Source: Fischerella sp. JS2 (lineage in GTDB: Bacteria > Cyanobacteriota > Cyanobacteriia > Cyanobacteriales > Nostocaceae). From it: a stretch of 64,000 bases of DNA. The position numbers and the translations under genes are program-made. Shown here one piece after another: positions 1-64,000 of this stretch (position 1 is the stretch's first letter; every line of letters starts with the position of its first letter). The notes under the pieces are model-generated. The model was given only the letters and a program-made list of their open reading frames with translations. It made no database searches and was not told the DNA's origin. Location of the stretch: assembly GCF_032393985.1 (NCBI RefSeq), contig NZ_CP135918.1, forward strand, positions 1,302,001 to 1,366,000, written 5' to 3'.

Positions 1-66
1 GGTGTGGGAAGCCACTGCGGTGGACTCCTTTCCCAGCATAAAGAAAGAGGCGTCACCTGGCGTTGT

Positions 67-215
67 AGGGAAAGAGAAATTTTACTCCTTCATTATTAAC
101 TTTGTTCATGGAGTCTCTTGCAAAAGTGACTTTTGCAAAATTTTGGTAAAGGGGTGCATGTTAAAGGTTAAAGTGTTTTTATTTTCCTTGCTCCCTACCC
201 CTTTAACCTTTCCCC
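67..215. repeat. Dispersed noncoding repeat with inverted arms, copy 1
   Basis: This stretch resembles 11259-11358: both begin with a GTAGGGaAAaGAAATTTT-like segment and CTCCTTCATT, pass through TTTTGCAAAA, and end in inverted A/G-rich and T/C-rich arms. Here an 11-bp perfect inverted repeat, AAAGGTTAAAG at 163-173 and CTTTAACCTTT at 201-211, can form a hairpin. It lies just downstream of the minus-strand gene ending at 222, so it may stop or protect that transcript, but no U-tract follows on the minus strand. I treat it as a dispersed intergenic repeat. Confidence 0.5.
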
Positions 216-221
216 CAACTT

Positions 222-1301
222 TTAATAACCATCCACTGACCAATGGGGAGGGTCATTAGTCAGTTTGTATACACCATAAGATTCACCTACTTTCCATAAA
301 GTTTTATTCAAAGCAGCATTACAAGGTTCACCAACGCTAATCATTCTACCGTTTTTATCCCTAATATTAATCTTGCCATCCCAGGTTACATTCCAGTCAA
401 TTGCTAATCTTTGAATATGGCGAGAATTTAAAGATACAGGATTACCACCTACACCATAAGCTACTACCATATCTTTAGCAGCTTGTACTGAACCTGCATT
501 GGTATAATGCACCCAATTAATATCAACTCCATTCATAGCTGGTACATATTGGGGGGATATTTCTTGGCGATTAATTCTAGCCGAATAATGCATTAGATAA
601 GCACGTTCTTTAGGACGATGGGTAGCAGTAACAATCACCTGACAGCCAGCATCAATCAAAGCTTTTTGAAAGGCTTCTACTTTTTGACGAAACGGAGAAG
701 CTAAATCAGCAATTAGCTTACTTGTAGGAAAATATTCAATCCAATGGGAACCACTCAGACGAAATCTTTGTGTTTTCGCATAAGTATTAAATATATCTAT
801 TGCTTGAATAAAATTTGACCCTAGTTTTTGCTTAGTGGCATTGCTCAAAGCTTGTTCTAATTCACCACGTAGACGTACATCTCTTTTTTTATATGCTTCA
901 GCTAATCCTTTGGTACTTATATTACCAAAATCACCATCTACTGTTAATGGGGGATTGAGTTGTGCTACCTGATTCAAACACTTTTGTAAATCCTTAACTT
1001 CTGTCTCGCCAAAGCCGAGATAATTCAGCAATGTACTAGCAGAAAGGTTAGGGATTTTAGCAATAAAACCTTGAGTAGCAGCTTTACTATATGTGTTATT
1101 ACCAACAATTCCATCAGCTTCTAAGCCATTTCTTTGTTGATAAATATGAGTAGCTTCTTCAGTGACTTTACCAAAGTCACCATCGACAGTTTGAATTGGA
1201 TATTCAGCTTCTTTTAAAAAGCTTTGCCACGCACTTACATAAATTCCATTAGAACCAATTCTGAGAACTGGTAATTTCAGTACAGTAATGTTAAAAGCCA
1301 T
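222..1301 (-). CDS. Peptidoglycan-binding M15-like (DD-peptidase fold) peptidase
   Basis: The protein probably binds and cleaves cell-wall peptide cross-links. The N-terminal ~60 residues form a PG_binding_1 repeat (YVSAWQSFLKE, then VDGDFGKVTEEA and DGIVGNNTY); a second repeat near 105-140 carries TVDGDFGNIST. The C-terminal ~150 residues resemble the M15/VanY zinc peptidase fold: VTATHRP, then SRHIQRLAIDWN, which fits the family's SxHxxGxAxD zinc motif loosely, and a late PPHWS, the usual position of the last zinc histidine. There is no signal peptide. The frame opens upstream at a TTG (1313), but the ATG at 1301 has a GGAG Shine-Dalgarno about 7 bases before it, so I choose 1301. Next to the amidase gene on the same strand, about 115 bp downstream of it. 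Fold assignment is good; the catalytic details are inferred. Confidence 0.75.
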   Translation of the reverse strand: MAFNITVLKLPVLRIGSNGIYVSAWQSFLKEAEYPIQTVDGDFGKVTEEATHIYQQRNGLEADGIVGNNTYSKAATQGFIAKIPNLSASTLLNYLGFGETEVKDLQKCLNQVAQLNPPLTVDGDFGNISTKGLAEAYKKRDVRLRGELEQALSNATKQKLGSNFIQAIDIFNTYAKTQRFRLSGSHWIEYFPTSKLIADLASPFRQKVEAFQKALIDAGCQVIVTATHRPKERAYLMHYSARINRQEISPQYVPAMNGVDINWVHYTNAGSVQAAKDMVVAYGVGGNPVSLNSRHIQRLAIDWNVTWDGKINIRDKNGRMISVGEPCNAALNKTLWKVGESYGVYKLTNDPPHWSVDGY

Positions 1302-1324
1302 AGATTTCTCCAATATAGTTATTA

Positions 1325-1397
1325 GTTAGTAGTTAGTAGATAAAAAAGACGCAAAGCTTCGCTAACCTATAGAGTTTTCTTGCCACTAACTACTAAC
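1325..1397. repeat. 13-bp perfect inverted repeat between cell-wall genes
   Basis: GTTAGTAGTTAGT at 1325-1337 is the exact complement of ACTAACTACTAAC at 1385-1397, with a 47-base loop. It sits between the amidase gene and the peptidase gene, both on the minus strand. Similar ACTAAC-type strings occur near 63415, so this belongs to the common dispersed repeats of this genome. A weak transcript-attenuating hairpin is possible. Confidence 0.5.
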
Positions 1398-1416
1398 CAT
1401 TAACCACTAACATTGA

Positions 1417-2358
1417 CTAACCAATTAATTTTTGCCAAGTAATAGGCCCGACAATTCCATCAGCAGTCAAACCATTTTGTTGCTGAAATCTCTTCATTGC
1501 TGCTTCTGTTTGTGGTCCATAAATACCATCAATTTCCACACCCAAGCGGAATTGCAAGTATCTGACAACTATACCACCTGCATGATTAACTCTAATAACT
1601 CGTTTCGCTAAAATTTGATTAATTGCATTCCAGGTAGTGTCTCCAGCAATTCCCGTCTGTTGAATGCCAACAATACTTTGAAATTTTTCTATTGCCGATT
1701 TAGTTGCAGCACCATTAACGCCATCCTCTAACAGAGACCTACCATTTTTATCGGTAATTTTGAGCCGATTTAAAGCTTTTTGCAATCTCTGGACAGTTGT
1801 ATCTGGATTTTCTTCTTCATCTGCTACAGGAGGTACAGGAGTAGTAGGTAATTGACCAGTTAATCCTTTGACGATCGCATTCGCCATTGCCTCTGGATTA
1901 TACAGATTCATGTCTTTTTGCGAGTCCACAAAACACCCTTCTACCAAAATTGCAGGCATATTGGTATTTTTGAGGACAAATAGGTGACTGCCATTTTTGA
2001 CGCCACGATTAAAAAAGCCTAATTTCACAATTTCATCCAACACAGGTTTAGCTATTTTCCTGCCAGTATCGCTAGTTGCATATACTTCTGTACCATTCGC
2101 TTGACCATTAAATTTATTAAAATGAATGGATACATAAATATCTACTTTATTAGCATTTGCTGTAGCGCATCTTTTCCTCAACGATTCCCCTACTGTTGAG
2201 GCTCTGTCTGGTTTACAATTTACAACTTGATGCCCTAAAGCTCTTAACTTAGATATAACTCTGTTGCCTACATCTAAAGTCAAATTATCCTCAATTTTAA
2301 TTCCTCTTGCACCAGTATCGGGTGGGCAATTATGCCCAATGTCTATTCCAAATTTCAT
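1417..2358 (-). CDS. N-acetylmuramoyl-L-alanine amidase (Amidase_3) with two PG-binding repeats
   Basis: Zinc amidase that cuts the bond between MurNAc and the stem peptide. Residues 1-170 are the Amidase_3 catalytic domain: the N-terminal FGIDIGHN supplies the first zinc His, the Glu after IKI is the probable second ligand, VSIHFNKF gives the third His, and ILVEGCFVDS carries the catalytic Glu. A Pro-rich linker follows, then two PG_binding_1 repeats (about 185-250 and 255-313, with VDGIYGPQTEAA-type cores). No signal peptide is visible, as for the neighbouring peptidase; such enzymes may be released by another route. An AAGGAGAAG ribosome site stands directly before the ATG at 2358. Probably co-transcribed with the M15-like gene. 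Confidence 0.88.
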   Translation of the reverse strand: MKFGIDIGHNCPPDTGARGIKIEDNLTLDVGNRVISKLRALGHQVVNCKPDRASTVGESLRKRCATANANKVDIYVSIHFNKFNGQANGTEVYATSDTGRKIAKPVLDEIVKLGFFNRGVKNGSHLFVLKNTNMPAILVEGCFVDSQKDMNLYNPEAMANAIVKGLTGQLPTTPVPPVADEEENPDTTVQRLQKALNRLKITDKNGRSLLEDGVNGAATKSAIEKFQSIVGIQQTGIAGDTTWNAINQILAKRVIRVNHAGGIVVRYLQFRLGVEIDGIYGPQTEAAMKRFQQQNGLTADGIVGPITWQKLIG

Positions 2359-2826
2359 TTGCTTCTCCTTGAATAAATTGTTTAATAATTCTGCTAATAT
2401 TTAATTTTGTTTAATTTTGAATAGATTCATTACTAATTGCCGATATAGCAAACAAAACTTAAGTATTTTAGCTAGTATAATGCGCTAGGCAACTATATAT
2501 AATGATACTGCCTACCAGCAATTCATTGTAACAAAGAAAATTCTTAAAGATGGTTGCTCAAAAATTCGCAACAAACGTTGTTGGACATGTGAGTTTCAGC
2601 CGCGCTGTTAATTATGGCTAATATGAATTAAAGCAGTGACAAGGATCACAATTTGAGAAATCGATTTTAGTAGAGTTGAGTTAAAAGCTTTGAAACTTAT
2701 TTATTGAGAATTAAGAAATTAGGTGTAAGACATGACTTTTACTACTCTCAAAAAATAAGATTTTCTCAGCACCATACTAGAATTTTTATGAGAGGATGTT
2801 CAATACAGGGTTAAAAAAAGCACGTT
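2359..2826. other. Divergent intergenic region, no gene seen
   Basis: About 470 bp of A/T-rich DNA separates the minus-strand amidase gene from the plus-strand SGNH hydrolase gene. It must contain the promoters for both. I see no open frame of note, no clear terminator, and only short imperfect palindromes such as the CAACAA/TTGTTG pair near 2569-2583. Confidence 0.5.
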
Positions 2827-4443
2827 ATGGCTAATCTTACTTCTGCACAACTACAGAGCGATATTCAAATACCTCCGGATGTACAAGTGCGGTTTGAAGC
2901 ACGAAAACCAATCACAGACCCAACTTTGGGTATTTCTGTGAATGTCAATAAGCAAGGAACACCTCAGCATCGGCTGGTGACTATTGGTGATTCAATTACA
3001 CATGGTTTTCAAAGTGGGGCAATTTTTAATACACGCCTATCCTATCCTGCAATTATCGCTAGGGAAATGGGTTGGAAACAGTTGCGTTATCCTAACTATG
3101 ATTCACCAGGTGATGGATTGCCATTAAACTTAGAATCTCTAGCTCGTAATCTCCAGCAAAAGTTTGGTGACAATGTCAACTTTTTAGAATTTTTGCCAGC
3201 TTTGCTATTTTTACGTAACTTCTTAGATAAAACTGAAGATTACTGGGAACGTGGCGAAGGTTCACTACTACTAAATCAACGTGAGATTAATCACAACTTA
3301 GCTGTTTACGGTTGGGATTTGCGAAATATCCTCTCACGCAATGCAGATATTTGCATTGATATTATTAATAATTACAAAACTCAAGATGATTTTTGGCAAC
3401 AGATTGTTGATAATCATAATGAACGCGCCACTATCCGGGTTTTGAACTCAGCCAGAGATGCAAATGGCAAAGCACTCACACCTTTGCAAGCAGCCGCAGC
3501 ACTTGGTGCTGAAGGAACAACAGAAACAGAAGGAATTGAAACTTTGATTGTCTTTATTGGTGCAAATAATGCTCTCGGCAGTATTCTCACATTTAATATT
3601 GTATGGACTGATACTGGCTATGATAACATGACAGTCAACGATCAATATACTGTCTGGCGTCCAATTCATTTCAAAGCAGAACTAGACCAGGTTGTGGCTG
3701 AAGTCAAGAAAATTCGCGCTCGGCATGTGCTTTTTGGCACAGTACCTCACATTACTATTGTACCCTTTGCTAAGGGAGTAAGTAGTAAAGTTACACAGGG
3801 TTCACGTTACTTTCCTTACTACACTTTACCTTGGATTGCAGATGCAGATTTTAATCCCAAGAAACATCCACATCTTACCGAAGCAGAAGTGAGAGTGATC
3901 GACAGTGCTATTGATCAGTACAATGAATATATTACTGATGCAGTGCGGCAAGCGAGAACCGAAGGTAGAGATTGGTATTTACTAGATACTTGTGGATTAC
4001 TTGATAGGCTGGCATTCCGCCGTTATTTAGAAGATAATACTGCTAGACCTTCTTGGTGGGAAGAAGTTGGTGGAGCCTACGAACTACCACCAGAATTGCA
4101 AGCACTTTCACCTGTTCCCGACTCTCGCTTTTTCATCTCTGGGTCAAATGGTCGTACTCAAGGCGGTTTGTTCTCTTTAGATGGAATTCATCCTACCACC
4201 ATTGGTTACGGCATTCTTGCTCAGGAAGTGATCAAGATTATGCAATTAGCAGGTGTAAAGTTTTATGAGAGTGATGGTCAAACCGAACGTACGGGAGAAG
4301 TGAAAGTTGATTTTCAGCGATTAGTTAGTGAAGATACATTAATTTATCAGCCACCACGAAACGTTGCAGATATCCTCAAGATAATTGGCGAACTGGATAA
4401 GAGATTTAATATTGTGAGTCAGCTGTTGAAGAGAAATTACTAG
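2827..4443 (+). CDS. SGNH/GDSL-family hydrolase
   Basis: Serine esterase or lipase-like hydrolase of unknown substrate. Block I is VTIGDSITHGF near residue 52 (catalytic Ser). The Asn block is IFIGANNAL near 243, and block V is DGIHPTTIGYG near 452, giving the Asp and His of the triad. At 538 residues the protein is much longer than a minimal GDSL enzyme (200-250). The extra sequence lies mainly between blocks I and III. No signal peptide or membrane segment is obvious, so it may be cytoplasmic. It starts at an ATG. It stands alone on the plus strand beside cell-wall hydrolases, which hints at an envelope or storage-lipid role without proving it. Confidence 0.8.
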   Translation: MANLTSAQLQSDIQIPPDVQVRFEARKPITDPTLGISVNVNKQGTPQHRLVTIGDSITHGFQSGAIFNTRLSYPAIIAREMGWKQLRYPNYDSPGDGLPLNLESLARNLQQKFGDNVNFLEFLPALLFLRNFLDKTEDYWERGEGSLLLNQREINHNLAVYGWDLRNILSRNADICIDIINNYKTQDDFWQQIVDNHNERATIRVLNSARDANGKALTPLQAAAALGAEGTTETEGIETLIVFIGANNALGSILTFNIVWTDTGYDNMTVNDQYTVWRPIHFKAELDQVVAEVKKIRARHVLFGTVPHITIVPFAKGVSSKVTQGSRYFPYYTLPWIADADFNPKKHPHLTEAEVRVIDSAIDQYNEYITDAVRQARTEGRDWYLLDTCGLLDRLAFRRYLEDNTARPSWWEEVGGAYELPPELQALSPVPDSRFFISGSNGRTQGGLFSLDGIHPTTIGYGILAQEVIKIMQLAGVKFYESDGQTERTGEVKVDFQRLVSEDTLIYQPPRNVADILKIIGELDKRFNIVSQLLKRNY

Positions 4444-4883
4444 AAAAATCAGGACTAGAGGTTATACTATTTTGGATTTTAGATTTTGCGAAAAGTTTGT
4501 AGGCACGAAGTGGCTTCCCTTAAGGGTGCTAGGGCTTGGGGCATCTACAAAGCAGCGTCCCGGAGGGAACCTCAAAGCTTTTCAAGACGGATTGGGAAAC
4601 TCTTTCTAAATAAGAGTTTTGTAAATCTATCTGTTGTATTCTTTTTTGAAATTGGTGTTAGGAAAGAATTTAATAGTTTTATTTTTTGACTAAGTACAGC
4701 TTTTGTAAAATCGTAGCATTTTTAAACGCAGAGTCACGCGGAGTAAGCGCAGAGTCACGCAGAGTCTTTTTATAGAGAATTCGCTACGAATGAAATGAAA
4801 TGTTGTACTTAGCTTTTAACACTTGCTTGGTATTAGCCCTAGTTCTGGTAAAACTCTGGAGATAATGCGATCGCTATCCTAAA
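4444..4883. repeat. Intergenic region with direct repeats
   Basis: No credible gene. The 13-mer CGCAGAGTCACGC occurs at 4727-4739 and 4748-4760 inside a longer tandem-like tract of CGCAGAGT strings, a repeat type frequent in Nostocales. A G/C-rich patch around 4495-4580 contains short mirrored CTTCCCTTAAGGG and CCCGGAGGG segments. The region lies between convergent genes, so a terminator function is plausible. Confidence 0.5.
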
Positions 4884-7800
4884 TCATCTGTGTTCAACGA
4901 TTGCACCCAGTTCTAACAATGTTGATTTTTGTGCTTGTGTTATACCTGTCACACCATAAATATTCATACCCTCATACAAGCGTTCTGCTCTTAAAGTCTT
5001 GATGCATTCTTTTGTTTGTACATCCCATAACTTGATAGTAGCATTACCATCGCCACTCACCAGCATTTTTCCGTCATAACTAAAGTCAACGGACATCACC
5101 CAGGTATTATGTCCTGCTAATGTAGCAATACAGTCACCGGTGGCGACATCCCAGAGTTTGATTGTACCGTCACTGCTACAACTAGCAACAATACTACCAT
5201 CTGGACTAAAAGCGATCGCCCAAATCCATTCTTGATGTCCCCGCAGTATGTGTATACAATCTCCTGTGTGGATATCCCATATTCTCACTGTGCGGTCGGC
5301 ACTACTAGCAGTAGCAAACAATAAACCATCCGGACTATAACTCACCCACCAAACCCAACTATCATGTCCTGTAAAGGTTTGACAGCATTGCTTGGTTGCT
5401 AAATCCCAGATTCTGACTGTGTCATCAAAACTCCCCACAGCCAATTTTTGACGATCTGGACTAAAAGCAGTTGACATCGTAATGTGTTCTGGGAAGGTAT
5501 ACAGCAGTTGACCACTAGCCACATCCCAAAGTTTAACAGTATGGTCATAACTACTGCTTGCCAACATACAACCGTCAGGACTGAAAGTGACCCCTGTTAC
5601 CAAACCTGCATGTCCGTGTAAAACTTTTGTACACTCACCCGTTACCACATCCCATAATCTGATTGTTTGGTCAGCGCTACCACTAGCCAAAGTACAACCA
5701 TCACGACTAAAGCTAACTGCAAAGATAAAATCTGTATGACCGCGCAAACAGCGACATTCCCCCTCCAGTGTCCATAACCTCACAATCCGGTCTTCGCCTC
5801 CACTGGCAATAATTCCCTCAGGACTAAAAACAACTGATGAAAACCAGTTTTGCCTACCTTGGAATGTTCGGACACACTCTCCACTAGCTGTATCCCATAA
5901 CTTTAGCGAAAAGTCATCACCGCCAGTAGCCAGCAAGGTTCCCTGGGGGTTGACGGCGTTGACATACACTGCATTCGTATGCCCTTGCAATATTCTCACA
6001 CATTGCTGAGTACTTACATCCCATAGTCGCACCGTCCGTTCAATACTAGAACTAGCCAGAATTTTTCCGTCACCAATAAAAGAGATTGCAAATACTCCAT
6101 TGGTGTGTCCTTTGAGAACACCAACACATGTACCCTCATTTATATCCCAAAGTCTGATTGTTTGGTCTAAACTGCTACTAGCAAGTAAGGGCGAACAGTT
6201 GTTCACCCCTAAACTACTAAAGGTCACACACCTGATCCAATCAGTATGTCCTTCCAATGTTTTAATATACTGACCAGTAGTAAAATCCCAGAGTTTTACA
6301 GTATGATCGTCGCTGCCACTAGCGATGATACCTCCCGCTAGGAATTTTGGATTTGGGATTTGAGATTTTGGATTATTTTGATGATTAAATTGTTTGTTAA
6401 TTTCAGTTGGGGACATCGATACAAAAGCTACAGACCAAACTCCGCTAGTGTGTCCTTGGAGAATTTGGCTACATTCCCCTGCGTTAATATCCCAAATTCT
6501 AATAGTTGAGTCTATACTACAGCTAATTAAAGTCTTACCGTCGGGTGTAAACACAACAGTACGAACTCCGCCTGTATGTCCTTGGATAGTTCGCAAGCAC
6601 TGCCCAGTGGTCACATCCCAAAGTTTAATTGTACAGTCTTCTCCAGCAGTGGCAAGTCTACAACCATCTGGACTAAAAGCAACTCCCCAAACAATACCTG
6701 AATGACCCTGATAACTCATCACCAGATGAGTACTAGCAACATCCCAAAGCAGAAGATAACCATCTGTGTGAGTAGTTGCCAAAGTTTTACCATCAGGACT
6801 AAACGCCGCACACATAGCGGTTGCAAAGGTTTTGGCAAACACTGATTGGGATAAGTCAGCACCAGCAAAGTTAACTTGCTTGAGGGGGGTATCTTGGAGA
6901 TATGCTTGCCAGATTGTCAGATGCGAGAAGTCATAACCTGTTAAGTCTGTTTGCAGATGAGACAACAGATTAATAATGTTACCTGCTGCGTAACCTGGTT
7001 CTGGCTCAATTTGAGATGTGAGATTTGGGATTTGGGATTGAGTTCGTAGATCATTGAGAATCTCAACCAGCCTAGTTTCTATGGCTTGTTTGCTTCGCAG
7101 TGACAGTAATAATTGCTCAATTACTGGTTCGAGAATGAGTTTGGTTTGGGCAAGCCGGATATAATCTTTAGCGATCGCTTTGATCAAAGCATGGCTTTCT
7201 ATGATGAGGTGGTGGGGTGATGTGGTGGTGGGGTGAGAGTTTCTCCCCATCTCCCTATCTCTCCATCTCCCAATCTCCGTCGCCACCCCCTGAATCAAAT
7301 CATCTGTGACATACTCCATGACTACAGGTTGGAGGGTGAATCGCACTCCAGATGAGGGGACTGATTTTTTTTCAATTAAATTACGTCTCGCTAGTGACTC
7401 CAATGCTTCTAGCAGTTTCATTGGTGCTACAGGCAATACTAAGTCACTACGTAATTCTGCCATCGTCACTGGTTCTCGATTGATTGCTAACCAGTACATC
7501 AAGTCTTTTTCGAGTTTAGATAGTCTTTGAAATTGCTGAGACAACAAGTCTGAAATACTACCAAAAACTGTACTACCTTGAGCGAGGAATTCAGTAATAT
7601 TACCAGCAAATAACTCGCCAATTGTAGTAGCAATGATTTTTAATGCTAGGGGATTACCTGCGTAATATTGAATCAAGTCTTGCCATTGAGTATCCGAACC
7701 GTAGAAAAAATTTTTAGTTTTTACTAATTCCAACGCCGCGATCGCATTTAACCCTGATAATTGTATTGATCGGACTGGTAGAGTTTCACCTTCAATAGCT

Positions 7801-8681
7801 ACGATCTGTTGAGGCTTTTCTCGACTTGTCAATACTATGCAGCTTTGATGGGCTGTTTCTCCCACTTGCTGCAATAATTGTCCATATTCTTCATATCCAG
7901 CTTGGTAATGTCCGCATTGTTCCCCACTTGCCAGAATCGATTCGGCGTTGTCTAGCACAATTAAACAACGATGCGATCGCAAATGTGCCATGAATTGAGA
8001 AACTAACACAGGCGTAGCAACTCTAGTTACATTGCCCAGATTTTCTGACAGATTCAGTGGTTGACCGTTAGCAAAAAAATGAAGCAAGTTACTCAGCAAT
8101 TCACCCAATGGTGGACTGTTGCGGAGACTACGCCACACCACAAACTCAAATTCTGCTTGAATCTGCTGTGCTAGTTTAATCCCGAGTGTGGTTTTGCCTA
8201 TTCCACCCATCCCTAACACAGCAATCAGCCGACAATGATCATTAACAATCCAATACTCTAACTTACTCAGTTCCTCTGTACGACCGAAAAAAATCGAAAC
8301 ATCAACAGCCTCACCCCAGTCTCTGAGGAGAGAAGGGGAAGACAAGACAGAGGGGGGAGACAAGGGAGAAAAATAGCTTCCTTGTCCTCCTTGTCCTGCT
8401 TGTCCTCCCTGTCCCATTCTCACATAATCACTTTTCGCCAACTCTAACCCAAAGCCTCTAAAGAAGTAGTCAAGGGTTTGCTTATCAACTCCTTCTTCTC
8501 GTGCCAAAACTTTGGAAACAGTAAAGGGAGAAAGTTGGGTGCGATCGCTCAATTCTTCCAGAGTAAATCTGGCTCCATCATTTTCCAGAATCTCTGCTTC
8601 ATGCCTAGCCTTTTGCAGTTTTTGCCATCCTTGCGGGCTGAGGATTACACCACGTCTGCGTCTTTGCTTGTGTAGTTCCAT
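4884..8681 (-). CDS. STAND-type NB-ARC ATPase with HTH-like N-terminus and 14 WD40 repeats
   Basis: Large signalling or sensor protein of 1265 residues. Residues 1-85 look like a helix-turn-helix-like domain ([20 protein letters not shown]). The NB-ARC ATPase follows, with a Walker A motif GMGGIGKTT at 157-165, a LIVLDN Walker B near 241 and GNPLALK near 343. From about 640 to 1235 I count 14 WD40 blades ending in LWD, IWD or LWT, enough for two seven-bladed propellers. In this family the propellers usually sense a ligand and the NB-ARC domain oligomerises on ATP; the output here is unclear, perhaps the N-terminal domain. Low-complexity insertions ([11 protein letters not shown] near 91-101, [32 protein letters not shown]) match intergenic repeats of this genome read in frame. 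No clear ribosome site precedes the ATG. Confidence 0.85.
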
Positions 8682-8878
8682 TGGTTTACAAGGCTAACGC
8701 CTATTTTGAGATTTATTTTACTGGTTTTTAAGGAGCATATGGATCATAGCGAAACTTTTCACCAAGACTCCGCACCTGTGCTGACTCCGTGAGCCTTTGC
8801 GTTTAAATTGCTACTCTTTGACACAAACTTGTATTTAGATAAATACAGGAGATTGAATTAGCAAAGAAACTGACTACT

Positions 8879-8965
8879 ATGCAAACAAAGAAAATACTCA
8901 AAATAGCTTATGCGATCGCTTTGATCACAATTTTAACTCCGGCACAACCATTTCTCATAATGTGA
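8879..8965 (+). pseudogene. 28-codon signal-peptide-like remnant
   Basis: A short plus-strand frame of 28 codons encodes an N-terminus typical of exported proteins (two Lys, then IAYAIALITILTP and a short polar tail) and then stops at once. It lies alone between two minus-strand genes. It may be the leftover 5' end of a deleted secreted-protein gene or a chance frame. Confidence 0.22.
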
Positions 8966-9056
8966 ATTGAAACAACCAAAAAAATTGAGATACACGCATA
9001 GGGATGCAAACGCGATCGCATCAAGCATAATTTAATTATGGCAGCAACAAAACAAA

Positions 9057-9097
9057 CCACAAAGACACAAAGGACACTAAGCTTTGTGTCTTTGTGG
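9057..9097 (-). terminator. Intrinsic terminator of dnaK
   Basis: A perfect 16-bp inverted repeat: CCACAAAGACACAAAG at 9057-9072 pairs with CTTTGTGTCTTTGTGG at 9082-9097, with a 9-base loop. On the minus strand it starts 9 bases after the dnaK stop codon and is followed by the T-rich run TTTGTTTTG, as expected for Rho-independent termination. Similar arms occur after ndhK near 24293-24346. Confidence 0.8.
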
Positions 9098-9106
9098 TGA
9101 GCTAAT

Positions 9107-10981
9107 TTATTTGTTTTCTACAAAGTCGGCATCAATCACATCCTCACCACCACCTTTGTCATTGGTGGAAGTACTACCTGCTTGGGAGTAAACAGCACTA
9201 CCTATTTGCATCAAGGCTTGTTGAATATCGTTTGTGAGAGACTTCATGCGATCATAGTTTTCACGATCAATTGCTTCACGCAGGTCTTTAATCAAGCCTT
9301 CCAAACGAGTTTTGTCGGCAGGAGGCACTTTGTCGCCCAAGTCCTTGAGTTGTTTTTCAGCTTGGTAGGCAACAGAATCTGCGGTGTTTTTAGTATCCAC
9401 GCGATCGCGTCGTCTGCGGTCTTCTTCGGCATTGCGTTCGGCTTCCTTCACCATCCATTCGACTTCAGATTTATCCAGTGTGGACGCGCCGCTAATAGTG
9501 ATGGATTGTTGCTTACCAGTAGCTTTTTCTTTTGCCGACACCGACAAAATACCATTGGCATCAATATCAAATGTCACCTCAATTTGCGGCATACCACGTG
9601 GTGCGGGCGGAATGCCATCAAGCCGGAAGTTACCTAGACTTTTGTTGTCGGCTGCCATTTCCCGTTCTCCTTGCAGGATGTGGATTTCCACATTGGTTTG
9701 TCCATCGGCTGCGGTGGAGAAGATTTCTGATTTTTTGACGGGAATCGTGGTGTTGCGGGGAATAATTTTGGTCATCACACCACCTAAGGTTTCCACACCC
9801 AGTGACAAAGGAGTCACATCCAACAACAAGATGTCTTTTACATCCCCTACCAATACTCCAGCTTGAATCGCTGCACCGACAGCAACCACTTCATCTGGGT
9901 TCACACCTTGACACGGATCTTTACCTGTCATTTGCCGTACCAATTGCTGTACGGCAGGAATGCGCGTCGAACCACCGACTAATACGACTTCATCAATGTC
10001 AGCAGCCGTCAGTTTAGCATCGCGCAGAGCCTGATTGACAGGAACCCGGCAACGATCAAGTAGATCACTGCACATTTGCTCAAACTGCGCCCGTGTGAGG
10101 GTCATGTCTAGGTGTTTGGGGCCTTCTTGGGTTGCCGTAATAAAGGGCAGGTTAATGTTTGTTTGTGTTGCTCCTGAAAGTTCGATTTTGGCTTTTTCGG
10201 CGGCTTCGGTGAGGCGCTGCAAGGCTTGTTTATCTTTGCGCAGATCCACACCTTCGTTGCGTTGAAACTCCGTTGCTAGCCAATCAACAATTTTCTTGTC
10301 GAAGTCATCCCCACCTAAGTGAGTATCACCACTAGTGGATTTTACCTCAAACACACCATCACCTACTTCCAGAATCGAGACATCAAACGTACCGCCACCT
10401 AAGTCAAACACTAGGATGGTTTCGTTTGTTTTCTTGTCCAACCCGTAGGCGAGGGCTGCGGCAGTAGGTTCGTTGATAATCCGCAATACTTCAATCCCTG
10501 CAATGCGTCCGGCATCTTTAGTAGCTTGCCGCTGAGAGTCATTAAAGTAAGCTGGAACTGTAATCACCGCCTGTTTGACGGGTTCTCCCAAATAGGTACT
10601 GGCATCATCTACCAGTTTACGTAATACCTGAGCTGAAATTTCTTCTGGTGCGAATTGTTTGTTTTGGATGGGACAATCTAGCTTGACATTGCCATTGCTA
10701 TCACGCAAAACCTTGTAGGAAACTTGTTTAGCTTCGCCTGTAATTTCGTCGTATTTGCGTCCGATGAATCGCTTCACTGAATAAAAAGTATTTTCAGGAT
10801 TCATCACTGCTTGGCGTTTGGCAATTTGTCCAACCAATTTGTCACCAGTTTTAGTGTAGGCAACCACTGATGGAGTGGTGCGGCTGCCTTCTGCGTTGGC
10901 AATGACGACGGGTTGTCCGCCTTCCATCACAGCAACGCAGGAATTTGTAGTTCCTAAATCGATTCCAACAACTTTTGCCAT
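9107..10981 (-). CDS. dnaK: Molecular chaperone DnaK (Hsp70)
   Basis: ATP-driven chaperone that binds exposed hydrophobic peptides with DnaJ and GrpE. The ATPase domain covers about residues 1-380: [13 protein letters not shown] phosphate loop at 6-18, the [11 protein letters not shown] loop near 190-200, and [11 protein letters not shown] near 335-345. The substrate domain follows after the conserved linker [15 protein letters not shown]. The tail [12 protein letters not shown] is the usual charged DnaK end. Length 624 is typical. A strong AAGGAGGAG ribosome site precedes the ATG at 10981. No dnaJ or grpE is adjacent; instead hsp20 and ftsH lie upstream on the same strand, forming a stress and quality-control island. 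Cyanobacteria usually carry several dnaK paralogues. No CIRCE element was found upstream. Confidence 0.97.
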
Positions 10982-11258
10982 TGAACTCCTCCTTTGAAAA
11001 TAGGGAACAGGGATCGGGGATTAACTTAATAGCAAACCCATGACCCATCTATGTTAATCGGTGTCCATCGGTGTACCTTACGGAAACCGCTTGCGCACGT
11101 CTACGTTCAAATTTTCATCCCCTCGTTGTGAGTTTGATCGCCCGTGGAGTCTGTCTTAAAAATAGGGAACAAGGAAGTCTTAACAGGAAAAAAATATTTT
11201 TATGGTAAGGTTCGTGGAATTTTTCCGTGATTAGCTCTTGAAAATGGGTGTAAGAATG

Positions 11259-11358
11259 TAGGGGAAAAGAAATTTTGCTCCTTCATTGTGAACTATTTTG
11301 CAAAAGTTGGGGAAAGGGTAAAGGGAAAAGCATTTTTCACTCCCTTTAACCATTTCCC
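11259..11358. repeat. Dispersed noncoding repeat, copy 2, ending in a hairpin
   Basis: Copy of the element seen at 67-215. The last 50 bases (11309-11358) form an imperfect hairpin: GGGGAAAGGGTAAAGGGA against TCCCTTTAACCATTTCCC. It lies about 40 bp downstream of the minus-strand hsp20 gene and upstream of dnaK, so it could end the hsp20 transcript, but no U-tract follows. Confidence 0.5.
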
Positions 11359-11398
11359 TTTTAACCGAACCGTATTCTATCTACCCCTATAGCAAGGG

Positions 11399-11836
11399 TT
11401 AGACAATATTAACTTTGACAATTTTATTTTTCTCGTCTTCTGCTTTTGGAAGTGTTAGTTGCAGAATACCATTCTTATACTCTGCTTTCACACTGGTATT
11501 CTCAACTCGTGCAGGAAGAGGAATCACTCGCTGGAATTTACCATAACGAAATTCGGTACGAGTCATTCCTTTTTCTTCAGTTTTAGTTTCTTCTTTTCGT
11601 TCTCCGCTAATTGAAACCGCTTCGGCAGAAACTTGTACATCAATGTCTTTTGCGTCCATTCCTGGAATTTCCAGTTTTAAATGAATGGCATCTGATGATT
11701 CTTGCATTTCTGCTGCGGGAATAAAGTTTGTACCGATTCTTTCACCGTCTCTTGTCATTAAACGATCAAATAAACGGTTCATATCTTGTTGTAAATTTTC
11801 AATTTCTTGGAATGGTTGCCAACGAATTAGAGACAT
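11399..11836 (-). CDS. Small heat-shock protein, Hsp20/alpha-crystallin family
   Basis: ATP-independent holdase that keeps unfolding proteins soluble and hands them to DnaK. The alpha-crystallin domain spans about residues 40-145: AAEMQESSDAIHLKLEIPGM at its start, GKFQRVIPLPARVE in the middle and the conserved YKNGILQLTLPK near the end. The short C-terminal tail reads KIVKVNIV, containing the I/V-x-I/V anchor. At 145 residues it is a usual length. A GGAGG ribosome site lies 8 bases before the ATG at 11836. The leader contains an imperfect GTTCA(A)ATTA / TAATTGAAC inverted repeat close upstream of the ribosome site, a possible regulatory structure. It is upstream of dnaK on the same strand. 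Confidence 0.93.
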   Translation of the reverse strand: MSLIRWQPFQEIENLQQDMNRLFDRLMTRDGERIGTNFIPAAEMQESSDAIHLKLEIPGMDAKDIDVQVSAEAVSISGERKEETKTEEKGMTRTEFRYGKFQRVIPLPARVENTSVKAEYKNGILQLTLPKAEDEKNKIVKVNIV

Positions 11837-11974
11837 AGCATTTACCTCCGATTTTGCTGTTCAATTATGTAATTTATTTAATTTGAACTATCTAATTTCA
11901 CATTAATAAGTGAGCAAAAAATTGTGGGTTCGGTTCTCTCGAAAAACCTGATTCATCCTTCCGAACAAAACCGT

Positions 11975-12220
11975 TTAAGACGGCTGTGGTCGTGAGCGAG
12001 TGAATTCTTTAACAAGAGGAGCGCGTTTACTTTGAGCCTTGCGTGATGTCGGCAAGAAAGAGGACGCGATCGCTCCACCGTAAAGCACAATGTAAATCAC
12101 CCAAAAATTGACATTCAGCTTGAGACACCACAAAAAGATCCAGATATAAGCGCTGGGAAAAAGCATCCCTACAGCGGCTAAGGGAAGCCACTTGAAAGAC
12201 TGAGTTGTTTGCTTTTTCAT
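11975..12220 (-). CDS. Small two-helix membrane protein, function unknown
   Basis: Unrecognised 81-residue protein. Two hydrophobic stretches can be seen, about residues 11-33 (WLPLAAVGMLFPSAYIWIF) and 38-55 (NFWVIYIVLYGGAIASS), followed by a basic tail (TSRKAQSKRAPLVKEFTRSR) that probably stays in the cytoplasm. A CAAGGAGTAG ribosome site precedes the ATG. It lies between ftsH and hsp20 on the same strand. An FtsH- or stress-related membrane role is only an inference from position. The AT-rich gap that follows it contains no other gene. Confidence 0.6.
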   Translation of the reverse strand: MKKQTTQSFKWLPLAAVGMLFPSAYIWIFLWCLKLNVNFWVIYIVLYGGAIASSFLPTSRKAQSKRAPLVKEFTRSRPQPS

Positions 12221-12324
12221 GGTCTACTCCTTGATAACAGAGGTGGGAGTGGGGGGATAACAATATCACCCCATTACCCAAAGTGTTACTTTTACATGTC
12301 AGTCAGAAAAACCGCACTACTTAC

Positions 12325-14313
12325 CTACTTAAGAGGTAATTTACTGTCTAGGTTTTCATCAAGTTGTTCCATTTCACTCCAGGATGTCTGAAGTGGAGGC
12401 TGTGCTTCTGGAAGCTTACCCGTTCGTAACCAGTGGTGCAGGTTTGAAGGTGAGTGTGCTTGATCGAGGCGCGATCGCAACTCCTCACCTTCCAAAATCT
12501 CTTTCTGCAACAGGGTTTGTGCTGTTTCTTCCAACAAGTCTTGATTGTGTTGCAGAATCTGCAAGGCCATCTGGTGAGCGCCGTCGATGATCTTCTTCAC
12601 CTGACGATCAATCTCCTCCGCTACCTTGGGACTCACGGAACGACGGGGATTGCTGTAACCTTCTAAAAACTGTTGCTGGACTTTCTCAAAAGCGATTGGA
12701 CCCAGTTCATTGCTCATGCCATAAAGGGTAACGGCACGTTCTGCCAGATCTGTTGCCTTTTGAATATCATCGCTGGCTCCAGTAGACACCTCACCAAAGA
12801 CCAGTTCCTCCGCTGAACGTCCACCCAACAGGGTAGCAATGCGACCGCGAAGTTCACTTTCAATCATTAAAAAGCGGTCTTCCTCTGGCAACTGAACTGT
12901 ATAGCCCAATGCACCGACACCACGAGGTACGATCGAGATTTTTTCCACTTTACCAGCACCAGGCATTAATGCACCGACAATCGCATGTCCGACTTCGTGA
13001 TAGGCAACGGTCTTCTTCTCAATTTCATTTAAAACACGAGATTTTTTCTCTAAACCAGCCACTACGCGTTCAATCGCTTCATTGAAATCTGCCATTGTTA
13101 CAGCGTTGCGATTTTGACGCGCAGCCAGCAGTGCCGCCTCGTTGACCAAATTTGCCAGGTCTGCACCAGCAAATCCGGGGGTGCGGATCGCGATTTTCTC
13201 CAGATCAACGTCCTCTGCTAATTTGACATTGCGGGCATGAACTTTCAGAATGGCTTCTCGCCCGATTTTATCGGGGCGATCAACCACAACTTGTCGGTCA
13301 AACCGACCAGGACGCCGTAGAGCCGGATCTAGGATCTCCGGACGGTTCGTCGCAGCTAAGATAATTACGCCCGTATTGGCATCAAACCCATCCATTTCAG
13401 TTAATAATTGGTTGAGGGTCTGCTCGCGTTCGTCATTGCCACCAATAAACGGGCCATTGCCACCGCGAGATTTACCCAGAGCATCTAGTTCATCAATAAA
13501 CACAATGCAGGGCGCTTGTTGCTTGGCTTGCTCGAACAAATCACGCACCCGTGCTGCACCAACCCCAACAAAAAGTTCAATGAACTCTGAACCAGAAATA
13601 CTGAAGAATGGAACGCCTGCTTCTCCCGCAACCGCTTTGGCGAGGAGGGTTTTTCCTGTGCCAGGCGGTCCCACCAGTAAAACACCTTTGGGAATCTTAG
13701 CTCCTAAACGAATATAGCGATCAGCGTGCTTGAGAAAGTCTACAATTTCTTGAAGTTCTGCTTTAGCTTCATCCACCCCCGCAACATCATCAAACTTCAC
13801 GCCTGTAACGCCTTCTGAATAAATTCGCGCTTTGCTCTTACCCACAGTGAGGGCAGCAGGCCCCGCCCCTTGAGCGCGGCTGAACAACCAAGCCCAAATA
13901 CCAAAGAAAATTAGCGGCGGCACTACCCAACTGAGTATCGTTCCAATCCAGCCCGTATTGTTTGGTGGTGGAGCAGCAAATTCCACATTGTGTTCCCGCA
14001 AAATCTTGGGTAAGTCGAGATCCAGGGCAACAGGTGTAGTTTCTAAGATAATCGGAGCCTGCTTTTGTGCGCCTGGTTTGGATTTCAGCATATACTGAAT
14101 CCGGTTAGGACTGACGATCGCTCGCGCCACCTGCCCATTCTCCACTTGTTCAATGAAAGTGCTGTAGGGAACCTCTGGCAGACGGGGGCGCAACGCTGGT
14201 AAGAGAAGGAAATTCAATAGCAACAGTGCAGTCACGAAAATGATCAGGCTGTTGCCAAACTGTCTTGGTTTTGGATTCTTTTGCGAACGTTGAGTCTCAG
14301 TTTCAACAGGCAT
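12325..14313 (-). CDS. ftsH: ATP-dependent zinc metalloprotease FtsH
   Basis: Membrane-anchored AAA+ protease that degrades damaged membrane proteins, in cyanobacteria notably photosystem II D1. Two membrane helices flank a periplasmic or lumenal loop: about residues 22-43 and 125-147. The AAA domain has Walker [10 protein letters not shown] near 215, Walker [14 protein letters not shown] and the second region of homology [19 protein letters not shown]. The zinc site is HEVGH near 440. Length about 662 is typical. The frame opens at GTG 14319; the ATG at 14313 with an AGG five bases upstream is my choice. The neighbouring stress genes suggest co-regulation. Which of the several cyanobacterial FtsH paralogues this is cannot be said from sequence alone. 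Confidence 0.95.
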
Positions 14314-14737
14314 AGACACCTACCTCAATCTAGTTTGAAAAGAAGGCAGAAGGGGTAAGAACTTTCATGGCAAGGTTAGTGTACCAACGTTCATGAATAG
14401 CTATCTTGAAAATAAGGCAGTGGTAGCTGGGGGCAGTCCCAATGAAACAATATTCACAGTCAAATGATGAAACAGATATTTTCCCCTATACCCTCATACC
14501 CTTACACCCCTACACCCCCTTTTCTTTGTTGTGAACTCTATTCGTGAGATGCTCGGTAATGATTGGTAATGATTGGTCAAATTTGGTGTTGTTATTATAA
14601 TTAGTTAGGTCTTGACTATTACACTTTAATTAATTACAAAACTCCCCCAAGCAATCGGTTGGGAGAACCGTCATAATCTCCGTTCGGGAAACACTACTTC
14701 AAGCAAACTCAGAATCTCAAAATAGTTTGCTATCTAT

Positions 14738-14810
14738 ATTGAGTAGAGCAGCTACAACGAAAATCTAACCTGCATTTCAAAATTGAAGTTAGATGCTTGT
14801 GCTGCTCAAT
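14738..14810. promoter_or_regulatory. Nested inverted repeats upstream of hsp20
   Basis: Between divergent ftsH and hsp20 lies a nested set of complementary arms: ATTGAG plus GAGCAGC (14738-14752) with GCTGCTCAAT (14801-14810); inside them ATCTAAC (14763-14769) with GTTAGAT (14788-14794); inside these TTCAA (14776-14780) with TTGAA (14783-14787). As RNA this folds into one long interrupted hairpin ending about 60 bases before the hsp20 start. It could be a structured 5' leader or a repressor-binding site. Confidence 0.4.
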
Positions 14811-14871
14811 CTATATTGGTGTATACAAACTCTACAAACGATAAAAATTGATTGCAAAGGAGGCTAACCGT

Positions 14872-15384
14872 ATGAGAATAATGCGTTGGCAACCTTTTGA
14901 GCGAATGGAATCGTTACGTCGTCAGCTTGATCAAATTTTTGACGAGTTTACGGGTACATCTACAGAGCGTGAAGCTGCTTGGTATCCTGCCATTGAGTTA
15001 ATCGATACCTCTGATAATCTGGTGTTGCGTGTTCAACTTCCTGGTATTGATCGCAACCACCTTAATATTCAAGCGACGCGAGATGCTGTACTGATTGAGG
15101 GCGAGTATCCTTATCCACAGCAATCTGAAAACAGTCAGTGGTTCCGCTCGGAGTTTGCCTATGGTAAATTCCGTCGGCTGATCGCCTTACCTGTTGCGAT
15201 CGAACCTGATCGCGTACACGCCGAGTTTCAGGATGGTATTTTGACCCTCACTCTACTTAAAACTGAACAAGAACGTCGTCGGGTTGTGAAGGTGAACTTA
15301 GGCGAGTTGTCAGGTTCAACCTCCACTGCCACCCTAGAAGCCGCTAGCGAAACTGTACCAAACGGAAACAATCACGGCAGTTAA
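14872..15384 (+). CDS. Small heat-shock protein, Hsp20/alpha-crystallin family (second copy)
   Basis: Second Hsp20 holdase of the island. The alpha-crystallin domain runs from about residue 38 to 145: YPAIELIDTSDNLVLRVQLPG, then YGKFRRLIALPVAIE and FQDGILTLTLLKTE. The tail VVKVNLGEL holds the anchor motif and is followed by about 25 Ser/Thr/Ala-rich residues, longer than the copy at 11399. The frame can be read from a TTG at 14848, but AAGGAGG lies within that extension and stands 8 bases before ATG 14872, so the true start is 14872. The first residues (RIMRWQPFERMESLRRQLDQIFDE) parallel the first Hsp20. An intrinsic terminator follows. Confidence 0.93.
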   Translation: MRIMRWQPFERMESLRRQLDQIFDEFTGTSTEREAAWYPAIELIDTSDNLVLRVQLPGIDRNHLNIQATRDAVLIEGEYPYPQQSENSQWFRSEFAYGKFRRLIALPVAIEPDRVHAEFQDGILTLTLLKTEQERRRVVKVNLGELSGSTSTATLEAASETVPNGNNHGS

Positions 15385-15393
15385 ATGAATCGT

Positions 15394-15426
15394 GAAGGCT
15401 CCTCCCTAACCCTGAGGGGCCTTTTC
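15394..15426 (+). terminator. Intrinsic terminator of hsp20
   Basis: GAAGGCTCCTC (15394-15404) pairs with GAGGGGCCTTTTC (15414-15426) around a 9-base loop; the 3' arm runs into CTTTTC. It begins 9 bases after the hsp20 stop codon. Confidence 0.7.
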
Positions 15427-15529
15427 ACCCCTTAACTGATTTAATTATCATGTCTACTTGAAGACTTATTATTAAGGCTGATGCACCGGACGTAGAGATA
15501 TTGTTGACGTAGCTAAAATGAGACTCCAT

Positions 15530-15566
15530 GAGCCAGGTAGTTTACTACTCACTGCCTGGCTCTTTT
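15530..15566 (+). terminator. Strong terminator without an obvious gene before it
   Basis: GAGCCAGG (15530-15537) and CCTGGCTC (15555-15562) form a perfect 8-bp stem with a 17-base loop, followed by TTTT. It is 145 bp beyond the hsp20 stop and past that gene's own terminator, between convergent genes. It may be a backup terminator or the end of a small RNA starting near 15430-15480. Confidence 0.6.
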
Positions 15567-15621
15567 CAATCAAAATAAACGAGTGCTATCAAGCACCACG
15601 CTCAAAACTCCCAATTACCCA

Positions 15622-16161
15622 TTACCAAGCGTAGGGCTTAAACTCTTTATCCAGCGGCGTTTGAGCAATGTGATTAGTGTAGTTATGGATAACTTTCACA
15701 GCAATACCTAAAATTACCTCTAGAACTTGTTGCTTTGTGTAACCAGCATTCATAAATGTCTCGATTTCTTCGTCAGTTACCCAACCACGAGCTTGCACCA
15801 AGAGCTGAGTAAAGTGACGAAGTGCCTGTAGTTTTGGATCTTGCAGGAGTTCACCATTTCGCATCGCATCTATATCTTTGGTGGACATACCAATCATTTT
15901 CGCCAAGCCTGAGTGTGCTGCCATGCAGTAGTGACACTCGTTTTCATAATTGGCTGCCAAGTAGACTATCTGCTGTTCCACTGGACTAAAGCTAGTTGTG
16001 CTGAAAAGATCCCACAGAGCCATACCACCCTGCAAAAGTGCAGGCGCTTCGGCACAGATACCCTCTAGATTGGGAATGAAACCAAATGTTTCCTTGACAT
16101 GGCACAGAGCTGCTCGAGATGCTGCGGGTACTGTTTCTAGAGTATGAATAGTGAATTCCAT
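15622..16161 (-). CDS. Carboxymuconolactone decarboxylase/AhpD-like protein
   Basis: Member of the AhpD/CMD fold, many of which are thiol peroxidases. The signature is NECHYCMAAHSGLAK near residues 74-88: a CxxC pair with a following His, as in peroxidatic AhpD-like proteins. The rest is helical, including VLEVILGIAVKVIHNYTNHIA near the C-terminus. At 179 residues it has the usual length. It is transcribed divergently from a TetR regulator 163 bp away, and two palindromic operators lie in between, so it is probably the regulator's target and an oxidative or electrophile-stress defence gene. The substrate is not known. Confidence 0.82.
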   Translation of the reverse strand: MEFTIHTLETVPAASRAALCHVKETFGFIPNLEGICAEAPALLQGGMALWDLFSTTSFSPVEQQIVYLAANYENECHYCMAAHSGLAKMIGMSTKDIDAMRNGELLQDPKLQALRHFTQLLVQARGWVTDEEIETFMNAGYTKQQVLEVILGIAVKVIHNYTNHIAQTPLDKEFKPYAW

Positions 16162-16254
16162 TGTGCTGTATTTTTTAAAGTATTGGTATTATCAACATTG
16201 GATGTCGGAAGGGAAAAACCCGCTCGACAACGCTGATCACACACTTGTCACTGA

Positions 16255-16272
16255 GTAGACAAAATTGTCTAC
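16255..16272. promoter_or_regulatory. Palindromic operator 1 (TetR-type)
   Basis: GTAGACAAAATTGTCTAC: 8-bp arms GTAGACAA and TTGTCTAC around a 2-bp centre. A second copy lies at 16293-16310, 38 bp away centre to centre. Both stand in the intergenic region between the divergent AhpD-like and TetR genes, the usual place for an autoregulatory TetR operator. Confidence 0.85.
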
Positions 16273-16292
16273 TGTTTAGTAGAATATCTTAA

Positions 16293-16310
16293 GTAGACAA
16301 TTTTGTCTAC
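16293..16310. promoter_or_regulatory. Palindromic operator 2 (TetR-type)
   Basis: GTAGACAATTTTGTCTAC, the exact reverse complement of operator 1. It ends 14 bp before the TetR start codon and so probably covers that gene's transcription start or ribosome-binding area, giving autorepression. Confidence 0.85.
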
Positions 16311-16324
16311 ATAATGAGAAATCA

Positions 16325-16891
16325 ATGGCACAAGAGACTAACCAAATTTACAATCGCATTCTGGAAACCGCTTCCGAGCTTTTCTACCAAAAAGGGATTC
16401 AGCACGTTGGAATTAACGAGGTGATAGCTGCTTCAGACGTTGCCAAACGGACTTTCTATAAGTATTTTCCTTCAAAAGACCAACTCATTTTGGAGGTGAT
16501 GCGCGATCGCGAAAAGCAGTGGTTGCAGTGGTTTCAAAAATCTGTTGAAGAGCGAGGAAACACAGCTAAAGAAAAACTACTCGCAACTTTTGATGTGCTG
16601 GGGGAGTGGTATGCTCAACCAGATTTTCGCGGGTGTCCCTTTATTAATGCAGTCCTAGAAATTGCCGATGCAAATCATCCAGTTCATAAAGTTTCTGTCT
16701 CTTTACGTGAAGCGATCCGCACTCATATTGTCAAACTAGCAATAGAAGCAGAAATTCGCAATCCAGAAGCATTCTCTCAACAGTACTTGCTGTTAATTGG
16801 TGGTGCTAGTTTAATGGCAACGATTGAAGGAACTTCAGCAGGAGCAAAATATGCTCGTCAAGCTTTATCTATTCTCATTGATGGAAGTTAA
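16325..16891 (+). CDS. TetR/AcrR-family transcriptional regulator
   Basis: Ligand-responsive repressor. The N-terminal HTH is clear: RILETASELFYQKGIQHVGINEVIAASDVAKRTFYKYFPSKDQLI (about residues 11-55), matching the TetR_N pattern. The rest (about 60-188) is the helical ligand-binding and dimer domain; CPFINAVLEIAD near 101-112 resembles a subgroup with a conserved Cys that could sense oxidants or electrophiles. Length 188 is usual. It is divergent from an AhpD-like gene, with two identical palindromes between, so autoregulation and control of that gene are likely. Confidence 0.92.
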   Translation: MAQETNQIYNRILETASELFYQKGIQHVGINEVIAASDVAKRTFYKYFPSKDQLILEVMRDREKQWLQWFQKSVEERGNTAKEKLLATFDVLGEWYAQPDFRGCPFINAVLEIADANHPVHKVSVSLREAIRTHIVKLAIEAEIRNPEAFSQQYLLLIGGASLMATIEGTSAGAKYARQALSILIDGS

Positions 16892-16930
16892 TGTCTAGTT
16901 TCCAGATTTGAACTTATGTCTTAACATTAC

Positions 16931-16964
16931 TTAACTTAGTACCTAACGCCTTGATCTTTACTGG
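16931..16964 (+). promoter_or_regulatory. Conserved upstream element, copy 1
   Basis: This 34-bp stretch matches 23394-23428 with about four mismatches and a single one-base gap. Both copies contain TTAGTACCT and end in ATCTTTACTGG. Each precedes a gene: here the 65-residue protein at 17045, there ndhK at 23573. It also contains CTTAAC-like tandem repeats reminiscent of a PHO box, but the spacing is irregular. A shared promoter or operator is the simplest reading. Confidence 0.5.
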
Positions 16965-17044
16965 TGTAGAGTGAGTGAAACAGACACACTGAAAACATAA
17001 GCAGTTCATAAAACTTAAAAATTTCAAAAGGAGTCGAACTAATT

Positions 17045-17242
17045 ATGTTTGCAGTATTTGTTGTTTTAACTCGTAATTATCTTGGTCAGGCAAAATTCAA
17101 TCAAGTACGTGGAAAATTAATTGTATTACACACTCAGGCGATTACTTACTTTTGCGATCGCTTTGGAATTGACCGTATGACTCGCCAAAATCTCATCCGT
17201 TTGGCTCATGCTAATGGCAAGCGATTGGGTTTACTTTCTTAG
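17045..17242 (+). CDS. Small conserved cyanobacterial-type protein, function unknown
   Basis: 65 residues, with a hydrophobic start (MFAVFVVLTRNYLGQ) and a basic remainder (KFNQVRGKLIVLHTQAITYFCDRFGI, RQNLIRLAHANGKRLGLL). I believe proteins like this are widespread in cyanobacteria, some annotated loosely as electron transporters, but I see no cofactor-binding motif and only one Cys. AAAGGAG stands 10-11 bases before the ATG, supporting the start. The upstream element shared with ndhK suggests common control with respiratory or photosynthetic electron flow; that is inference. Confidence 0.7.
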   Translation: MFAVFVVLTRNYLGQAKFNQVRGKLIVLHTQAITYFCDRFGIDRMTRQNLIRLAHANGKRLGLLS

Positions 17243-17707
17243 AAAGAGTTGCCAAAATGTTTTTCTGCCGACATCGAAGCCGACATCGAAAAAGTGACCA
17301 TATCCTGAAATGGAAAATTGCGCTGTAACATTAGCCACAGACATTTAGTAGGGTTAACGTAGAATTTAGGATTAATAACCTCATGCATATCTACTGTTCA
17401 CTAATTATCTTTTTGGTTTGTCGAATTATATATTAATTTGACTAATGACTTATTGCTTTTTATTATCAACTGAGCGTAGACATGCCAAGGATGTCTGCGC
17501 TTATACATATTTACTGTGTTGAGATTTACCTAAGAAATTAATGCTAGATGAAATAATTGATTGAATATAAGAACAAATTAATAATTAACTACAGAATTCT
17601 CCATTAATTCAGTAAAATTAGGGCTATGTATGAAAGATAAAAAAACGGCTATTTTATTATTCTAGCGGCTGATAAAAAGGAAAACCGCTTCATAAGGTAG
17701 TCAAAGA
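17243..17707. other. Intergenic region, no gene seen
   Basis: A/T-rich DNA with a short direct repeat GCCGACATCGAA near 17268-17292 and nothing else I can assign. It should hold the promoter of the following metalloprotease gene, whose ATG at 17708 is preceded by AAGGTAG. Confidence 0.4.
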
Positions 17708-20497
17708 ATGAACAAGTGGATCACAAAGCTAACAGTATATATATTATTATTTTATTACTTGTTACTTGGAACTAATTATGCTTTTGCCAACCAAGCTACA
17801 AATACTTATGTAGCGCAGTCTAATAATCTACCAGGAATTGAACAATTAGCAACTGCTGAATATAGTTTTAAAGAGAATAGAAAAGAAGATTTTTGGCGAT
17901 ATCGTGAGGCGATAAAAGGAACAGACAAATTAGAGGGACTTTTTACAATTTATCGCGATCAAGAAGATGACAAAATTTACTTGGAACTGAAACCAGAACA
18001 ACTCAATAAAAATTATCTTTGTACAGTAACATTGGAATCTGGCATTGGAGAAAGCGGGATTTATAGTGGACTACCTCTGCAAGATTTTCTCTTTTACTTT
18101 CGACGAGTGAATAATAACTTGCATTTTGTTGTTCGTAATGTCAAGTTTCGTACAGAACAAGATGAACCAGAATTGCGATCGCTTGCTCGTTCATTTAGTG
18201 ACTCAGTTCTTTATGCCCTCGAAATTAGCAGTATCGACCCATATAGTAAAAACATTCTTATTAATCTTAATAACCTGCTGATGCAGGATTTCCCAGGATT
18301 AACTTCTTTATTGAAATATTATTTGCGGGCTGATTATCGCCTGGAAGAAAATAGGTCATATTTTGGTGATATTGACAGCTTTCCTTTCAACTTAGAGATT
18401 GAATCTATTTACAGCTTTTCATCACCAGAGGGAGCATATTTAGTCACCTTACCAGATAGCAGAGCCTTGACTTTGAAAGTACACTATAGTTTTTCTCAGC
18501 TACCTGAAAACAATGGTTATATTCCTAGACTTGCTGATGACAGAGTCGGATATTTTATTACTGCCTTCCAAGATTTTTCTAAAAATAATGGCAAAGAGCC
18601 ATTTGTACGTTACATTAATCGCTGGCATCTTGAACCATCGAACCCCAATGCACCTTTATCTCCACCAAAAAAACCAATAATATTTTGGATTGAAAATGCT
18701 GTACCACTGGAGTATCGCGACGCCATTCATGAAGGCATCTTGATGTGGAATCAAGCATTTGCCAAAGCAGGATTCCAAAATGCCATTGAAGTCCGACAAA
18801 TGCCAGATGATGCTGATTGGCATCCAGCAGATGTGCGTTACAACACGATTCGCTGGTTCAATTCTTTAGATGCAGGTTTTGCTAGAGGCCCAGCCCGCGT
18901 TAATCCCGTAACTGGAGAAATATTGGATGCAGATATCATTGTTGACGCCAACATGGTGCGATCAATTCAGCAAGAATACCGCGCTTTGATGGAGTCAAGT
19001 GTCAATCGTCAAGGGTCAATTATCAAGAGTCACGAGATCAAAATTACAAATCAGGAATATCAAAACAGCAAGATAAATCCATTTACTAAATGCATTGATA
19101 ATAATTTATCCCAGACTCTAAACACTGGATTATTGATTTCTCAACAAGATTCTGACTTCTGCTATGGTGCGGAATTTTCCAATCAAGTAGCGATGGGGGC
19201 GCTGGCGCTGTCACTGTTGCAAAATGCTACACCAAGTAGTGATGAGATGAAAGAATATGTGCATCAATATATACGTTCCCTCATTGCTCACGAAGTCGGA
19301 CATACACTAGGTTTGCGCCACAATTTTCACGGTAGCACGATGTTAGCGCCCCAGGAATTAAACAACACTGAAATTACTCACACCAAGGGTTTAGTAGGTT
19401 CAGTGATGGATTATTTACCTGTAAATATAGCACCTCAGGGAACACAGCAAGGCGACTATTTTCCTACAGTTATTGGTCCTTACGACGAATGGGCAATTGA
19501 GTACGGTTACAAACATCACCCAGACTTACCAGCAGAAGCAGTAATTCCCGAAGCTGAAAAAGATTTTTTAGAGCAGATTGCTTTGGCTTCTCCTCAACCA
19601 GAATTATCTTACGCTACTGATGAAGATATCTGGGATATCAATCCTCTGGCAAATGTCTGGGATATGAGTAGTGACGTGCTTGTTTATTCCCAATGGCAAA
19701 TGGATAATGCCCGTGCTATGTGGCAACGTCTTGACCAGCATTACCCGTTGAGAGGAGAAAGTTATAGTAACTTGCGGGTGTTGTTTAACAGCATTCTCAA
19801 ATATTATTTTCGTAACGCTTCTTTGTTGACTCAATACATAGGTGGGCAATCATTTGGGCGTCACCATGCTGATGAAAATCTGCGTCCTAGCTTTGTACCA
19901 GTTTCTGTAGAACAACAACGTCAGGTATTAGCAAAGTTGCAAGAATATGTATTTGCTGAGGATGCTTTCAATTTCCCACCGCAATTGTTGAATCAGCTAG
20001 CACCTTCGCGTTGGCAACATTGGGGTAACTTTATACCTGTATCCCGCCTTGATTATCCAATTCACGAACGTATTCAACATTTCCAAGCTTTAATACTAAG
20101 ATCACTCCTAGATAGCGATCGCCTCAATCGTCTCCGGGATATAGAATTTAAAACAACACCTGGACAAGCACTTTCCATGCCAGAATTATTCAATACTCTA
20201 CAAAAAAACATTTGGACAGAAATTGTAGACACCAGGAAACCAAAATTAATTTCTAGCCTGCGTCGTTCTTTGCAACGAGAACACCTAAACATTTTGCTCG
20301 ATATGGTATTGCGTACCACAGATGTACCAGAAGATGGACGCACACTAGCTTGGTTTGAATTGCGCCAACTACGCCAAGTCATTGATGATAGTCTGAAATA
20401 TCAAAATGAAAACCTTGATATTTACACACTAGCTCATCTTGAAGAAACAAGCGATCGCATCACCAAAGCCTTAAACGCCCGATTGCTTTCAAGATAA
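17708..20497 (+). CDS. Secreted zinc metalloprotease (DUF5117/metzincin-like)
   Basis: Large exported protein of 929 residues. The first 27 form a signal peptide (basic start, then a long hydrophobic run ending in NYAFA). The zinc site HEVGHTLGLRH near residues 527-537 fits the metzincin HExxHxxGxxH pattern, and SVMDYLP some 30 residues later is a credible Met-turn. In families of this kind (DUF5117/DUF5118 proteins) the regions before the catalytic core are beta-rich; that fits residues 30-320 here. A stretch near 425-460 rich in polar residues (SIIKSHEIKITNQEYQ) looks like an insertion. Function is probably degradation of extracellular or periplasmic protein. It stands alone on the plus strand. 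Confidence 0.85.
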   Translation: MNKWITKLTVYILLFYYLLLGTNYAFANQATNTYVAQSNNLPGIEQLATAEYSFKENRKEDFWRYREAIKGTDKLEGLFTIYRDQEDDKIYLELKPEQLNKNYLCTVTLESGIGESGIYSGLPLQDFLFYFRRVNNNLHFVVRNVKFRTEQDEPELRSLARSFSDSVLYALEISSIDPYSKNILINLNNLLMQDFPGLTSLLKYYLRADYRLEENRSYFGDIDSFPFNLEIESIYSFSSPEGAYLVTLPDSRALTLKVHYSFSQLPENNGYIPRLADDRVGYFITAFQDFSKNNGKEPFVRYINRWHLEPSNPNAPLSPPKKPIIFWIENAVPLEYRDAIHEGILMWNQAFAKAGFQNAIEVRQMPDDADWHPADVRYNTIRWFNSLDAGFARGPARVNPVTGEILDADIIVDANMVRSIQQEYRALMESSVNRQGSIIKSHEIKITNQEYQNSKINPFTKCIDNNLSQTLNTGLLISQQDSDFCYGAEFSNQVAMGALALSLLQNATPSSDEMKEYVHQYIRSLIAHEVGHTLGLRHNFHGSTMLAPQELNNTEITHTKGLVGSVMDYLPVNIAPQGTQQGDYFPTVIGPYDEWAIEYGYKHHPDLPAEAVIPEAEKDFLEQIALASPQPELSYATDEDIWDINPLANVWDMSSDVLVYSQWQMDNARAMWQRLDQHYPLRGESYSNLRVLFNSILKYYFRNASLLTQYIGGQSFGRHHADENLRPSFVPVSVEQQRQVLAKLQEYVFAEDAFNFPPQLLNQLAPSRWQHWGNFIPVSRLDYPIHERIQHFQALILRSLLDSDRLNRLRDIEFKTTPGQALSMPELFNTLQKNIWTEIVDTRKPKLISSLRRSLQREHLNILLDMVLRTTDVPEDGRTLAWFELRQLRQVIDDSLKYQNENLDIYTLAHLEETSDRITKALNARLLSR

Positions 20498-20499
20498 TT

Positions 20500-20956
20500 T
20501 TATACTTCTGTCTGCTTGGTTACACGTTTTAGCGCCGATGCTGATGGATATCTACCAACTTCCATCAATGCTTGTCGTTCTAGAATTCGTTCTTCATTGT
20601 TAAAATCCAAGATGCGTGCTGTCACCTCTGCAATATCTATCTGTAAGTGGTTGAATCACAGCTTCATCTAATCGAAAATGCTCACCCCAAAAGTCTCGAC
20701 GTGGATTGAAAAACCGCACTAGTTCTCCAGTTTGCCAATTAATTGAGCCTAAATCTGTCCCTTTTTGCAGATTGCAGTAAATGCAGGCGTAACAAAGATT
20801 ATCGGTTGTCGTGGAACCCCCATGTTTGACACTGATAATATGGTCAACTTGAAAACTAACGCCGTTTGTTTCTGGAATTAGGCAATATTCACACAAGCAA
20901 TCAGCGCGACCGGCAACTAAACGCCGTAATTCTAAACTAATGTAAGATCGGGGCAT
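20500..20956 (-). pseudogene. HNH endonuclease gene, frameshifted by a 4-bp duplication
   Basis: The intact part (20956-20635) encodes the HNH core: CLCEYC, VDHIISVKHGG and NLCYACIYCNLQKG, with two CxxC zinc pairs around the HNH residues. Then ATCTATCT at 20635-20642 (GATA duplicated on the coding strand) shifts the frame and the protein ends after 118 residues. Removing one copy restores an open frame to the stop at 20500-20502, which adds an IAEVTARILDFNNEERILE-type C-terminus for a total near 150 residues. The stop of the small partner gene lies 9 bp upstream. Either a genuine recent mutation or a contingency-type slippage; the catalytic core itself is complete, so a shortened enzyme could still work. 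Confidence 0.75.
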
Positions 20957-20965
20957 TCTCAGTAA

Positions 20966-21220
20966 TTACTCTGCATCTATATATTTATAGGCTCGCGCTT
21001 TTGCCAGCCTAATTATATGTTCCAACGTGAGGAAATTGTCTAATTCTTTTTTTTCTTGTGGTGTCAGTTTTCCCATTTTGTGTTTGTAAACTAAATCTTC
21101 TAAACGCTCCTGTGCTGTATTTGAGAGTTTAAAATCAATAACACTTTGGGGAGTAGTACCAGCAGCGATGAAATCTATAATTTCGTCGTAGACTTTGGTT
21201 GTATTTACAGATGTGGTCAT
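20966..21220 (-). CDS. Small helical protein paired with the HNH nuclease
   Basis: 84 residues, not recognised by name. The sequence is mostly helical and charged (KVYDEIIDFIAAGTTPQSVIDFKLS, ERLEDLVYKHKMGKLTPQEKKELDNFL, IIRLAKARAYKYI). It ends 9 bp before the HNH gene and is surely co-transcribed with it. Tight pairing of a small charged protein with a nuclease is reminiscent of antitoxin-toxin or control-protein arrangements, but I see no DNA-binding motif and do not claim one. Confidence 0.65.
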   Translation of the reverse strand: MTTSVNTTKVYDEIIDFIAAGTTPQSVIDFKLSNTAQERLEDLVYKHKMGKLTPQEKKELDNFLTLEHIIRLAKARAYKYIDAE

Positions 21221-21235
21221 AAGTTTACCTGAATA

Positions 21236-21280
21236 GGGGTTTAGGGGTGTAAGGGTTTAGGGGTTTAGGGGTGTAGGAGG
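21236..21280 (+). repeat. G-rich TTTAGGGG tandem-like repeat
   Basis: Runs of GGGG or GGG separated by TTTA or TGTA (at least six G-runs in 45 bp), resembling telomere-like or G-quadruplex-forming sequence. It stands immediately upstream of the minus-strand gene starting at 21220, in its promoter region. Similar tracts are common intergenic repeats in Nostocales. Confidence 0.6.
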
Positions 21281-21478
21281 ATGTTTGAAAAGTCCTCTGG
21301 TAAATAACAAAATATTCTCTGATTTACTTGGGCAGATACTCAGCTTAATTCTCAAGCCCTACTGCCTCTATTTATAATGCTTTCATTTGACCGCTAATCT
21401 GGAATACTTGCACTTCTCATTGATTCTACTGAGAGTAATTAAGCGATAATAAGCTTATCTGCCCATAAAAGCACAGTT

Positions 21479-23168
21479 ATGACCTGCTGCCTTAATCTAG
21501 CTTGCCACAACCCGCCAAATCCTGATATTACAAAGTTTTGCTCTAGCTGCCGGACAGGACTAGTAGTGCTGAGAACCGTTATCGCCCCATAAAATCATTA
21601 GGTGGCGGCGGATTTGGTAAAACTTATTTGGCAGAAGATATTGACAAATTAAACGAAAAGTGCATCAAAAAGCAATTTACACCGCAAGTCCAGGGAGTAC
21701 CAGGACTGCAAAAGGCGACGGAACTATTTGAGCAAGAAGCTAGAAGACTGCAATAGTTAGGGGAGCATCCGCAAATTCCTACGCTATTAGCTTATTTTGA
21801 GCAAGATAATCGCCTGTATTTGGTGCAACAGTTTATTAATGGACAGAATTTATTCAAAGAATTACAACAGCAGGAATGTTCAACGAGCAGAAAGTCAAAG
21901 AATTATTGCTCGATTTGTTAGATATTCTGAAGACGGTTCATCAACAGAAAGTCATTCAACGCGATATCAAGCCAGAAAATATCATTCGTCACAGTGATGG
22001 GAAATTAGTACTCATTGACTTTGGTGCATCCAAGCAACTGACAGCCACAGTGATGACTAACCCAGGAACTGCGATCGGTTCCTTTGGTTATGCGCCACCC
22101 GAACAAATGCAGGGAGGTGAAGCTTACCCAGCTAGCGATCTATATAGTCTCGGTACAACTTGCTTTCACCTGTTGAGTGGAATTCACCCTTGGCAACTTT
22201 GGCAACGACAAGGTTATGGTTGGGTTGCGAGTTGGCGACAACATTTACAGCAACCAGTCAGTCATGAATTATGGCAAATGCTCGATAAATTGTTGCATGA
22301 AGAACACCAGCAGCGTTATCAATCAGCAACAGAAGTTTTACAAGATTTAAATCCGCCGCCACCTTTAATACCCCCAACTCAGCCAGTAATTCCAGCGCCA
22401 GCTTCACTACCTGTTACAGTACCTTCTCAACCTCCAATATCAACGCCAGTAGCATGGCCACAAAGATTACTCGCAGGTGTGGCTATTACTTTGGGGGGAT
22501 TAGTGTCAACCCAATTCATTAGTTATGTTCGCTATGGCTTATTTCCAACTAATCCCATATCTGTAATTGCTAGCAAAGATAGCGATGTTTTCTTAAAAAG
22601 AACCCTTACTGGGCATTCTGGCTCAGTTATTTCCGTTGCTATCAGCCCAGATGGAAAAACCCTTGCCAGTGGTAGTAATGACAAAACCATCAAACTGTGG
22701 AATCTGGCAACAGGAGAGCAAATCCGCACCCTCACTGGGCATTCTAGTTGGGTTATTTCCGTTGCTATCAGCCCAGATGGCAAAACCCTTGCCAATGGTA
22801 GTTCTGACAACACCATCAAACTGTGGAATCTGGCAGCAGGAGAGCAAATCCACACCTTCACTGAGCAGCAGTCTAACAGAAATAGTTTGACCAGGACTGG
22901 TTTCGTCGCCGTCGCCTTTAGCCCAGATGGCAAAACCCTTGCCAGTGGTAGTTATGACTGGTCATCAATAGAACTTGACGACGAAAAATACCTTGCCAGT
23001 GGTAGTACTGACAGAACCATCAAACTGTGGAATGTGGCAACCGGAAAGCAAATCCGCACTCTGACTGGGCATTCTGACTCGGTTTATTCCGTCGCTATCA
23101 GCCCAGATGGCAAAACTCTTGCCAGTAGTAGTATTGACAAAACCATCAAAATTTGGCGGCTAAAGTAG
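21479..23168 (+). pseudogene. Decayed Ser/Thr protein kinase with WD40 repeats
   Basis: The start at 21479 encodes a zinc-ribbon-like N-terminus (CLNLACHNPPNP, FCSSCR) typical of a cyanobacterial kinase class. Reading across frames gives RYRPIKSLGGGGFGKTYLAED (glycine loop), then FEQEARRLQ, a TAG stop at about 21754, then LGEHPQIPTLLAYFEQDNR. Three lesions are visible: a frame change just before RYRPIK (about 21575), the TAG, and a frame change near 21873. From 21876 an open frame runs to 23168 with the catalytic loop (QRDIKPENI), DFGAS and APPEQMQGG, a Pro-rich linker, a membrane-like stretch (LLAGVAITLGGLVSTQFI) and four to five WD40 blades, fewer than a full propeller; one blade is scrambled (YDWSSIELDDEKY). 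Without the glycine loop the remaining product cannot be an active kinase. Confidence 0.8.
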
Positions 23169-23193
23169 TGAGTTTTAACACTAGCCTTTAACT

Positions 23194-23330
23194 CTAATTC
23201 TTCTTTTCTTGCTGAATTCTTTGAGCGATCGCTTTTTCAATTATCCGATGATTCTCTTGTATCGGTTTACCATCTCCAGTAAACATCGACGGATATATAA
23301 TTGCTTCTGAGTCGGGAGTACGGCCAAAAA
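23194..23330 (-). pseudogene. C-terminal fragment of an unidentified gene
   Basis: On the minus strand about 44 codons after an in-frame stop read GRTPDSEAIIYPSMFTGD, then KPIQENHRIIEKAIAQRI and a Lys-rich end, stopping at 23194-23196. Composition and the good codon run suggest a real coding remnant, but there is no start codon or upstream domain. I do not recognise the parent family. Confidence 0.35.
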
Positions 23331-23393
23331 ACTAAAACTAGCGTAGCGACTGTCTTATAAGATTTACTAACCACTAACAAGCAAAAACCAACC

Positions 23394-23428
23394 TTAAGTT
23401 AGTACCTTAAAACCTTTATCTTTACTGG
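23394..23428 (+). promoter_or_regulatory. Conserved upstream element, copy 2
   Basis: Partner of 16931-16964 (about 30 of 35 positions identical). It lies 145 bp before the ndhK start. Contains CTTAAGTT and CTTAAAAC, loosely PHO-box-like. Only two copies were noticed in the window. Confidence 0.5.
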
Positions 23429-23572
23429 AACATTTCAGAGGCTGATTAGAAACTGAAGTTATCAACAGTGTATTTATCTGTTGGTTTGAAAGTAAACTTT
23501 AGTTTCTCAAATTCCCCGCCTGAAAAGTGCAATTTTTTAAGAAATTATTCCCAATAATTGGGGACTCAGCCC

Positions 23573-24265
23573 ATGACTGACACTATTATTAATCCTATTG
23601 AGCGTCCTCAAGTGACGCAACAACTTTCAGAAAATGTCATTCTCACAACCGTAGATGATCTTTACAACTGGGCAAAAATGTCCAGTCTGTATCCCATGAT
23701 GTTTGGTACAGCTTGCTGCTTCATGGAATTCATGGCTGCTTATGCTTCTCGCTTTGATATGGAGAGATATGGCATGATTCCCCGTGCAACTCCCCGACAG
23801 GCAGACCTGTTAATTACCGCAGGTACAATTACTATGAAGTATGCTCCAAACTTAGTACGACTCTACGAGCAAATGGCAGAACCAAAATATGTGATTGCTA
23901 TGGGAGCTTGTACAATTACAGGAGGTATGTTTAGTGCAGATTCTCCCAGTGCAGTTCGCGGTGTAGATAAATTAATTCCAGTTGATGTTTATATACCAGG
24001 ATGTCCGCCTAGACCAGAAGCAGTCATAGATGCAATTATTAAATTGCGGAAGAAAATCGCTGACGAAAGCATTCAAGAACGGCAGATTACCCAACAAACT
24101 CACCGCTACTACAGCATTTCCCACCAAATGAAAGTAGTATCTCCTATCCTGGATGGACAATATCTCAGAAGTCCAGAACGACAAACTATACTCAGTGAAA
24201 TTGCTGAAGTAACAGGCTTGCCATTGCCTTTGACACTACCAGAAGCTACAGCTAATAAGTTATGA
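23573..24265 (+). CDS. ndhK: NAD(P)H-quinone oxidoreductase subunit K (NdhK paralogue)
   Basis: NuoB/NdhK subunit of the NDH-1 complex, which carries iron-sulfur cluster N2 next to the plastoquinone site at the thylakoid membrane. All four cluster cysteines are present: the [10 protein letters not shown] pair near 43-44, GACTITGG near 108 and PGCPPRPEA near 138. The body matches NdhK closely ([55 protein letters not shown]). The frame could begin at TTG 23558, but ATG 23573 is the better start. In cyanobacteria ndhK normally sits in ndhC-ndhK-ndhJ; neither partner is here, so this is probably a second copy. Substitutions such as [21 protein letters not shown] set it apart from the usual sequence. 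Confidence 0.92.
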
Positions 24266-24292
24266 AGCTTAAAGTTTGAAAATACTTGGTGA

Positions 24293-24346
24293 CTTTGTGC
24301 CTTAGTGGTAAAAAATCTTGAACCACTAAGATACAAAGACACAAAG
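24293..24346 (+). terminator. Terminator-like hairpin after ndhK
   Basis: CTTTGTGCCTTAGTGG (24293-24308) pairs with CCACTAAGATACAAAG (24323-24338) at 14 of 16 positions; ATTTTTC follows a few bases later. It is 28 bp beyond the ndhK stop and precedes the DUF4336 gene. The arms resemble the dnaK terminator, so this is a repeated terminator module. Confidence 0.6.
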
Positions 24347-24390
24347 ATTTTTCATATGTTCTGTTGTCTACTTAATTGAATAGTCAAACT

Positions 24391-25218
24391 ATGGTGCAAA
24401 AAGAAAAAAGGGATGCGTCTGAACTTTTTTATGCTTTCTTCTCTTTAATAAAACCCCGCCCAATTAAAACTCCCAAAGAGTCTGCCTCTATCATTGATCA
24501 ATGGCAATCTCATGTGTTACCTCATGGTTCCATTGAAGAACTGGCACAAAACCTTTGGCATGTTACTGGTATTTTTCCTGCTGCCGTAGTGCCTCGTGAA
24601 ATGGTGCTGTATAAATTACCAGATTCCACGCTTCTCATCCACAGTGCGATCGCATTAAATCAACAGGCTATGGCACAACTAGAATCTTTAGGTACACCAA
24701 GAATCATGATTGTACCAAACCGCATTCATCGGTTTGATGCTAGCCTGTACAAACAGCGTTATCCTGAGTTATTAGTAGTTTGTCCGGCTGCGGCAAAAGA
24801 GTATGTGGAAGAAGTAGTTCCTGTCAATGGCATTGCTGAGGAAATTCTACCGAAATACGGTATCATTTGTCATCAACCACTTGGTCTCCGTCCCCAGGAA
24901 TTAGCCTATGAATTGCCATTACCAACAGGAAAAGCGTTGGTATTTACAGATATTCTTTTCAACTTAACTGAGTCATATTTACAGCAGTACCCACCGAATA
25001 ACAGGTGGATTCTTCGTTGGTTGGGGGCAAGTGGCTATTTTGGTATTACAGCTTTAGGCAAACGGTTTTTTATGACAGATAAAAATGCCTATCGTCATTG
25101 GTTGGAAGCTTTAGCTGATAATATCCAAGATTTGCAAGTGATTTGTGTAGCACACGGTGAACCGATAACAGTTGATTGCTCTGAGAGATTGCGTGAGGCG
25201 GCTGCAAGGCTGTTGTAG
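24391..25218 (+). CDS. DUF4336 domain protein
   Basis: About 275 residues. The sequence fits the DUF4336 family, distant relatives of metallo-beta-lactamases: SIEELAQNLWHVTGIF, ALNQQAMAQLESLGTPRIMIVPNRIHRFDASLYKQ and the C-terminal VICVAHGEPITVD, where the His may be a remnant metal ligand. The full HxHxDH metal signature is missing, so enzymatic activity is uncertain. The frame opens at TTG 24376; ATG 24391 is the likely start. It lies 125 bp after ndhK with a hairpin between, so separate transcription is likely. Function unknown. Confidence 0.7.
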   Translation: MVQKEKRDASELFYAFFSLIKPRPIKTPKESASIIDQWQSHVLPHGSIEELAQNLWHVTGIFPAAVVPREMVLYKLPDSTLLIHSAIALNQQAMAQLESLGTPRIMIVPNRIHRFDASLYKQRYPELLVVCPAAAKEYVEEVVPVNGIAEEILPKYGIICHQPLGLRPQELAYELPLPTGKALVFTDILFNLTESYLQQYPPNNRWILRWLGASGYFGITALGKRFFMTDKNAYRHWLEALADNIQDLQVICVAHGEPITVDCSERLREAAARLL

Positions 25219-25253
25219 GTATATATTCGTTTTAGTTTAGTTTAAATGAACTA

Positions 25254-25745
25254 CTACATTAATATTTTCTGTAGAATTGCGATCGCCTCATTTACGCTCT
25301 CAACCACATGAATATTGACTGGCGATAGTTTTTTGAAAAAAATTTTGCTTTCTGCATCGTCATTCAATAGAATTATTTGCTTATTTGCTTTCAAAGCTAG
25401 CGCCACTTCGGAAGCTGTTCCCGCACCCATTCCACAGGCAATCACTACATCAGAGGAAAGAACGTTAATATTATTGCGAGCATTGCCCATATCGGTAAAA
25501 ATAGCAATATCTACCGCTTCAGAAATATCTTTTTGCTGCTCACTAGGTAAGATACCAATTGTTAAGCCATTGGCAGACTTTGCACCCCTATTTACTGCAT
25601 CCATTACTCCAGATTTTCTACCGCCTGTCAGTAAGATCCATCCTTGTTGAGCGATTAATTCCCCCAATCTATAAGCATTTTGGACATCGGCTTCTGTTGC
25701 TTTTTCTCCAGGCCCCATTACTCCAACAATTTTTTTCCTCATCAT
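25254..25745 (-). CDS. TIGR00725/LOG-like Rossmann-fold protein
   Basis: 163 residues with the SLOG/LOG-type nucleotide-binding fold: VGVMGPGEKATEADVQNAYRLGELIAQQGW at the N-terminus, LLTGGRKSGVMDAVNRGAK near 39-57 (the GG-x-x-x-G-x-M pattern of LOG-like proteins) and GMGAGTASEVALALK near 105-119, the usual second loop. The PGGxGTxxE signature of cytokinin-activating LOG enzymes is replaced by GMGAGTASE, so this is the TIGR00725 branch of unknown function. Two ATG codons stand in a row at the start. It converges on the DUF4336 gene. Confidence 0.8.
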   Translation of the reverse strand: MMRKKIVGVMGPGEKATEADVQNAYRLGELIAQQGWILLTGGRKSGVMDAVNRGAKSANGLTIGILPSEQQKDISEAVDIAIFTDMGNARNNINVLSSDVVIACGMGAGTASEVALALKANKQIILLNDDAESKIFFKKLSPVNIHVVESVNEAIAILQKILM

Positions 25746-25821
25746 TAGCTGTGTAACCTGAGTTTTATTACGGTATAATTTAAAACATCTCAGAAGCTAA
25801 TTATGCGTCACCCAAAGTACT

Positions 25822-25848
25822 TGTAGAGACGTGCCATGCGTCTCTACA
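25822..25848. repeat. Palindromic dispersed repeat
   Basis: TGTAGAGACG (25822-25831) and CGTCTCTACA (25839-25848) are perfect inverted arms with a 7-base loop. This GTAGAGACG palindrome is a frequent intergenic repeat of Nostocales genomes. It lies upstream of the LOG-like gene. Confidence 0.65.
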
Positions 25849-25955
25849 CTAGTTGTCACAGAGGTTTATAGTGTTGTTGTCGCAGAGCGATCGCTCAACA
25901 CATCTTCAATAGTAGTCCATAAATCACCTCCAGTTACAGGTATACCGTTATTAGG

Positions 25956-26053
25956 ATGGCTGGCTGTCGTCTAGCTGTCCGCGATAGACCAGGCCCTAAT
26001 CCTGTCAATTTAATTCCAGCTCGTTTACTTTGGTTTACTAAAAGCGCCCAATA
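25956..26053 (+). pseudogene. 3' remnant of a paralogue of the secreted protein at 26644
   Basis: The last codons read GPNPVNLIPARLLWFTKSAQ and stop at 26051-26053. The same ending, GPNPANLIPARILW, closes the secreted-protein gene near 28070-28110, and its pre-insertion continuation FTKNN matches too. This is therefore the tail of a second, otherwise deleted copy. The upstream codons to ATG 25956 are probably not homologous. On the opposite strand, 25870-25975 reads a short IPVTGGDLWTTIEDVL frame that may be a fragment of something else. Confidence 0.65.
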
Positions 26054-26111
26054 GGACACTATAGAAATTTTAGTTGGTTGAAGAAGATATAGATTGTATA
26101 TCTTGAAGTTG

Positions 26112-26145
26112 AAAATCTGAGCTAATTTGACTGGCTCAGATTTTT
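26112..26145 (+). terminator. Intrinsic terminator after the remnant
   Basis: AAAATCTGAGC (26112-26122) and GCTCAGATTTT (26134-26144) are perfect 11-bp arms with an 11-base loop, ending in T5. It follows the stop of the gene remnant by about 60 bp, consistent with its original terminator. The A-run on the other side would allow action in both directions. Confidence 0.75.
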
Positions 26146-26643
26146 AATATTTATATTGTGTGTTTTAGGATAGGCTGAGCAGACCCTGAAAAATAAATAC
26201 TATTTGGGTAAAGATTTAAGTTATCTCCAAGAAATAATATCGTGTCTGGATAACGACTTCATATTCCGACTGTGATGCTCCTTCGGAGCGGACAAATTTA
26301 ATTCGTGAGACCCTCTGTTGGTTCAACAAAGTCCACTTAGCCTAATTTCCTCACGCTATTTAACCTAGAGGTCGTTCTTGGAGCAAGCTTTTAGTTTGCC
26401 TGAATGTTGTGCTTCTCTATTCTTTCAATTACATGTATATCTTCTAGCAGCTTTATAACTTAAATTTGCTACGTATTTTTATCAGTTTTTCATCAGAAAT
26501 TTACTAAATTTGTATAATTTTTTGTTAACTTAACACTTAGATCCTCTAAGTAAAATTATCTACCAAAATTTAAATCTAGCCTGATAAGTAGGGTATGGCT
26601 AGATCGTCAAGAATTCGTGTAAAACTTAGGAACTAGATAGAAG
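26146..26643. other. Intergenic region with small stable hairpins
   Basis: No coding frame. Two very stable small hairpins are visible: GCTCCTTCGGAGC at 26277-26289 and the TGTTG/CAACA pair near 26317-26329. The remainder is A/T-rich and should hold the promoter of the gene at 26644. A small structured RNA between 26230 and 26430 is conceivable but unsupported otherwise. Confidence 0.3.
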
Positions 26644-28150
26644 ATGCGTATAAATTTAAGCAAGCTAGTGTCATTGCTAGCAGGGACTGCGGCTGTAGTT
26701 GGATGTTTGTCAGGTAAAGCTGCCGCTAATTCTACATTCAAAGAAAACTTACCTCCTGGCTATCAACTTTATTCAGGGGCGCTTGTGGTTGGTCAATCAT
26801 GCTCCTGTGCAGATTTTGGCTTACCAGGAGCGCCAAAAGCACCTCCATGTCCTGAGACTACTGATGACATTTGTTTTGGCAGTTCCAATACTCGTTATGC
26901 TTGGGCTTACACTGATGTTACTGGCATCAAGGGTGAAGAATGTGTCGAAAAACAGCAAGAAGGTCTAACTATTGGGCCTTGTTTTCAACTCGATGGTGAC
27001 GATGCTGGTGATTTATGGCAAAACACCAGACCAGATTACCTACTACAGCATGACCCTATACAACTCTTTGGCATACAACCAATCTGCTGGTGATTATGCT
27101 CTGACCATGGCAAGCATCAATCTCGACCTGAACAACAGAAATCTACAGACTGCGAATTCCTCACCATTCAACAGTAATTACGCAATTATCGTCACATCCA
27201 ACACAAGCACGCTCAACGTCGTCAGAAATGCTTTGATTAAGTCTGGGATTCCTGCTAAGGCTATCAATAACTATATCTTTCCAGCCAAGTATGCTAATGC
27301 TGCCACCAGTACCACCCCTGAACAGTTGTCGTTTTTGTTACGTATGACGACTCAAACAACACAGGAAAGACAACGAGTCGATACTTTTGCACAACAAACA
27401 GCACCAAATACAAAAGTAGTTTTTGTGAAAGCTCCTGGTACTACTGGTGATGTCACCGATGCTCAATTAAAGCATTGGGAAGATAATTTGAGAACTGACA
27501 CCACAGAGTACCAACAACAGCTAGATAAGAAACTCGATTCATTACAAGCCAATGTAGTTAACTACTACCAACAGCAGGGCTATACCCTTAAACACACTAT
27601 CACTGAGACATTGAAACACTCAGATCCAGTTGGTTGCAATACAAACTATAATTTTTGTGCGTATGATTCGCCAAATGCAATCTACACTTCCTACGTCTGC
27701 GACTTTGCTCAAGTTACAGTTTTGGGCTGTGCAATCTCTCCAAAACAAGGAGATTTTTTGATGCTGATTGGGGTAGACCACTCTAGTGTTGTCGCAGACC
27801 CTAACAAAGGGCTTGCAACTTATTTTTCTTATGAGAGCAAAGGAGCCAAAGGAGAATCATTTTCTTTTGTCGGACTTTACACTCAAGGTTCAGCTAATCG
27901 CTTCTTTCCCTCAGGTGATGGTTCCAATCTCTTCGCTATTCGGATTAGTCCCTACTCCTGTGGTGATGACCCCTACTGTGTCATTCCCTACTCCAAAGGT
28001 TCACCTGAAGGTGAAAATTCCTTTTTCCTGTTAGGTCGTGTCTATCTCGATGAAGTCACTGCTACTGGTCCTAATCCTGCTAATCTCATTCCTGCTCGTA
28101 TACTTTGGTTGGCGTTGCATAATAGCGGTATGAATTGAGGTCAATTAATC

Positions 28151-28486
28151 ATGGAATGTCCACGCTGTGGATCTTGTCATAACCGTAAGAATGGAAAGAA
28201 AAGAGGTAAACAGAATCACATTTGCTGTGATTGTGGTCGTCAATTCATTGATGTCTATAAACCACCCAGGGGCTACTCGGATGAAATCAAACAAGAATGC
28301 CTAAAAATGTACGTCAATGGTATGGGATTTCGTGGAATTGAAAGGGTGAAAAACGTTCATCATACTACCATTATTCATTGGGTTAAACGAGTGGGTACAC
28401 AATTGGCGGATACACCAAATTCAAAGGAAATTCCGCAGGTGGGAGAACTAGATGAATTAGAAACATTTATTGGTTCAAAAAAATAA
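28151..28486 (+). CDS. IS1 transposase, N-terminal part (InsA-like)
   Basis: 111 residues. A CxxC...CxxC zinc finger opens it (CPRCGSCHNRKNGKKRG, ICCDCGRQF), followed by an HTH (YVNGMGFRGIERVKNVHHTTIIHWVKR), as in InsA of IS1. It ends in ELDELETFIGSKK, where the Asp is the first catalytic residue of the DDE domain, and stops right after a run of seven A at 28477-28483. Continuation needs a shift to the frame of the next entry. Confidence 0.88.
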   Translation: MECPRCGSCHNRKNGKKRGKQNHICCDCGRQFIDVYKPPRGYSDEIKQECLKMYVNGMGFRGIERVKNVHHTTIIHWVKRVGTQLADTPNSKEIPQVGELDELETFIGSKK

Positions 28487-28841
28487 AATCTGGTTGTGGA
28501 CGGCGGTAAATCACTTTACTCAAGGTATTCTTGCTTGGGTTTTAGGTGATCGTAGTTCGACTACTTTCCAACAGTTATGGAACATTGTCCAGTGTTGGCA
28601 GAGTTATTTTTACGTCACAGATGGATACCCTGTTTACCCTTGTTTTGTTCCTGATGGTGACCAAATTGTGAGTAAGACCTACATGACACGAGTCGAAAAT
28701 GAAAACACAAGGCTTAGACATTATTTGGCTCGTCTTCATCGTAAAACTTTATGTTATTCCAAAACCGAGGAAATGCTGAGATACTCTGTTCGATTGTTAT
28801 TGCACTACCTCAAATATCGTTCTGTTCCCTTACCTGCCTAA
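28470..28841 (+). CDS. IS1 transposase, C-terminal part (InsB-like)
   Basis: Continues the catalytic domain: NKIWLWTAVNHFTQGILAW, YVTDGYPVY with the second Asp, and RVENENTRLRHYLARLHRKT with the final Glu region, then the usual basic end. It joins the upstream frame by +1 (or loss of one A from the A7 run); the -1 frame typical of E. coli IS1 does not lead into it. Either a programmed slippage product or an element inactivated by an indel. The TTG at 28470 is probably not a true start. Confidence 0.85.
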   Translation: MVQKNKIWLWTAVNHFTQGILAWVLGDRSSTTFQQLWNIVQCWQSYFYVTDGYPVYPCFVPDGDQIVSKTYMTRVENENTRLRHYLARLHRKTLCYSKTEEMLRYSVRLLLHYLKYRSVPLPA

Positions 28842-29040
28842 AACATACCTTTATTCAGCAACGCCCTTTGGTTTACTAAAAACAACTAGTACTGTGTCAC
28901 GCTAAATTTGCCGGAAAAAACCAGAGACTGTAGGAAAAAAGGAAAAGATAAAGGGAAAAAGTAAGTATTTTTCCCTTTATCCAGTAAATTTTTTACAAAC
29001 TTTTTAAAACAGGCTTTTGAATATCTTCTTGCAGTCACAT

Positions 29041-29946
29041 ATGTCAGTTCCTCCACCTCTATTTATCCTGGGTTCTCCGCGTTCTTTTACATCCTTAATT
29101 TGCGCCATGCTAGGTCAGCATCCTGAAGCTTACGGGATGCCAGAACTAAATTTGTTTATTACCGATACTTTAGAACAACTATCAGAACGCATGAAGGGAA
29201 TGCGTCAGTTTCAAATGCATGGTTTGTTGCGTACAGTTGCCCAACTCTACGCAGGTGAACAAACAATTGCATCAGTGGAAATGGCACGTCGTTGGGTTCT
29301 AACCCGGATGAATAAGACTAATGGTGAAGTATATGTCGAACTGTGTCGTAAAGTAGCACCACTACGCATTGTAGACAAAAGTCCTGCCTACTCTACCAAA
29401 CTCGAAATTCTTAACCGGATGCATGAAAATTTTCCCAATGCTTATTATCTGCATCTAATTCGCCATCCTAGAACCCAAGGAAAATCCATCATGAATATTG
29501 CTGATGGTTTAATGGCTATACTCGCCAATTCTATTGATTATTCAACAGACCCACCTACAGTTGATCCTCAGCTTTCGTGGTATAAAATGCAATGTAATAT
29601 ATTGGAATTTTTAAGTACTATTCCTCCTGAGCAACAAATGTGCTTACGTGGCGAAGAGATGTTAAGTAATCCTCGCTTATATTTTGAAAAAATATGTAAC
29701 TGGTTAAATCTTTCTTGGGATGATTCAATCTATGAAATCATGTTGCATCCTGAAAACTCTCCATATGCTTGTTTAGGCCCCTATGGCGCTCAATTGGGTA
29801 ACGACCCCAATTTTCTCAAGTCACCTGGTTATCGCGCCTCAACCATTAAACCTAGCCATTTAGAGGGACCTTTACCCTGGCGTCCAGACAACAAAGGTTT
29901 TATGCCTGAAGTGATTAAGATGGCTAGAGAATTTGGGTATGAGTAA
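29041..29946 (+). CDS. PAPS-dependent sulfotransferase family protein
   Basis: Transfers a sulfuryl group from PAPS to an unknown acceptor. The 5'-phosphosulfate loop is FILGSPRSFTSLICAMLGQHP near residues 7-27, with Arg and Ser in place of the more common Arg-Ser-Gly-T. The 3'-phosphate motif is LHLIRHPRTQGKSI near 142-155. A second typical segment, RIVDKSPAYSTKLEIL, lies near 114-129, and CLRGEEMLSNPRLYFEKICNWL near the C-terminal third. About 302 residues, normal. The frame opens at TTG 29017; ATG 29041 just before SVPPPLF is preferred. Flanked by IS1 on the left and IS630 on the right. Together with the APS kinase gene near 52.7 kb it suggests a sulfated product. Confidence 0.87.
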   Translation: MSVPPPLFILGSPRSFTSLICAMLGQHPEAYGMPELNLFITDTLEQLSERMKGMRQFQMHGLLRTVAQLYAGEQTIASVEMARRWVLTRMNKTNGEVYVELCRKVAPLRIVDKSPAYSTKLEILNRMHENFPNAYYLHLIRHPRTQGKSIMNIADGLMAILANSIDYSTDPPTVDPQLSWYKMQCNILEFLSTIPPEQQMCLRGEEMLSNPRLYFEKICNWLNLSWDDSIYEIMLHPENSPYACLGPYGAQLGNDPNFLKSPGYRASTIKPSHLEGPLPWRPDNKGFMPEVIKMAREFGYE

Positions 29947-30064
29947 ACCTATATGAGAAAGGATGGAATTGCGATCGCTATGCACGCAATTCCAACTAAT
30001 ACCAATTTGAAAAAAGAATGCGACAGATGGTAAAAATAGACAGAAGTAGCATTCAGGGTATGTG

Positions 30065-30556
30065 ATGGTAGGGGTAACACAGATCGAGATAGTTGATAGT
30101 GTCGAGGAACTAGAGAAGTTGCTCAGACATCAAAAACAGTCTCGGAGCAAAGAACGTATACAAGCCCTATATCTGATTAAAGGGCAAGAAATGAGTGTAA
30201 GTGAGATTGCTAAAATCTTGGGAAAACATCGAGCTACAGTACATCGATGGTTGGCAGATTATCGAGAAGGAGGAATTGAGGCGGTTGTTGAATTTGGAAC
30301 GAGTTCAGGTCGAAAAAGAGCAATACCAGATTGGGCTGTATCGAGTTTGAAAAAACAACTCGAACAACCAGAAGGTGGGTTTCAACGGTACACACAAATA
30401 CAACATTGGTTAGAAAAAACCTTGGGTGTGCAAGCTGAGTACGCAACTGTACATCATCTGGCACGTTACAGGCTCAAAGCCAAGCTGAAAGTCCCACGTC
30501 CGCGTAACCGAAAACAGGACGAAGAAAAACTAGAGTCTTTTAAAAAAACTCGGTGA
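30065..30556 (+). CDS. IS630 transposase, N-terminal DNA-binding part
   Basis: About 163 residues with two helix-turn-helix segments: SVSEIAKILGKHRATVHRWLADYREGG (residues 40-66) and the winged-helix-like part with GGFQRYTQIQHWLEKTLGVQAEYATVHHLARY, as in other IS630 proteins. It ends in FKKTR at a stop just beyond a run of seven A at 30542-30548. The catalytic domain continues in the +1 frame. The start may be GTG 30062 or ATG 30065. Confidence 0.87.
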   Translation: MVGVTQIEIVDSVEELEKLLRHQKQSRSKERIQALYLIKGQEMSVSEIAKILGKHRATVHRWLADYREGGIEAVVEFGTSSGRKRAIPDWAVSSLKKQLEQPEGGFQRYTQIQHWLEKTLGVQAEYATVHHLARYRLKAKLKVPRPRNRKQDEEKLESFKKTR

Positions 30557-30560
30557 TGAC

Positions 30561-31136
30561 TTGCAATTAATTGCTCAATACAGTGCCATTATCTTGCCCC
30601 AGTACGAAAATATTCGTTATTTTGTACAAGATGAGAGTCGATTTGGACTCAAAACCATTGAAGGACGTAAAATTACTCTTCCCGGAGTTAAGCCTATTGG
30701 TGATTGGCAGTGGCAATTTAAAGCGTTCTGGCTATATGGAGCAGTTGAACCACTTACTGGGGAAAGTTTATTTTGGCAGTTTTCTCATGTTGATACCGAA
30801 TGCTACCAACAATTTTTGAACGAGTTCGCTGCCTGTTATCCCAAATCACTTAACATTCTCCAAGTTGATAACGGCTTATTTCATAAAGCTAAACGTTTAC
30901 AAATTCCAGAGAATATTGTTCTTTTGTTCCAGCCTGCTCATTCTCCTGAACTGAATCCCATAGAGCGCGTTTGGGAATATCTCAAGCAAGACTTGAAATG
31001 GGAGCTATTTGATCACCTGGAGCATCTGCAAACCAAGGTTGCTCAACTCCTAGCTCTCCTCACTCCTCAAATTGCTGCTTCTTTGACTGGTTATGACTTC
31101 ATCCTCAATGCCTTATCTGTCGCAAACATTTTTTGA
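30561..31136 (+). CDS. IS630 transposase, DDE catalytic part
   Basis: About 190 residues of the DDE_3 domain: YFVQDESRFGLKTIEGRK (first Asp), ILQVDNGLFHKAK (second Asp) and PAHSPELNPIERVWEYLKQDL (final Glu). All three catalytic acids are present. The natural lead-in, KKLGDDLQLIAQYSAIILPQ, starts inside the A7 run, so the part is expressed by frameshifting or transcript slippage from the preceding frame rather than from the TTG at 30561. If neither occurs the element is dead. Confidence 0.87.
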   Translation: MQLIAQYSAIILPQYENIRYFVQDESRFGLKTIEGRKITLPGVKPIGDWQWQFKAFWLYGAVEPLTGESLFWQFSHVDTECYQQFLNEFAACYPKSLNILQVDNGLFHKAKRLQIPENIVLLFQPAHSPELNPIERVWEYLKQDLKWELFDHLEHLQTKVAQLLALLTPQIAASLTGYDFILNALSVANIF

Positions 31137-31291
31137 ATTGGTATAAGATAGCTGTCTTCCTGAATTTGTAGTTCTTCATCTGAATTTACTCCTAACGAGG
31201 ACTTCAGCCCTCCTTTATACATAAAAAAATTAAGGACTAAACAGTCCTTAGTGAAAAAATATTCTTACAAGCAAATTACCAGAATATAATT

Positions 31292-32500
31292 TTATTTGAA
31301 AGAAATTGACACATCTCCATTGCTTTCAGAATTGAGTGCATCAGACTTGAGGAATTCCTTAGCTTTGCTATCCTGTTTCAAATAGGCATCCCAAAAAGAG
31401 AGGCTAGCAGTTTTTACATAACTAAAGATGGTTCCTTCTTGCTGTTGACCACCACCAAAAAATCTGCGATCGCCACCCCCAAAACCACCACCTTGGCGAC
31501 CACCAAAGCGTTCTCGTAACCTCCAACCACGTTGTCGTCCTATTTCACCCCTAGCTTGTCCACCGTCAGCAAATCTACCACTGAATGAAAAGTGGGAAGC
31601 CCCCTCTATAAAAACAAGATACTTTTCGCCTGCAGGAGAATACTTAAAAGGCTCCTCTTTCCAATCTGGTCCTTGCCCTTGAGCGCCTCTATCTTTGGAA
31701 CCTGTCATCGTCATCATCGGCAGATTTATTTTTGCCCAAGAGTTACGAGTCAGTCCCTGTTGACCAGCTCCCTGAGGAGACAACAACAAGACCGCACGCA
31801 CGCGACGATCCGCGAAACTTTGTGCTTTAGCTCCTCCTGGTATATCAATGGTTGCTCCGCCGACCAACTGAGCAGTATAAGCACCATAGGAATGACCGCC
31901 AACACCAATACGTTGAGTATTCATTTTGCCTTTTAACTGTGGTGCTTGGCGTTCTAGTTCACTCAAAGAACTAATAATAAAAGATATATCGGTTGCACGG
32001 TCTTTCCAACCTTTGGCATCGCCCAGCATTTGTCGGACGCTTTCACGCAAGTTTTCAGAGTTACCTTGTTGCCTGTTTAAGGCTATTGAATCTGCATGGG
32101 TAGGCTGGATGCAGATATATCCTTGACTAGCCCAAAAGCGAGTCAGAGGAGCGTAATCATCCTTGGAAGCACCAGCCCCATGAGAAAAGATAATCACAGG
32201 AAACGACCCTTGTTGTCCTTCCGGGTAAGAAACCTTAATTGGTATCTGACGGTTGCGTTGGGCATCATTGAGTATTATGTTGTCCACAATCCCAACATCA
32301 TAAACTTGTTGATTAGATGTGTATGTAGATGCAACTGATGAGCGATCGCTTACTGAGGTTGGTGAAGACTGAGCAAACACGTGATTATCATTCCACTTAG
32401 AAGAACAAGCCGTCACAGTAGGAGATATCAATAAAGTTATTGGCATAAGTAAGGCAAAACATCTAGCTATTCGTACCTTTAGAAAATTTTTATTTTTCAC
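31292..32500 (-). CDS. Exported alpha/beta hydrolase (dienelactone hydrolase/PAF-acetylhydrolase-like)
   Basis: 402 residues. N-terminal export signal with a hydrophobic core (CFALLMPITLLISPTVTAC) and a Cys that could be lipidated. The hydrolase fold begins near residue 70: FPVIIFSHGAGASKDDY (oxyanion strand), the nucleophile elbow GVGGHSYGAYTAQ near 198-210, and GASHFSFSG near 300 with the probable catalytic His. A Gly/Arg/Gln-rich insert (GGRQGGGFGGGDRRFFGGG) near 340-358 is unusual and likely disordered. The substrate is unknown; an ester or lipid would suit the neighbouring lipid/polyketide operon, whose strand it shares, but co-transcription is not shown. Confidence 0.8.
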   Translation of the reverse strand: MKNKNFLKVRIARCFALLMPITLLISPTVTACSSKWNDNHVFAQSSPTSVSDRSSVASTYTSNQQVYDVGIVDNIILNDAQRNRQIPIKVSYPEGQQGSFPVIIFSHGAGASKDDYAPLTRFWASQGYICIQPTHADSIALNRQQGNSENLRESVRQMLGDAKGWKDRATDISFIISSLSELERQAPQLKGKMNTQRIGVGGHSYGAYTAQLVGGATIDIPGGAKAQSFADRRVRAVLLLSPQGAGQQGLTRNSWAKINLPMMTMTGSKDRGAQGQGPDWKEEPFKYSPAGEKYLVFIEGASHFSFSGRFADGGQARGEIGRQRGWRLRERFGGRQGGGFGGGDRRFFGGGQQQEGTIFSYVKTASLSFWDAYLKQDSKAKEFLKSDALNSESNGDVSISFK

Positions 32501-32657
32501 ACCAACTTCCTCAATACAACAGATAAACTACTAGAAAGTCAGTTGATTAGTCTAAAGAATCTATTGCTGACTCTACACAAAATAATTGCTTGCCAATATT
32601 CTAGATACACATGAACAGAGATCACAATTGTCTATAGTGAAAGTCTCTTTTTTATAC

Positions 32658-33188
32658 TCAAGTTTTAGAATCCATCATTTTCAAGACAGTTTGTGAGGTT
32701 TCACTGATTTCTTTGACATCCTCATTCGCTTTTTGTTCCTCTACTGTAGTAATTAAATTGAGTTCTTTTTCTGTTGTCTTCAACAATTTTTGTAGCCAAG
32801 CTTGACGGTTATTTAGTGTTTCTTGACGTTGTTTAATCTCATCTGGTGTTGTGAAACTAAGATTCAGTTCCAAAGCAAAATGAGACATATCGTCAATAAA
32901 TTCCAGCATACTTCCTTGAGTAAGCTTAGGCTTTTGGTGATTTTCCTCTGAGCTTTCTTCTAGTTTATTCTGAGATTTATTCCCCTTGAAAAATCCTATA
33001 ATCTTAGCCAGAGAATTAACTTGTTTCGTTTCTGTAACTACATCTTCTTTGATTTGGGAAAGCGACTCAAGTTCTAGCTGATTTTCGTCACGTAGTGCTT
33101 TTAACCAAAGCTGGCGATATTCCATCTGGGCTTGGCGCTGTTTAATTTCTTCTATACTACTAGATCCATAAACTCTTTCTATATCCAT
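32658..33188 (-). CDS. Protein with a duplicated coiled motif, function unknown
   Basis: 176 residues, highly charged and helical. A motif occurs twice: IEEIKQRQAQMEYRQLWLKAL near 12-32 and PDEIKQRQETLNNRQAWLQKL near 114-134, each followed by a Glu/Leu helix (ENQLELESLSQI, EKELNLITTV). In between lies a Lys-rich linker (KIIGFFKGNKSQNKLEESSEENHQK). No signal peptide or membrane segment. It begins 60 bp after the HlyD-like gene stops and is probably co-transcribed with it, so a cytoplasmic partner, cargo or regulator of that membrane protein is a reasonable guess. Confidence 0.7.
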   Translation of the reverse strand: MDIERVYGSSSIEEIKQRQAQMEYRQLWLKALRDENQLELESLSQIKEDVVTETKQVNSLAKIIGFFKGNKSQNKLEESSEENHQKPKLTQGSMLEFIDDMSHFALELNLSFTTPDEIKQRQETLNNRQAWLQKLLKTTEKELNLITTVEEQKANEDVKEISETSQTVLKMMDSKT

Positions 33189-33247
33189 AATCTGTCTTGC
33201 AACTTTTTGCTATGTAATTTCTAGAAAAATTTGTCAATTAATAAAAT

Positions 33248-35893
33248 TCAAGGAATCCAAGACCACAATTCAATTTGAATAAATCGAACAATAGGACGGG
33301 TAAACGCTATGATTACAGGCATACTTTTACCCTCAATTTTTGCATAACCAGACATACCAGATTTTAAAATTCTGCTAGTTCTGGGAAACTCTACTACTAC
33401 CTTCACTACTCGACCGGATGTTGCATTTGTAGATTCTAGCGTTGTACCTGAGGTTTGATTAACAGAAACCTTACTTGATGAATCATCAGTGCTGGTAATA
33501 GGTTCAATTGAAACTACATGTCCAATCAAAGGATCATTGGGATATGCAGCCAGCTTAACTTCAGCCTTTCCTCCAGAAATAATTTCACCTACTTCATATT
33601 CAGGAATTTGAATTTCTCCATAAATATTGCGGGAGTTTTCTACAGTAGCAAAGGTATCGCCCTTATCTAAATAATTACCTACTTTTTGCTGCAATTCAGA
33701 AGTAACTATATATCCATCAAATGGCATGACTAACTTAGTACGTTTAAGCTGACTATTCAGATATGACAGTTGTTGGCGAAGACGCTGGATTTCTGCTCTA
33801 GTAGCAGCTATCTCCTGACGCACGGCGTCTAGTTCTTCCGGATAAGGTCCACTCTTTACTAAACTGAGATTAGCTTTTGCTTCTTCTACTTTTTGATATT
33901 TAACTGCGACATCTCCTTTTGCTTCCTGTAGACTTTGTTGAGCTTTTTCAACATTTTGCTTCATTTCCTCGACGGTGTTACGATCTGTTGTGGCACGCTT
34001 ATCAGCATCTTCATATTGTTGGCGAGAATAAGCACCTTGTTCTGACAAATACTTAAATCTTTCAGCTTCACGAAGACTAAATTCAGCTTTACTAATAGCA
34101 GTCTGAAGCGCTCCTTTAGCTACTTCTACTTCTTGTTGTACGACTTTTACTTTTTGCTTAGCAACTTCTACTTGTTGGCTAGCAACTCCTACTTGTTGTT
34201 TAGCAACTTCTATATCTTCTTTTTTAGGAGTAGCTAGTAGCTTAGCTAGTTCAGCTTCCTGCTTTCTCATATCAGCTTGTTTACTGTTTATTTGCTCCTC
34301 TGTTTTAGAAAATTCGTTGCTAATTTCTGGAGCTTCCATAGTTGCTACTACAGTTCCGGCTTTTACCCAAGTACCATCACCACCTTTGAGTAAAACTCGT
34401 GTAATTTTTCCTTCAACTTCAGCTTGTATTTGCTGTTGCTTAGAAGTTATTAATTTAATTTGACCACCAGAACGGTATGGATATGGTAAAAAAAGAGCCA
34501 AGCCTCCAAGCATTGTACATGCTTTTAAAAATGTACCTAACCAAGATTTATTAACTTTCTGATTTGCGTATTCTGATTCTTTTGCTGATGTAATCATATC
34601 TCTTGTCACTAAATTATTAAATTTATGGGAGTTCAACCATCTAGATATTGGTTGGCGTAAAACGAGTGCTAACAGTGCAAATAAAAATATATAGGTAGTA
34701 CCATTACCTAAAATTCCGGGTAAGTTTTCTGCTAAACCCCCAGCAGCAAAATAAATGATTGTCAAAATCATCGATATTGAAAAAAATCCTGCACCCAGCA
34801 AAAACAGTTGCAGTCCTAATTTTTGTTTTTTAGGTAATGATTTTGGTAGGGGACGGCGATTAAGTAACATATCCCAAACCAAAAAAGACCGTTGAAACAA
34901 ATTAGGTGGTAGACGAAAATAAGCAGTTGTCCATACATAGCCATCAGAAGGCCATAGAGGACTTGCATCTAGTAAAAAATCTATAAAGCTGGCATGAGCT
35001 AGTAAAAGAGCATAATTGCTCAATTGTGTTCCTGTTTCACGATGTAAGTACCAAACTAAAACACCCAAAACAAATAAAATTGGTCTTACAATCACAGGAA
35101 TTGCTAGTGTCCATAATTGTCTGTGACGCTGAAGCTGCCACATAGGCTCTCGATCAATATAAAAGCGTGGTAAAAATCCAGCAGCAAGAACCAAGCCAAA
35201 CTTCGTAACTGTGCCACCATAATAAGTAAGCACTACACCCTGAGCTAGTTTAGCTGTTAGAGATGCAAAAATAAGATTAAATGCATAAATTTGTAGATAA
35301 GGTAAAGAATGAATTCCAGAAGTATAATCAGACCACAAGAGAAATTGATTATTAAATAAAGTTAAAAAAGCTATGGGTATACCAGGTATCAATCCCCAAA
35401 CTGATAATTGAAATAACAGACTAAATGGTGCAAAAATATTTTTTATAACAGCAAATGTTTTACCAGGATTGCCAGCAGACCATATGTAGACTTGAGATTT
35501 AATTTTTTCTTTTTTAGAAAAATTCATACCAGAAGATATTCTGGTATATTCATTTTGTTTAATTTCTAATAATGGTTCCTGTATTGCATTTTCTATATCT
35601 GCTTCAGATGTAAATGGTTCGAGAAGATTACACTCTGCAATTTGACGAGAAAATTGGTAGAAATCTTCTTCTGCTAGTAGGGTATTAAAACGAGATATAA
35701 ATTTATCAATGATTACGGATGGAGTAGCTATTCCATTCATCGATTGGCAAAGAAAATATTCTTCCAATCCGAATTCAAATATTTGCTCAGAGTTGGGAAT
35801 TTTAACTTGGTAACATTCAGGCTTTTTCCCTACTTGTGGAATTCTTTTAATTTCTAAATCTCTACGCCAACGGTTCTTTAATGGTTTATACAT
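33248..35893 (-). CDS. M50-like membrane domain fused to HlyD-type adaptor, protease motif lost
   Basis: 881 residues in four parts. Residues 1-95 resemble a PqqD-like winged domain (EFGLEEYFLCQSMNG). Residues about 150-430 are a polytopic membrane domain with the layout of M50 site-2 proteases. Residues about 450-530 contain another membrane helix and a lipoyl/HlyD half-barrel (GKITRVLLKGGDGTWVKAGTVVATME). A long coiled coil (535-700) leads to the second half (YIVTSELQQKVGNYLDKGDTFATVEN) and a beta-barrel (YEVGEIISGGKAEVKLAAYPNDPLIGHVVSI). Where M50 enzymes have HExxH, this protein has TAKLAQGVVLTYYGG, so the zinc His and Glu are gone, while the later PLWPSDGY Asp remains. It is probably an export adaptor or receptor for a peptide or lipid rather than a protease. 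It lies 230 bp beyond the PKS operon on the same strand. Confidence 0.78.
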   Translation of the reverse strand: MYKPLKNRWRRDLEIKRIPQVGKKPECYQVKIPNSEQIFEFGLEEYFLCQSMNGIATPSVIIDKFISRFNTLLAEEDFYQFSRQIAECNLLEPFTSEADIENAIQEPLLEIKQNEYTRISSGMNFSKKEKIKSQVYIWSAGNPGKTFAVIKNIFAPFSLLFQLSVWGLIPGIPIAFLTLFNNQFLLWSDYTSGIHSLPYLQIYAFNLIFASLTAKLAQGVVLTYYGGTVTKFGLVLAAGFLPRFYIDREPMWQLQRHRQLWTLAIPVIVRPILFVLGVLVWYLHRETGTQLSNYALLLAHASFIDFLLDASPLWPSDGYVWTTAYFRLPPNLFQRSFLVWDMLLNRRPLPKSLPKKQKLGLQLFLLGAGFFSISMILTIIYFAAGGLAENLPGILGNGTTYIFLFALLALVLRQPISRWLNSHKFNNLVTRDMITSAKESEYANQKVNKSWLGTFLKACTMLGGLALFLPYPYRSGGQIKLITSKQQQIQAEVEGKITRVLLKGGDGTWVKAGTVVATMEAPEISNEFSKTEEQINSKQADMRKQEAELAKLLATPKKEDIEVAKQQVGVASQQVEVAKQKVKVVQQEVEVAKGALQTAISKAEFSLREAERFKYLSEQGAYSRQQYEDADKRATTDRNTVEEMKQNVEKAQQSLQEAKGDVAVKYQKVEEAKANLSLVKSGPYPEELDAVRQEIAATRAEIQRLRQQLSYLNSQLKRTKLVMPFDGYIVTSELQQKVGNYLDKGDTFATVENSRNIYGEIQIPEYEVGEIISGGKAEVKLAAYPNDPLIGHVVSIEPITSTDDSSSKVSVNQTSGTTLESTNATSGRVVKVVVEFPRTSRILKSGMSGYAKIEGKSMPVIIAFTRPIVRFIQIELWSWIP

Positions 35894-36124
35894 GAGAAAA
35901 TAACAGGAAGTTTTGGCTCAAAATATTACTTATTTGTATAATGGGACTTTGCTGGAAAAAATGTTACTAAAAGCAGAAAATTTTTAGCTTTTGAGATTTT
36001 TGTGGATCAGATAAGGGAGAGAAACTCATAAATTTCTCTCCTCTTTTTTTTCTTACTCATCCCAGTTTTTAACAGGATTGGAGTATTTGTTGTATTTCCT
36101 AGCAAGTTAATTTAAAAATACTTT

Positions 36125-37723
36125 TTACTCCATGTAACCGAGCATTTGTAGCTGAGCAATGATTTGTTGTTTTTCGTCCTCACTAATATCGCCAGTTCCT
36201 GTATTTGCTTCTTCGCCAGTAACAGTAGAAGCACCAATTTTGATTGGTTTTAAATCTAATTGGGTTTCAGTGAAAAACTCTTCAGGTACATAACCTTCAA
36301 AATCTGCGGGGACTGGTAGACCAAGACTATACAGCAGAGCAGCTGGAACATCTACAACATTTTGGCGCTTCCCTTCATAATTGGATTTTATTCCGTATCC
36401 TCCTGCTAGGAAAATACCGTCAGGATGATGAGTTCCTCCTGGTGTCTCACGCGGTTCAACCGCAGGTTGGTAATTTTTGATCGAGACAAAACCATAGTCG
36501 CGCAGCACTAAAGTTAAGTCAGGAGCTTCATGCATAGCAGCTCCAGAATAAACATCTTCCCGTTTATGAATTGCTTGGATAATCCTTTCGCCTGTATTCT
36601 GATCTCGGAAATTCTCCAAATCACAAATTAGTTTTTCCCGGAAGGCTTCGTATTCTGAAGGCTGAACACCGGGATCTCCTGGTTTTTCGGCTACACGGAT
36701 TGTGATGCCGTTACTGGAGGGAGTACGGCAGTAAGCTAGAGTTTTATCCCAATCTAGATTGGCAAACCAACTAGATTCACGTCTATTGCTTGCTTCAGAA
36801 CCGTCTGTTTCTTTCCATACTAAGTAACCTTTTTCATGCAAAAAGGTATTGATGCGAACCACTTCTGTTGTGGCTGTGAAGCCGTGGTCGGAGGCCATAA
36901 ATACTTGAGCTTCAGGGCCAGCAAGTTCTACTAGGCGCTGAATATAAGTATCTAACTTGCGGAAATACTCTAGACACAGTTCCCGCATCCGTTTTTGCCA
37001 AGGAGAAGGATTAGCTGGTATCAAGGCAGGATCGAGAAACATCCAGATTTGGTGCTGGAGTTTGTCTACACCATCAAATAATACTGCCATCAAGTCGGGG
37101 TTATCTTCTTTGAGAAGTTTCTCGGCAATTCGGAACCACTGTTCATCGCGAGGGATATGATAGCGAACCCAGTTTTCTAAATCTTCATCGGTCATAACCT
37201 CCAAGGTTTGTTTTTCACGGTCAAAGTCCCAAGCTAATTCCTTAGGATCAAAATCTGGAATTTCCTTGAGACGATCATATAAATTGGCTGGAGTTGTGTT
37301 GCGGCGCAAGTGTTTCCAAGGAACAAAACCTGGTATTAAAGCTCCATTAATTGGTAAGGGTGGAGCAGTGAAGGGAAAGTTTAAAGCTACAACTGTAGCA
37401 TTTTGGCGACTGGCGATCGACCAAATAGTTTCTGTACGAATATCTCTGGCATCGTAAAGGGTAAAAAAGACATCCCCTGCTTTTTCTTCAGCACGAATAA
37501 AGTCGTAGACACCGTGATTTCCGGGAGTTCGACCAGTCATGATAGAAACCCAAGCTGGAGGAGTCAGAGGATTAGGAGTAGAAAGCAATTTAGCCCGCGC
37601 ACCGTTTTCAATAAACTGTTTCAAAAAGGGCATTGTCACACCTACATCCGGTAGGTCACGGATCATCTCATTGATAACGGTGAAAGTCGCACCATCTAAT
37701 CCTATAAATAATGTTTTTGTCAT
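36125..37723 (-). CDS. Alkaline-phosphatase-superfamily enzyme (type I phosphodiesterase-like)
   Basis: About 532 residues. N-terminal FIGLDGATFTVI supplies the first metal Asp; PLTPPAWVSIMTGRTPGNHGVYDF near 53-76 contains the nucleophile position (Thr/Ser in PPAW-S-M-TG) of phosphodiesterase/nucleotide pyrophosphatase proteins. AVLFDGVDKLQHQIW near 214-228 and MASDHGFTAT near 278-287 provide the remaining metal ligands, and GTHHPDGIFL the last His. It starts one base into the ACP stop (TGATG), so the two are translationally coupled. In the operon it may hydrolyse or transfer a phospho- or sulfo-group on the finished lipid; which one is not readable from sequence. Confidence 0.85.
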   Translation of the reverse strand: MTKTLFIGLDGATFTVINEMIRDLPDVGVTMPFLKQFIENGARAKLLSTPNPLTPPAWVSIMTGRTPGNHGVYDFIRAEEKAGDVFFTLYDARDIRTETIWSIASRQNATVVALNFPFTAPPLPINGALIPGFVPWKHLRRNTTPANLYDRLKEIPDFDPKELAWDFDREKQTLEVMTDEDLENWVRYHIPRDEQWFRIAEKLLKEDNPDLMAVLFDGVDKLQHQIWMFLDPALIPANPSPWQKRMRELCLEYFRKLDTYIQRLVELAGPEAQVFMASDHGFTATTEVVRINTFLHEKGYLVWKETDGSEASNRRESSWFANLDWDKTLAYCRTPSSNGITIRVAEKPGDPGVQPSEYEAFREKLICDLENFRDQNTGERIIQAIHKREDVYSGAAMHEAPDLTLVLRDYGFVSIKNYQPAVEPRETPGGTHHPDGIFLAGGYGIKSNYEGKRQNVVDVPAALLYSLGLPVPADFEGYVPEEFFTETQLDLKPIKIGASTVTGEEANTGTGDISEDEKQQIIAQLQMLGYME

Positions 37724-38010
37724 CACACCCCTCCGTTTAATTGGCTTGAAACAAAATTCACTAGCTGTCCTACGCTTAAGTCATCAACGTAACGACCATC
37801 CTGCATTAACAATCGAGCAAAGCCAAATTTCTGCTTGAAATGGTCTTCTATAGCAACAACAAAATGGATGATATCGATAGAGGCAAAGCTGAGGTCTGTT
37901 ACTAGCTGGGTATCAAGACTGATCTCATCAGATTCCAAATCCCAGTCTTGGATGATGTCTTTGAGGATATCAATAATTGTTGATTGAATCGGAGAGTCTA
38001 TGGCTTGCAT
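37723..38010 (-). CDS. Acyl carrier protein (stand-alone)
   Basis: About 95 residues from ATG 38010. The phosphopantetheine site is DLSFASIDIIHFVVAIEDHF, with Ser in the DLSFASID context replacing the common DSL; helix 1 is QSTIIDILKDIIQDW. The frame can be read further upstream to 38055 (TTG), adding 15 residues, but the ATG fits family length better. No clear ribosome site, perhaps because translation is coupled to the upstream gene. It would carry an acyl chain between the PKS modules and the AP-superfamily enzyme, with which it shares a TGATG overlap. Confidence 0.85.
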   Translation of the reverse strand: MQAIDSPIQSTIIDILKDIIQDWDLESDEISLDTQLVTDLSFASIDIIHFVVAIEDHFKQKFGFARLLMQDGRYVDDLSVGQLVNFVSSQLNGGV

Positions 38011-38107
38011 AAAGGTTGTTGTGAAAGAAATTTGTGAGTAAGTAGGTTGGCACAAAATAAAGTTAATTAGTTGGGACCGTCATTTGTCATTTGTTATTAC
38101 TTCACAC

Positions 38108-38992
38108 TTAGGTGTGCTGACAGATAGCCAATACTTCGCGATCGCCGTAACAAAGCTGGACGACAAATGATTCACCACCGTAGTTGACAGTGGTCCACTG
38201 TCCATCACTGGAAACGTGGGTAATTAACCACTGCGTCGGATTGCCTTGCAGTCCTGTACCTAGTGCTTGGGCGACAGCTTCCTTAGCAGACCACAGCCCG
38301 GTGATGCTACTCTGGTGTCGTTGTGGCAGTCGTTGCAGTTCGGATTTACTGAAGGCAGTAGCCATTAAGTCTTCAATACGCAAAGAGTCAAAATGCTTAA
38401 TATCAATACCGATAGATTTTCCTGAGTGTGCGATCGCTGCGACTACAAAACCTTGACTGTGACTGATGGCAACCTCTGGTAAAACTCCTGCCATCGCCTC
38501 CAACTCTGGACAACGGACAACAGGCTTACCTGTGATAGTGCTAATAACTTCGATATCAATCGGGGCAAGTTCCAAATTAAAGTTTTGCTTTGCCCACTGA
38601 CGGACGGCATCTTTAGCAGCAATGCAACCAATTAACCAATCCGTACGTTCTGTCCCTTTTTCTGGTAGATTGTACCAGAAAAGGCGTTCTGATTCATTCA
38701 GCATGAGATGTGCTAGAACACGTTTCCAAATACTCCAAGAATCATCTAGAAAATGTTCTGGGAAGGGTTCAATCCGTCGCACCACCATTTGAGTTTCTGC
38801 TTGTAGCCAAGCATCTGATAAATAAGCTGTTTGGGGATGCAAGCGACATTGGTAATATCTATGTGGCACGCTAAAATAACGGTCTTGCCATCCTTCTAGA
38901 CGAGCGATTACCCGACCTGTGACATCCAGAAAATCAAAGCTAGCCTCAGTTTGCCACTCACTAGTAAAACGCATTAAGCCCCGACACAACAC
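38108..38992 (-). CDS. C-terminal part of split PKS: end of DH domain plus 4'-phosphopantetheinyl transferase
   Basis: The first ~55 residues (FTSEWQTEASFDFLDVTGRVIARLEGW) are the missing end of the hot-dog dehydratase domain encoded just upstream; the frame is continuous with that domain if one base is restored at 39045-39046. Residues about 110-290 form an Sfp/HetI-like phosphopantetheinyl transferase: GCIAAKDAVRQW, AISHSQGFVVAAIA, then SIGIDIKHFD and LWSAKEAVAQALGTGL. In the GIDxE metal motif Glu is replaced by Lys, and the KEAxxK lysine by Gln, so activity deserves testing. A fused transferase would arm the ACPs of this operon. I regard this entry and the next (38974-43158) as one gene of about 1683 codons. 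Confidence 0.8.
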   Translation of the reverse strand: MLCRGLMRFTSEWQTEASFDFLDVTGRVIARLEGWQDRYFSVPHRYYQCRLHPQTAYLSDAWLQAETQMVVRRIEPFPEHFLDDSWSIWKRVLAHLMLNESERLFWYNLPEKGTERTDWLIGCIAAKDAVRQWAKQNFNLELAPIDIEVISTITGKPVVRCPELEAMAGVLPEVAISHSQGFVVAAIAHSGKSIGIDIKHFDSLRIEDLMATAFSKSELQRLPQRHQSSITGLWSAKEAVAQALGTGLQGNPTQWLITHVSSDGQWTTVNYGGESFVVQLCYGDREVLAICQHT

Positions 38993-41900
38993 TGCACTGT
39001 TGGGCGGTAGGGGTAATACGTACTGATGAAATGCCCGTACTTGGAAGGGAAAACATTAAAATCTGTGCCAAACTGTTCCGAAACCCAGTACCCGACTAAT
39101 TGTCCAGCAGCATCAAGCAAACCTGCATCTATTTGAAAAATTGGCTGTTGGGTATTACTGAAGAAATCTTCAATAGCGATCGCTTCCAAATCAGCTTCGA
39201 TTCCCTGTAAACCCCATTGGCGAATGTGCTTCACACCTTGGAAACGTGGGCCATGGAACATCCCGGTGCGGTACAAATCGGCATCAGACCAACGGGAAGG
39301 TGCAGGTGTCTCGATGTGAAAAAGCATTGGTGAAGGCGATGCTGGAAACTGATTTGCCAGACGTACATTACCCTCAAATACCAAGTGATCGATAGTGCTG
39401 CCTTGTCCCACTTGGAACAGTTGTACCTTTACTTCCCAAGTTTGGGCATCTGGTTGGGGTTGCAACCGTGCTTTGATCTTGAGAGTGAGTTCGCCACGAT
39501 CTAAAGCCAGCCAACGATAACCGCGTAGATCATAAAGTCCCACCACTACCTTATCTTGACCCACCAGGTAAACTGCTGCTTCTGCAAGGGTTTCCATGCT
39601 AACAGTGAATGGAATTACAGGTAGTGGAAACAAGTCTAAATGCCTTTGAGATACTTGGCCGCCAATAGTATGATCGTAGAGAAAAATATCTCGCTCCATA
39701 TCAAAGCGACGTTGGCAGTCAAGATGCTGGGTATCGTGTTTCAGAATCTCACCTAAGAGCGGAAAAGTTTCATCAAAGGTGGATGGTTGCCAGTCGTTGA
39801 CCTCTGGCAGTACTAAAGACATATTGACAACAGGATCAATCACCCCATTATCTACACCAGCCAGGTGAGAGTGCAGCGCTGTCATCACCCGTGCTTGACT
39901 ATCAAGAAATTCTTGCATCAAGTTAAAGTGGTCAAAGATAATTGACAAGCGCTGCTCTTCATCAGTATAAAATTGGTCTTCTCTTGGATTTGCAAAAACT
40001 TTATATGTGCTAAGAGTAACTACATCAGTAGCATAAATACTGTCTTCTACTACACCATGTTTCACAGAAGTGGTAATCCCAACTGTGTCATTCACCTTTT
40101 CTGATACAACGGTGGTCACAACTGGAATCGTGCTAGATGAGTCGTTTGTTGCTGGTTCTGATTGTTGAACTACAGATGTAGCAGACGGAACAATTGCAGG
40201 TGGATTAAGTGGCGTTGGCGCGATCGCAGCCACTTTGTTTATTTGCAATTTTTCCCGGACAGTGGTGACAAAGTCTGGTTGCAAACGCAGAACTGGCATT
40301 GTCAGTTCTAACACAGGGCTGGACTTTTGAATTTCGCCAACCTGCGTTGTGGTATCTAGGCTAACAGGGGTAATTTGTCGATGCAAGTACAACGCGGTTG
40401 TATCCACACGATTACCGTTGACAAACAACCGTGCTAACAAATGCTGAATCTGTTCCAAGCCGGATTGCCGTTGGCTGTTGCTGGCTATGGCTTGGTGTTC
40501 TCGACCGTGGAGGATATCACTGACAAAGGCAGTAAGATTACTACTAGGCCCGACCTCAATAAAATTTTTAACTCCACTCTCATACAGTTCTTGAACTGTT
40601 TCCTGGAAGCGCACTCGACTAGACCATTGTTGTGCTGCTAACGCCCGAATCGCTTGTGGTTCCTGGGGAAATGGTGCCGCAGTCGCACAGCTGTAAAGAG
40701 GTGTGTGACCCGAACCTACATCCAAATCGTTGTAGAATGCCAGGAAAGCAGTCCCGACGGGTGCAAACAAAGATGTGTGATAAGCACGATCAAAAGGTAG
40801 ACGGGTACAGATCCCACCTACTGCTTGCAACTTACTGGTGGCTACATCGATGTCATTAACACTGCCAAACAGAACCACTTGATTTGGACAATTATCCATT
40901 GCCACATGTAAGCGTCCATCAAACTCAGTCAAGACTTGTTGCAAAATCTCAGGTGCGATCGCCCCAACAGTTAACAATGCGCCCTTAGGAATGTTGTTTG
41001 CCACCTCTAAATCTAGGTAAATCTGATTGAGGAGGCGCATTTTGGACATCAATTCTATCCGATTAGATAAACGGACAGTGCCAGAAGCAATCAGTGCTGC
41101 ATTCTCGCCTGTACTGTGTCCCACCATGACATCGCAGTTAACGCCTAAGTTACACAGCAATTCGTATAATGCCATGCTGGCAGTAAACACAGTTTCGGAA
41201 GCGACATCCATATCAAATAGTCGCTGCTGGGTATTTTGACGTTCTGTTTCCGTTAAGCTGGTCAGTGGCGGAAAAATCAGTTGGCTGGGTAAATAAGCCC
41301 GTCTCTCACTAAAAGTAGCGTCTAAAAAGTCAAACCACTCGCGTACTTGCGGGAAATAAAGGCACAGATCAGCCAACATTTGGGGATATTGCGACCCTTC
41401 ACCAGGAAATATAAAGGCTGTCTTGCCAGGATTGTCATTAGCATCAACTTCTGCGTAATAAATGCCGTTACGAGTTTGTAATCGGCTTCTGGGAGAATTT
41501 TGTAATTTTTCAACTGCTTGGCTGAGTTTTTTCTGTAATTCTGAGATATCCTTAGCGACTACAGCCAGACGATGAGAACCGAGGGGGTGAGTTGATAAGG
41601 TGTAGGCAATTTCAGCGAGAGTTACTTGGGGATTATTTTGCAGTACTTGTTGGACTTGCTGAATGCGCTCAAGCAGCACTGAACGACTATCACCTGAGAA
41701 CAACAGCAGTTCTGTAGGCCATTGCTGGTGTAGTAACTTAGTTGATTGTACAGGTTGGGTTGGGTACTCTTCTAAGACAGCATGGGCATTAATACCACCA
41801 AAGCCAAAAGAGTTGACACCTGCGCGTCTTGGTATAGAGCGATCGCCATGAATCCAGGGTCGTGCCTGTGTATTGATATAAAAGGGAGTCTTTTCGATTT

Positions 41901-43158
41901 CTAGCCCAGGATTCACCTCATCGCACAGCGTTGGTGGCAAGATTTTGTGGTAAAGTGCCAGTGCTGTTTTGATAATTCCTGCTGCGCCGGCTGCGGGAAT
42001 ACAGTGACCAATCATTGATTTCACAGAACCCAAAGCACACTTGGGTAATTGCTCCTGACGCTGACCAAAAATTTGGGTTAAAGAGCGTACCTCTGTTTGA
42101 TCTCCCAAGGCGATGCCTGTACCATGCGCTTCAATCATGCCGACAGTCGTAGGATCAATACTACTGTCTTGGTAGGCACGTTGTAGTGCCAGCACTTCCC
42201 CTTCCAGACGTGGTGCTAAAAGTCCCAAAGCCTTGCCATCACTGGAACTACCAACACCTTTGAGAACAGCATAGATGCGATCGCCATCTTTTTCGGCGTC
42301 GCGTAACCGTTTCAAAACTAAAATTCCCAAACCTTCCCCTAGTAGAGTACCACTAGCTTTGCTGTCAAAAGGTTTAATCTCGCTGCGAGACAAAGCACCC
42401 AACTGACAAAAAATCATGTTAATTTGCGGTGGGGTAGAAGCATGAACACCTCCCGCTAAAACCATGTCGCAGCGATCGCTTAATAGCTCTTTCATCGCCA
42501 GTTCCACAGCAATTAAGGAAGAAGCGCAAGCTGCATCAATAATGTAATTAGGCCCCATCAAGTTGAGGCGATTAGCAATGCGGCCTGTAATCACATTTGG
42601 CACTAGTCCTGGCGCCATCTCAGCTGTAAAAGGTGGCAAGCTCGCTTTTAGCTGTTTGCGAATTTCATTTAAGGTGTTTTCATCTAGGTCTGGATGCAAT
42701 TGCCTCAGCAAATCCAAGGTCTGATCTACAATTTGACCATGTTGCAACAGTGTGTTATAGCCCCGGTTGATGTAAGTACCACGACCGAGAATAATACCTG
42801 TTTTTTCTCGGTTGAAGGGGCGATCAATGTAGCCGGCATCTTGCAGCGCTTCCCAGGAAAGTTTGAGAGCAAGAAAGTGATCTGGTTCACCACCATCCAC
42901 TGAACTGGGCATGATCCCAAATTCCAGGGGATTAAATTCCGCCAAGTCTCCTAAAAAACCACCTTTACGAGTGTAGATGCGGTCATTTGCTGTGGAATCG
43001 GGGTCAAAATAAGGCTTTGCCCATTTCTCGGGTGCATCCCCAACAGCATTAACCTGATTTAAAATGTTTTGCCAGTATGTACGCAGATCCTTAGCTCCAG
43101 GAAATAAGGCAGACATACCAACAATGGCAATGTCGTGAGATGAATTTGGCACAATCAT
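38974..43158 (-). CDS. Polyketide/PUFA-type synthase, KS-AT-DH (frameshifted before its C-terminal PPTase)
   Basis: 1394 residues before the shift. KS at about 8-450: DAACASS with active Cys 211, EAHGTGI and SVKSMIGH with the two histidines. AT at about 560-900: FIFPGEGSQYPQM and GHSTGENAALIASG (Ser nucleophile). A Ser/Thr/Val linker follows, then a tandem hot-dog dehydratase from about 1130. Reading ends in an unrelated KYGHFISTYY...-type tail, whereas the +1 frame continues as FQVRAFHQYVLPLPPNS into the downstream frame. The start is set at ATG 43158 because it overlaps the previous stop as ATGA; an upstream ATG at 43194 exists. Domain order and the two-part synthase resemble PfaA/HglE-type secondary-lipid synthases. 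Confidence 0.88.
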   Translation of the reverse strand: MIVPNSSHDIAIVGMSALFPGAKDLRTYWQNILNQVNAVGDAPEKWAKPYFDPDSTANDRIYTRKGGFLGDLAEFNPLEFGIMPSSVDGGEPDHFLALKLSWEALQDAGYIDRPFNREKTGIILGRGTYINRGYNTLLQHGQIVDQTLDLLRQLHPDLDENTLNEIRKQLKASLPPFTAEMAPGLVPNVITGRIANRLNLMGPNYIIDAACASSLIAVELAMKELLSDRCDMVLAGGVHASTPPQINMIFCQLGALSRSEIKPFDSKASGTLLGEGLGILVLKRLRDAEKDGDRIYAVLKGVGSSSDGKALGLLAPRLEGEVLALQRAYQDSSIDPTTVGMIEAHGTGIALGDQTEVRSLTQIFGQRQEQLPKCALGSVKSMIGHCIPAAGAAGIIKTALALYHKILPPTLCDEVNPGLEIEKTPFYINTQARPWIHGDRSIPRRAGVNSFGFGGINAHAVLEEYPTQPVQSTKLLHQQWPTELLLFSGDSRSVLLERIQQVQQVLQNNPQVTLAEIAYTLSTHPLGSHRLAVVAKDISELQKKLSQAVEKLQNSPRSRLQTRNGIYYAEVDANDNPGKTAFIFPGEGSQYPQMLADLCLYFPQVREWFDFLDATFSERRAYLPSQLIFPPLTSLTETERQNTQQRLFDMDVASETVFTASMALYELLCNLGVNCDVMVGHSTGENAALIASGTVRLSNRIELMSKMRLLNQIYLDLEVANNIPKGALLTVGAIAPEILQQVLTEFDGRLHVAMDNCPNQVVLFGSVNDIDVATSKLQAVGGICTRLPFDRAYHTSLFAPVGTAFLAFYNDLDVGSGHTPLYSCATAAPFPQEPQAIRALAAQQWSSRVRFQETVQELYESGVKNFIEVGPSSNLTAFVSDILHGREHQAIASNSQRQSGLEQIQHLLARLFVNGNRVDTTALYLHRQITPVSLDTTTQVGEIQKSSPVLELTMPVLRLQPDFVTTVREKLQINKVAAIAPTPLNPPAIVPSATSVVQQSEPATNDSSSTIPVVTTVVSEKVNDTVGITTSVKHGVVEDSIYATDVVTLSTYKVFANPREDQFYTDEEQRLSIIFDHFNLMQEFLDSQARVMTALHSHLAGVDNGVIDPVVNMSLVLPEVNDWQPSTFDETFPLLGEILKHDTQHLDCQRRFDMERDIFLYDHTIGGQVSQRHLDLFPLPVIPFTVSMETLAEAAVYLVGQDKVVVGLYDLRGYRWLALDRGELTLKIKARLQPQPDAQTWEVKVQLFQVGQGSTIDHLVFEGNVRLANQFPASPSPMLFHIETPAPSRWSDADLYRTGMFHGPRFQGVKHIRQWGLQGIEADLEAIAIEDFFSNTQQPIFQIDAGLLDAAGQLVGYWVSEQFGTDFNVFPSKYGHFISTYYPYRPTVQCCVGA

Positions 43159-45605
43159 AGGTGGCTGGCTAAACGATTTAGAGCAGTGTTGCAAGTACTC
43201 TCAATGTCCTTGAGATGGAAGCGTACATAGCCGTTTTCATCAATAAAAACAGCATCGTAATTTAGGCTGTGGTCATCAAAGCGATTGACTCGGAAGGCAA
43301 TTCGCAACTGTCCATGAGGCATTGATTGCCCATAACGTTTGACACTGCCAAATCGCGCGGGTAAAGCTGTAGTTCCTCGTTGTACTCGCGCCCAGATGAT
43401 CGCTAACTGAGGAGCCACATCAATCAAGCCGGGGTCAAATAACCAATTAGCTATTGGTTGAGTATTCAACCACGCCGTAGGTCGGCTAGGCATGACTTGG
43501 GCATCAATACCCGCATCATTTAATCGCTCAATGGCTGTAATTAACTGGAAACGTTGACCATGAAAGAGATACGTATCATAAGCTACAGTAGGTTCTAGCC
43601 TCTCTCCGGAAGATAATGGTAAAATTTCGCTTGTTGGTAGTTCTGACCATTGGGGACAAAGAATCACAGAAGCTCGATAAAAGGGGATATTTCGCTCTGG
43701 GTCAACTATTTCTGCTGCTACCTGTAAGGATTCAGAGTCAGCATGGCTAGAAGCACGAGCCTTAAATAAAACTTTTTTACCAGCATCTGTGTCTAGTACT
43801 AAACCTCGTAAAACTCTGAGTTGGCAAACTTCTGTGACTTGCCATTCTGGCCAAGCTGACTGGACAAATTCACCAAACCACTCTAGAGCACCAGCAGCAG
43901 GGAGAACAGGTTTACCATCTAAGCGATGATCTTCTAGATAAGGATCAGTGGACAGAGAAAAGGTGTGTTCTAGGGTAACAGTGCCGTTGGGTTGCAGTTG
44001 CGGGGGTGTGGGTAATAAAAGGTACGGAGATTTGCGATTAACTGATATGGGATTTTCAGGCGACACCTGTAAATTAGCTTCGTAGGCTTCCCAGGGGCCT
44101 TCTCCGGCAACTACTTCAGTTTCACCCTTGCGTCCGTAATGCAATTCGTCAATAAAGAACTGACGACCTGCTGATAATGGGATAGGGATTATACCACGTT
44201 GTCGGAATTGACGTTTGACTTCTTCTGAAGCCATACCAGTGGTATCCCAAGGGCCCCAGTTGATGGCTACGACCCGCGTATTTGACCAAGAGCGATCCAT
44301 TTGCCAAGCAAAGCGATTCATCACTTCATTGGCAGCAGCATAATCAGATTGACCGCGATTGCCATAGCGTCCGGCAACAGAGCTAAACAAGACGAGCAAC
44401 TTTAGGGATTCTGGTCTGAGATAACGGTACAACAAAAAGGTACTATCTGCTTTGGTGTCAAAAACACGCTCCAAAGAAGCAAAGTTTTTGTCAGCAATGA
44501 GCTTGTCTTCGATGATACCAGCACCATGAATAACCGCATCTAAGCGACCGTAACGAGTATATATACTGTTAATCGCAGAACCAAACTCTTCAGCATTTCT
44601 CACATCCACTGCTAGATACTCTACCTGAGCGCCAGCTTGGCGAAATTGCTGGAGATTTTTAGCAATGGCGCGATCGCGTAACAAGTCTTGCAGTTGTCGC
44701 TCTATCTGCATTGGGGTTGGGGTCAAGCTTTGTGTCTGGGCTCTTTGCAGTAAGACTCGTCGCAGTAAGGCAATATCTTCAATACCAGCTGTATCAGCTG
44801 TTTCTGCTGCTGGTTCTGCGGCTCGTCCTGTGATCACCAGCTTTAACCCGGATTGTGCCAAATCATTAGCAATCTCAGCAGTAATTCCCCTAGCACCACC
44901 TGTAACTAATACTACCCAATCACTAATTGGTGTTAATTGTGCAGGTTGATTTTCCCTCGCCAAAGTAGCTGTAACGGTTTGGAAAATCGTCCGTTGACCC
45001 TGGGGATAGCCAACTTCCAAACGACCACTACTTAGTAACTCATTAACAATATATTCAGCAATGCTAACAGGGGATAAGCTGTTGTCAAAATCAATAGCTT
45101 TGGCTCGAACTCCAGCCCACTCTGTTACCAAGGTTTTGAGGAAACCAGTGTTACTACCGCCACTAGGTAAACCAGAACTACCTTGACCTTGGCGACCGAA
45201 ATATCCCCCTAGTAAAGAGGCCGCTACTACGCAACCCATTTGTTTTTGCCCTGCTTGTTGCAAATCAGCAGCACACAGGTGCAGTAATTGAAATAGACTC
45301 TTGGAGTGAATCTGGGTGATTTGCCGCCATCCAGACAGTGTTTCCGGTAGATCAATGGCAGCGAGGGGAGCTAGATGTACAATTCCGGTGACAGAACCGT
45401 GAAGTTGCCTAACCAGTGCGATCGCCTGTTCTAGTTTTTCTGGTTCAGCTAAGGTAGAGGTGTTGATAATAGCCGTAGTAGCTCCTTTTTGTTGCAATGC
45501 GGCGGCAACATGGGAGGCTACGGATAGCCCATCTTCTGTAATCAAGAAAAAGCCTGTCAGCGAAGCAAGCTGCTGTGGCGGCAAAGCTTCTAGCTGTGCT
45601 TGCAT
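43155..45605 (-). CDS. Ketoreductase-dehydratase protein of the PKS operon
   Basis: 816 residues. KR at about 10-490: a degenerate Rossmann half first, then VVLVTGGARGITAEIANDL (NADPH loop) near 230, VIHGAGIIEDKLI near 355 and LFSSVAGRYGNRGQSDYAAANEVMNR near 400-425, holding the catalytic Ser, Tyr and Asn. Dehydratase from about 535: DPYLEDHRLDGKPVLPAAGALEWFGE, fitting HxxxGxxxxP. It begins with TAATG, sharing one base with the previous stop, and ends with ATGA into the next gene, so all three large proteins are translationally coupled. It would reduce and dehydrate beta-ketoacyl chains on the ACPs of the neighbouring synthase. Confidence 0.9.
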   Translation of the reverse strand: MQAQLEALPPQQLASLTGFFLITEDGLSVASHVAAALQQKGATTAIINTSTLAEPEKLEQAIALVRQLHGSVTGIVHLAPLAAIDLPETLSGWRQITQIHSKSLFQLLHLCAADLQQAGQKQMGCVVAASLLGGYFGRQGQGSSGLPSGGSNTGFLKTLVTEWAGVRAKAIDFDNSLSPVSIAEYIVNELLSSGRLEVGYPQGQRTIFQTVTATLARENQPAQLTPISDWVVLVTGGARGITAEIANDLAQSGLKLVITGRAAEPAAETADTAGIEDIALLRRVLLQRAQTQSLTPTPMQIERQLQDLLRDRAIAKNLQQFRQAGAQVEYLAVDVRNAEEFGSAINSIYTRYGRLDAVIHGAGIIEDKLIADKNFASLERVFDTKADSTFLLYRYLRPESLKLLVLFSSVAGRYGNRGQSDYAAANEVMNRFAWQMDRSWSNTRVVAINWGPWDTTGMASEEVKRQFRQRGIIPIPLSAGRQFFIDELHYGRKGETEVVAGEGPWEAYEANLQVSPENPISVNRKSPYLLLPTPPQLQPNGTVTLEHTFSLSTDPYLEDHRLDGKPVLPAAGALEWFGEFVQSAWPEWQVTEVCQLRVLRGLVLDTDAGKKVLFKARASSHADSESLQVAAEIVDPERNIPFYRASVILCPQWSELPTSEILPLSSGERLEPTVAYDTYLFHGQRFQLITAIERLNDAGIDAQVMPSRPTAWLNTQPIANWLFDPGLIDVAPQLAIIWARVQRGTTALPARFGSVKRYGQSMPHGQLRIAFRVNRFDDHSLNYDAVFIDENGYVRFHLKDIESTCNTALNRLASHL

Positions 45606-48600
45606 TACGTAGCGTGGGATACTTGCAACTGGGCTGGAGACTTTCCCAGGCCATTCTCCTGTGCTGAGATTGCCAGAACTTGCTCAACAATACTATTGAG
45701 AGTTTTCACACGGGTCAAACTTTCCATGCGTGCCTGTACACTAGTTGCTAGGGACTGAGGCAAACTTTTTTGCAGCGCGCCCAAGATTTCGACTCGCTTA
45801 ATTGAATCAATACCCAGTTCTGCTTCTAAATCTTGGTCTAATCCCAACATATCTGTAGGATAACCAGTGCGATCGCTCACTAGTTGCAACAGAGTTTGAG
45901 TGAGTTCGGTTTGATTGAGCGATTCACCGACAGATGCAGCCGAGAGATTTGCAGTTGTGACAGTATTAACCGTTGTCGCAGCCGTAGGTTGGAGATTTTC
46001 TAAGATTTTATCTACAATGCCGTTGAGAGATTTGACCCTGGTCAACTGCTCCATTTGCTGACGCACACTATCTGCAAAGCTGGCTGGTAAAGCTTGGTTA
46101 AGTGCGCCCAAAATTTCGACTCGCTTAATTGAATCAATACCTAGTTCTGCTTCCATATCTTGGTCAAGTCCCAACATATCTGCTGGATAACCCGTACGTT
46201 CACTCACCAGTCCTAATAAAGTCTGAGTTAAACTGCCACGATCTGGTAAGGACAGAGCAGTAGCTGGGGGTGCTGGTACTTGTTTAACTACTATCTCCTG
46301 TACAGGTGGCGCTGACACTGGTTGAGGAATTATAGGCTGGGGTGCAACTGGTAGCTGCTCTTGTTTATTGTTGGGTGTTAAGGTTGGTGCAGAACCGTTT
46401 TTTGGCTGAACAGTGACAGGTTGCAGAGGAACTGGCAGATGATTTTGTGGTTGATCAGTGACAGGTTGTGGAGCAGCTGGCAAATGATTTTCTGGTTGTC
46501 TATGGGACGGTAAGGGAGTAGTAGCAGGCGTAGGTGTAGGTACAGATACGTTTGTTAATGGTGTAGCTAGTAATTGGCTCATCACCTGTTCTTGGACTGC
46601 TAAGAATTTACGCATAGTCTCTTGGTAGGCCTGATAGGCTTGTAAGATACCTGCTCCTATTGTTTGCTGAGGTGGGTTCGCAGGTGCAGGCAAAGGCGAG
46701 GAATTGCCATTTAAGCTCTTGCCATTAGCTGGGGTGGATGGTATAGCTGGTTGATTCATGAGGATTTCTGACTTTTTTGATCCAAGGTGAGTGTTAGGCT
46801 GTGGTTTTTGTGCTGTGCTGACTGGTTTAGGGACAGCTGGTTTTGGTATTGATTGTTCTTGTACAGGTGCTGACTGGGTTGGGGTTGTCTGGGGCTTAAG
46901 CCTGGGGCTTAATTCCGGTAATGGTGCGATCGCAGCAGCAGTTTCTTGATTTAAGGGTGGTAGTTTACCTGTGTGACCAACTCGTTGGTTTTGTGGTCTG
47001 GCACTACCGCCGTTAATTAACCAAGCTGTTGGAGGTAAAGCAGGTTTACGTGTTAACTCGACCAATTTAGATAGGTTGAGGTTTTGTACATCACGACCAT
47101 CAAATAATGCTGTTAACTTGATGTGGACACCACGAACGAACAATGTACCCAAAGCCATCAATAAACCACGCAATCCCCCACCTTGCCCATCTAAAGACAC
47201 AGCAGTGTGTTCTTTTTGGGCGAGGATTTGACCAACCAGATTAGTTAGGACATGCTTTGGTCCGAGTTCTACGAAAATCCGCGCTCCATCGGCATACATC
47301 GCATTAATTTGCCCCAAAAACTCTACTGGGTTGAGTAATTGCTTGGATAACTGGCTACGGATGTCATTAATATTCGAGCCGTAGGGGCGAGCTGTGGAGT
47401 TAGCATAAACAGGGATGCGGGGAGAATGCATGGTGACGGTGGAAATTGGCGCTGCGAGAGCGGCCTGAGCGGATGCTACCAAAGCGGAGTGAAAAGCACC
47501 AGAAACTGGCAACATCCGGGCTGTAATTCCAGCAGCGTTTAAACTATCTACCACCTGTTGCACAACCTGCTTATCTCCAGAAATCACCGATTGACGGGGA
47601 GCATTTTGGTTAGCAATCACTACTCCCTCAAAATTCTGGAGGCGTAAGAGCAAATCTTCGCGGCTAGTCTGGACTGCGGCCATGGCTCCTACGGAAGTCG
47701 CACAGGCTTCTGCCATCACCCGTCCTCTAGTTGCAGCCAAGTTAAAAAAGTCTTCTCTGGATAAAACTCCCGCAGCGTGCAGGGCTGTGTACTCGCCAAA
47801 GCTGTGTCCACCAACCATGACGGGCTTCAATTCTAGCCTGGCTGCCAAATCTATCAAACCTGTTTCCACTGCCCCAATTGCTGGCTGGGCAATCCGGGTA
47901 TCCATCAGCTGTTTGTAGTTTTGCTTCTCTTCGTCTTCGTTGTAAGAACTGGGTGGATAGACATATTGGCTAAGCAACTTGGGAAAACACTGGCGTAACT
48001 GACGATCTACAAACTCGAAAGTCCCACGTATTTCGTTAAAATATAGCCCTGTTTCCCGAGCCATACCAGAATATTGCGACCCTTGTCCTGGAAACAAAAA
48101 GGCGACCTGTTGATTGGCTTGAGGATCTGCCATACCAAACTGGATATGAGGTGGTAAGGTTTGGGACCGACAATTCTCTAGGTGGGCGATCGCAATTTCC
48201 AGATCTGCTCGTAACTGTGACAAACTCTCAGCCACAATCGCCAAACAAGCACTCTGATGCTGACGTGCTTGGGCGCGTTGAGCAAAACTGTGGGCAATAT
48301 CCTGCAAACGTGGCTCTGCATCGTTACTTAGGGCTGTCAGCAATGATTTGGCTTCTTGAGCTAAAGCCGCACGGTTTTCAGCACGGAATACAAATAACTC
48401 GTAGGGCCAAGCATCAGCACCTGGGGCGACAGCTTGCCAGTTACCTCGATATTCTTCTAGAACAGCGTGGAAATTTGTGCCACCAAAACCAAAGGCACTT
48501 ACACCAGCACGACGAGGATAATCGGGATGGGTTAACCAGGGTTGGGCTTCTTTAGGTAAATACACCGGGCTTTCACCTTCTATGATGGGGTCGAGGGGTG

Positions 48601-51600
48601 TATCAACATTCATGTGGGGGGGTTTGACTTTGTGATGCAGTGCCAAGACGGCTTTAATGACACCAGCAATTCCCGCCGTACTCTTGGTGTGACCGATGGA
48701 AGTTTTTACCGAGCCGATTGCACAGGATTTGGGATTAGCTTGATATTCTTTCAGGACACTAATTACAGTTTCTAACTCTGCTTTATCACCGGCTGGTGTA
48801 CCTGTACCGTGAGCCTCGTATAGTCCCAAGGTATTGGGTGAAAAGCCAGCTTTATTGTAGGCACGTCTCAAAGCCCGCATTTGCCCAGCAGGTAAGGGAG
48901 CTGTCATCCCCAAAGCTTTACCATCACTGGAACTGGCGACGGCTTTGATGACTCCGTAAATGCGATCGCCATCTCGTTCGGCATCAGCTAGGCGTTTGAG
49001 TACAACGACGGCAATACCTTCACTAATAGCAATGCCATCTGCTGTTTTGTCGAAGGTGCGCGATCTACCGCGTGGTGAAAGAGCTTGAGTTTTACTAAAG
49101 CAGAAATAGGCAAAGGGACTTTGAACGGTGTCAACTCCACCAGCGATCGCCACATTACTACGTCCACTTTCGAGTTCTTTAACTGCTAAATCCAATGCTG
49201 CTAAAGAAGAAGCACAGGCAGCATCGACTGTGAAGTTGTGACCACCGAAGTCAAAACGATTGGCGACTCGACCTGCAATCACATTCAACAACAAACCAGG
49301 GAATGATTCTTCTGTCCATTCTGGTAAACGCTCCCAAACTTCTGGTGCAGTTTTACCAACCATCCGGGGAATTTCACAACGGGTAGCATATTGCTGACCT
49401 AAATCTGCAATGCCGCCACCTGCCCCGAAAATTACGGAGGTATGCTCGCGATCAAAGTTACCAGACTCATAGCCAGCATCTTCTAAGGCTCGTCGCACTG
49501 TCTCTAATGCCAGCAGCTGCACTGGTTCAATGGATTTTAATGATTTGGGTGGAATACCAAAACGCAGTGGGTCAAAGGGTACATCTTCTAAGAATCCACC
49601 CCACTTAGAATAAACTTTATCTCTGGCGTTACGATCAGGATCGTAGTAGAGCCGCCAATCCCAACGCTGAGCAGGAATCTCTGTAATCGCATCGACTTTG
49701 CGGAGAATGTTGTTCCAGAAGGTTTCAGGATACTGAGCTTGAGGTAATAATGTTCCTATACCAATAATGGCGATATCTGAGGGACGAGTTGTGACTTCTT
49801 GTTCTCTATCTTGTTCAATGAACGCAGATATTAACAGCTTAGTACCATTTTCCGATACATTTTGGTGTAATTCTCGTACAGTACAAACTTGATCGCGGAG
49901 AGTGGCGACTTGCCCGATCATGTACATGCCATCAGTCAGTTGTTGTGCTTCATCTACTGTTTGCACCTGACCATCTGGTGTACGTTGCAATCCTTTGGAA
50001 GCGATGCGTAAGCGTCCTAAAGTTAAATCCTCTAAGGTGTCTTTGATTTCCTCAGGAGGACTGCCTGCTGCCATCATTTGTCGTCGTGTAGCGTAGAATT
50101 CTTGGGCAAAGGGAGTGACAACGCAACGACTAGCATGTCCCGGTCCGGTTTCTAAGTTAATGGTGCGGCTACATGCTAGGGCTTGTTCTTGAAATTTCTG
50201 GACGATCGCACCACAGGCAACAGCTTCTTGGGTAAATAAATATGCTGTACCCATGAGGACACCTATCCGCATGCCTCGCTCGACAAGAGGTGCAGCCATT
50301 GCAGCGATCATTGCTGCGGAACGGGCATCGTGAATACCGCCAGCAAATAGCACATGTATATCAGATTCTTTACCTGCTGGCACATCTGCTAATAAGGTGG
50401 CGATCATGCTTTCCCAGAGAACAAAACTACTCAAGGGGCCAACATGACCACCACACTCGCGACCTTCAAATACAAACCGTCTTGCCCCTTGTTCCAGAAA
50501 CATTTTTAGTAGGCGTGGGGCTGGAACATGGATGTATGTAGCAATTCCTTCGGCTTCAAAATGGGCTGCTTGATCGGGACGTCCACCTGCAATTAAGGCA
50601 AAGGCAGGTTTGAATTCTTTCACGGCTTGGATTTGTTCTTCACGCAACGCATGAGACACAAAACCCAGCATCCCGATACCCCAAGCTCGATTGCCCAATA
50701 GTTGTTGGGTTTTTTGCAGTAAGCTGCGTACTTGCGAACCGCGCATTAATGCTAAAGCTAACAATGGCAGTCCTCCGGCTTGGGAAACTGCATTAGCAAA
50801 CTCTGCGGTATCGCTCACCCGTGTCATTGGCCCTTGCACAATCGGATATTGAGTGCCGTGGGAAGCTGCTAAAGGTGCATTGGCATCTAAAGGACGTAGT
50901 TGTTGAGCTATTTTGAGTTGTTCTTGACTTTGTTTGAGTAATGCTTGAATCAGTTTGCCAATTGTGGGGTAGTGATCGCGAAATGTTGCTGCTAATCCTA
51001 CAGCTTGCCCCATTGGCCAAGCTAGTTTTCCTGGTTCACCCCAACCTATGAATGGTTGTGCTTGTTGTTGCCATTTTTGAACACTATCTGCTGAACCGTT
51101 GTTTTCAACTTCTATTTGGTCGGCAAGTTGTTGCAAGTTAGTAATTACTTGAAATCCTGGACGGGACAGGACACGACAACCAGCATTCAGCCTTTCGCCC
51201 AGTACCATTGCTTCTTGACCGTTGAGGTTGCTGAGATGGCGCTGCCATTCCTGTGGCAGGGGTGATTCTGGCATTAGCCATAATTGGTCATCCAATACGA
51301 CACCAGCTGCTCCGGCTGCACGACAGGCTGCTGCTGTGTGAATTCCAATTCCACCTTGGACATAGACTGGACGTGACTGAACGCTCAAGAGTTTCTGCAA
51401 TAAAATAAAAGCGGAGTCTTCGCCTACCCAACCTCCGCTTTCATTTCCACGAGCAATTAAGCCATCAATATTGAGATTCTCTAGTTGAGTATTTAGAGTT
51501 TGAGCTTGTTCAACCTCTGTAATTTCTAGTAGGAGTTTACGCGATCGCCCCATTGGCAGTGATGCTAAAACCTCTACTAGCGTCTTAGGATTCCACCCAC

Positions 51601-51865
51601 ACAGGATTAACCAATGAGGTTGATTACTCAAACGTTTCAAGAGTCCATGACTAGAAGCAACCTGAGCAGATGATAAACGTAGTCCTACAGGTTGACTAGG
51701 ATTAATTAGAGCCAATAATTGGTCTAAATTTTGATTTGCTTGTCTTAGGTCATGACAAAATTCTCTATCTAGAATACCAATACCACCTGCACGGGTAGTA
51801 GCAACAGCTATACCAGGATGAGCAAGGTTAATAGGACTTACAGAGAAACAGATAAATTGACTCAT
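45605..51865 (-). CDS. Polyketide/PUFA-type synthase with tandem nitronate-monooxygenase-like (ER) domains: NMO-NMO-KS-AT-ACP-ACP
   Basis: 2086 residues. Residues 1-200 are a degenerate NMO-like barrel (GIAVATTRAGGIGILDREF; VQGGIGIHTAAACRAAGAAG). Residues 335-670 are a complete PfaD-like one (VQGPMTRVSDTAEFANAVSQ, ECGGHVGPLSSFVLWE), the usual enoyl reductase of PUFA synthases. KS at 695-1140: DAACASS with Cys 884, EAHGTGT, SVKTSIGH. AT: FLFPGQGSQYSGM and GGHSFGEYTALHAAG. A long Pro/Gln-rich linker follows, then two ACPs with GIDSIKRVEILGAL, active serines near 1912 and 2021. First gene of the operon, after an 800-bp AT-rich divergent region; no strong ribosome site seen. Acyl length and product are unknown. 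The architecture is close to heterocyst-glycolipid/PUFA synthases but not the canonical hglE order. Confidence 0.9.
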   Translation of the reverse strand: MSQFICFSVSPINLAHPGIAVATTRAGGIGILDREFCHDLRQANQNLDQLLALINPSQPVGLRLSSAQVASSHGLLKRLSNQPHWLILCGWNPKTLVEVLASLPMGRSRKLLLEITEVEQAQTLNTQLENLNIDGLIARGNESGGWVGEDSAFILLQKLLSVQSRPVYVQGGIGIHTAAACRAAGAAGVVLDDQLWLMPESPLPQEWQRHLSNLNGQEAMVLGERLNAGCRVLSRPGFQVITNLQQLADQIEVENNGSADSVQKWQQQAQPFIGWGEPGKLAWPMGQAVGLAATFRDHYPTIGKLIQALLKQSQEQLKIAQQLRPLDANAPLAASHGTQYPIVQGPMTRVSDTAEFANAVSQAGGLPLLALALMRGSQVRSLLQKTQQLLGNRAWGIGMLGFVSHALREEQIQAVKEFKPAFALIAGGRPDQAAHFEAEGIATYIHVPAPRLLKMFLEQGARRFVFEGRECGGHVGPLSSFVLWESMIATLLADVPAGKESDIHVLFAGGIHDARSAAMIAAMAAPLVERGMRIGVLMGTAYLFTQEAVACGAIVQKFQEQALACSRTINLETGPGHASRCVVTPFAQEFYATRRQMMAAGSPPEEIKDTLEDLTLGRLRIASKGLQRTPDGQVQTVDEAQQLTDGMYMIGQVATLRDQVCTVRELHQNVSENGTKLLISAFIEQDREQEVTTRPSDIAIIGIGTLLPQAQYPETFWNNILRKVDAITEIPAQRWDWRLYYDPDRNARDKVYSKWGGFLEDVPFDPLRFGIPPKSLKSIEPVQLLALETVRRALEDAGYESGNFDREHTSVIFGAGGGIADLGQQYATRCEIPRMVGKTAPEVWERLPEWTEESFPGLLLNVIAGRVANRFDFGGHNFTVDAACASSLAALDLAVKELESGRSNVAIAGGVDTVQSPFAYFCFSKTQALSPRGRSRTFDKTADGIAISEGIAVVVLKRLADAERDGDRIYGVIKAVASSSDGKALGMTAPLPAGQMRALRRAYNKAGFSPNTLGLYEAHGTGTPAGDKAELETVISVLKEYQANPKSCAIGSVKTSIGHTKSTAGIAGVIKAVLALHHKVKPPHMNVDTPLDPIIEGESPVYLPKEAQPWLTHPDYPRRAGVSAFGFGGTNFHAVLEEYRGNWQAVAPGADAWPYELFVFRAENRAALAQEAKSLLTALSNDAEPRLQDIAHSFAQRAQARQHQSACLAIVAESLSQLRADLEIAIAHLENCRSQTLPPHIQFGMADPQANQQVAFLFPGQGSQYSGMARETGLYFNEIRGTFEFVDRQLRQCFPKLLSQYVYPPSSYNEDEEKQNYKQLMDTRIAQPAIGAVETGLIDLAARLELKPVMVGGHSFGEYTALHAAGVLSREDFFNLAATRGRVMAEACATSVGAMAAVQTSREDLLLRLQNFEGVVIANQNAPRQSVISGDKQVVQQVVDSLNAAGITARMLPVSGAFHSALVASAQAALAAPISTVTMHSPRIPVYANSTARPYGSNINDIRSQLSKQLLNPVEFLGQINAMYADGARIFVELGPKHVLTNLVGQILAQKEHTAVSLDGQGGGLRGLLMALGTLFVRGVHIKLTALFDGRDVQNLNLSKLVELTRKPALPPTAWLINGGSARPQNQRVGHTGKLPPLNQETAAAIAPLPELSPRLKPQTTPTQSAPVQEQSIPKPAVPKPVSTAQKPQPNTHLGSKKSEILMNQPAIPSTPANGKSLNGNSSPLPAPANPPQQTIGAGILQAYQAYQETMRKFLAVQEQVMSQLLATPLTNVSVPTPTPATTPLPSHRQPENHLPAAPQPVTDQPQNHLPVPLQPVTVQPKNGSAPTLTPNNKQEQLPVAPQPIIPQPVSAPPVQEIVVKQVPAPPATALSLPDRGSLTQTLLGLVSERTGYPADMLGLDQDMEAELGIDSIKRVEILGALNQALPASFADSVRQQMEQLTRVKSLNGIVDKILENLQPTAATTVNTVTTANLSAASVGESLNQTELTQTLLQLVSDRTGYPTDMLGLDQDLEAELGIDSIKRVEILGALQKSLPQSLATSVQARMESLTRVKTLNSIVEQVLAISAQENGLGKSPAQLQVSHAT

Positions 51866-52662
51866 AATATATATTTCAGGATGAGCAAGTACCGGTAGAA
51901 ATTACAGGGAATATAGATAAGTTGCTTCATAGGTATTACATACTTACACCGTTGAGTAAAATGTGAATTTCGTAGCATTACTATCAACAGTTACTCAACC
52001 ATGTGTCTTAATTCAAAGTGAAGTAGCTATTTCAGCCTAAAATTTTTGGTTGCAACCTGATTAATGCTACTAAAGCATGATCTTGAATACATACAACAGA
52101 CTGAGGCAGAAGCACTTATCCTGTATATCAAAATATTAAAATAAATACGGTTTTTACTTAAAAATACATAAATTAAGTCTTTTTTATTACTTCGGCAATA
52201 GTCTAATTTATAGGATTTTTTTATTACATTGTCAATAAATTTTATAAAAGCTTTATACAAAATTAGTCTATATAAATTTTTACTTTAACTCAAATATTTA
52301 ATTATAAATATTTGTAAAAATACATACCAAGTAATTACTGTTTTTTAGGAAGTAAAATCACACTAATTTAAGAATTTAGGTAAATAATACCGTATAAATA
52401 CTTTTATATATAAAAAACTCTCCTTTTAAAAGTAATTTTTTTATTTCGTGTAAATACTTAAAGAAAACTTTACTAAAACTAAAAAAATTAAACAACGGTT
52501 TAAGGGTATAGTATATGCTATTACTGAAATCTAGTTTTTAAAGTATGTGTGATCTTTTTGTCAAAATATCTTTAAAAGCTTAGGTAGTTAGTAAATCTAC
52601 AGCAAAAGTATTGCAAGCTACAGAAATATTAAACCTGCTGAAATAACTCCAAGGATTAGGCA
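51866..52662. other. AT-rich divergent control region between PKS operon and cysC
   Basis: Nearly 800 bp with very high A+T and no credible gene (a 77-codon minus-strand frame inside is rich in Lys, Ile, Asn and looks like noise). It should carry the promoters for the PKS operon on one side and cysC on the other. I see no palindromic operator. Long AT-rich leaders like this often mark regulated genes. Confidence 0.5.
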
Positions 52663-53268
52663 ATGAATCAGGCAGTTACCAACAATGGTATGGAAAGAAG
52701 TAAGCGTCAGCACCTCGGCGTAACTTTATGGTTTACCGGTTTGAGTGGTGCAGGTAAGACCACAATTAGCAGTGCTTTGGAGAAAGTGTTGCGTTCCCAA
52801 GGCTATAAGGTGGAAGTTTTAGATGGAGACGTTGTGCGCCAAAACTTAACTAAGGGTTTGGGTTTCAGTAAGGAAGATCGGGATGAAAATGTTCGCCGCG
52901 TGGGTTTTGTTGCTAGTCTACTGGCTCGTAATGGTGTAATTGTTCTGGTTTCAGCTATTTCGCCCTATCGAAATATTCGGGAAGAAATGCGGCAGCGTAT
53001 TGACAACTTCATTGAAGTTTATGTAAATGCGCCACTAGATGTATGTGAGCGTAGAGATGTCAAAGGGCTTTACCAAAAAGCTCGTTCTGGGCAAATTAAA
53101 AACTTTACCGGGATTGATGATCCCTATGAACCACCATTAAATGCAGATATAGAGTGTAGAACTGACTTGGAAAGCTTAGAAGAAAGTGTATCTAAAGTTT
53201 TGACGAAGCTAGAACAGAGTGGTTATGTACAAGTTTACTCCCAGCTTCAAACGGTTGAAGCAAGATGA
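52663..53268 (+). CDS. cysC: Adenylylsulfate (APS) kinase
   Basis: Phosphorylates APS to PAPS, the sulfuryl donor for sulfotransferases and one route of sulfate assimilation. P-loop GLSGAGKTT at 26-34, LDGDVVRQNLTKGLGFSKEDRDENVRRVGFVA near 54-85 (APS-binding DGD and RxxN region), VSAISPYRNIREEMR near 96-110, and CERRDVKGLYQKARSGQIKNFTGIDDPYEPP near 128-158. All family landmarks are present; length 201 is usual. It is divergent from the PKS operon. With the sulfotransferase at 29 kb it could supply PAPS for a sulfated metabolite, though a general sulfur role is equally possible. Confidence 0.95.
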   Translation: MNQAVTNNGMERSKRQHLGVTLWFTGLSGAGKTTISSALEKVLRSQGYKVEVLDGDVVRQNLTKGLGFSKEDRDENVRRVGFVASLLARNGVIVLVSAISPYRNIREEMRQRIDNFIEVYVNAPLDVCERRDVKGLYQKARSGQIKNFTGIDDPYEPPLNADIECRTDLESLEESVSKVLTKLEQSGYVQVYSQLQTVEAR

Positions 53269-54004
53269 ACTAACAATTACAACTGAACAAGAGCGATTGC
53301 AGCTTAGTGCTGCTTTGGCAAAAGAAGGACGTTATGATGAAGCTTTGTCTGAACTCACAAAAGTTCTACAAACTAATTCCAACTCAGTTCATGCTCATTT
53401 AGCTGTAGGAAATATCTATCTCACACAAAAGCATTACCAAGAGGCTTTGCATCATTTTTTGGCAGTGATGTTGTTAGATCCTCTGATGCCTGAGGCTCCA
53501 CTGAATGCCGGACGTGTTTATCTCAAACAGGGTAAACTGAGTCATGCTTTGGAACAGTTTGAGAATGTTCTCAATTTAGATCCTCAGTCTGCACCAGCTC
53601 AGGTGGGTATTGCTCAAGTATGTATAGAACAAAAGCAATATGATGCTGCTGTAGAGAGATTGAAATTTGCTTTGAGCTTAGATCCTGAAATGTCCTTGGC
53701 TCACTTGCTGATGGCAGAAGCATATAAAAATAAAGGGAAGATATCAGAAGCTGTCATGGAACTCAAGACTGCCCTGAGCTTGAACTCTAAATTTGTGCTT
53801 GCTTATATTAAGTTGGGCCGTATTTACTTAGAACAAGAGGAATACAAAGCCGCTAGAGATGCATTTGAAGCAGCCATTAAACTCAACCCAGGTATACCTG
53901 CTGCTCGGTTGGGGTTAGCAGAGACTTTGATTCAAGAAAATAAATTAAAAGAAGCAGGTGAAGTGATCAGTAATCTTCCCAAACTTCAACGGCGAAATGG
54001 TTAA
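53225..54004 (+). CDS. Tetratricopeptide-repeat protein
   Basis: About 259 residues. Roughly six TPR units can be traced from residue 30: AKEGRYDEALSELTKVLQTN, YLTQKHYQEALHHFLAVMLLDP, YLKQGKLSHALEQFENVLNLDP, CIEQKQYDAAVERLKFALSLDP, YKNKGKISEAVMELKTALSLN, YLEQEEYKAARDAFEAAIKLNP. TPRs hold protein complexes together. The start lies inside cysC (44-bp overlap from ATG 53225; GTG 53219 also possible), so the two are translationally coupled, and a role linked to APS kinase or the neighbouring biosynthesis is likely. No signal peptide or catalytic domain. Confidence 0.82.
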   Translation: MYKFTPSFKRLKQDELTITTEQERLQLSAALAKEGRYDEALSELTKVLQTNSNSVHAHLAVGNIYLTQKHYQEALHHFLAVMLLDPLMPEAPLNAGRVYLKQGKLSHALEQFENVLNLDPQSAPAQVGIAQVCIEQKQYDAAVERLKFALSLDPEMSLAHLLMAEAYKNKGKISEAVMELKTALSLNSKFVLAYIKLGRIYLEQEEYKAARDAFEAAIKLNPGIPAARLGLAETLIQENKLKEAGEVISNLPKLQRRNG

Positions 54005-54147
54005 TAAACCAACGCCCTAATCCCTCTCCGATTCGGAGAGGGGCCAAAGCAAAGGGGACAAGTACGCGATCGTCCAATTAATATAGAGGCAGTGGGGAGA
54101 TGGGAAGGTGGGGACAAGGATGATAAGGGAGACAAGGGGGAGAGTTA

Positions 54148-54405
54148 TCAAGGTTTTACAGTTTGCCAAAGGGCGTCTACTTCTTCTGGTTGATAAATAT
54201 CTTCACTTACCAGTTCCACAAGATCAAGTAAACGCCTGTGTAAAAATGTTTTAGCAACTTTTACTAGGCTGTCTTCTGGGTAACTCGGATGCACCCATAT
54301 ATCCACCTTAACTGGTTCTATTCCGTTTGATTGCAGAATAAATCTGACTTTGTGATAATACTCATCAAAACCAGGTCTTTCCTGATTTTTTATATATCTC
54401 GACAT
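54148..54405 (-). CDS. Small hypothetical protein
   Basis: 85 to 91 residues depending on start (ATG 54405 or TTG 54423). Unrecognised. Sequence such as PGFDEYYHKVRFILQSNGIEPVKVDIWVHPSYPEDSLVKVAKTFLHRRLLDLVELVSEDIY is mixed alpha/beta with no Cys or hydrophobic segment. It follows the response-regulator/reductase gene by about 45 bp on the same strand and may be expressed with it. On its other side, 54080-54140 is a GGGGA/GACAAGG low-complexity tract of the type also found inside the WD40 gene. Confidence 0.5.
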   Translation of the reverse strand: MSRYIKNQERPGFDEYYHKVRFILQSNGIEPVKVDIWVHPSYPEDSLVKVAKTFLHRRLLDLVELVSEDIYQPEEVDALWQTVKP

Positions 54406-54448
54406 CTTTGATTTCACCACCAAAATACATAGTTTCCTCCCGCCTTCT

Positions 54449-56113
54449 TTACAACACCTTAGCTAAATACTGATGGATAAACTGAACGCAGATTGCACCT
54501 TCACCTACTCCCGATGCAACACGTTTGACTGAACCATGACGCACATCACCGACGGCAAAGATACCAGGAATATTTGTTTCCAACAAATAAGGGTCACGTT
54601 CTAAATTCCAGCCTGGGATGCGTTGTCCATCGCGTTGTAAATCTGGCCCGGTTAAAATAAAACCGCGATCGTCTCGTTGCACCATGCCATCTAACCATTC
54701 AGTTCGTGGTGCTGCCCCAATAAAGATAAATAGTGAAGTCGCGGAAAGTGTTTGGATTTCGCCAGTGCGATTATTTTTAATAGTAATTGCTTCTAAACAA
54801 CTTTCACCTTTGACTTCAATCACACTAGTATATGTTTTTACTGTGATGTTTGGTGTTTCAGCGATTTGGTCTATCAAGTACTGGGACATACTGATACTCA
54901 AGGATTCGCCACGAACCAACATCGTCACACGACGGGCGTATTTGGAAAAATACATAGCTGCTTGTCCGGCTGAGTTTGCCCCTCCTACGATATAAACATC
55001 TTCATCTTTACAACTCATTGCTTCAGTTTGAGCTGCACCATAATAAACACCCGCACCAGTCAAGCGTTCAATTCCTGGTACATCCAATCGTCGCCACGCC
55101 ACACCTAACGCCAAAATCAGGGCATGACAACTAATTTCGCTACCGTCAGATAGTTGTAAAAATCGATATGGATGAGCTACGCGAATACCCGTAGCTTCTT
55201 GGGGTGTGAGAATTTCCACACCAAAGCGCCTAGCTTGAGTGACGGCACGACGTGCTAAATCGCTACCACTTAAACCTACGGGAAAACCTAAGTAATTTTC
55301 AATACGGGAACTTGTTCCCGCCTGTCCACCTGGGGCTTCTCGTTCAATCATCACTGTACGTAGCCCTTCTGATGCACCATACACCGCAGCCGCTAACCCA
55401 GCAGGGCCACTACCAATGATCGCTAAGTCATAAAATGGCTTTTCTGCTTGAGTTCGCAGTCCAATTTTCTGGGCAATCTCTAAATTTGTTGGTTGTCTCA
55501 ATTGTTCGCCATCAGGGAAAATTACTAAAGGCAAGCGTGTTTTATTACAGTTTGCATACTCTGTTAACTGTTCAGCTTCTTTGGAGAATTCGATATCCAT
55601 CCACTCGTAAGGCACTTGATTTCGTGCCAAAAAATCTTTGACTTGATGGGAATAGGGCGACCAGCGATTACCAATGACACGAATACCTTCAAAGGGTGGG
55701 TGAAATGTTGCTTGCCAGTCATCAAGCAAATCATTTAGTACCGGATACAGCCGCTCTTCTGGTGGATTCCACGGCTTCATTAAATAGTAATCGATTTGTG
55801 TAGTGTTGATGGCGTCGATAGCTGCATCGGTGTCTGCGTAGGCGGTGAGTAAAGCCCGTTTTGCATCTGGAAAGATTGTTATTGCTTGTTGTAAGAACTC
55901 AACCCCAGACATTTGCGGCATTCTTTGATCTACTAAAAACAATGCAACAGGATGGTTGCGGAGTTTGATTTGTTCTAATGTTTCCAAAGCGGTAGCACCA
56001 GAGTCAGCGCGCAATATGCGGTAGTTTTCTCCATATTCCTGACGCAGATCCCGCGCCACGGCTTGTAAGACTTCAGGGTCATCGTCAACCGTCAGAATTA
56101 CAGGTTTAGCCAT
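54449..56113 (-). CDS. Response regulator fused to thioredoxin-reductase-like flavoprotein
   Basis: About 554 residues in three parts. REC receiver at 1-125: ILTVDDDPEVLQAVA with the acidic pocket and FLVDQRMPQMSGVEFLQQ with the phosphorylatable Asp. A thioredoxin-fold segment near 145-215 (VIGNRWSPYSHQVKDFLARNQVPYEWMDIEF) resembles glutaredoxin but with SPYS in place of CPYC. The FAD/NAD(P)H part from about 225 has IIGSGPAGLAAAVYGASEGL, YIVGGANSAGQAA and IFAVGDVRHGSVKRVASGVGEGA. The TrxR CxxC site is replaced by GAAQTEA, so dithiol transfer is not possible in the usual way. Start set at ATG 56113 after AAGGAGG; the upstream ATG 56137 would include the ribosome site. A heptanucleotide array lies directly upstream. 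Confidence 0.85.
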   Translation of the reverse strand: MAKPVILTVDDDPEVLQAVARDLRQEYGENYRILRADSGATALETLEQIKLRNHPVALFLVDQRMPQMSGVEFLQQAITIFPDAKRALLTAYADTDAAIDAINTTQIDYYLMKPWNPPEERLYPVLNDLLDDWQATFHPPFEGIRVIGNRWSPYSHQVKDFLARNQVPYEWMDIEFSKEAEQLTEYANCNKTRLPLVIFPDGEQLRQPTNLEIAQKIGLRTQAEKPFYDLAIIGSGPAGLAAAVYGASEGLRTVMIEREAPGGQAGTSSRIENYLGFPVGLSGSDLARRAVTQARRFGVEILTPQEATGIRVAHPYRFLQLSDGSEISCHALILALGVAWRRLDVPGIERLTGAGVYYGAAQTEAMSCKDEDVYIVGGANSAGQAAMYFSKYARRVTMLVRGESLSISMSQYLIDQIAETPNITVKTYTSVIEVKGESCLEAITIKNNRTGEIQTLSATSLFIFIGAAPRTEWLDGMVQRDDRGFILTGPDLQRDGQRIPGWNLERDPYLLETNIPGIFAVGDVRHGSVKRVASGVGEGAICVQFIHQYLAKVL

Positions 56114-56139
56114 TGTATGATGCGACCTCCTTGTCATTC

Positions 56140-56304
56140 GATTTTAGATTTTAGATTTTGGATTTTAGATTTTGGATTTTGGATTTTGGATTTTAGATTT
56201 TAGATTTTAGATTTTGGATTTTGGATTTTGGATTTTAGATTTTGGATTTTAGATTTTGGATTTTAGATTTTGGATTTTAGATTTTGGATTTTGGATTTTG
56301 GATT
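56140..56304. repeat. Heptanucleotide tandem array, ATTTT(A/G)G x about 23
   Basis: About 23 unbroken copies of a 7-bp unit in which only position six varies between A and G; the register is perfect across 165 bp. This is the short tandemly repeated repetitive (STRR) class typical of heterocystous cyanobacteria. It stands in the promoter/leader side of the reductase gene and downstream end of nothing obvious on the other side. The same kind of unit occurs in frame within the WD40 gene near 6340-6380 and 7010-7040. Confidence 0.9.
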
Positions 56305-56343
56305 AACTCTACAGATTTTTCTGGGAGCTTGTACTATCAAATA

Positions 56344-56739
56344 TTAGGCTAAAAACTCGTATAGACCGATCAGATTTCCGTCTGGATCGCGTAGATAAGC
56401 CGTTTTGATGCCATAGTAAGGATTATTCATTGGTGCTGCGGTGAATTTTACACCTTTGTGTCTTAATTGCTGATATTCCTCTTCCAAATCATGAACTGTA
56501 AAAATTAATGCTACGGTGTCCTGGCATTCCGCATGGGGTGGCTTGTCAGCATTATGGATGAGTTGGGCCATTTCCTGGCGTCTAAATAGAGATAACCTCA
56601 TATCTCCAGCTTTAAATTCAGCGTATCCGTCTGCTTCATTTTCTACAGCCACTTCAAATTCCAATAAATCTTTATAGAACAAAAAGCAAGCTTTCCAGTC
56701 ATTTACCAGTAATCTTGTGTATGCTGAACCTACTTTCAT
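56344..56739 (-). CDS. VOC-family (glyoxalase/bleomycin-resistance fold) protein
   Basis: 131 residues with the two beta-alpha-beta-beta-beta units of the VOC fold: SAYTRLLVNDWKACFLFYKDLLEFEVA at the start and TVALIFTVHDLEEEYQQLRHKGVKF in the second half, ending in YGIKTAYLRDPDGNLIGLYEFLA. Metal-ligand residues are hard to fix: a Glu in the terminal GLYEF and no clear early His. Substrate unknown. It starts at ATG 56739 and faces the array and reductase gene downstream. Confidence 0.82.
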   Translation of the reverse strand: MKVGSAYTRLLVNDWKACFLFYKDLLEFEVAVENEADGYAEFKAGDMRLSLFRRQEMAQLIHNADKPPHAECQDTVALIFTVHDLEEEYQQLRHKGVKFTAAPMNNPYYGIKTAYLRDPDGNLIGLYEFLA

Positions 56740-57255
56740 TGATTTTTTACCTCTTGCTACCCTTTGTTTATGGAATGTTGGTACAACCGAAGCATGGTTC
56801 TAGTACCTTAATCAGCAATGCCTAAGGCTAATACCAATTCTCTAAAATTCTGCTACACATCAATTTCAGCATCTCCGTATCTTTGCGTCCCTCTACTCTA
56901 AGATAAGTTGCGATCGCGTCTACGCAAACGCAGTCGCTGCAAGGGAACACCACGTGCTACTTTAGAATCTACCTGAATGATAATTTATCAAGTCTTTATA
57001 AATAACCACGTAACTGTTGTTTGAGTTTCTCCTTTATTCGCGGTGCTACGACTGCATCTGTCCCTTATGCACAAAAGTGCGGACGATGCCTTAACCGACA
57101 CCGTCCGTTCCTTTAGCGATCAGGGCAGTTTTCCCCTCTAATTTGCCCATATTCTTTCTTGATGTTTTCAGTAGATTAAAATTTACGCAGCTAGCTTTGA
57201 AAGTAACGTGTTAGCATGAAACCTGGTTTCAATTAATAGTTTTAAAAGCAAAAGC
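56740..57255. other. Intergenic region, no gene seen
   Basis: About 515 bp between VOC and Nif11-like genes, both on the minus strand. Contains GCGATCGC (HIP1) near 56910 and mixed sequence without an acceptable frame. It should include the VOC promoter; no terminator is evident. Confidence 0.4.
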
Positions 57256-57489
57256 TCATTGAGGATCGATGTGCCGACGCGGAGCAACACCAGGATTGAC
57301 GATTTCTGCAACTTCTTCTTCGGACATACTGTTAAGTTGTGTTTGCAGTTCTTCAGCAGTGAATTCGTAGCCACTGTCTTTGCCAATTTTGACACAACCG
57401 TGGGTGTCCATTGCGGCTTTGAGTTTTTGTCTTAATGCTTGGTCTTTTTTAGCAGCTGCTAAAAATTCAGTGACACTTGTTTGAGACAT
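57256..57489 (-). CDS. Nif11-family leader-peptide-like protein
   Basis: 77 residues. Residues 1-60 fit the Nif11 leader domain: SVTEFLAAAKKDQALRQKLKAA, SGYEFTAEELQTQLNSMSEEEV. In RiPP precursors of this class a Gly-Gly cut site and a core peptide follow; here the end is EIVNPGVAPRRHIDPQ, with no GG and no Cys, Ser or Thr in the core, so it is not an ordinary lanthipeptide precursor. AAAGGAG precedes the ATG by about 12 bases. No modification enzyme is adjacent; the nearest export-type protein is the M50-like/HlyD gene 21 kb away. It may be a stand-alone Nif11 protein. Confidence 0.82.
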   Translation of the reverse strand: MSQTSVTEFLAAAKKDQALRQKLKAAMDTHGCVKIGKDSGYEFTAEELQTQLNSMSEEEVAEIVNPGVAPRRHIDPQ

Positions 57490-57818
57490 AAATGCAAATC
57501 TCCTTTAAATTCAGTTTTTGTTGTAGGATTCACGCATAAACTGAGTTAATTGTGACTCTTATAGCTCAGAAACCCAGTTCTATAAATTTGTATGCGTAAG
57601 TTTGGTATTATTTGAGATTTTCCAGTAGACATCCACAATATTATTTAGCACTACTGGTCTTGGTATGATTGCAATAACCAAAAGCTCCCACGCTCTAAAC
57701 GAGAGTACCTTACGCCTTAATCATTATATAAAATAGTGGCTTTCGAGCTGCAAGAACTTCTCCTTACAGGCAGATTTACAACTCAACTGTAGTGGAAAAC
57801 GTGACAAAGAAACAAAGT

Positions 57819-58460
57819 TTATGAATCAACAGGTTGTGTATATACAACCTCATATAGATGAAACTCGTTTTCTGCCAAACCCTGCCAATACTCATTTAAG
57901 GGTTTGTATTTTGGGTCTTTAAGCAGTTCTTCAAAATCATTAAAACTGCGCCATTGCCCATAATTTACATTATTAACGCCATCGAGTGAACGGTGGAAAT
58001 TAGCAGAAATAAGTCCGGGATTTTGCAACCCAACCCCTACGTATTCCCTCTCCAATTCCACTAGGCGCATCTGGTTTTCTGGCTGGACTCGGAATTGTGC
58101 AAGGTGAATTAAACCGCCTTTGGTAATTTTAAGTGTGGCATCATCGGGTTTGGAAACAACGACTTCGTAAACGTGTGACTCTGGTTTAGAAAAGTTTCCG
58201 AGTTTGACTGCATTGGCTTGCACCTGGGAATTGTTGATAAAAGCTTTGTAGTCTTCCAAAGTTTGCCATTGAGCATAATTCATTACCCGCACCCCATCTA
58301 TACTTTTGTGGATGCTAGATGAGACAAAACCAGGCTGATACTTTACCGTTGTTTCTAGGAATTCAATAATTGTGTCTATCAGTTCCTGCTGACGATCTGG
58401 TTCGACGGCAAAGATAATTATTACCGTAATGACATTGTTGTTTTTAGCAATAGTTGGCAT
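57819..58460 (-). CDS. Double ABM-domain (antibiotic biosynthesis monooxygenase fold) protein
   Basis: 213 residues with two ferredoxin-like ABM domains. First: VITVIIIFAVEPDRQQELIDTIIEFLETTVKYQPGFVSSSIHKSIDGVRVMNYAQWQTLEDYKAF. Second, from about 110: GLIHLAQFRVQPENQMRLVELEREYVGVGLQNPGLISANFHRSLDGVNNVNYGQWRSFNDFEELL. Both end in HVYEVV / HLYEVV. Duplicated ABM proteins are often heme- or quinone-related oxygenases or detoxifying enzymes. Substrate unknown. It begins at an ATG 120 bp after the antiporter gene begins its own strand neighbourhood; both are on the minus strand. Confidence 0.82.
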   Translation of the reverse strand: MPTIAKNNNVITVIIIFAVEPDRQQELIDTIIEFLETTVKYQPGFVSSSIHKSIDGVRVMNYAQWQTLEDYKAFINNSQVQANAVKLGNFSKPESHVYEVVVSKPDDATLKITKGGLIHLAQFRVQPENQMRLVELEREYVGVGLQNPGLISANFHRSLDGVNNVNYGQWRSFNDFEELLKDPKYKPLNEYWQGLAENEFHLYEVVYTQPVDS

Positions 58461-58580
58461 TTTGGTATCTCTTAAGAAATAAGGCAGAAGGGAAAGGATT
58501 TGACTTGTTGTTTCATTTGTACGTACGGGTGGCGATCACCTGTGGGATGCTCGTAAGAAACGAAGGGTAAGAAGAAAAAA

Positions 58581-59954
58581 TTATACTCTTTCCCCTTCGG
58601 CTTCTCCTTCCGCAATAGTTGGTTTTTGAAATACAAATGATAATAAAGGTGGCGCTAAAAATGTTGTCAAAATCACCATCACGATGATGGCAGCATTCAA
58701 CGAACCAGACAAAACGCCGCTGGTTGAGCCGATACCTGCAAACACTAGTCCTACTTCGCCGCGTGGAATCATACCAACACCAATTGCTAGGCGATTAGTT
58801 TTTCCTTGATCAAATACTGTAAAGCCACTGACGACTTTACCCAGAATTGCTACCAGAATCAAGAAGCTAGCGATGATCAGACCTTCACGATTTTCAGGCA
58901 CAAATGGATTTAAAACAGCAATGTTAGTTTTAGCACTTACAGCCACAAAGAAAATTGGTACGAGTAAATCTGCAATTGGAAGAACTTGATTTTTTAGCGC
59001 TCGACACTTCTGTGTTTCCGCTAAAACTAATCCAGCAGTAAAAGCTCCGAGAATTGCTTCTAATCTTATAGCTGTAGCAATATATGATAAAACGAACGCA
59101 AAAATTAGGGCAGGAATCAACAGTTGACCACGAGTTTTTAACTCATCCACTATCTTGACAAAATAGGGATTGAAAAGACGACCCAGCAAAATTGCTCCTA
59201 CCAAGAAAGCTACGGCACTAACAATTAAGTACAGTACATTTGTAACTTCTACTTCTCCAGTTTTGGCTAGACTCGCAACCACGGCCAAGATGATGATGCC
59301 AAGCACATCATCTAAAACAGCCGCACCGATGATAATTTGACCTTCTTTGCGATTGAGATATTGTAATTCTGATAGAACTTTGGCAGTAATGCCGATACTA
59401 GTTGCAGTTAAGGCTGCACCAGCAAAAATTGCAGGTATGGCAGGCACTCCAAACAAGTACATTAACCCAAAAGTACCAGCAGCGAATGGCGCTGCAACTC
59501 CCACTGTTGCCACTATTGCTGAGTGTGGTCCGACTTTAAGTAATTCTTTTAAATCTGATTCCAAGCCAATTTCAAACAAGAGAATGACTACACCTAGTTC
59601 TGCTAATACAGAAATGACTTCGCTATTGATTTGAAATATTGTTGATACTCCGTCTATACTTAAACCTGTGGTAGCTATCAAGAATTTGATTAAAACAGAG
59701 TTGCCAGTATCACCACCGCCATCAGTAAATACCAGTAGGTGCAAAGCTGATATGCCTACAACTAAACCACCTAAGAGCTGCCCTAAAACTGGTGGCATGT
59801 TCAAGCGATCGCAAATTTCACTACCAACTATACTAGCAAGGTATATAACCACTAAACTAATCAGCACTGCTGCCATAATTGAGGTGCTGTCTGATGCTGT
59901 CGCGGTTGCTAACAAAGGCATAGTAAGATTAGAAATTGCATTTACTAGTGTCAT
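58581..59954 (-). CDS. CPA2-family cation:proton antiporter
   Basis: 457 residues, about 12 membrane helices, of the Na+/H+ exchanger (KefB/NapA) superfamily. Landmarks: MPPVLGQLLGGLVVGISAL near 53-71, LLFEIGLESDLKELLKVG near 125-142, ALTATSIGITAKVLSEL near 180-196, and AAVLDDVLGIIILAVVAS near 212-229 with the ion-binding Asp pair. GVGMIPRGEVGLVFAGIG near 393-410 is the second conserved helix. No cytoplasmic TrkA-N domain is present, so it is the short type. Exchanges Na+ or K+ for H+ across the plasma or thylakoid membrane and would help in pH or salt stress. It is upstream of the ABM gene on the same strand. Confidence 0.9.
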   Translation of the reverse strand: MTLVNAISNLTMPLLATATASDSTSIMAAVLISLVVIYLASIVGSEICDRLNMPPVLGQLLGGLVVGISALHLLVFTDGGGDTGNSVLIKFLIATTGLSIDGVSTIFQINSEVISVLAELGVVILLFEIGLESDLKELLKVGPHSAIVATVGVAAPFAAGTFGLMYLFGVPAIPAIFAGAALTATSIGITAKVLSELQYLNRKEGQIIIGAAVLDDVLGIIILAVVASLAKTGEVEVTNVLYLIVSAVAFLVGAILLGRLFNPYFVKIVDELKTRGQLLIPALIFAFVLSYIATAIRLEAILGAFTAGLVLAETQKCRALKNQVLPIADLLVPIFFVAVSAKTNIAVLNPFVPENREGLIIASFLILVAILGKVVSGFTVFDQGKTNRLAIGVGMIPRGEVGLVFAGIGSTSGVLSGSLNAAIIVMVILTTFLAPPLLSFVFQKPTIAEGEAEGERV

Positions 59955-60024
59955 ATGTAACTATGTTTCAACTATTTTGAGCAAAAAAAGACTGGGGACA
60001 TAGAAGAAAAGGGAGACACCTTCG

Positions 60025-60077
60025 GAATGAAAAATTAAAAATGAAAAATTAAAAATTCAATCTTCATTTTTAATTAA
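60025..60077. repeat. AAAAATTAAAAATG-type short repeat
   Basis: GAAAAATTAAAAAT occurs twice in tandem and is followed by an inverted TTCATTTTTAATT. The block sits between the antiporter gene and the RND permease gene, in place of a normal terminator. A commonplace intergenic repeat of this group. Confidence 0.55.
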
Positions 60078-60118
60078 GCGAAGCGTCTCCCGATTTTCTC
60101 TTGTCTCCTCCGTATCTG

Positions 60119-63100
60119 CTATCGATAAATTTCGGTAGTCACCCGACCATCTTCCTCCAGGTGATGGGGTGGTTGTTGAGGTGGACGACGTTTGAGAAAG
60201 CGATCGCGAAGATTTCCAATCACTATATATAATATTGGCACTATAAACAAACTCAGGAACGTAGCAACAAGCATCCCACCAAACACCGCAGTCCCGAGAG
60301 ATTGACGGCTACCAGCACCTGCGCCTGTGGCAATTGCTAAGGGGAAAATCCCCAATAGTGTGGAGAGTGCTGTCATCAAAATCGGTCGCAAACGTTCCTG
60401 TGCGGCTTGCACTGCGGCTTTGGTAATTGGCATACCTTGCTCGTGCAGTTGGTTAGCAAACTCCACAATTAAAATGGCGTTCTTACTTGCCAAACCAATC
60501 AACATCACCAAACCAACTTGGCAAAAGATGTCGTTGTCTAGACCCCGCAGTGATTGTGCTGACAGCGCTCCAAAGATAGCAAGGGGAACCGATAGCAGAA
60601 TAATTAACGGGTCAACATAGTTTTCGTATTGAGCAGCTAATACCAAGAAAACAAAGACGAGTCCCAAACCAAAAATGATTGGTGCTTGACCACCGGATGT
60701 TTTTTCCTCCAGGGCTATCCCCGACCATTCGTAACCAAAACTCGTTGGTAAAACTTGTTGGGCGACGTTCTCCATTGCTTGGATTGCTTGACCAGAGCTT
60801 TTACCAGGAGCTGCTGAACCGTTGATTTCAATTGAGCGGAATAAGTTGTAATGATTGATGGTTTGCGCTCCAGTAGTAGGGGTGAGTTTGACCAGATCAC
60901 TTAAGGGAATCATTTGATCGTTGGCAGAGCGGACGTATAATTTCCCGATATCCTCCGGATTGGAGCGAAACTGAGCATCTGCTTGCACGTATACTCGGTA
61001 AGTCCGTCGTTCAAAATTAAAGTCGTTGACGTAGCGCGAACCCAGGTAATTCTGGAGAGTATTAAATACTTCATCAACGTCTACTTGTAGGGCTTTAGCA
61101 CGACTACGGTCTACTTCAATTAATATTTGTGGTGTATTCGCAGCAAAAGTAGTGTATACAGGCTTTTGCAAGTCTGGTTCCTGATTTGCCCGCTCCAGTA
61201 ACTGACCCATAACTTGCAGCATGGTTGCTAAGTCATTGTTACCTGCTCTGTCTTGTAGCTGAAATTGGAAACCGCTAAAACTACCTAAACCCCGAATGGT
61301 GGGAGGATTCACAGGTAAGACTCTGGCTTCAGTGATTCCTGAGAGCTTACCCATTAAACTACCAATGATTTGCTGCGCTGACTGACTACGTTCATGCCAA
61401 GGTTTGAGGGTTGTAAAAATTACACCATTATTAGCAGTGCTACCGCTAAAACTAAATCCACCAACAGCAAAAGTACCTGTGACTTCCGGCAATTTCAGAA
61501 TTTCTTCTTCTGCTTGTTGCATCACTTTGCTGGTGTAGTTAAGAGAAACTCCTTCTGGCCCTTGCACAATTGTAATAAAGTAACCTTGGTCTTCGTCAGG
61601 AAGAAATGATGTTGGCACTGAGGTATACAACCAAGCAGTTAATCCCAAGGAGAGGATAAACAGCCCAATTACAATTGCTTTGATCCTTACTAGGCGATTA
61701 AGTGACCACTCGTATCCTCTTCGCATCGAGTTTTGGAACGAGTTAAATTTACCAAACACCCAGCCTAAAAAACCGCGCTGTCTAGGTCTGCGGCGCAGTA
61801 GCAAGCCAGATAGAGAAGGTGTGAGGGTAACGGCAAGAAAAGTAGAGATGGCGATCGAAAAGGCGATGGTTAAAGCAAATTGTTTATATATCTGTCCGGT
61901 GGCTCCTGGGAAAAAAGCAACAGGGACGAATACAGCCATCAGCACCAATGAGGTCGCAATGACAGCCCCAAATAGTTCATGCATAGCCGCAGAAGCTGCC
62001 TGACGCGGCGTCATGCCTTCTTGCTGAATCAAACGCGAAATATCTTCGACGACAACGATCGCATCATCGACGACCATCCCTGTTGCTAGGGTTAGACCAA
62101 ACAAAGTTAAAGTGTTGATGGAAAAATTGAAGGCTTTAACAAAGGCAAATGTACCAATTAAAGCCAAGGGAATGGTGATAATGGGAATTAAGGTGGTGCG
62201 CCAATCCTGCAAGAAAATAAAGATTACCAGGATGACGAGAGCGATCGCCAGCAACAAAGTGAACAACACTTCTGAGAGTGAGGCTTCCACAAAACTGGTT
62301 GTATCAAAGGCAACTTGATACTCCATTCCTGGTGGAAATTTTTCAGCTAGTACTGCCATCTCGGCTTTGACTGCTTTGGCAACGTCCAGCACATTACTCC
62401 CTGGAGTGGTAAATATACCAATTCCCACACCCTCTTGACCTCGAAATCGCAAGAAAGTACTGTAATTTTCTGCTCCTAGTTCTGCCCGTCCTACGTCTTT
62501 GAGCTTAATGAGAGATCCATCTTGACTCGTTTTAATTACTATGTCCTCAAATTCAGATGCATCCGTTAGTCTACTGATAGCACGTAAATCTATTTGATAC
62601 ATTTGTCCCGGAGGAGATGGTTGCTGACCAATTTGTCCGGCACCCACTTGCAGGTTTTGTTCATTCAGGGCATCAATTACATCTTGAGCAGTGAGGTTGC
62701 GGCTTGCAAGGCGATTGGGATCAAGCCAAAGACGCATTGCATAGCGGCGTTCACCAAAAATTCTTGCCTCGCTTACACCCTTGACTCTTTTTAGGGCATC
62801 TGATATGTAAAGGTCGGCGTAATTGCTTAAAAATACAGTGTCGTACTCTCCTTTCTCACTGTATAAGCCCATCGCTAACACAATGTTATTAGATTGCTTA
62901 CTAACAGTGACTCCTGTTTGCGTAACTGGTTCGGGCAGTTGTGGTTCAGCTAAAGATACACGATTCTGCACATCAACGGCAGCAATATCTGCATCCCGCG
63001 ATGCATCAAATGTGACTGTAATCGTACTAGTACCATTGTTACTGCTACTAGAAGTCATGTATTTCATGCCTTCAACACCGTTAATCTGCCGTTCTAAGAT

Positions 63101-63292
63101 TGTCGTAACGGTGTTTTCTACTACTTCCGCACTAGCACCAACATAGTTAGCAGTAACTTGGATTTGAGTAGGACTAATTTCTGGATACTGCTCTGTCGGT
63201 AAAGTAGGAATGCTAATAGCCCCTACTATCAAAATGATGATAGCGCAGACACTGGTAAAAACAGGTCGCCTGATAAAGAAGTCAACAAACAT
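60119..63292 (-). CDS. RND efflux permease, HAE-1 (AcrB/MexB) family
   Basis: 1057 residues. Inner-membrane proton-driven pump that expels hydrophobic drugs through an adaptor and an outer-membrane channel. N-terminal MFVDFFIRRPVFTSVCAIIILIVGAISIPTLPTEQYPEISP is the family opening. Helix 4 holds the proton-relay Asp pair in GMVVDDAIVVVEDI near 405-418. Two large periplasmic loops (about 45-335 and 565-870) and 12 helices follow the family order, e.g. GLASKNAILIVEFANQL near the C-terminus. The stop is at 60119. Its adaptor gene lies upstream on the same strand, 170 bp away, and the pair is probably co-transcribed. A TolC-like channel is not seen in the window. Confidence 0.96.
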   Translation of the reverse strand: MFVDFFIRRPVFTSVCAIIILIVGAISIPTLPTEQYPEISPTQIQVTANYVGASAEVVENTVTTILERQINGVEGMKYMTSSSSNNGTSTITVTFDASRDADIAAVDVQNRVSLAEPQLPEPVTQTGVTVSKQSNNIVLAMGLYSEKGEYDTVFLSNYADLYISDALKRVKGVSEARIFGERRYAMRLWLDPNRLASRNLTAQDVIDALNEQNLQVGAGQIGQQPSPPGQMYQIDLRAISRLTDASEFEDIVIKTSQDGSLIKLKDVGRAELGAENYSTFLRFRGQEGVGIGIFTTPGSNVLDVAKAVKAEMAVLAEKFPPGMEYQVAFDTTSFVEASLSEVLFTLLLAIALVILVIFIFLQDWRTTLIPIITIPLALIGTFAFVKAFNFSINTLTLFGLTLATGMVVDDAIVVVEDISRLIQQEGMTPRQAASAAMHELFGAVIATSLVLMAVFVPVAFFPGATGQIYKQFALTIAFSIAISTFLAVTLTPSLSGLLLRRRPRQRGFLGWVFGKFNSFQNSMRRGYEWSLNRLVRIKAIVIGLFILSLGLTAWLYTSVPTSFLPDEDQGYFITIVQGPEGVSLNYTSKVMQQAEEEILKLPEVTGTFAVGGFSFSGSTANNGVIFTTLKPWHERSQSAQQIIGSLMGKLSGITEARVLPVNPPTIRGLGSFSGFQFQLQDRAGNNDLATMLQVMGQLLERANQEPDLQKPVYTTFAANTPQILIEVDRSRAKALQVDVDEVFNTLQNYLGSRYVNDFNFERRTYRVYVQADAQFRSNPEDIGKLYVRSANDQMIPLSDLVKLTPTTGAQTINHYNLFRSIEINGSAAPGKSSGQAIQAMENVAQQVLPTSFGYEWSGIALEEKTSGGQAPIIFGLGLVFVFLVLAAQYENYVDPLIILLSVPLAIFGALSAQSLRGLDNDIFCQVGLVMLIGLASKNAILIVEFANQLHEQGMPITKAAVQAAQERLRPILMTALSTLLGIFPLAIATGAGAGSRQSLGTAVFGGMLVATFLSLFIVPILYIVIGNLRDRFLKRRPPQQPPHHLEEDGRVTTEIYR

Positions 63293-63460
63293 AGGTTCAG
63301 GGATTGGGGATCGGGGAGTATGTTTCAGTTATCAGTTATCAGCGATCAAATTCCATTGATCACTGCTGCTGATACTGTAGCCTGCGGCAAGCCGCTACGC
63401 GTCTACACTGATTTATAACCACTAACTACTAACAACCAACAACCAACAAATAACCAATTC

Positions 63461-64000
63461 TTATTGAGATTCTGGTGTTATGGGGACTCCATCTTTAAGG
63501 TTGAGTAATCCTGAAACAATAATTCTTTCTCCTGGTTCTAATCCTTCCAATACTTGATAGTTATTACCCTTGATATTGCCTAATTCAACACGCTTTTGTT
63601 TAGCTACTAGTTGGGTTTTACCTTCGGGTGATTTTTGTGTTTGCTCTACAAAGACAAAGTTTTGCCCAGCTATACGAGCCACTGCTGTGGTAGGGATAAC
63701 TACTCCTGAACGTTGGCTAAATATGACTCTGGCTCGAACATATTCATCGGCTCTAAGTAGATTTTTTTCATTGTCATATAGTGCTTTAATTTGGATCATC
63801 CGATTTTCATTCGCTTTAGGAGAGATAAAAAATACACGACTAGTACCAATAGTCCGACCTTGTGCATCAATAAGTTCTACTGGCGTTCCATTACGCAATT
63901 GAGATGCACGTTCAACTGGTACAGATATGTTAATTTCTAATGGTCGATTTTGAGTAACAGTAGCTAATTGTGTGGACGTATTGACAAAATCACCTACTTT
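63461..64000 (-). CDS. RND membrane fusion protein (HlyD/AcrA family), 5' end outside the window
   Basis: The periplasmic adaptor of the pump encoded at 60119-63292. The frame stays open to the window edge: it begins in the window with KVGDFVNTSTQLATVTQN, a lipoyl-domain border, then LEINISVPVERASQLRNGTPVELIDAQG (beta-barrel) and ends with the MP domain (VIPTTAVARIAGQNFVFV, VLEGLEPGERIIVSGLLNLKDG). About 180 codons are visible; a full protein has 350-480. The TTG at 63898 is internal, not a start. Confidence 0.93.
   Translation of the reverse strand, partial: KVGDFVNTSTQLATVTQNRPLEINISVPVERASQLRNGTPVELIDAQGRTIGTSRVFFISPKANENRMIQIKALYDNEKNLLRADEYVRARVIFSQRSGVVIPTTAVARIAGQNFVFVEQTQKSPEGKTQLVAKQKRVELGNIKGNNYQVLEGLEPGERIIVSGLLNLKDGVPITPESQ

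Follow-up and report, generated by a model that had tools for sequence, protein, structure and literature searches.

Secondary lipid synthases in the sense of Shulse and Allen combine at least one KS, an ACP and a KR in a pfa-like cluster. In the available sections of their 2011 classification (PMC3098273), Type F is marked by a KS-CLF-AT gene (hglC), and the orphan Type O includes Gloeobacter violaceus, Dinoroseobacter shibae and Parvularcula bermudensis. The window analysed here, a stretch of 64,000 nt from the genome of Fischerella sp. JS2, holds on its minus strand, at positions 36125-51865, an operon resembling such synthases: KS, ACP and KR lie together in a pfa-like cluster, and the PPTase carries motif P1a. 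This agrees with the preliminary description of this DNA, which had likewise named no product; none is described in the literature found, where no locus of this gene order with a known product was encountered. ORFs, strand and coordinates were re-derived and are listed in Table 1.

Table 1. Features of the synthase operon and its surroundings (positions within the window)
Feature	Positions	Strand	Basis or remark
ORF1: ER1 (degenerate)-ER2-KS1-AT1-ACP-ACP, 2086 aa	45605..51865	-	Pfam
ORF2: KR and PKS-type DH, 816 aa	43155..45605	-	Pfam
ORF3: KS2-AT2-DH2, truncated by frameshift	38974..43158	-	Pfam; first ATG 43158, open frame reaches 43194
ORF4: end of DH2 and Sfp-type PPTase	38108..38974	-	Pfam, PPTase motifs; fused with ORF3 in relatives (open frame 38108-38992)
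Free acyl carrier protein	37723..38010	-	Pfam; likely start ATG 38010, open frame reaches 38055
AP6: NPP-type alkaline-phosphatase-superfamily enzyme, Thr nucleophile, complete metal site	36125..37723	-	PF01663
Exporter-like membrane protein, HlyD domain, M50-like membrane part	33248..35893	-	Pfam HlyD; M50-like match weak, below cut-off
c19, small conserved protein adjoining the exporter-like gene	32658..33188	-	6 loci including JS2; weak (28%) relative in G034
PAF-acetylhydrolase-like alpha/beta hydrolase	31292..32500	-	PF03403; 7 Fischerella-clade loci including JS2
Transposase pieces (HTH, DDE_3) near the cluster break	30062..31136	+	Contiguous cluster in PCC 7521 as contrast
Stand-alone sulfotransferase, convergent with the operon	29017..29946	+	PF13469
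Extra APS kinase, divergent from ORF1	52663..53268	+	PF01583
Intergenic region common to ORF1 and the APS kinase	51866..52662		Conserved GTA-N8-TAC, candidate site

The domain order first proposed (NMO-NMO-KS-AT-ACP-ACP, KR-DH, KS-AT-DH-PPTase, ACP and AP enzyme) was recovered with Pfam, including the built-in Sfp-type PPTase; the DH domain of ORF3 scored 21.2 bits, under the Pfam cut-off of 23.7. The overlaps described for the gene junctions are present at three of four, as TAATG (ORF1/ORF2), ATGA (ORF2/ORF3) and TGATG (ACP/AP6), but the PPTase end and the likely ACP start (ATG 38010) are separated by a gap of 97 nt. The operon is real; its supposed five genes, however, are six ORFs in JS2, where the KS-AT-DH-PPTase gene is divided in two. 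Elsewhere in the family, the PPTase lies within the KS2 ORF in at least 54 of 72 loci, a lower bound because the KS2 ORF was mis-assigned in G039 and L071; many of the remaining loci stop at contig ends.

The architecture had been called unusual, which does not hold within its own family: the same parts recur in dozens of loci of cyanobacteria (including unicellular ones), Nevskiales, Rhodobacterales and others, probably the type described in 2011. The Cys/His/His triad of KS1 is conserved in 66/66 groups, while the Cys, His and His of KS2 are present in 72, 72 and 73 of 73 groups (the remainder being gaps), so KS2 is not a chain-length factor; these counts and those for KR, DH, ER and the tandem ACPs use the best match per group, and the AT1 row may be another AT in some groups. 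The KR retains Ser/Tyr/Asn in all 66 aligned homologues, the DH His/Asp in 53 of 53, and both tandem-ACP serines of ORF1 occur in 47 of 47. The ER2 His, at what we take to be the position of the catalytic His of FabK, is present in all 56 homologues; at the corresponding place ER1 has Trp, in JS2 and in 43/56 homologues. A tree of 27 rows places KS1 and KS2 in clades of their own, well supported and spanning phyla, as expected if the KS pair travels as a unit. Among plasmids, 1300 records matched, yet in none does a single stretch reach 80% coverage of ORF3.

The division of the KS-AT-DH-PPTase gene, into frames at 38974-43194 and 38108-38992, is due to a one-base frameshift. Across the junction, JS2 equals L044 in 301 of 302 alignment columns and the sole mismatch is a one-base gap; the same offset separates JS2 from each of the five aligned relatives, all of which carry a single frame, and this gap rules out a single gene in JS2. 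A second TAATG, at 38974, exists because the frame is shifted in JS2, whereas in L039-L042 and L044 the identical letters lie within the uninterrupted frame. Moreover, four genes of the wider cluster discussed below sit at 3.66-3.67 Mb of the JS2 genome, away from the operon, and a c36 copy at 26972-28138 is shortened; in Fischerella sp. PCC 9431, the KR-DH gene is interrupted and the locus is split. With its frameshift and its split cluster, the locus may be non-working in JS2. These observations would all fit a locus decaying by frameshift and transposase-linked splitting, from which no product is made, but we hold this to be unlikely: the dN/dS of ORF1-6 is only 0.02-0.33 (JS2 versus three relatives), by which the operon looks to be under purifying selection, and the near-complete identity with an intact copy around the lesion means that the latter is either recent or a sequencing error. 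Erosion does not extend to all relatives, PCC 9431 being the one eroded.

Downstream of the synthase ORFs, the free ACP has its phosphopantetheine Ser in 58/58 homologues (alignment column). In AP6, residues D11, T55, D218, D221, H225, D280, H281 and H433 are invariant in all 24 sequences; we take them to be the Thr nucleophile and the bimetal ligands of NPP-type enzymes, a set by which AP6 counts as NPP-type, its activity being predicted. Its structure model (pLDDT 86.9) has ENPP6, ENPP5 and phosphonoacetate hydrolase as nearest folds, and its dN/dS is 0.02-0.07. The ACP and AP6 genes are co-stranded in 49/49 pairs, 18 of them within 200 nt and none beyond 2500 nt, and AP6 is found in 53 of 75 synthase neighbourhoods. 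Among 18 synthase-bearing genomes, interrelated, chosen from loci already seen and with 16 of the answers known from the neighbourhood, 12 have AP6 and the other six encode ACP-ST, a fusion of a homologous ACP with a CurM-like sulfotransferase; none has both and none has neither. For G334 and G039, where the stretches first fetched contained neither, a genome-wide search gave one of the two. The ACP-ST of L053 is close to the CurM ST (1e-62) and to 4gox (2.8e-53).

Two unrelated enzymes, AP6 and ACP-ST, thus seem to alternate at one finishing step. It is a tentative and on balance doubtful extension of this that an NPP-type AP enzyme works directly on an ACP-held lipid, interchangeably with a CurM-like sulfotransferase, phospho and sulfo chemistries capping or activating the same chain of one synthase. 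We know of no Thr-nucleophile NPP enzyme that sulfates. If such a carrier-bound swap were real, termination of a polyketide or fatty chain by an AP-superfamily enzyme would be a further route beside those known, and bacteria would possess, in the halogenase-bearing versions (L053, G308), chlorosulfolipid-like pathways; as to bacterial chlorosulfolipid biosynthesis, the main text of the paper that uses the term most contains none of "halogenase", "sulfotransferase" and "gene cluster".

The operon had been pictured as a self-contained machine. Instead, judging by gene content and a patchy linkage, it is part of a wider cluster that also takes in genes for APS kinase, sulfotransferase, c5, hydrolase, SDR and an exporter-like protein, some of them being the set at 3.66-3.67 Mb in JS2. 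The best solved relatives of the JS2 sulfotransferase are the CurM ST 4gbm (3.3e-27) and 4gox (1.2e-21, titled polyketide synthase), the latter presumably an olefin-synthase ST. In G034, sulfotransferase and APS kinase are co-stranded with the synthase in one gene run, the APS kinase standing between AP6 and the exporter-like gene; JS2 has a second strong APS kinase copy at 236.6 kb. Among Fischerella-clade loci, the sulfotransferase is beside the synthase in 5/7 and the APS kinase likewise in 5/7; over the 75 neighbourhoods, many of them incomplete, a sulfotransferase of either kind occurs in 25. Sulfation may be a side branch, since the stand-alone enzyme is found in only 23/75, is convergent in JS2, gave no match in G039 (JS2 query, 1e-20) or in the L043 neighbourhood, and has its only PCC 7414 match on a different contig.

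The unnamed beta-propeller family c5 occurs in 3/3 synthase genomes versus 4/292 of a phylum sample; a search of eight more synthase genomes found it in 8/8, including three with none near the synthase. Its identification as an arylsulfate sulfotransferase is unsupported: the 50 matches listed are mostly unrelated beta-propeller proteins (query TM-score 0.19-0.48). The HlyD-type protein lacks the HExxH motif sought in it and has a weak DevB-family match, below cut-off. The GTA-N8-TAC site upstream of ORF1, which we take to be a candidate NtcA site, belongs to a bare pattern found 20 times in the window versus 10.68 expected, three times within the intergenic region; the full NtcA-promoter pattern gave no match (0.33 expected).

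From the domains, active-site residues, gene linkage and enzyme swap seen in these sequences, we infer a pathway to which, as a whole, we give an even chance: iterative synthesis, with full reduction and two KS domains, of a long-chain acyl chain that is largely saturated, then its completion on a dedicated ACP, its sulfation and its export. Together, ORF1-4 would make up a single type I fatty-acid/polyketide synthase, iterative and fully reducing, with both of its KS-AT pairs catalytic; in it, ER1 would be a non-catalytic partner of ER2 and the built-in PPTase would activate the tandem ACPs that carry the largely saturated, perhaps hydroxylated, chain. The chain would be handed from these to the free ACP and there modified or released by the NPP-type enzyme, a step that in sister genomes would fall to the CurM-like sulfotransferase fused to the homologous ACP. 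The hydrolase would free the chain, the stand-alone sulfotransferase would sulfate it with PAPS from the extra APS kinase, and the HlyD-type protein would export the product as an anionic envelope lipid, one that is probably decorated with sulfate.

A phospholipid whose phosphate head group is added or trimmed by AP6 and a small AP protein (AP4), the nearby sulfotransferase having no part in it, appears distinctly unlikely. The AP6 nucleophile place is Thr in 24/24, as it is by inspection in the JS2 AP4 copy, and AP6 is found in 53 neighbourhoods versus 23 for the stand-alone sulfotransferase; on the other hand, six of the 18 genomes have ACP-ST in place of AP6, and in G034 the APS kinase lies inside the gene run.

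Olefin formation, in which a beta-hydroxyl is activated (ACP-ST would sulfate it, AP6 esterify it) and the hydrolase drives decarboxylation to a very long terminal alkene, we consider quite improbable, although the closeness of the L053 ACP-ST to CurM ST and 4gox fits it, and so does a c3-family alpha/beta hydrolase in 49 of 75 neighbourhoods. A CurM-type thioesterase is an unsupported identity for that hydrolase, there being none among the best 60 of 127 solved relatives of the G034 protein, and an alkene needs no exporter. In the available sections of PMC3903477, ST plus TE is the alkene-forming pair, but the two hydrocarbon pathways occur together in no sequenced cyanobacterium and Fischerella sp. 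PCC 7414 makes unusual methylheptadecanes; in those of PMC4558948, Subsection V genomes, PCC 7414 included, have FAAR/ADO and no OLS. That the locus is a second heterocyst-glycolipid-type one making fatty diols or triols is very improbable, for all the shared superfamily (TIGR02813 matches below cut-off), heterocystous host group, weak DevB-family match and conserved GTA-N8-TAC site, as the KS of the hgl-type island (labelled by layout) groups apart from both KS1 and KS2, the Type F mark of PMC3098273 (available sections) is missing and the family extends to Nevskiales, Rhodobacterales and unicellular cyanobacteria.

If the sulfated-lipid pathway is right, an orphan synthase family becomes a testable pathway: going by the gene linkage, a culturable Fischerella should export a long-chain lipid that bears sulfate or is anionic in some other way, and AP enzyme versus sulfotransferase is a natural contrast able to reveal the finishing step.

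Compared with known systems, the operon resembles Type F hgl in its long-chain synthase superfamily and cyanobacterial host; unlike it, it has an N-terminal double ER and a built-in PPTase, and ORF1-4 contain no KS-CLF-AT tandem. Domains, catalytic KS2 and separate KS clades in the KS tree rule out a canonical hgl locus, as the preliminary description had judged; hgl-type and hgl-like islands (by layout) lie elsewhere in the JS2 genome. With Pfa (Types A and B), it shares KS-AT-ACP-KR-DH logic, a FabK/NMO-kind ER, a PPTase and the TIGR02813 matches below cut-off, but its second KS is catalytic, it has no CLF and just two tandem ACPs, and it adds a free ACP and an AP enzyme. A PUFA synthase is ruled out: both KS are catalytic, there is no KS-CLF pair, and for the operon Pfam reported no FabA-type DH/isomerase, only PS-DH/PKS_DH-type matches at E up to 0.01. 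Like CurM and cyanobacterial olefin synthase, the family joins an ACP with a related sulfotransferase, the one related part, as neither acyl-ACP ligase nor fused TE was among the proteins scanned; unlike them, JS2 has a stand-alone sulfotransferase, and the AP enzyme replaces it beside the ACP in 12/18 genomes. The spread over cyanobacteria and alphaproteobacteria is that of Type O, and the PPTase motifs of most homologues are those of the half comprising Types M-T, Type O included (available sections of PMC3098273): P1a, x(G/D)xP, in 50/59 (TGKP in JS2), P1b' (hShxH, with a broad class for h) in 46/59, P1b in 0/59 and P0 in 2/59, although JS2's own segment, VAISH, matches neither P1b nor P1b'. 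On these homologue motifs, the locus probably belongs with the Type O orphans of 2011; what is new is the wider cluster travelling with the synthase.

The domain set listed for the synthase operon in the preliminary description was matched by Pfam in the window, which sits within a single contig of 7,020,691 bases (see table). Coupling of the genes by short overlaps holds for the ORF1/ORF2 (TAATG), ORF2/ORF3 (ATGA) and ACP/AP6 (TGATG) junctions, but not between the PPTase and the free ACP, where a 97-nt gap precedes the likely ATG. The single KS-AT-DH-PPTase gene described there is broken in the window: ORF3 stops ahead of the DH end, and the remainder of the DH and the PPTase run on in another frame. 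Five related loci have a single-frame gene (L039, 1569; L040, 1675; L041, 1655; L042, 1711; and L044, 1699 amino acids) and, in junction alignments of 302 columns, all five carry one position more than the window; 301 of the 302 columns match between the window and L044, the extra position being the sole exception. Because of this near-complete match and the single frame in the five relatives, the ORF3 lesion is either recent or a sequencing error. The dN/dS of ORF1 to ORF6 (versus L044, L042 and L040) ranges from 0.02 to 0.33, lowest in AP6, the terminal NPP-type enzyme (0.02-0.07), and highest in ORF4 versus L044, which speaks for selection on working proteins until recently.

Features of the synthase operon and associated elements (positions in the window unless another locus is named)
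Feature	Position	Strand	Content	Basis
Synthase operon	36125-51865	minus	six consecutive open frames	
ORF1		minus	two NMO-type ER stretches, KS, AT, two ACPs	Pfam
ORF2		minus	KR and PKS-type DH	Pfam
ORF3		minus	KS, AT, sub-threshold DH	Pfam
ORF3 stop	38974			
ORF4		minus	PPTase	Pfam
Free ACP		minus		Pfam
AP6		minus	type I phosphodiesterase-family protein	Pfam
GTA-N8-TAC site	52314-52327		between ORF1 and APS kinase	
GTA-N8-TAC site	52511-52524		between ORF1 and APS kinase	
GTA-N8-TAC site	52608-52621		between ORF1 and APS kinase	
Transposase pieces	30062-31136			
c36	26972-28138			
c36 in locus L116	13302-14789			
Locus L053	18499-21339		three tandem halogenase-like enzymes	
Locus L129 (genome G308)	1414-2463		one halogenase-like enzyme	

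The Cys/His/His residues are conserved in 66 of 66 groups for KS1 and in 72/73, 72/73 and 73/73 for KS2, the remainder being gaps. The catalytic residues of KR (66/66), DH1 (53/53) and DH2 (62/62) are invariant, as are the AT Ser and His (73/73 and 74/74), the AT arginine being less conserved (57/73 and 56/74); the serines of the tandem ACPs (47/47) and of the free ACP (58/58) are always found, and the PPTase retains its Asp in 43 and its Glu in 41 of 47 cases. All 56 homologues have in ER2 the His that is catalytic in FabK. At that position ER1 carries a Trp in 43 of 56 and no His among the 55 residues listed, with the GGI loop in 56/56. A synthase with KR, DH and ER together is predicted to make a largely saturated chain. 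Pfam reported no FabA-type DH/isomerase among the operon proteins, so the enzyme is not strictly speaking a PUFA synthase.

Scanning GTDB genomes with six peptide patterns yielded 69 loci. They come from cyanobacteria, Nevskiales and Rhodobacterales, with a small number from deltaproteobacterial, planctomycete and other genomes; the Sphingomonas locus, L105, is laid out differently. Of the 55 groups having a KS1 frame, 35 show a fusion of KR with KS1. The family is rare and patchy: the DH-PPTase part occurs in only 3 of 292 genomes sampled evenly from the window's phylum. In a 27-row tree, the KS1 and KS2 clades each have 100/99 support, span phyla and are separate from the hgl KS rows, so labelled by layout only. 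The 2.9-Mb genome G229 (locus L130) holds c5 (an unnamed family), an ACP-sulfotransferase fusion and KS1/KS2-like genes, but the DH-PPTase part has no counterpart there at 1e-20; it represents a reduced or diverged version. The synthase of Fischerella sp. PCC 9431 (G006; L043 and L110) is split (0.92-0.94 versus 1.22 Mb), its KR-DH gene is interrupted, and the exporter-like and sulfotransferase genes are missing from the stretch examined. Elsewhere in the window genome (L132, L133, L134, L135), an hgl-type island was identified by layout; there are also a compact hgl-like island (again by layout) with three adjoining genes that resemble an exporter set in size and order only, and two more KS loci, one at 5.22 Mb and the other at 5.32 Mb.

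In F. thermalis PCC 7521, a wider cluster runs, using both strands, in the order AP4 (a small AP protein), c5, TauD oxygenase, c36, sulfotransferase, PAF-AH-like, c19 (a small conserved protein), exporter-like, AP6, ACP and synthase. Genome G034 has, all on one strand, sulfotransferase, SDR, hydrolase, c5, TPR, SDR, AP4, c19-like, exporter-like, APS kinase, AP6, ACP and synthase. In the window genome, AP4, c5, TauD and c36 are found apart from the operon, at 3.66-3.67 Mb. The secreted-looking, Cys-containing c36 has no Pfam match; its window copy is shortened N-terminally, and a full-length relative at 3.67 Mb is 79% identical. The PCC 7414 locus continues from AP6 into the exporter, c19 and PAF-AH-like genes; no sulfotransferase appears in the stretch after these, and the match to it lies on another contig.

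We compared 75 neighbourhoods (66 named loci, L066, L042 and L044 being dropped as repeats, and nine sets including the window), many of which end at contig ends, where absence means little. They contain the free ACP (55), AP6 (53), the hydrolase (49), c5 (33), AP4 (32), a hexapeptide transferase (30), a stand-alone sulfotransferase (23), the exporter-like gene (18), APS kinase (7), the ACP-sulfotransferase fusion (5) and halogenase-like genes (2). The c5 family, without a Pfam match in three copies (L047, L116 and the relative L123) or an NCBIfam match in three (L047, L049 and L106), is modelled as a beta-propeller (mean confidence 89.3). It occurs in 4 of the 292 genomes, including 3/3 synthase genomes (by chance ~1e-6, assuming independent genomes), and in 8/8 further synthase genomes selected among the 69 loci, including three (L046, L050, L056) whose synthase neighbourhoods had shown no copy.

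AP6 and the fusion never occur together in the 75 neighbourhoods (chance 0.0015, assuming independence). Whole-genome searches for AP6 covered 17 genomes and those for the fusion 18, the window genome's AP6 being known from the window; among these 18 mutually related genomes, 12 have AP6 only, six the fusion only, and none both or neither. G334 and G039, with neither enzyme in the stretches first examined, were settled by genome search, the other 16 answers being known beforehand. Partial AP6 matches in the fusion genome G331 (30%, on another contig) and in G333 were left out of the count; the most distant fusion is that of G229 (33%). The ACP of the L053 fusion is 56% identical to the free ACP over 95 residues, and its sulfotransferase is close to CurM (1e-62). 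We infer that AP6 has a role at the free ACP similar to the sulfotransferase's. It conserves a Thr at the nucleophile position and the metal ligands in 24/24 sequences, roles presumed after the NPP family; it found no PDB sequence match at 0.01, and the structures most similar to its predicted model are those of ENPP6, ENPP5 and phosphonoacetate hydrolase.

The nearest solved structures to the window sulfotransferase are the CurM sulfotransferase and 4gox. Fourteen of its 17 matches in the 292-genome sample lie within frames >1400 amino acids; the other three are in c5 genomes (G000, G229 and G308; the match in G308 is that genome's ACP-sulfotransferase). The synthase and c5 genome G039 has no match to the window sulfotransferase, which counts against the sulfation reading. 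The APS kinase beside ORF1 looks like an additional copy, because the window genome has a second strong one at 236.6 kb, besides a third match that is weak. The halogenase-bearing sister loci also hold the ACP-sulfotransferase, making them candidates for a bacterial chlorosulfolipid-like pathway; the first L053 enzyme matches the TIGR01762 chlorinating enzyme at 182 bits, below the 226-bit cut-off.

The three GTA-N8-TAC sites (P 0.006 by shuffling) have what we take to be an NtcA-like motif; one is aligned in 5/5 Fischerella-clade loci, L045 has none, and a pattern search gave no match to the full NtcA promoter.

The synthase belongs to an orphan lipid pathway that is well conserved but patchy in its distribution and that probably already surfaced as a type in 2011; what is new is the recognition of the tailoring and export neighbourhood around it, and the AP6/sulfotransferase swap points to its finishing step. 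A search mostly of literature outside subscription found no published link of the synthase to a sulfotransferase or AP enzyme, and the consulted passages of PMC13291983 and of PMC4558948, a survey of Subsection V genomes, make no mention of the locus. Passages of PMC11804610 describe hgl-like islands without a known product and mention Aphanocapsa lilacina HA4352-LM1, whose genome also carries the synthase family (L100). The ER1/ER2 pair of ORF1 resembles the two-ER heterodimer of the thraustochytrid PUFA synthase, one ER of which is unstable alone, according to passages of PMC13311796. The Types A-T of secondary lipid synthases, as defined in the consulted sections of PMC3098273, include Type O, which occurs in Gloeobacter and two alphaproteobacteria and has no known product. 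Compared by their motifs, the PPTases of most homologues fit the Type M-T half of this scheme.
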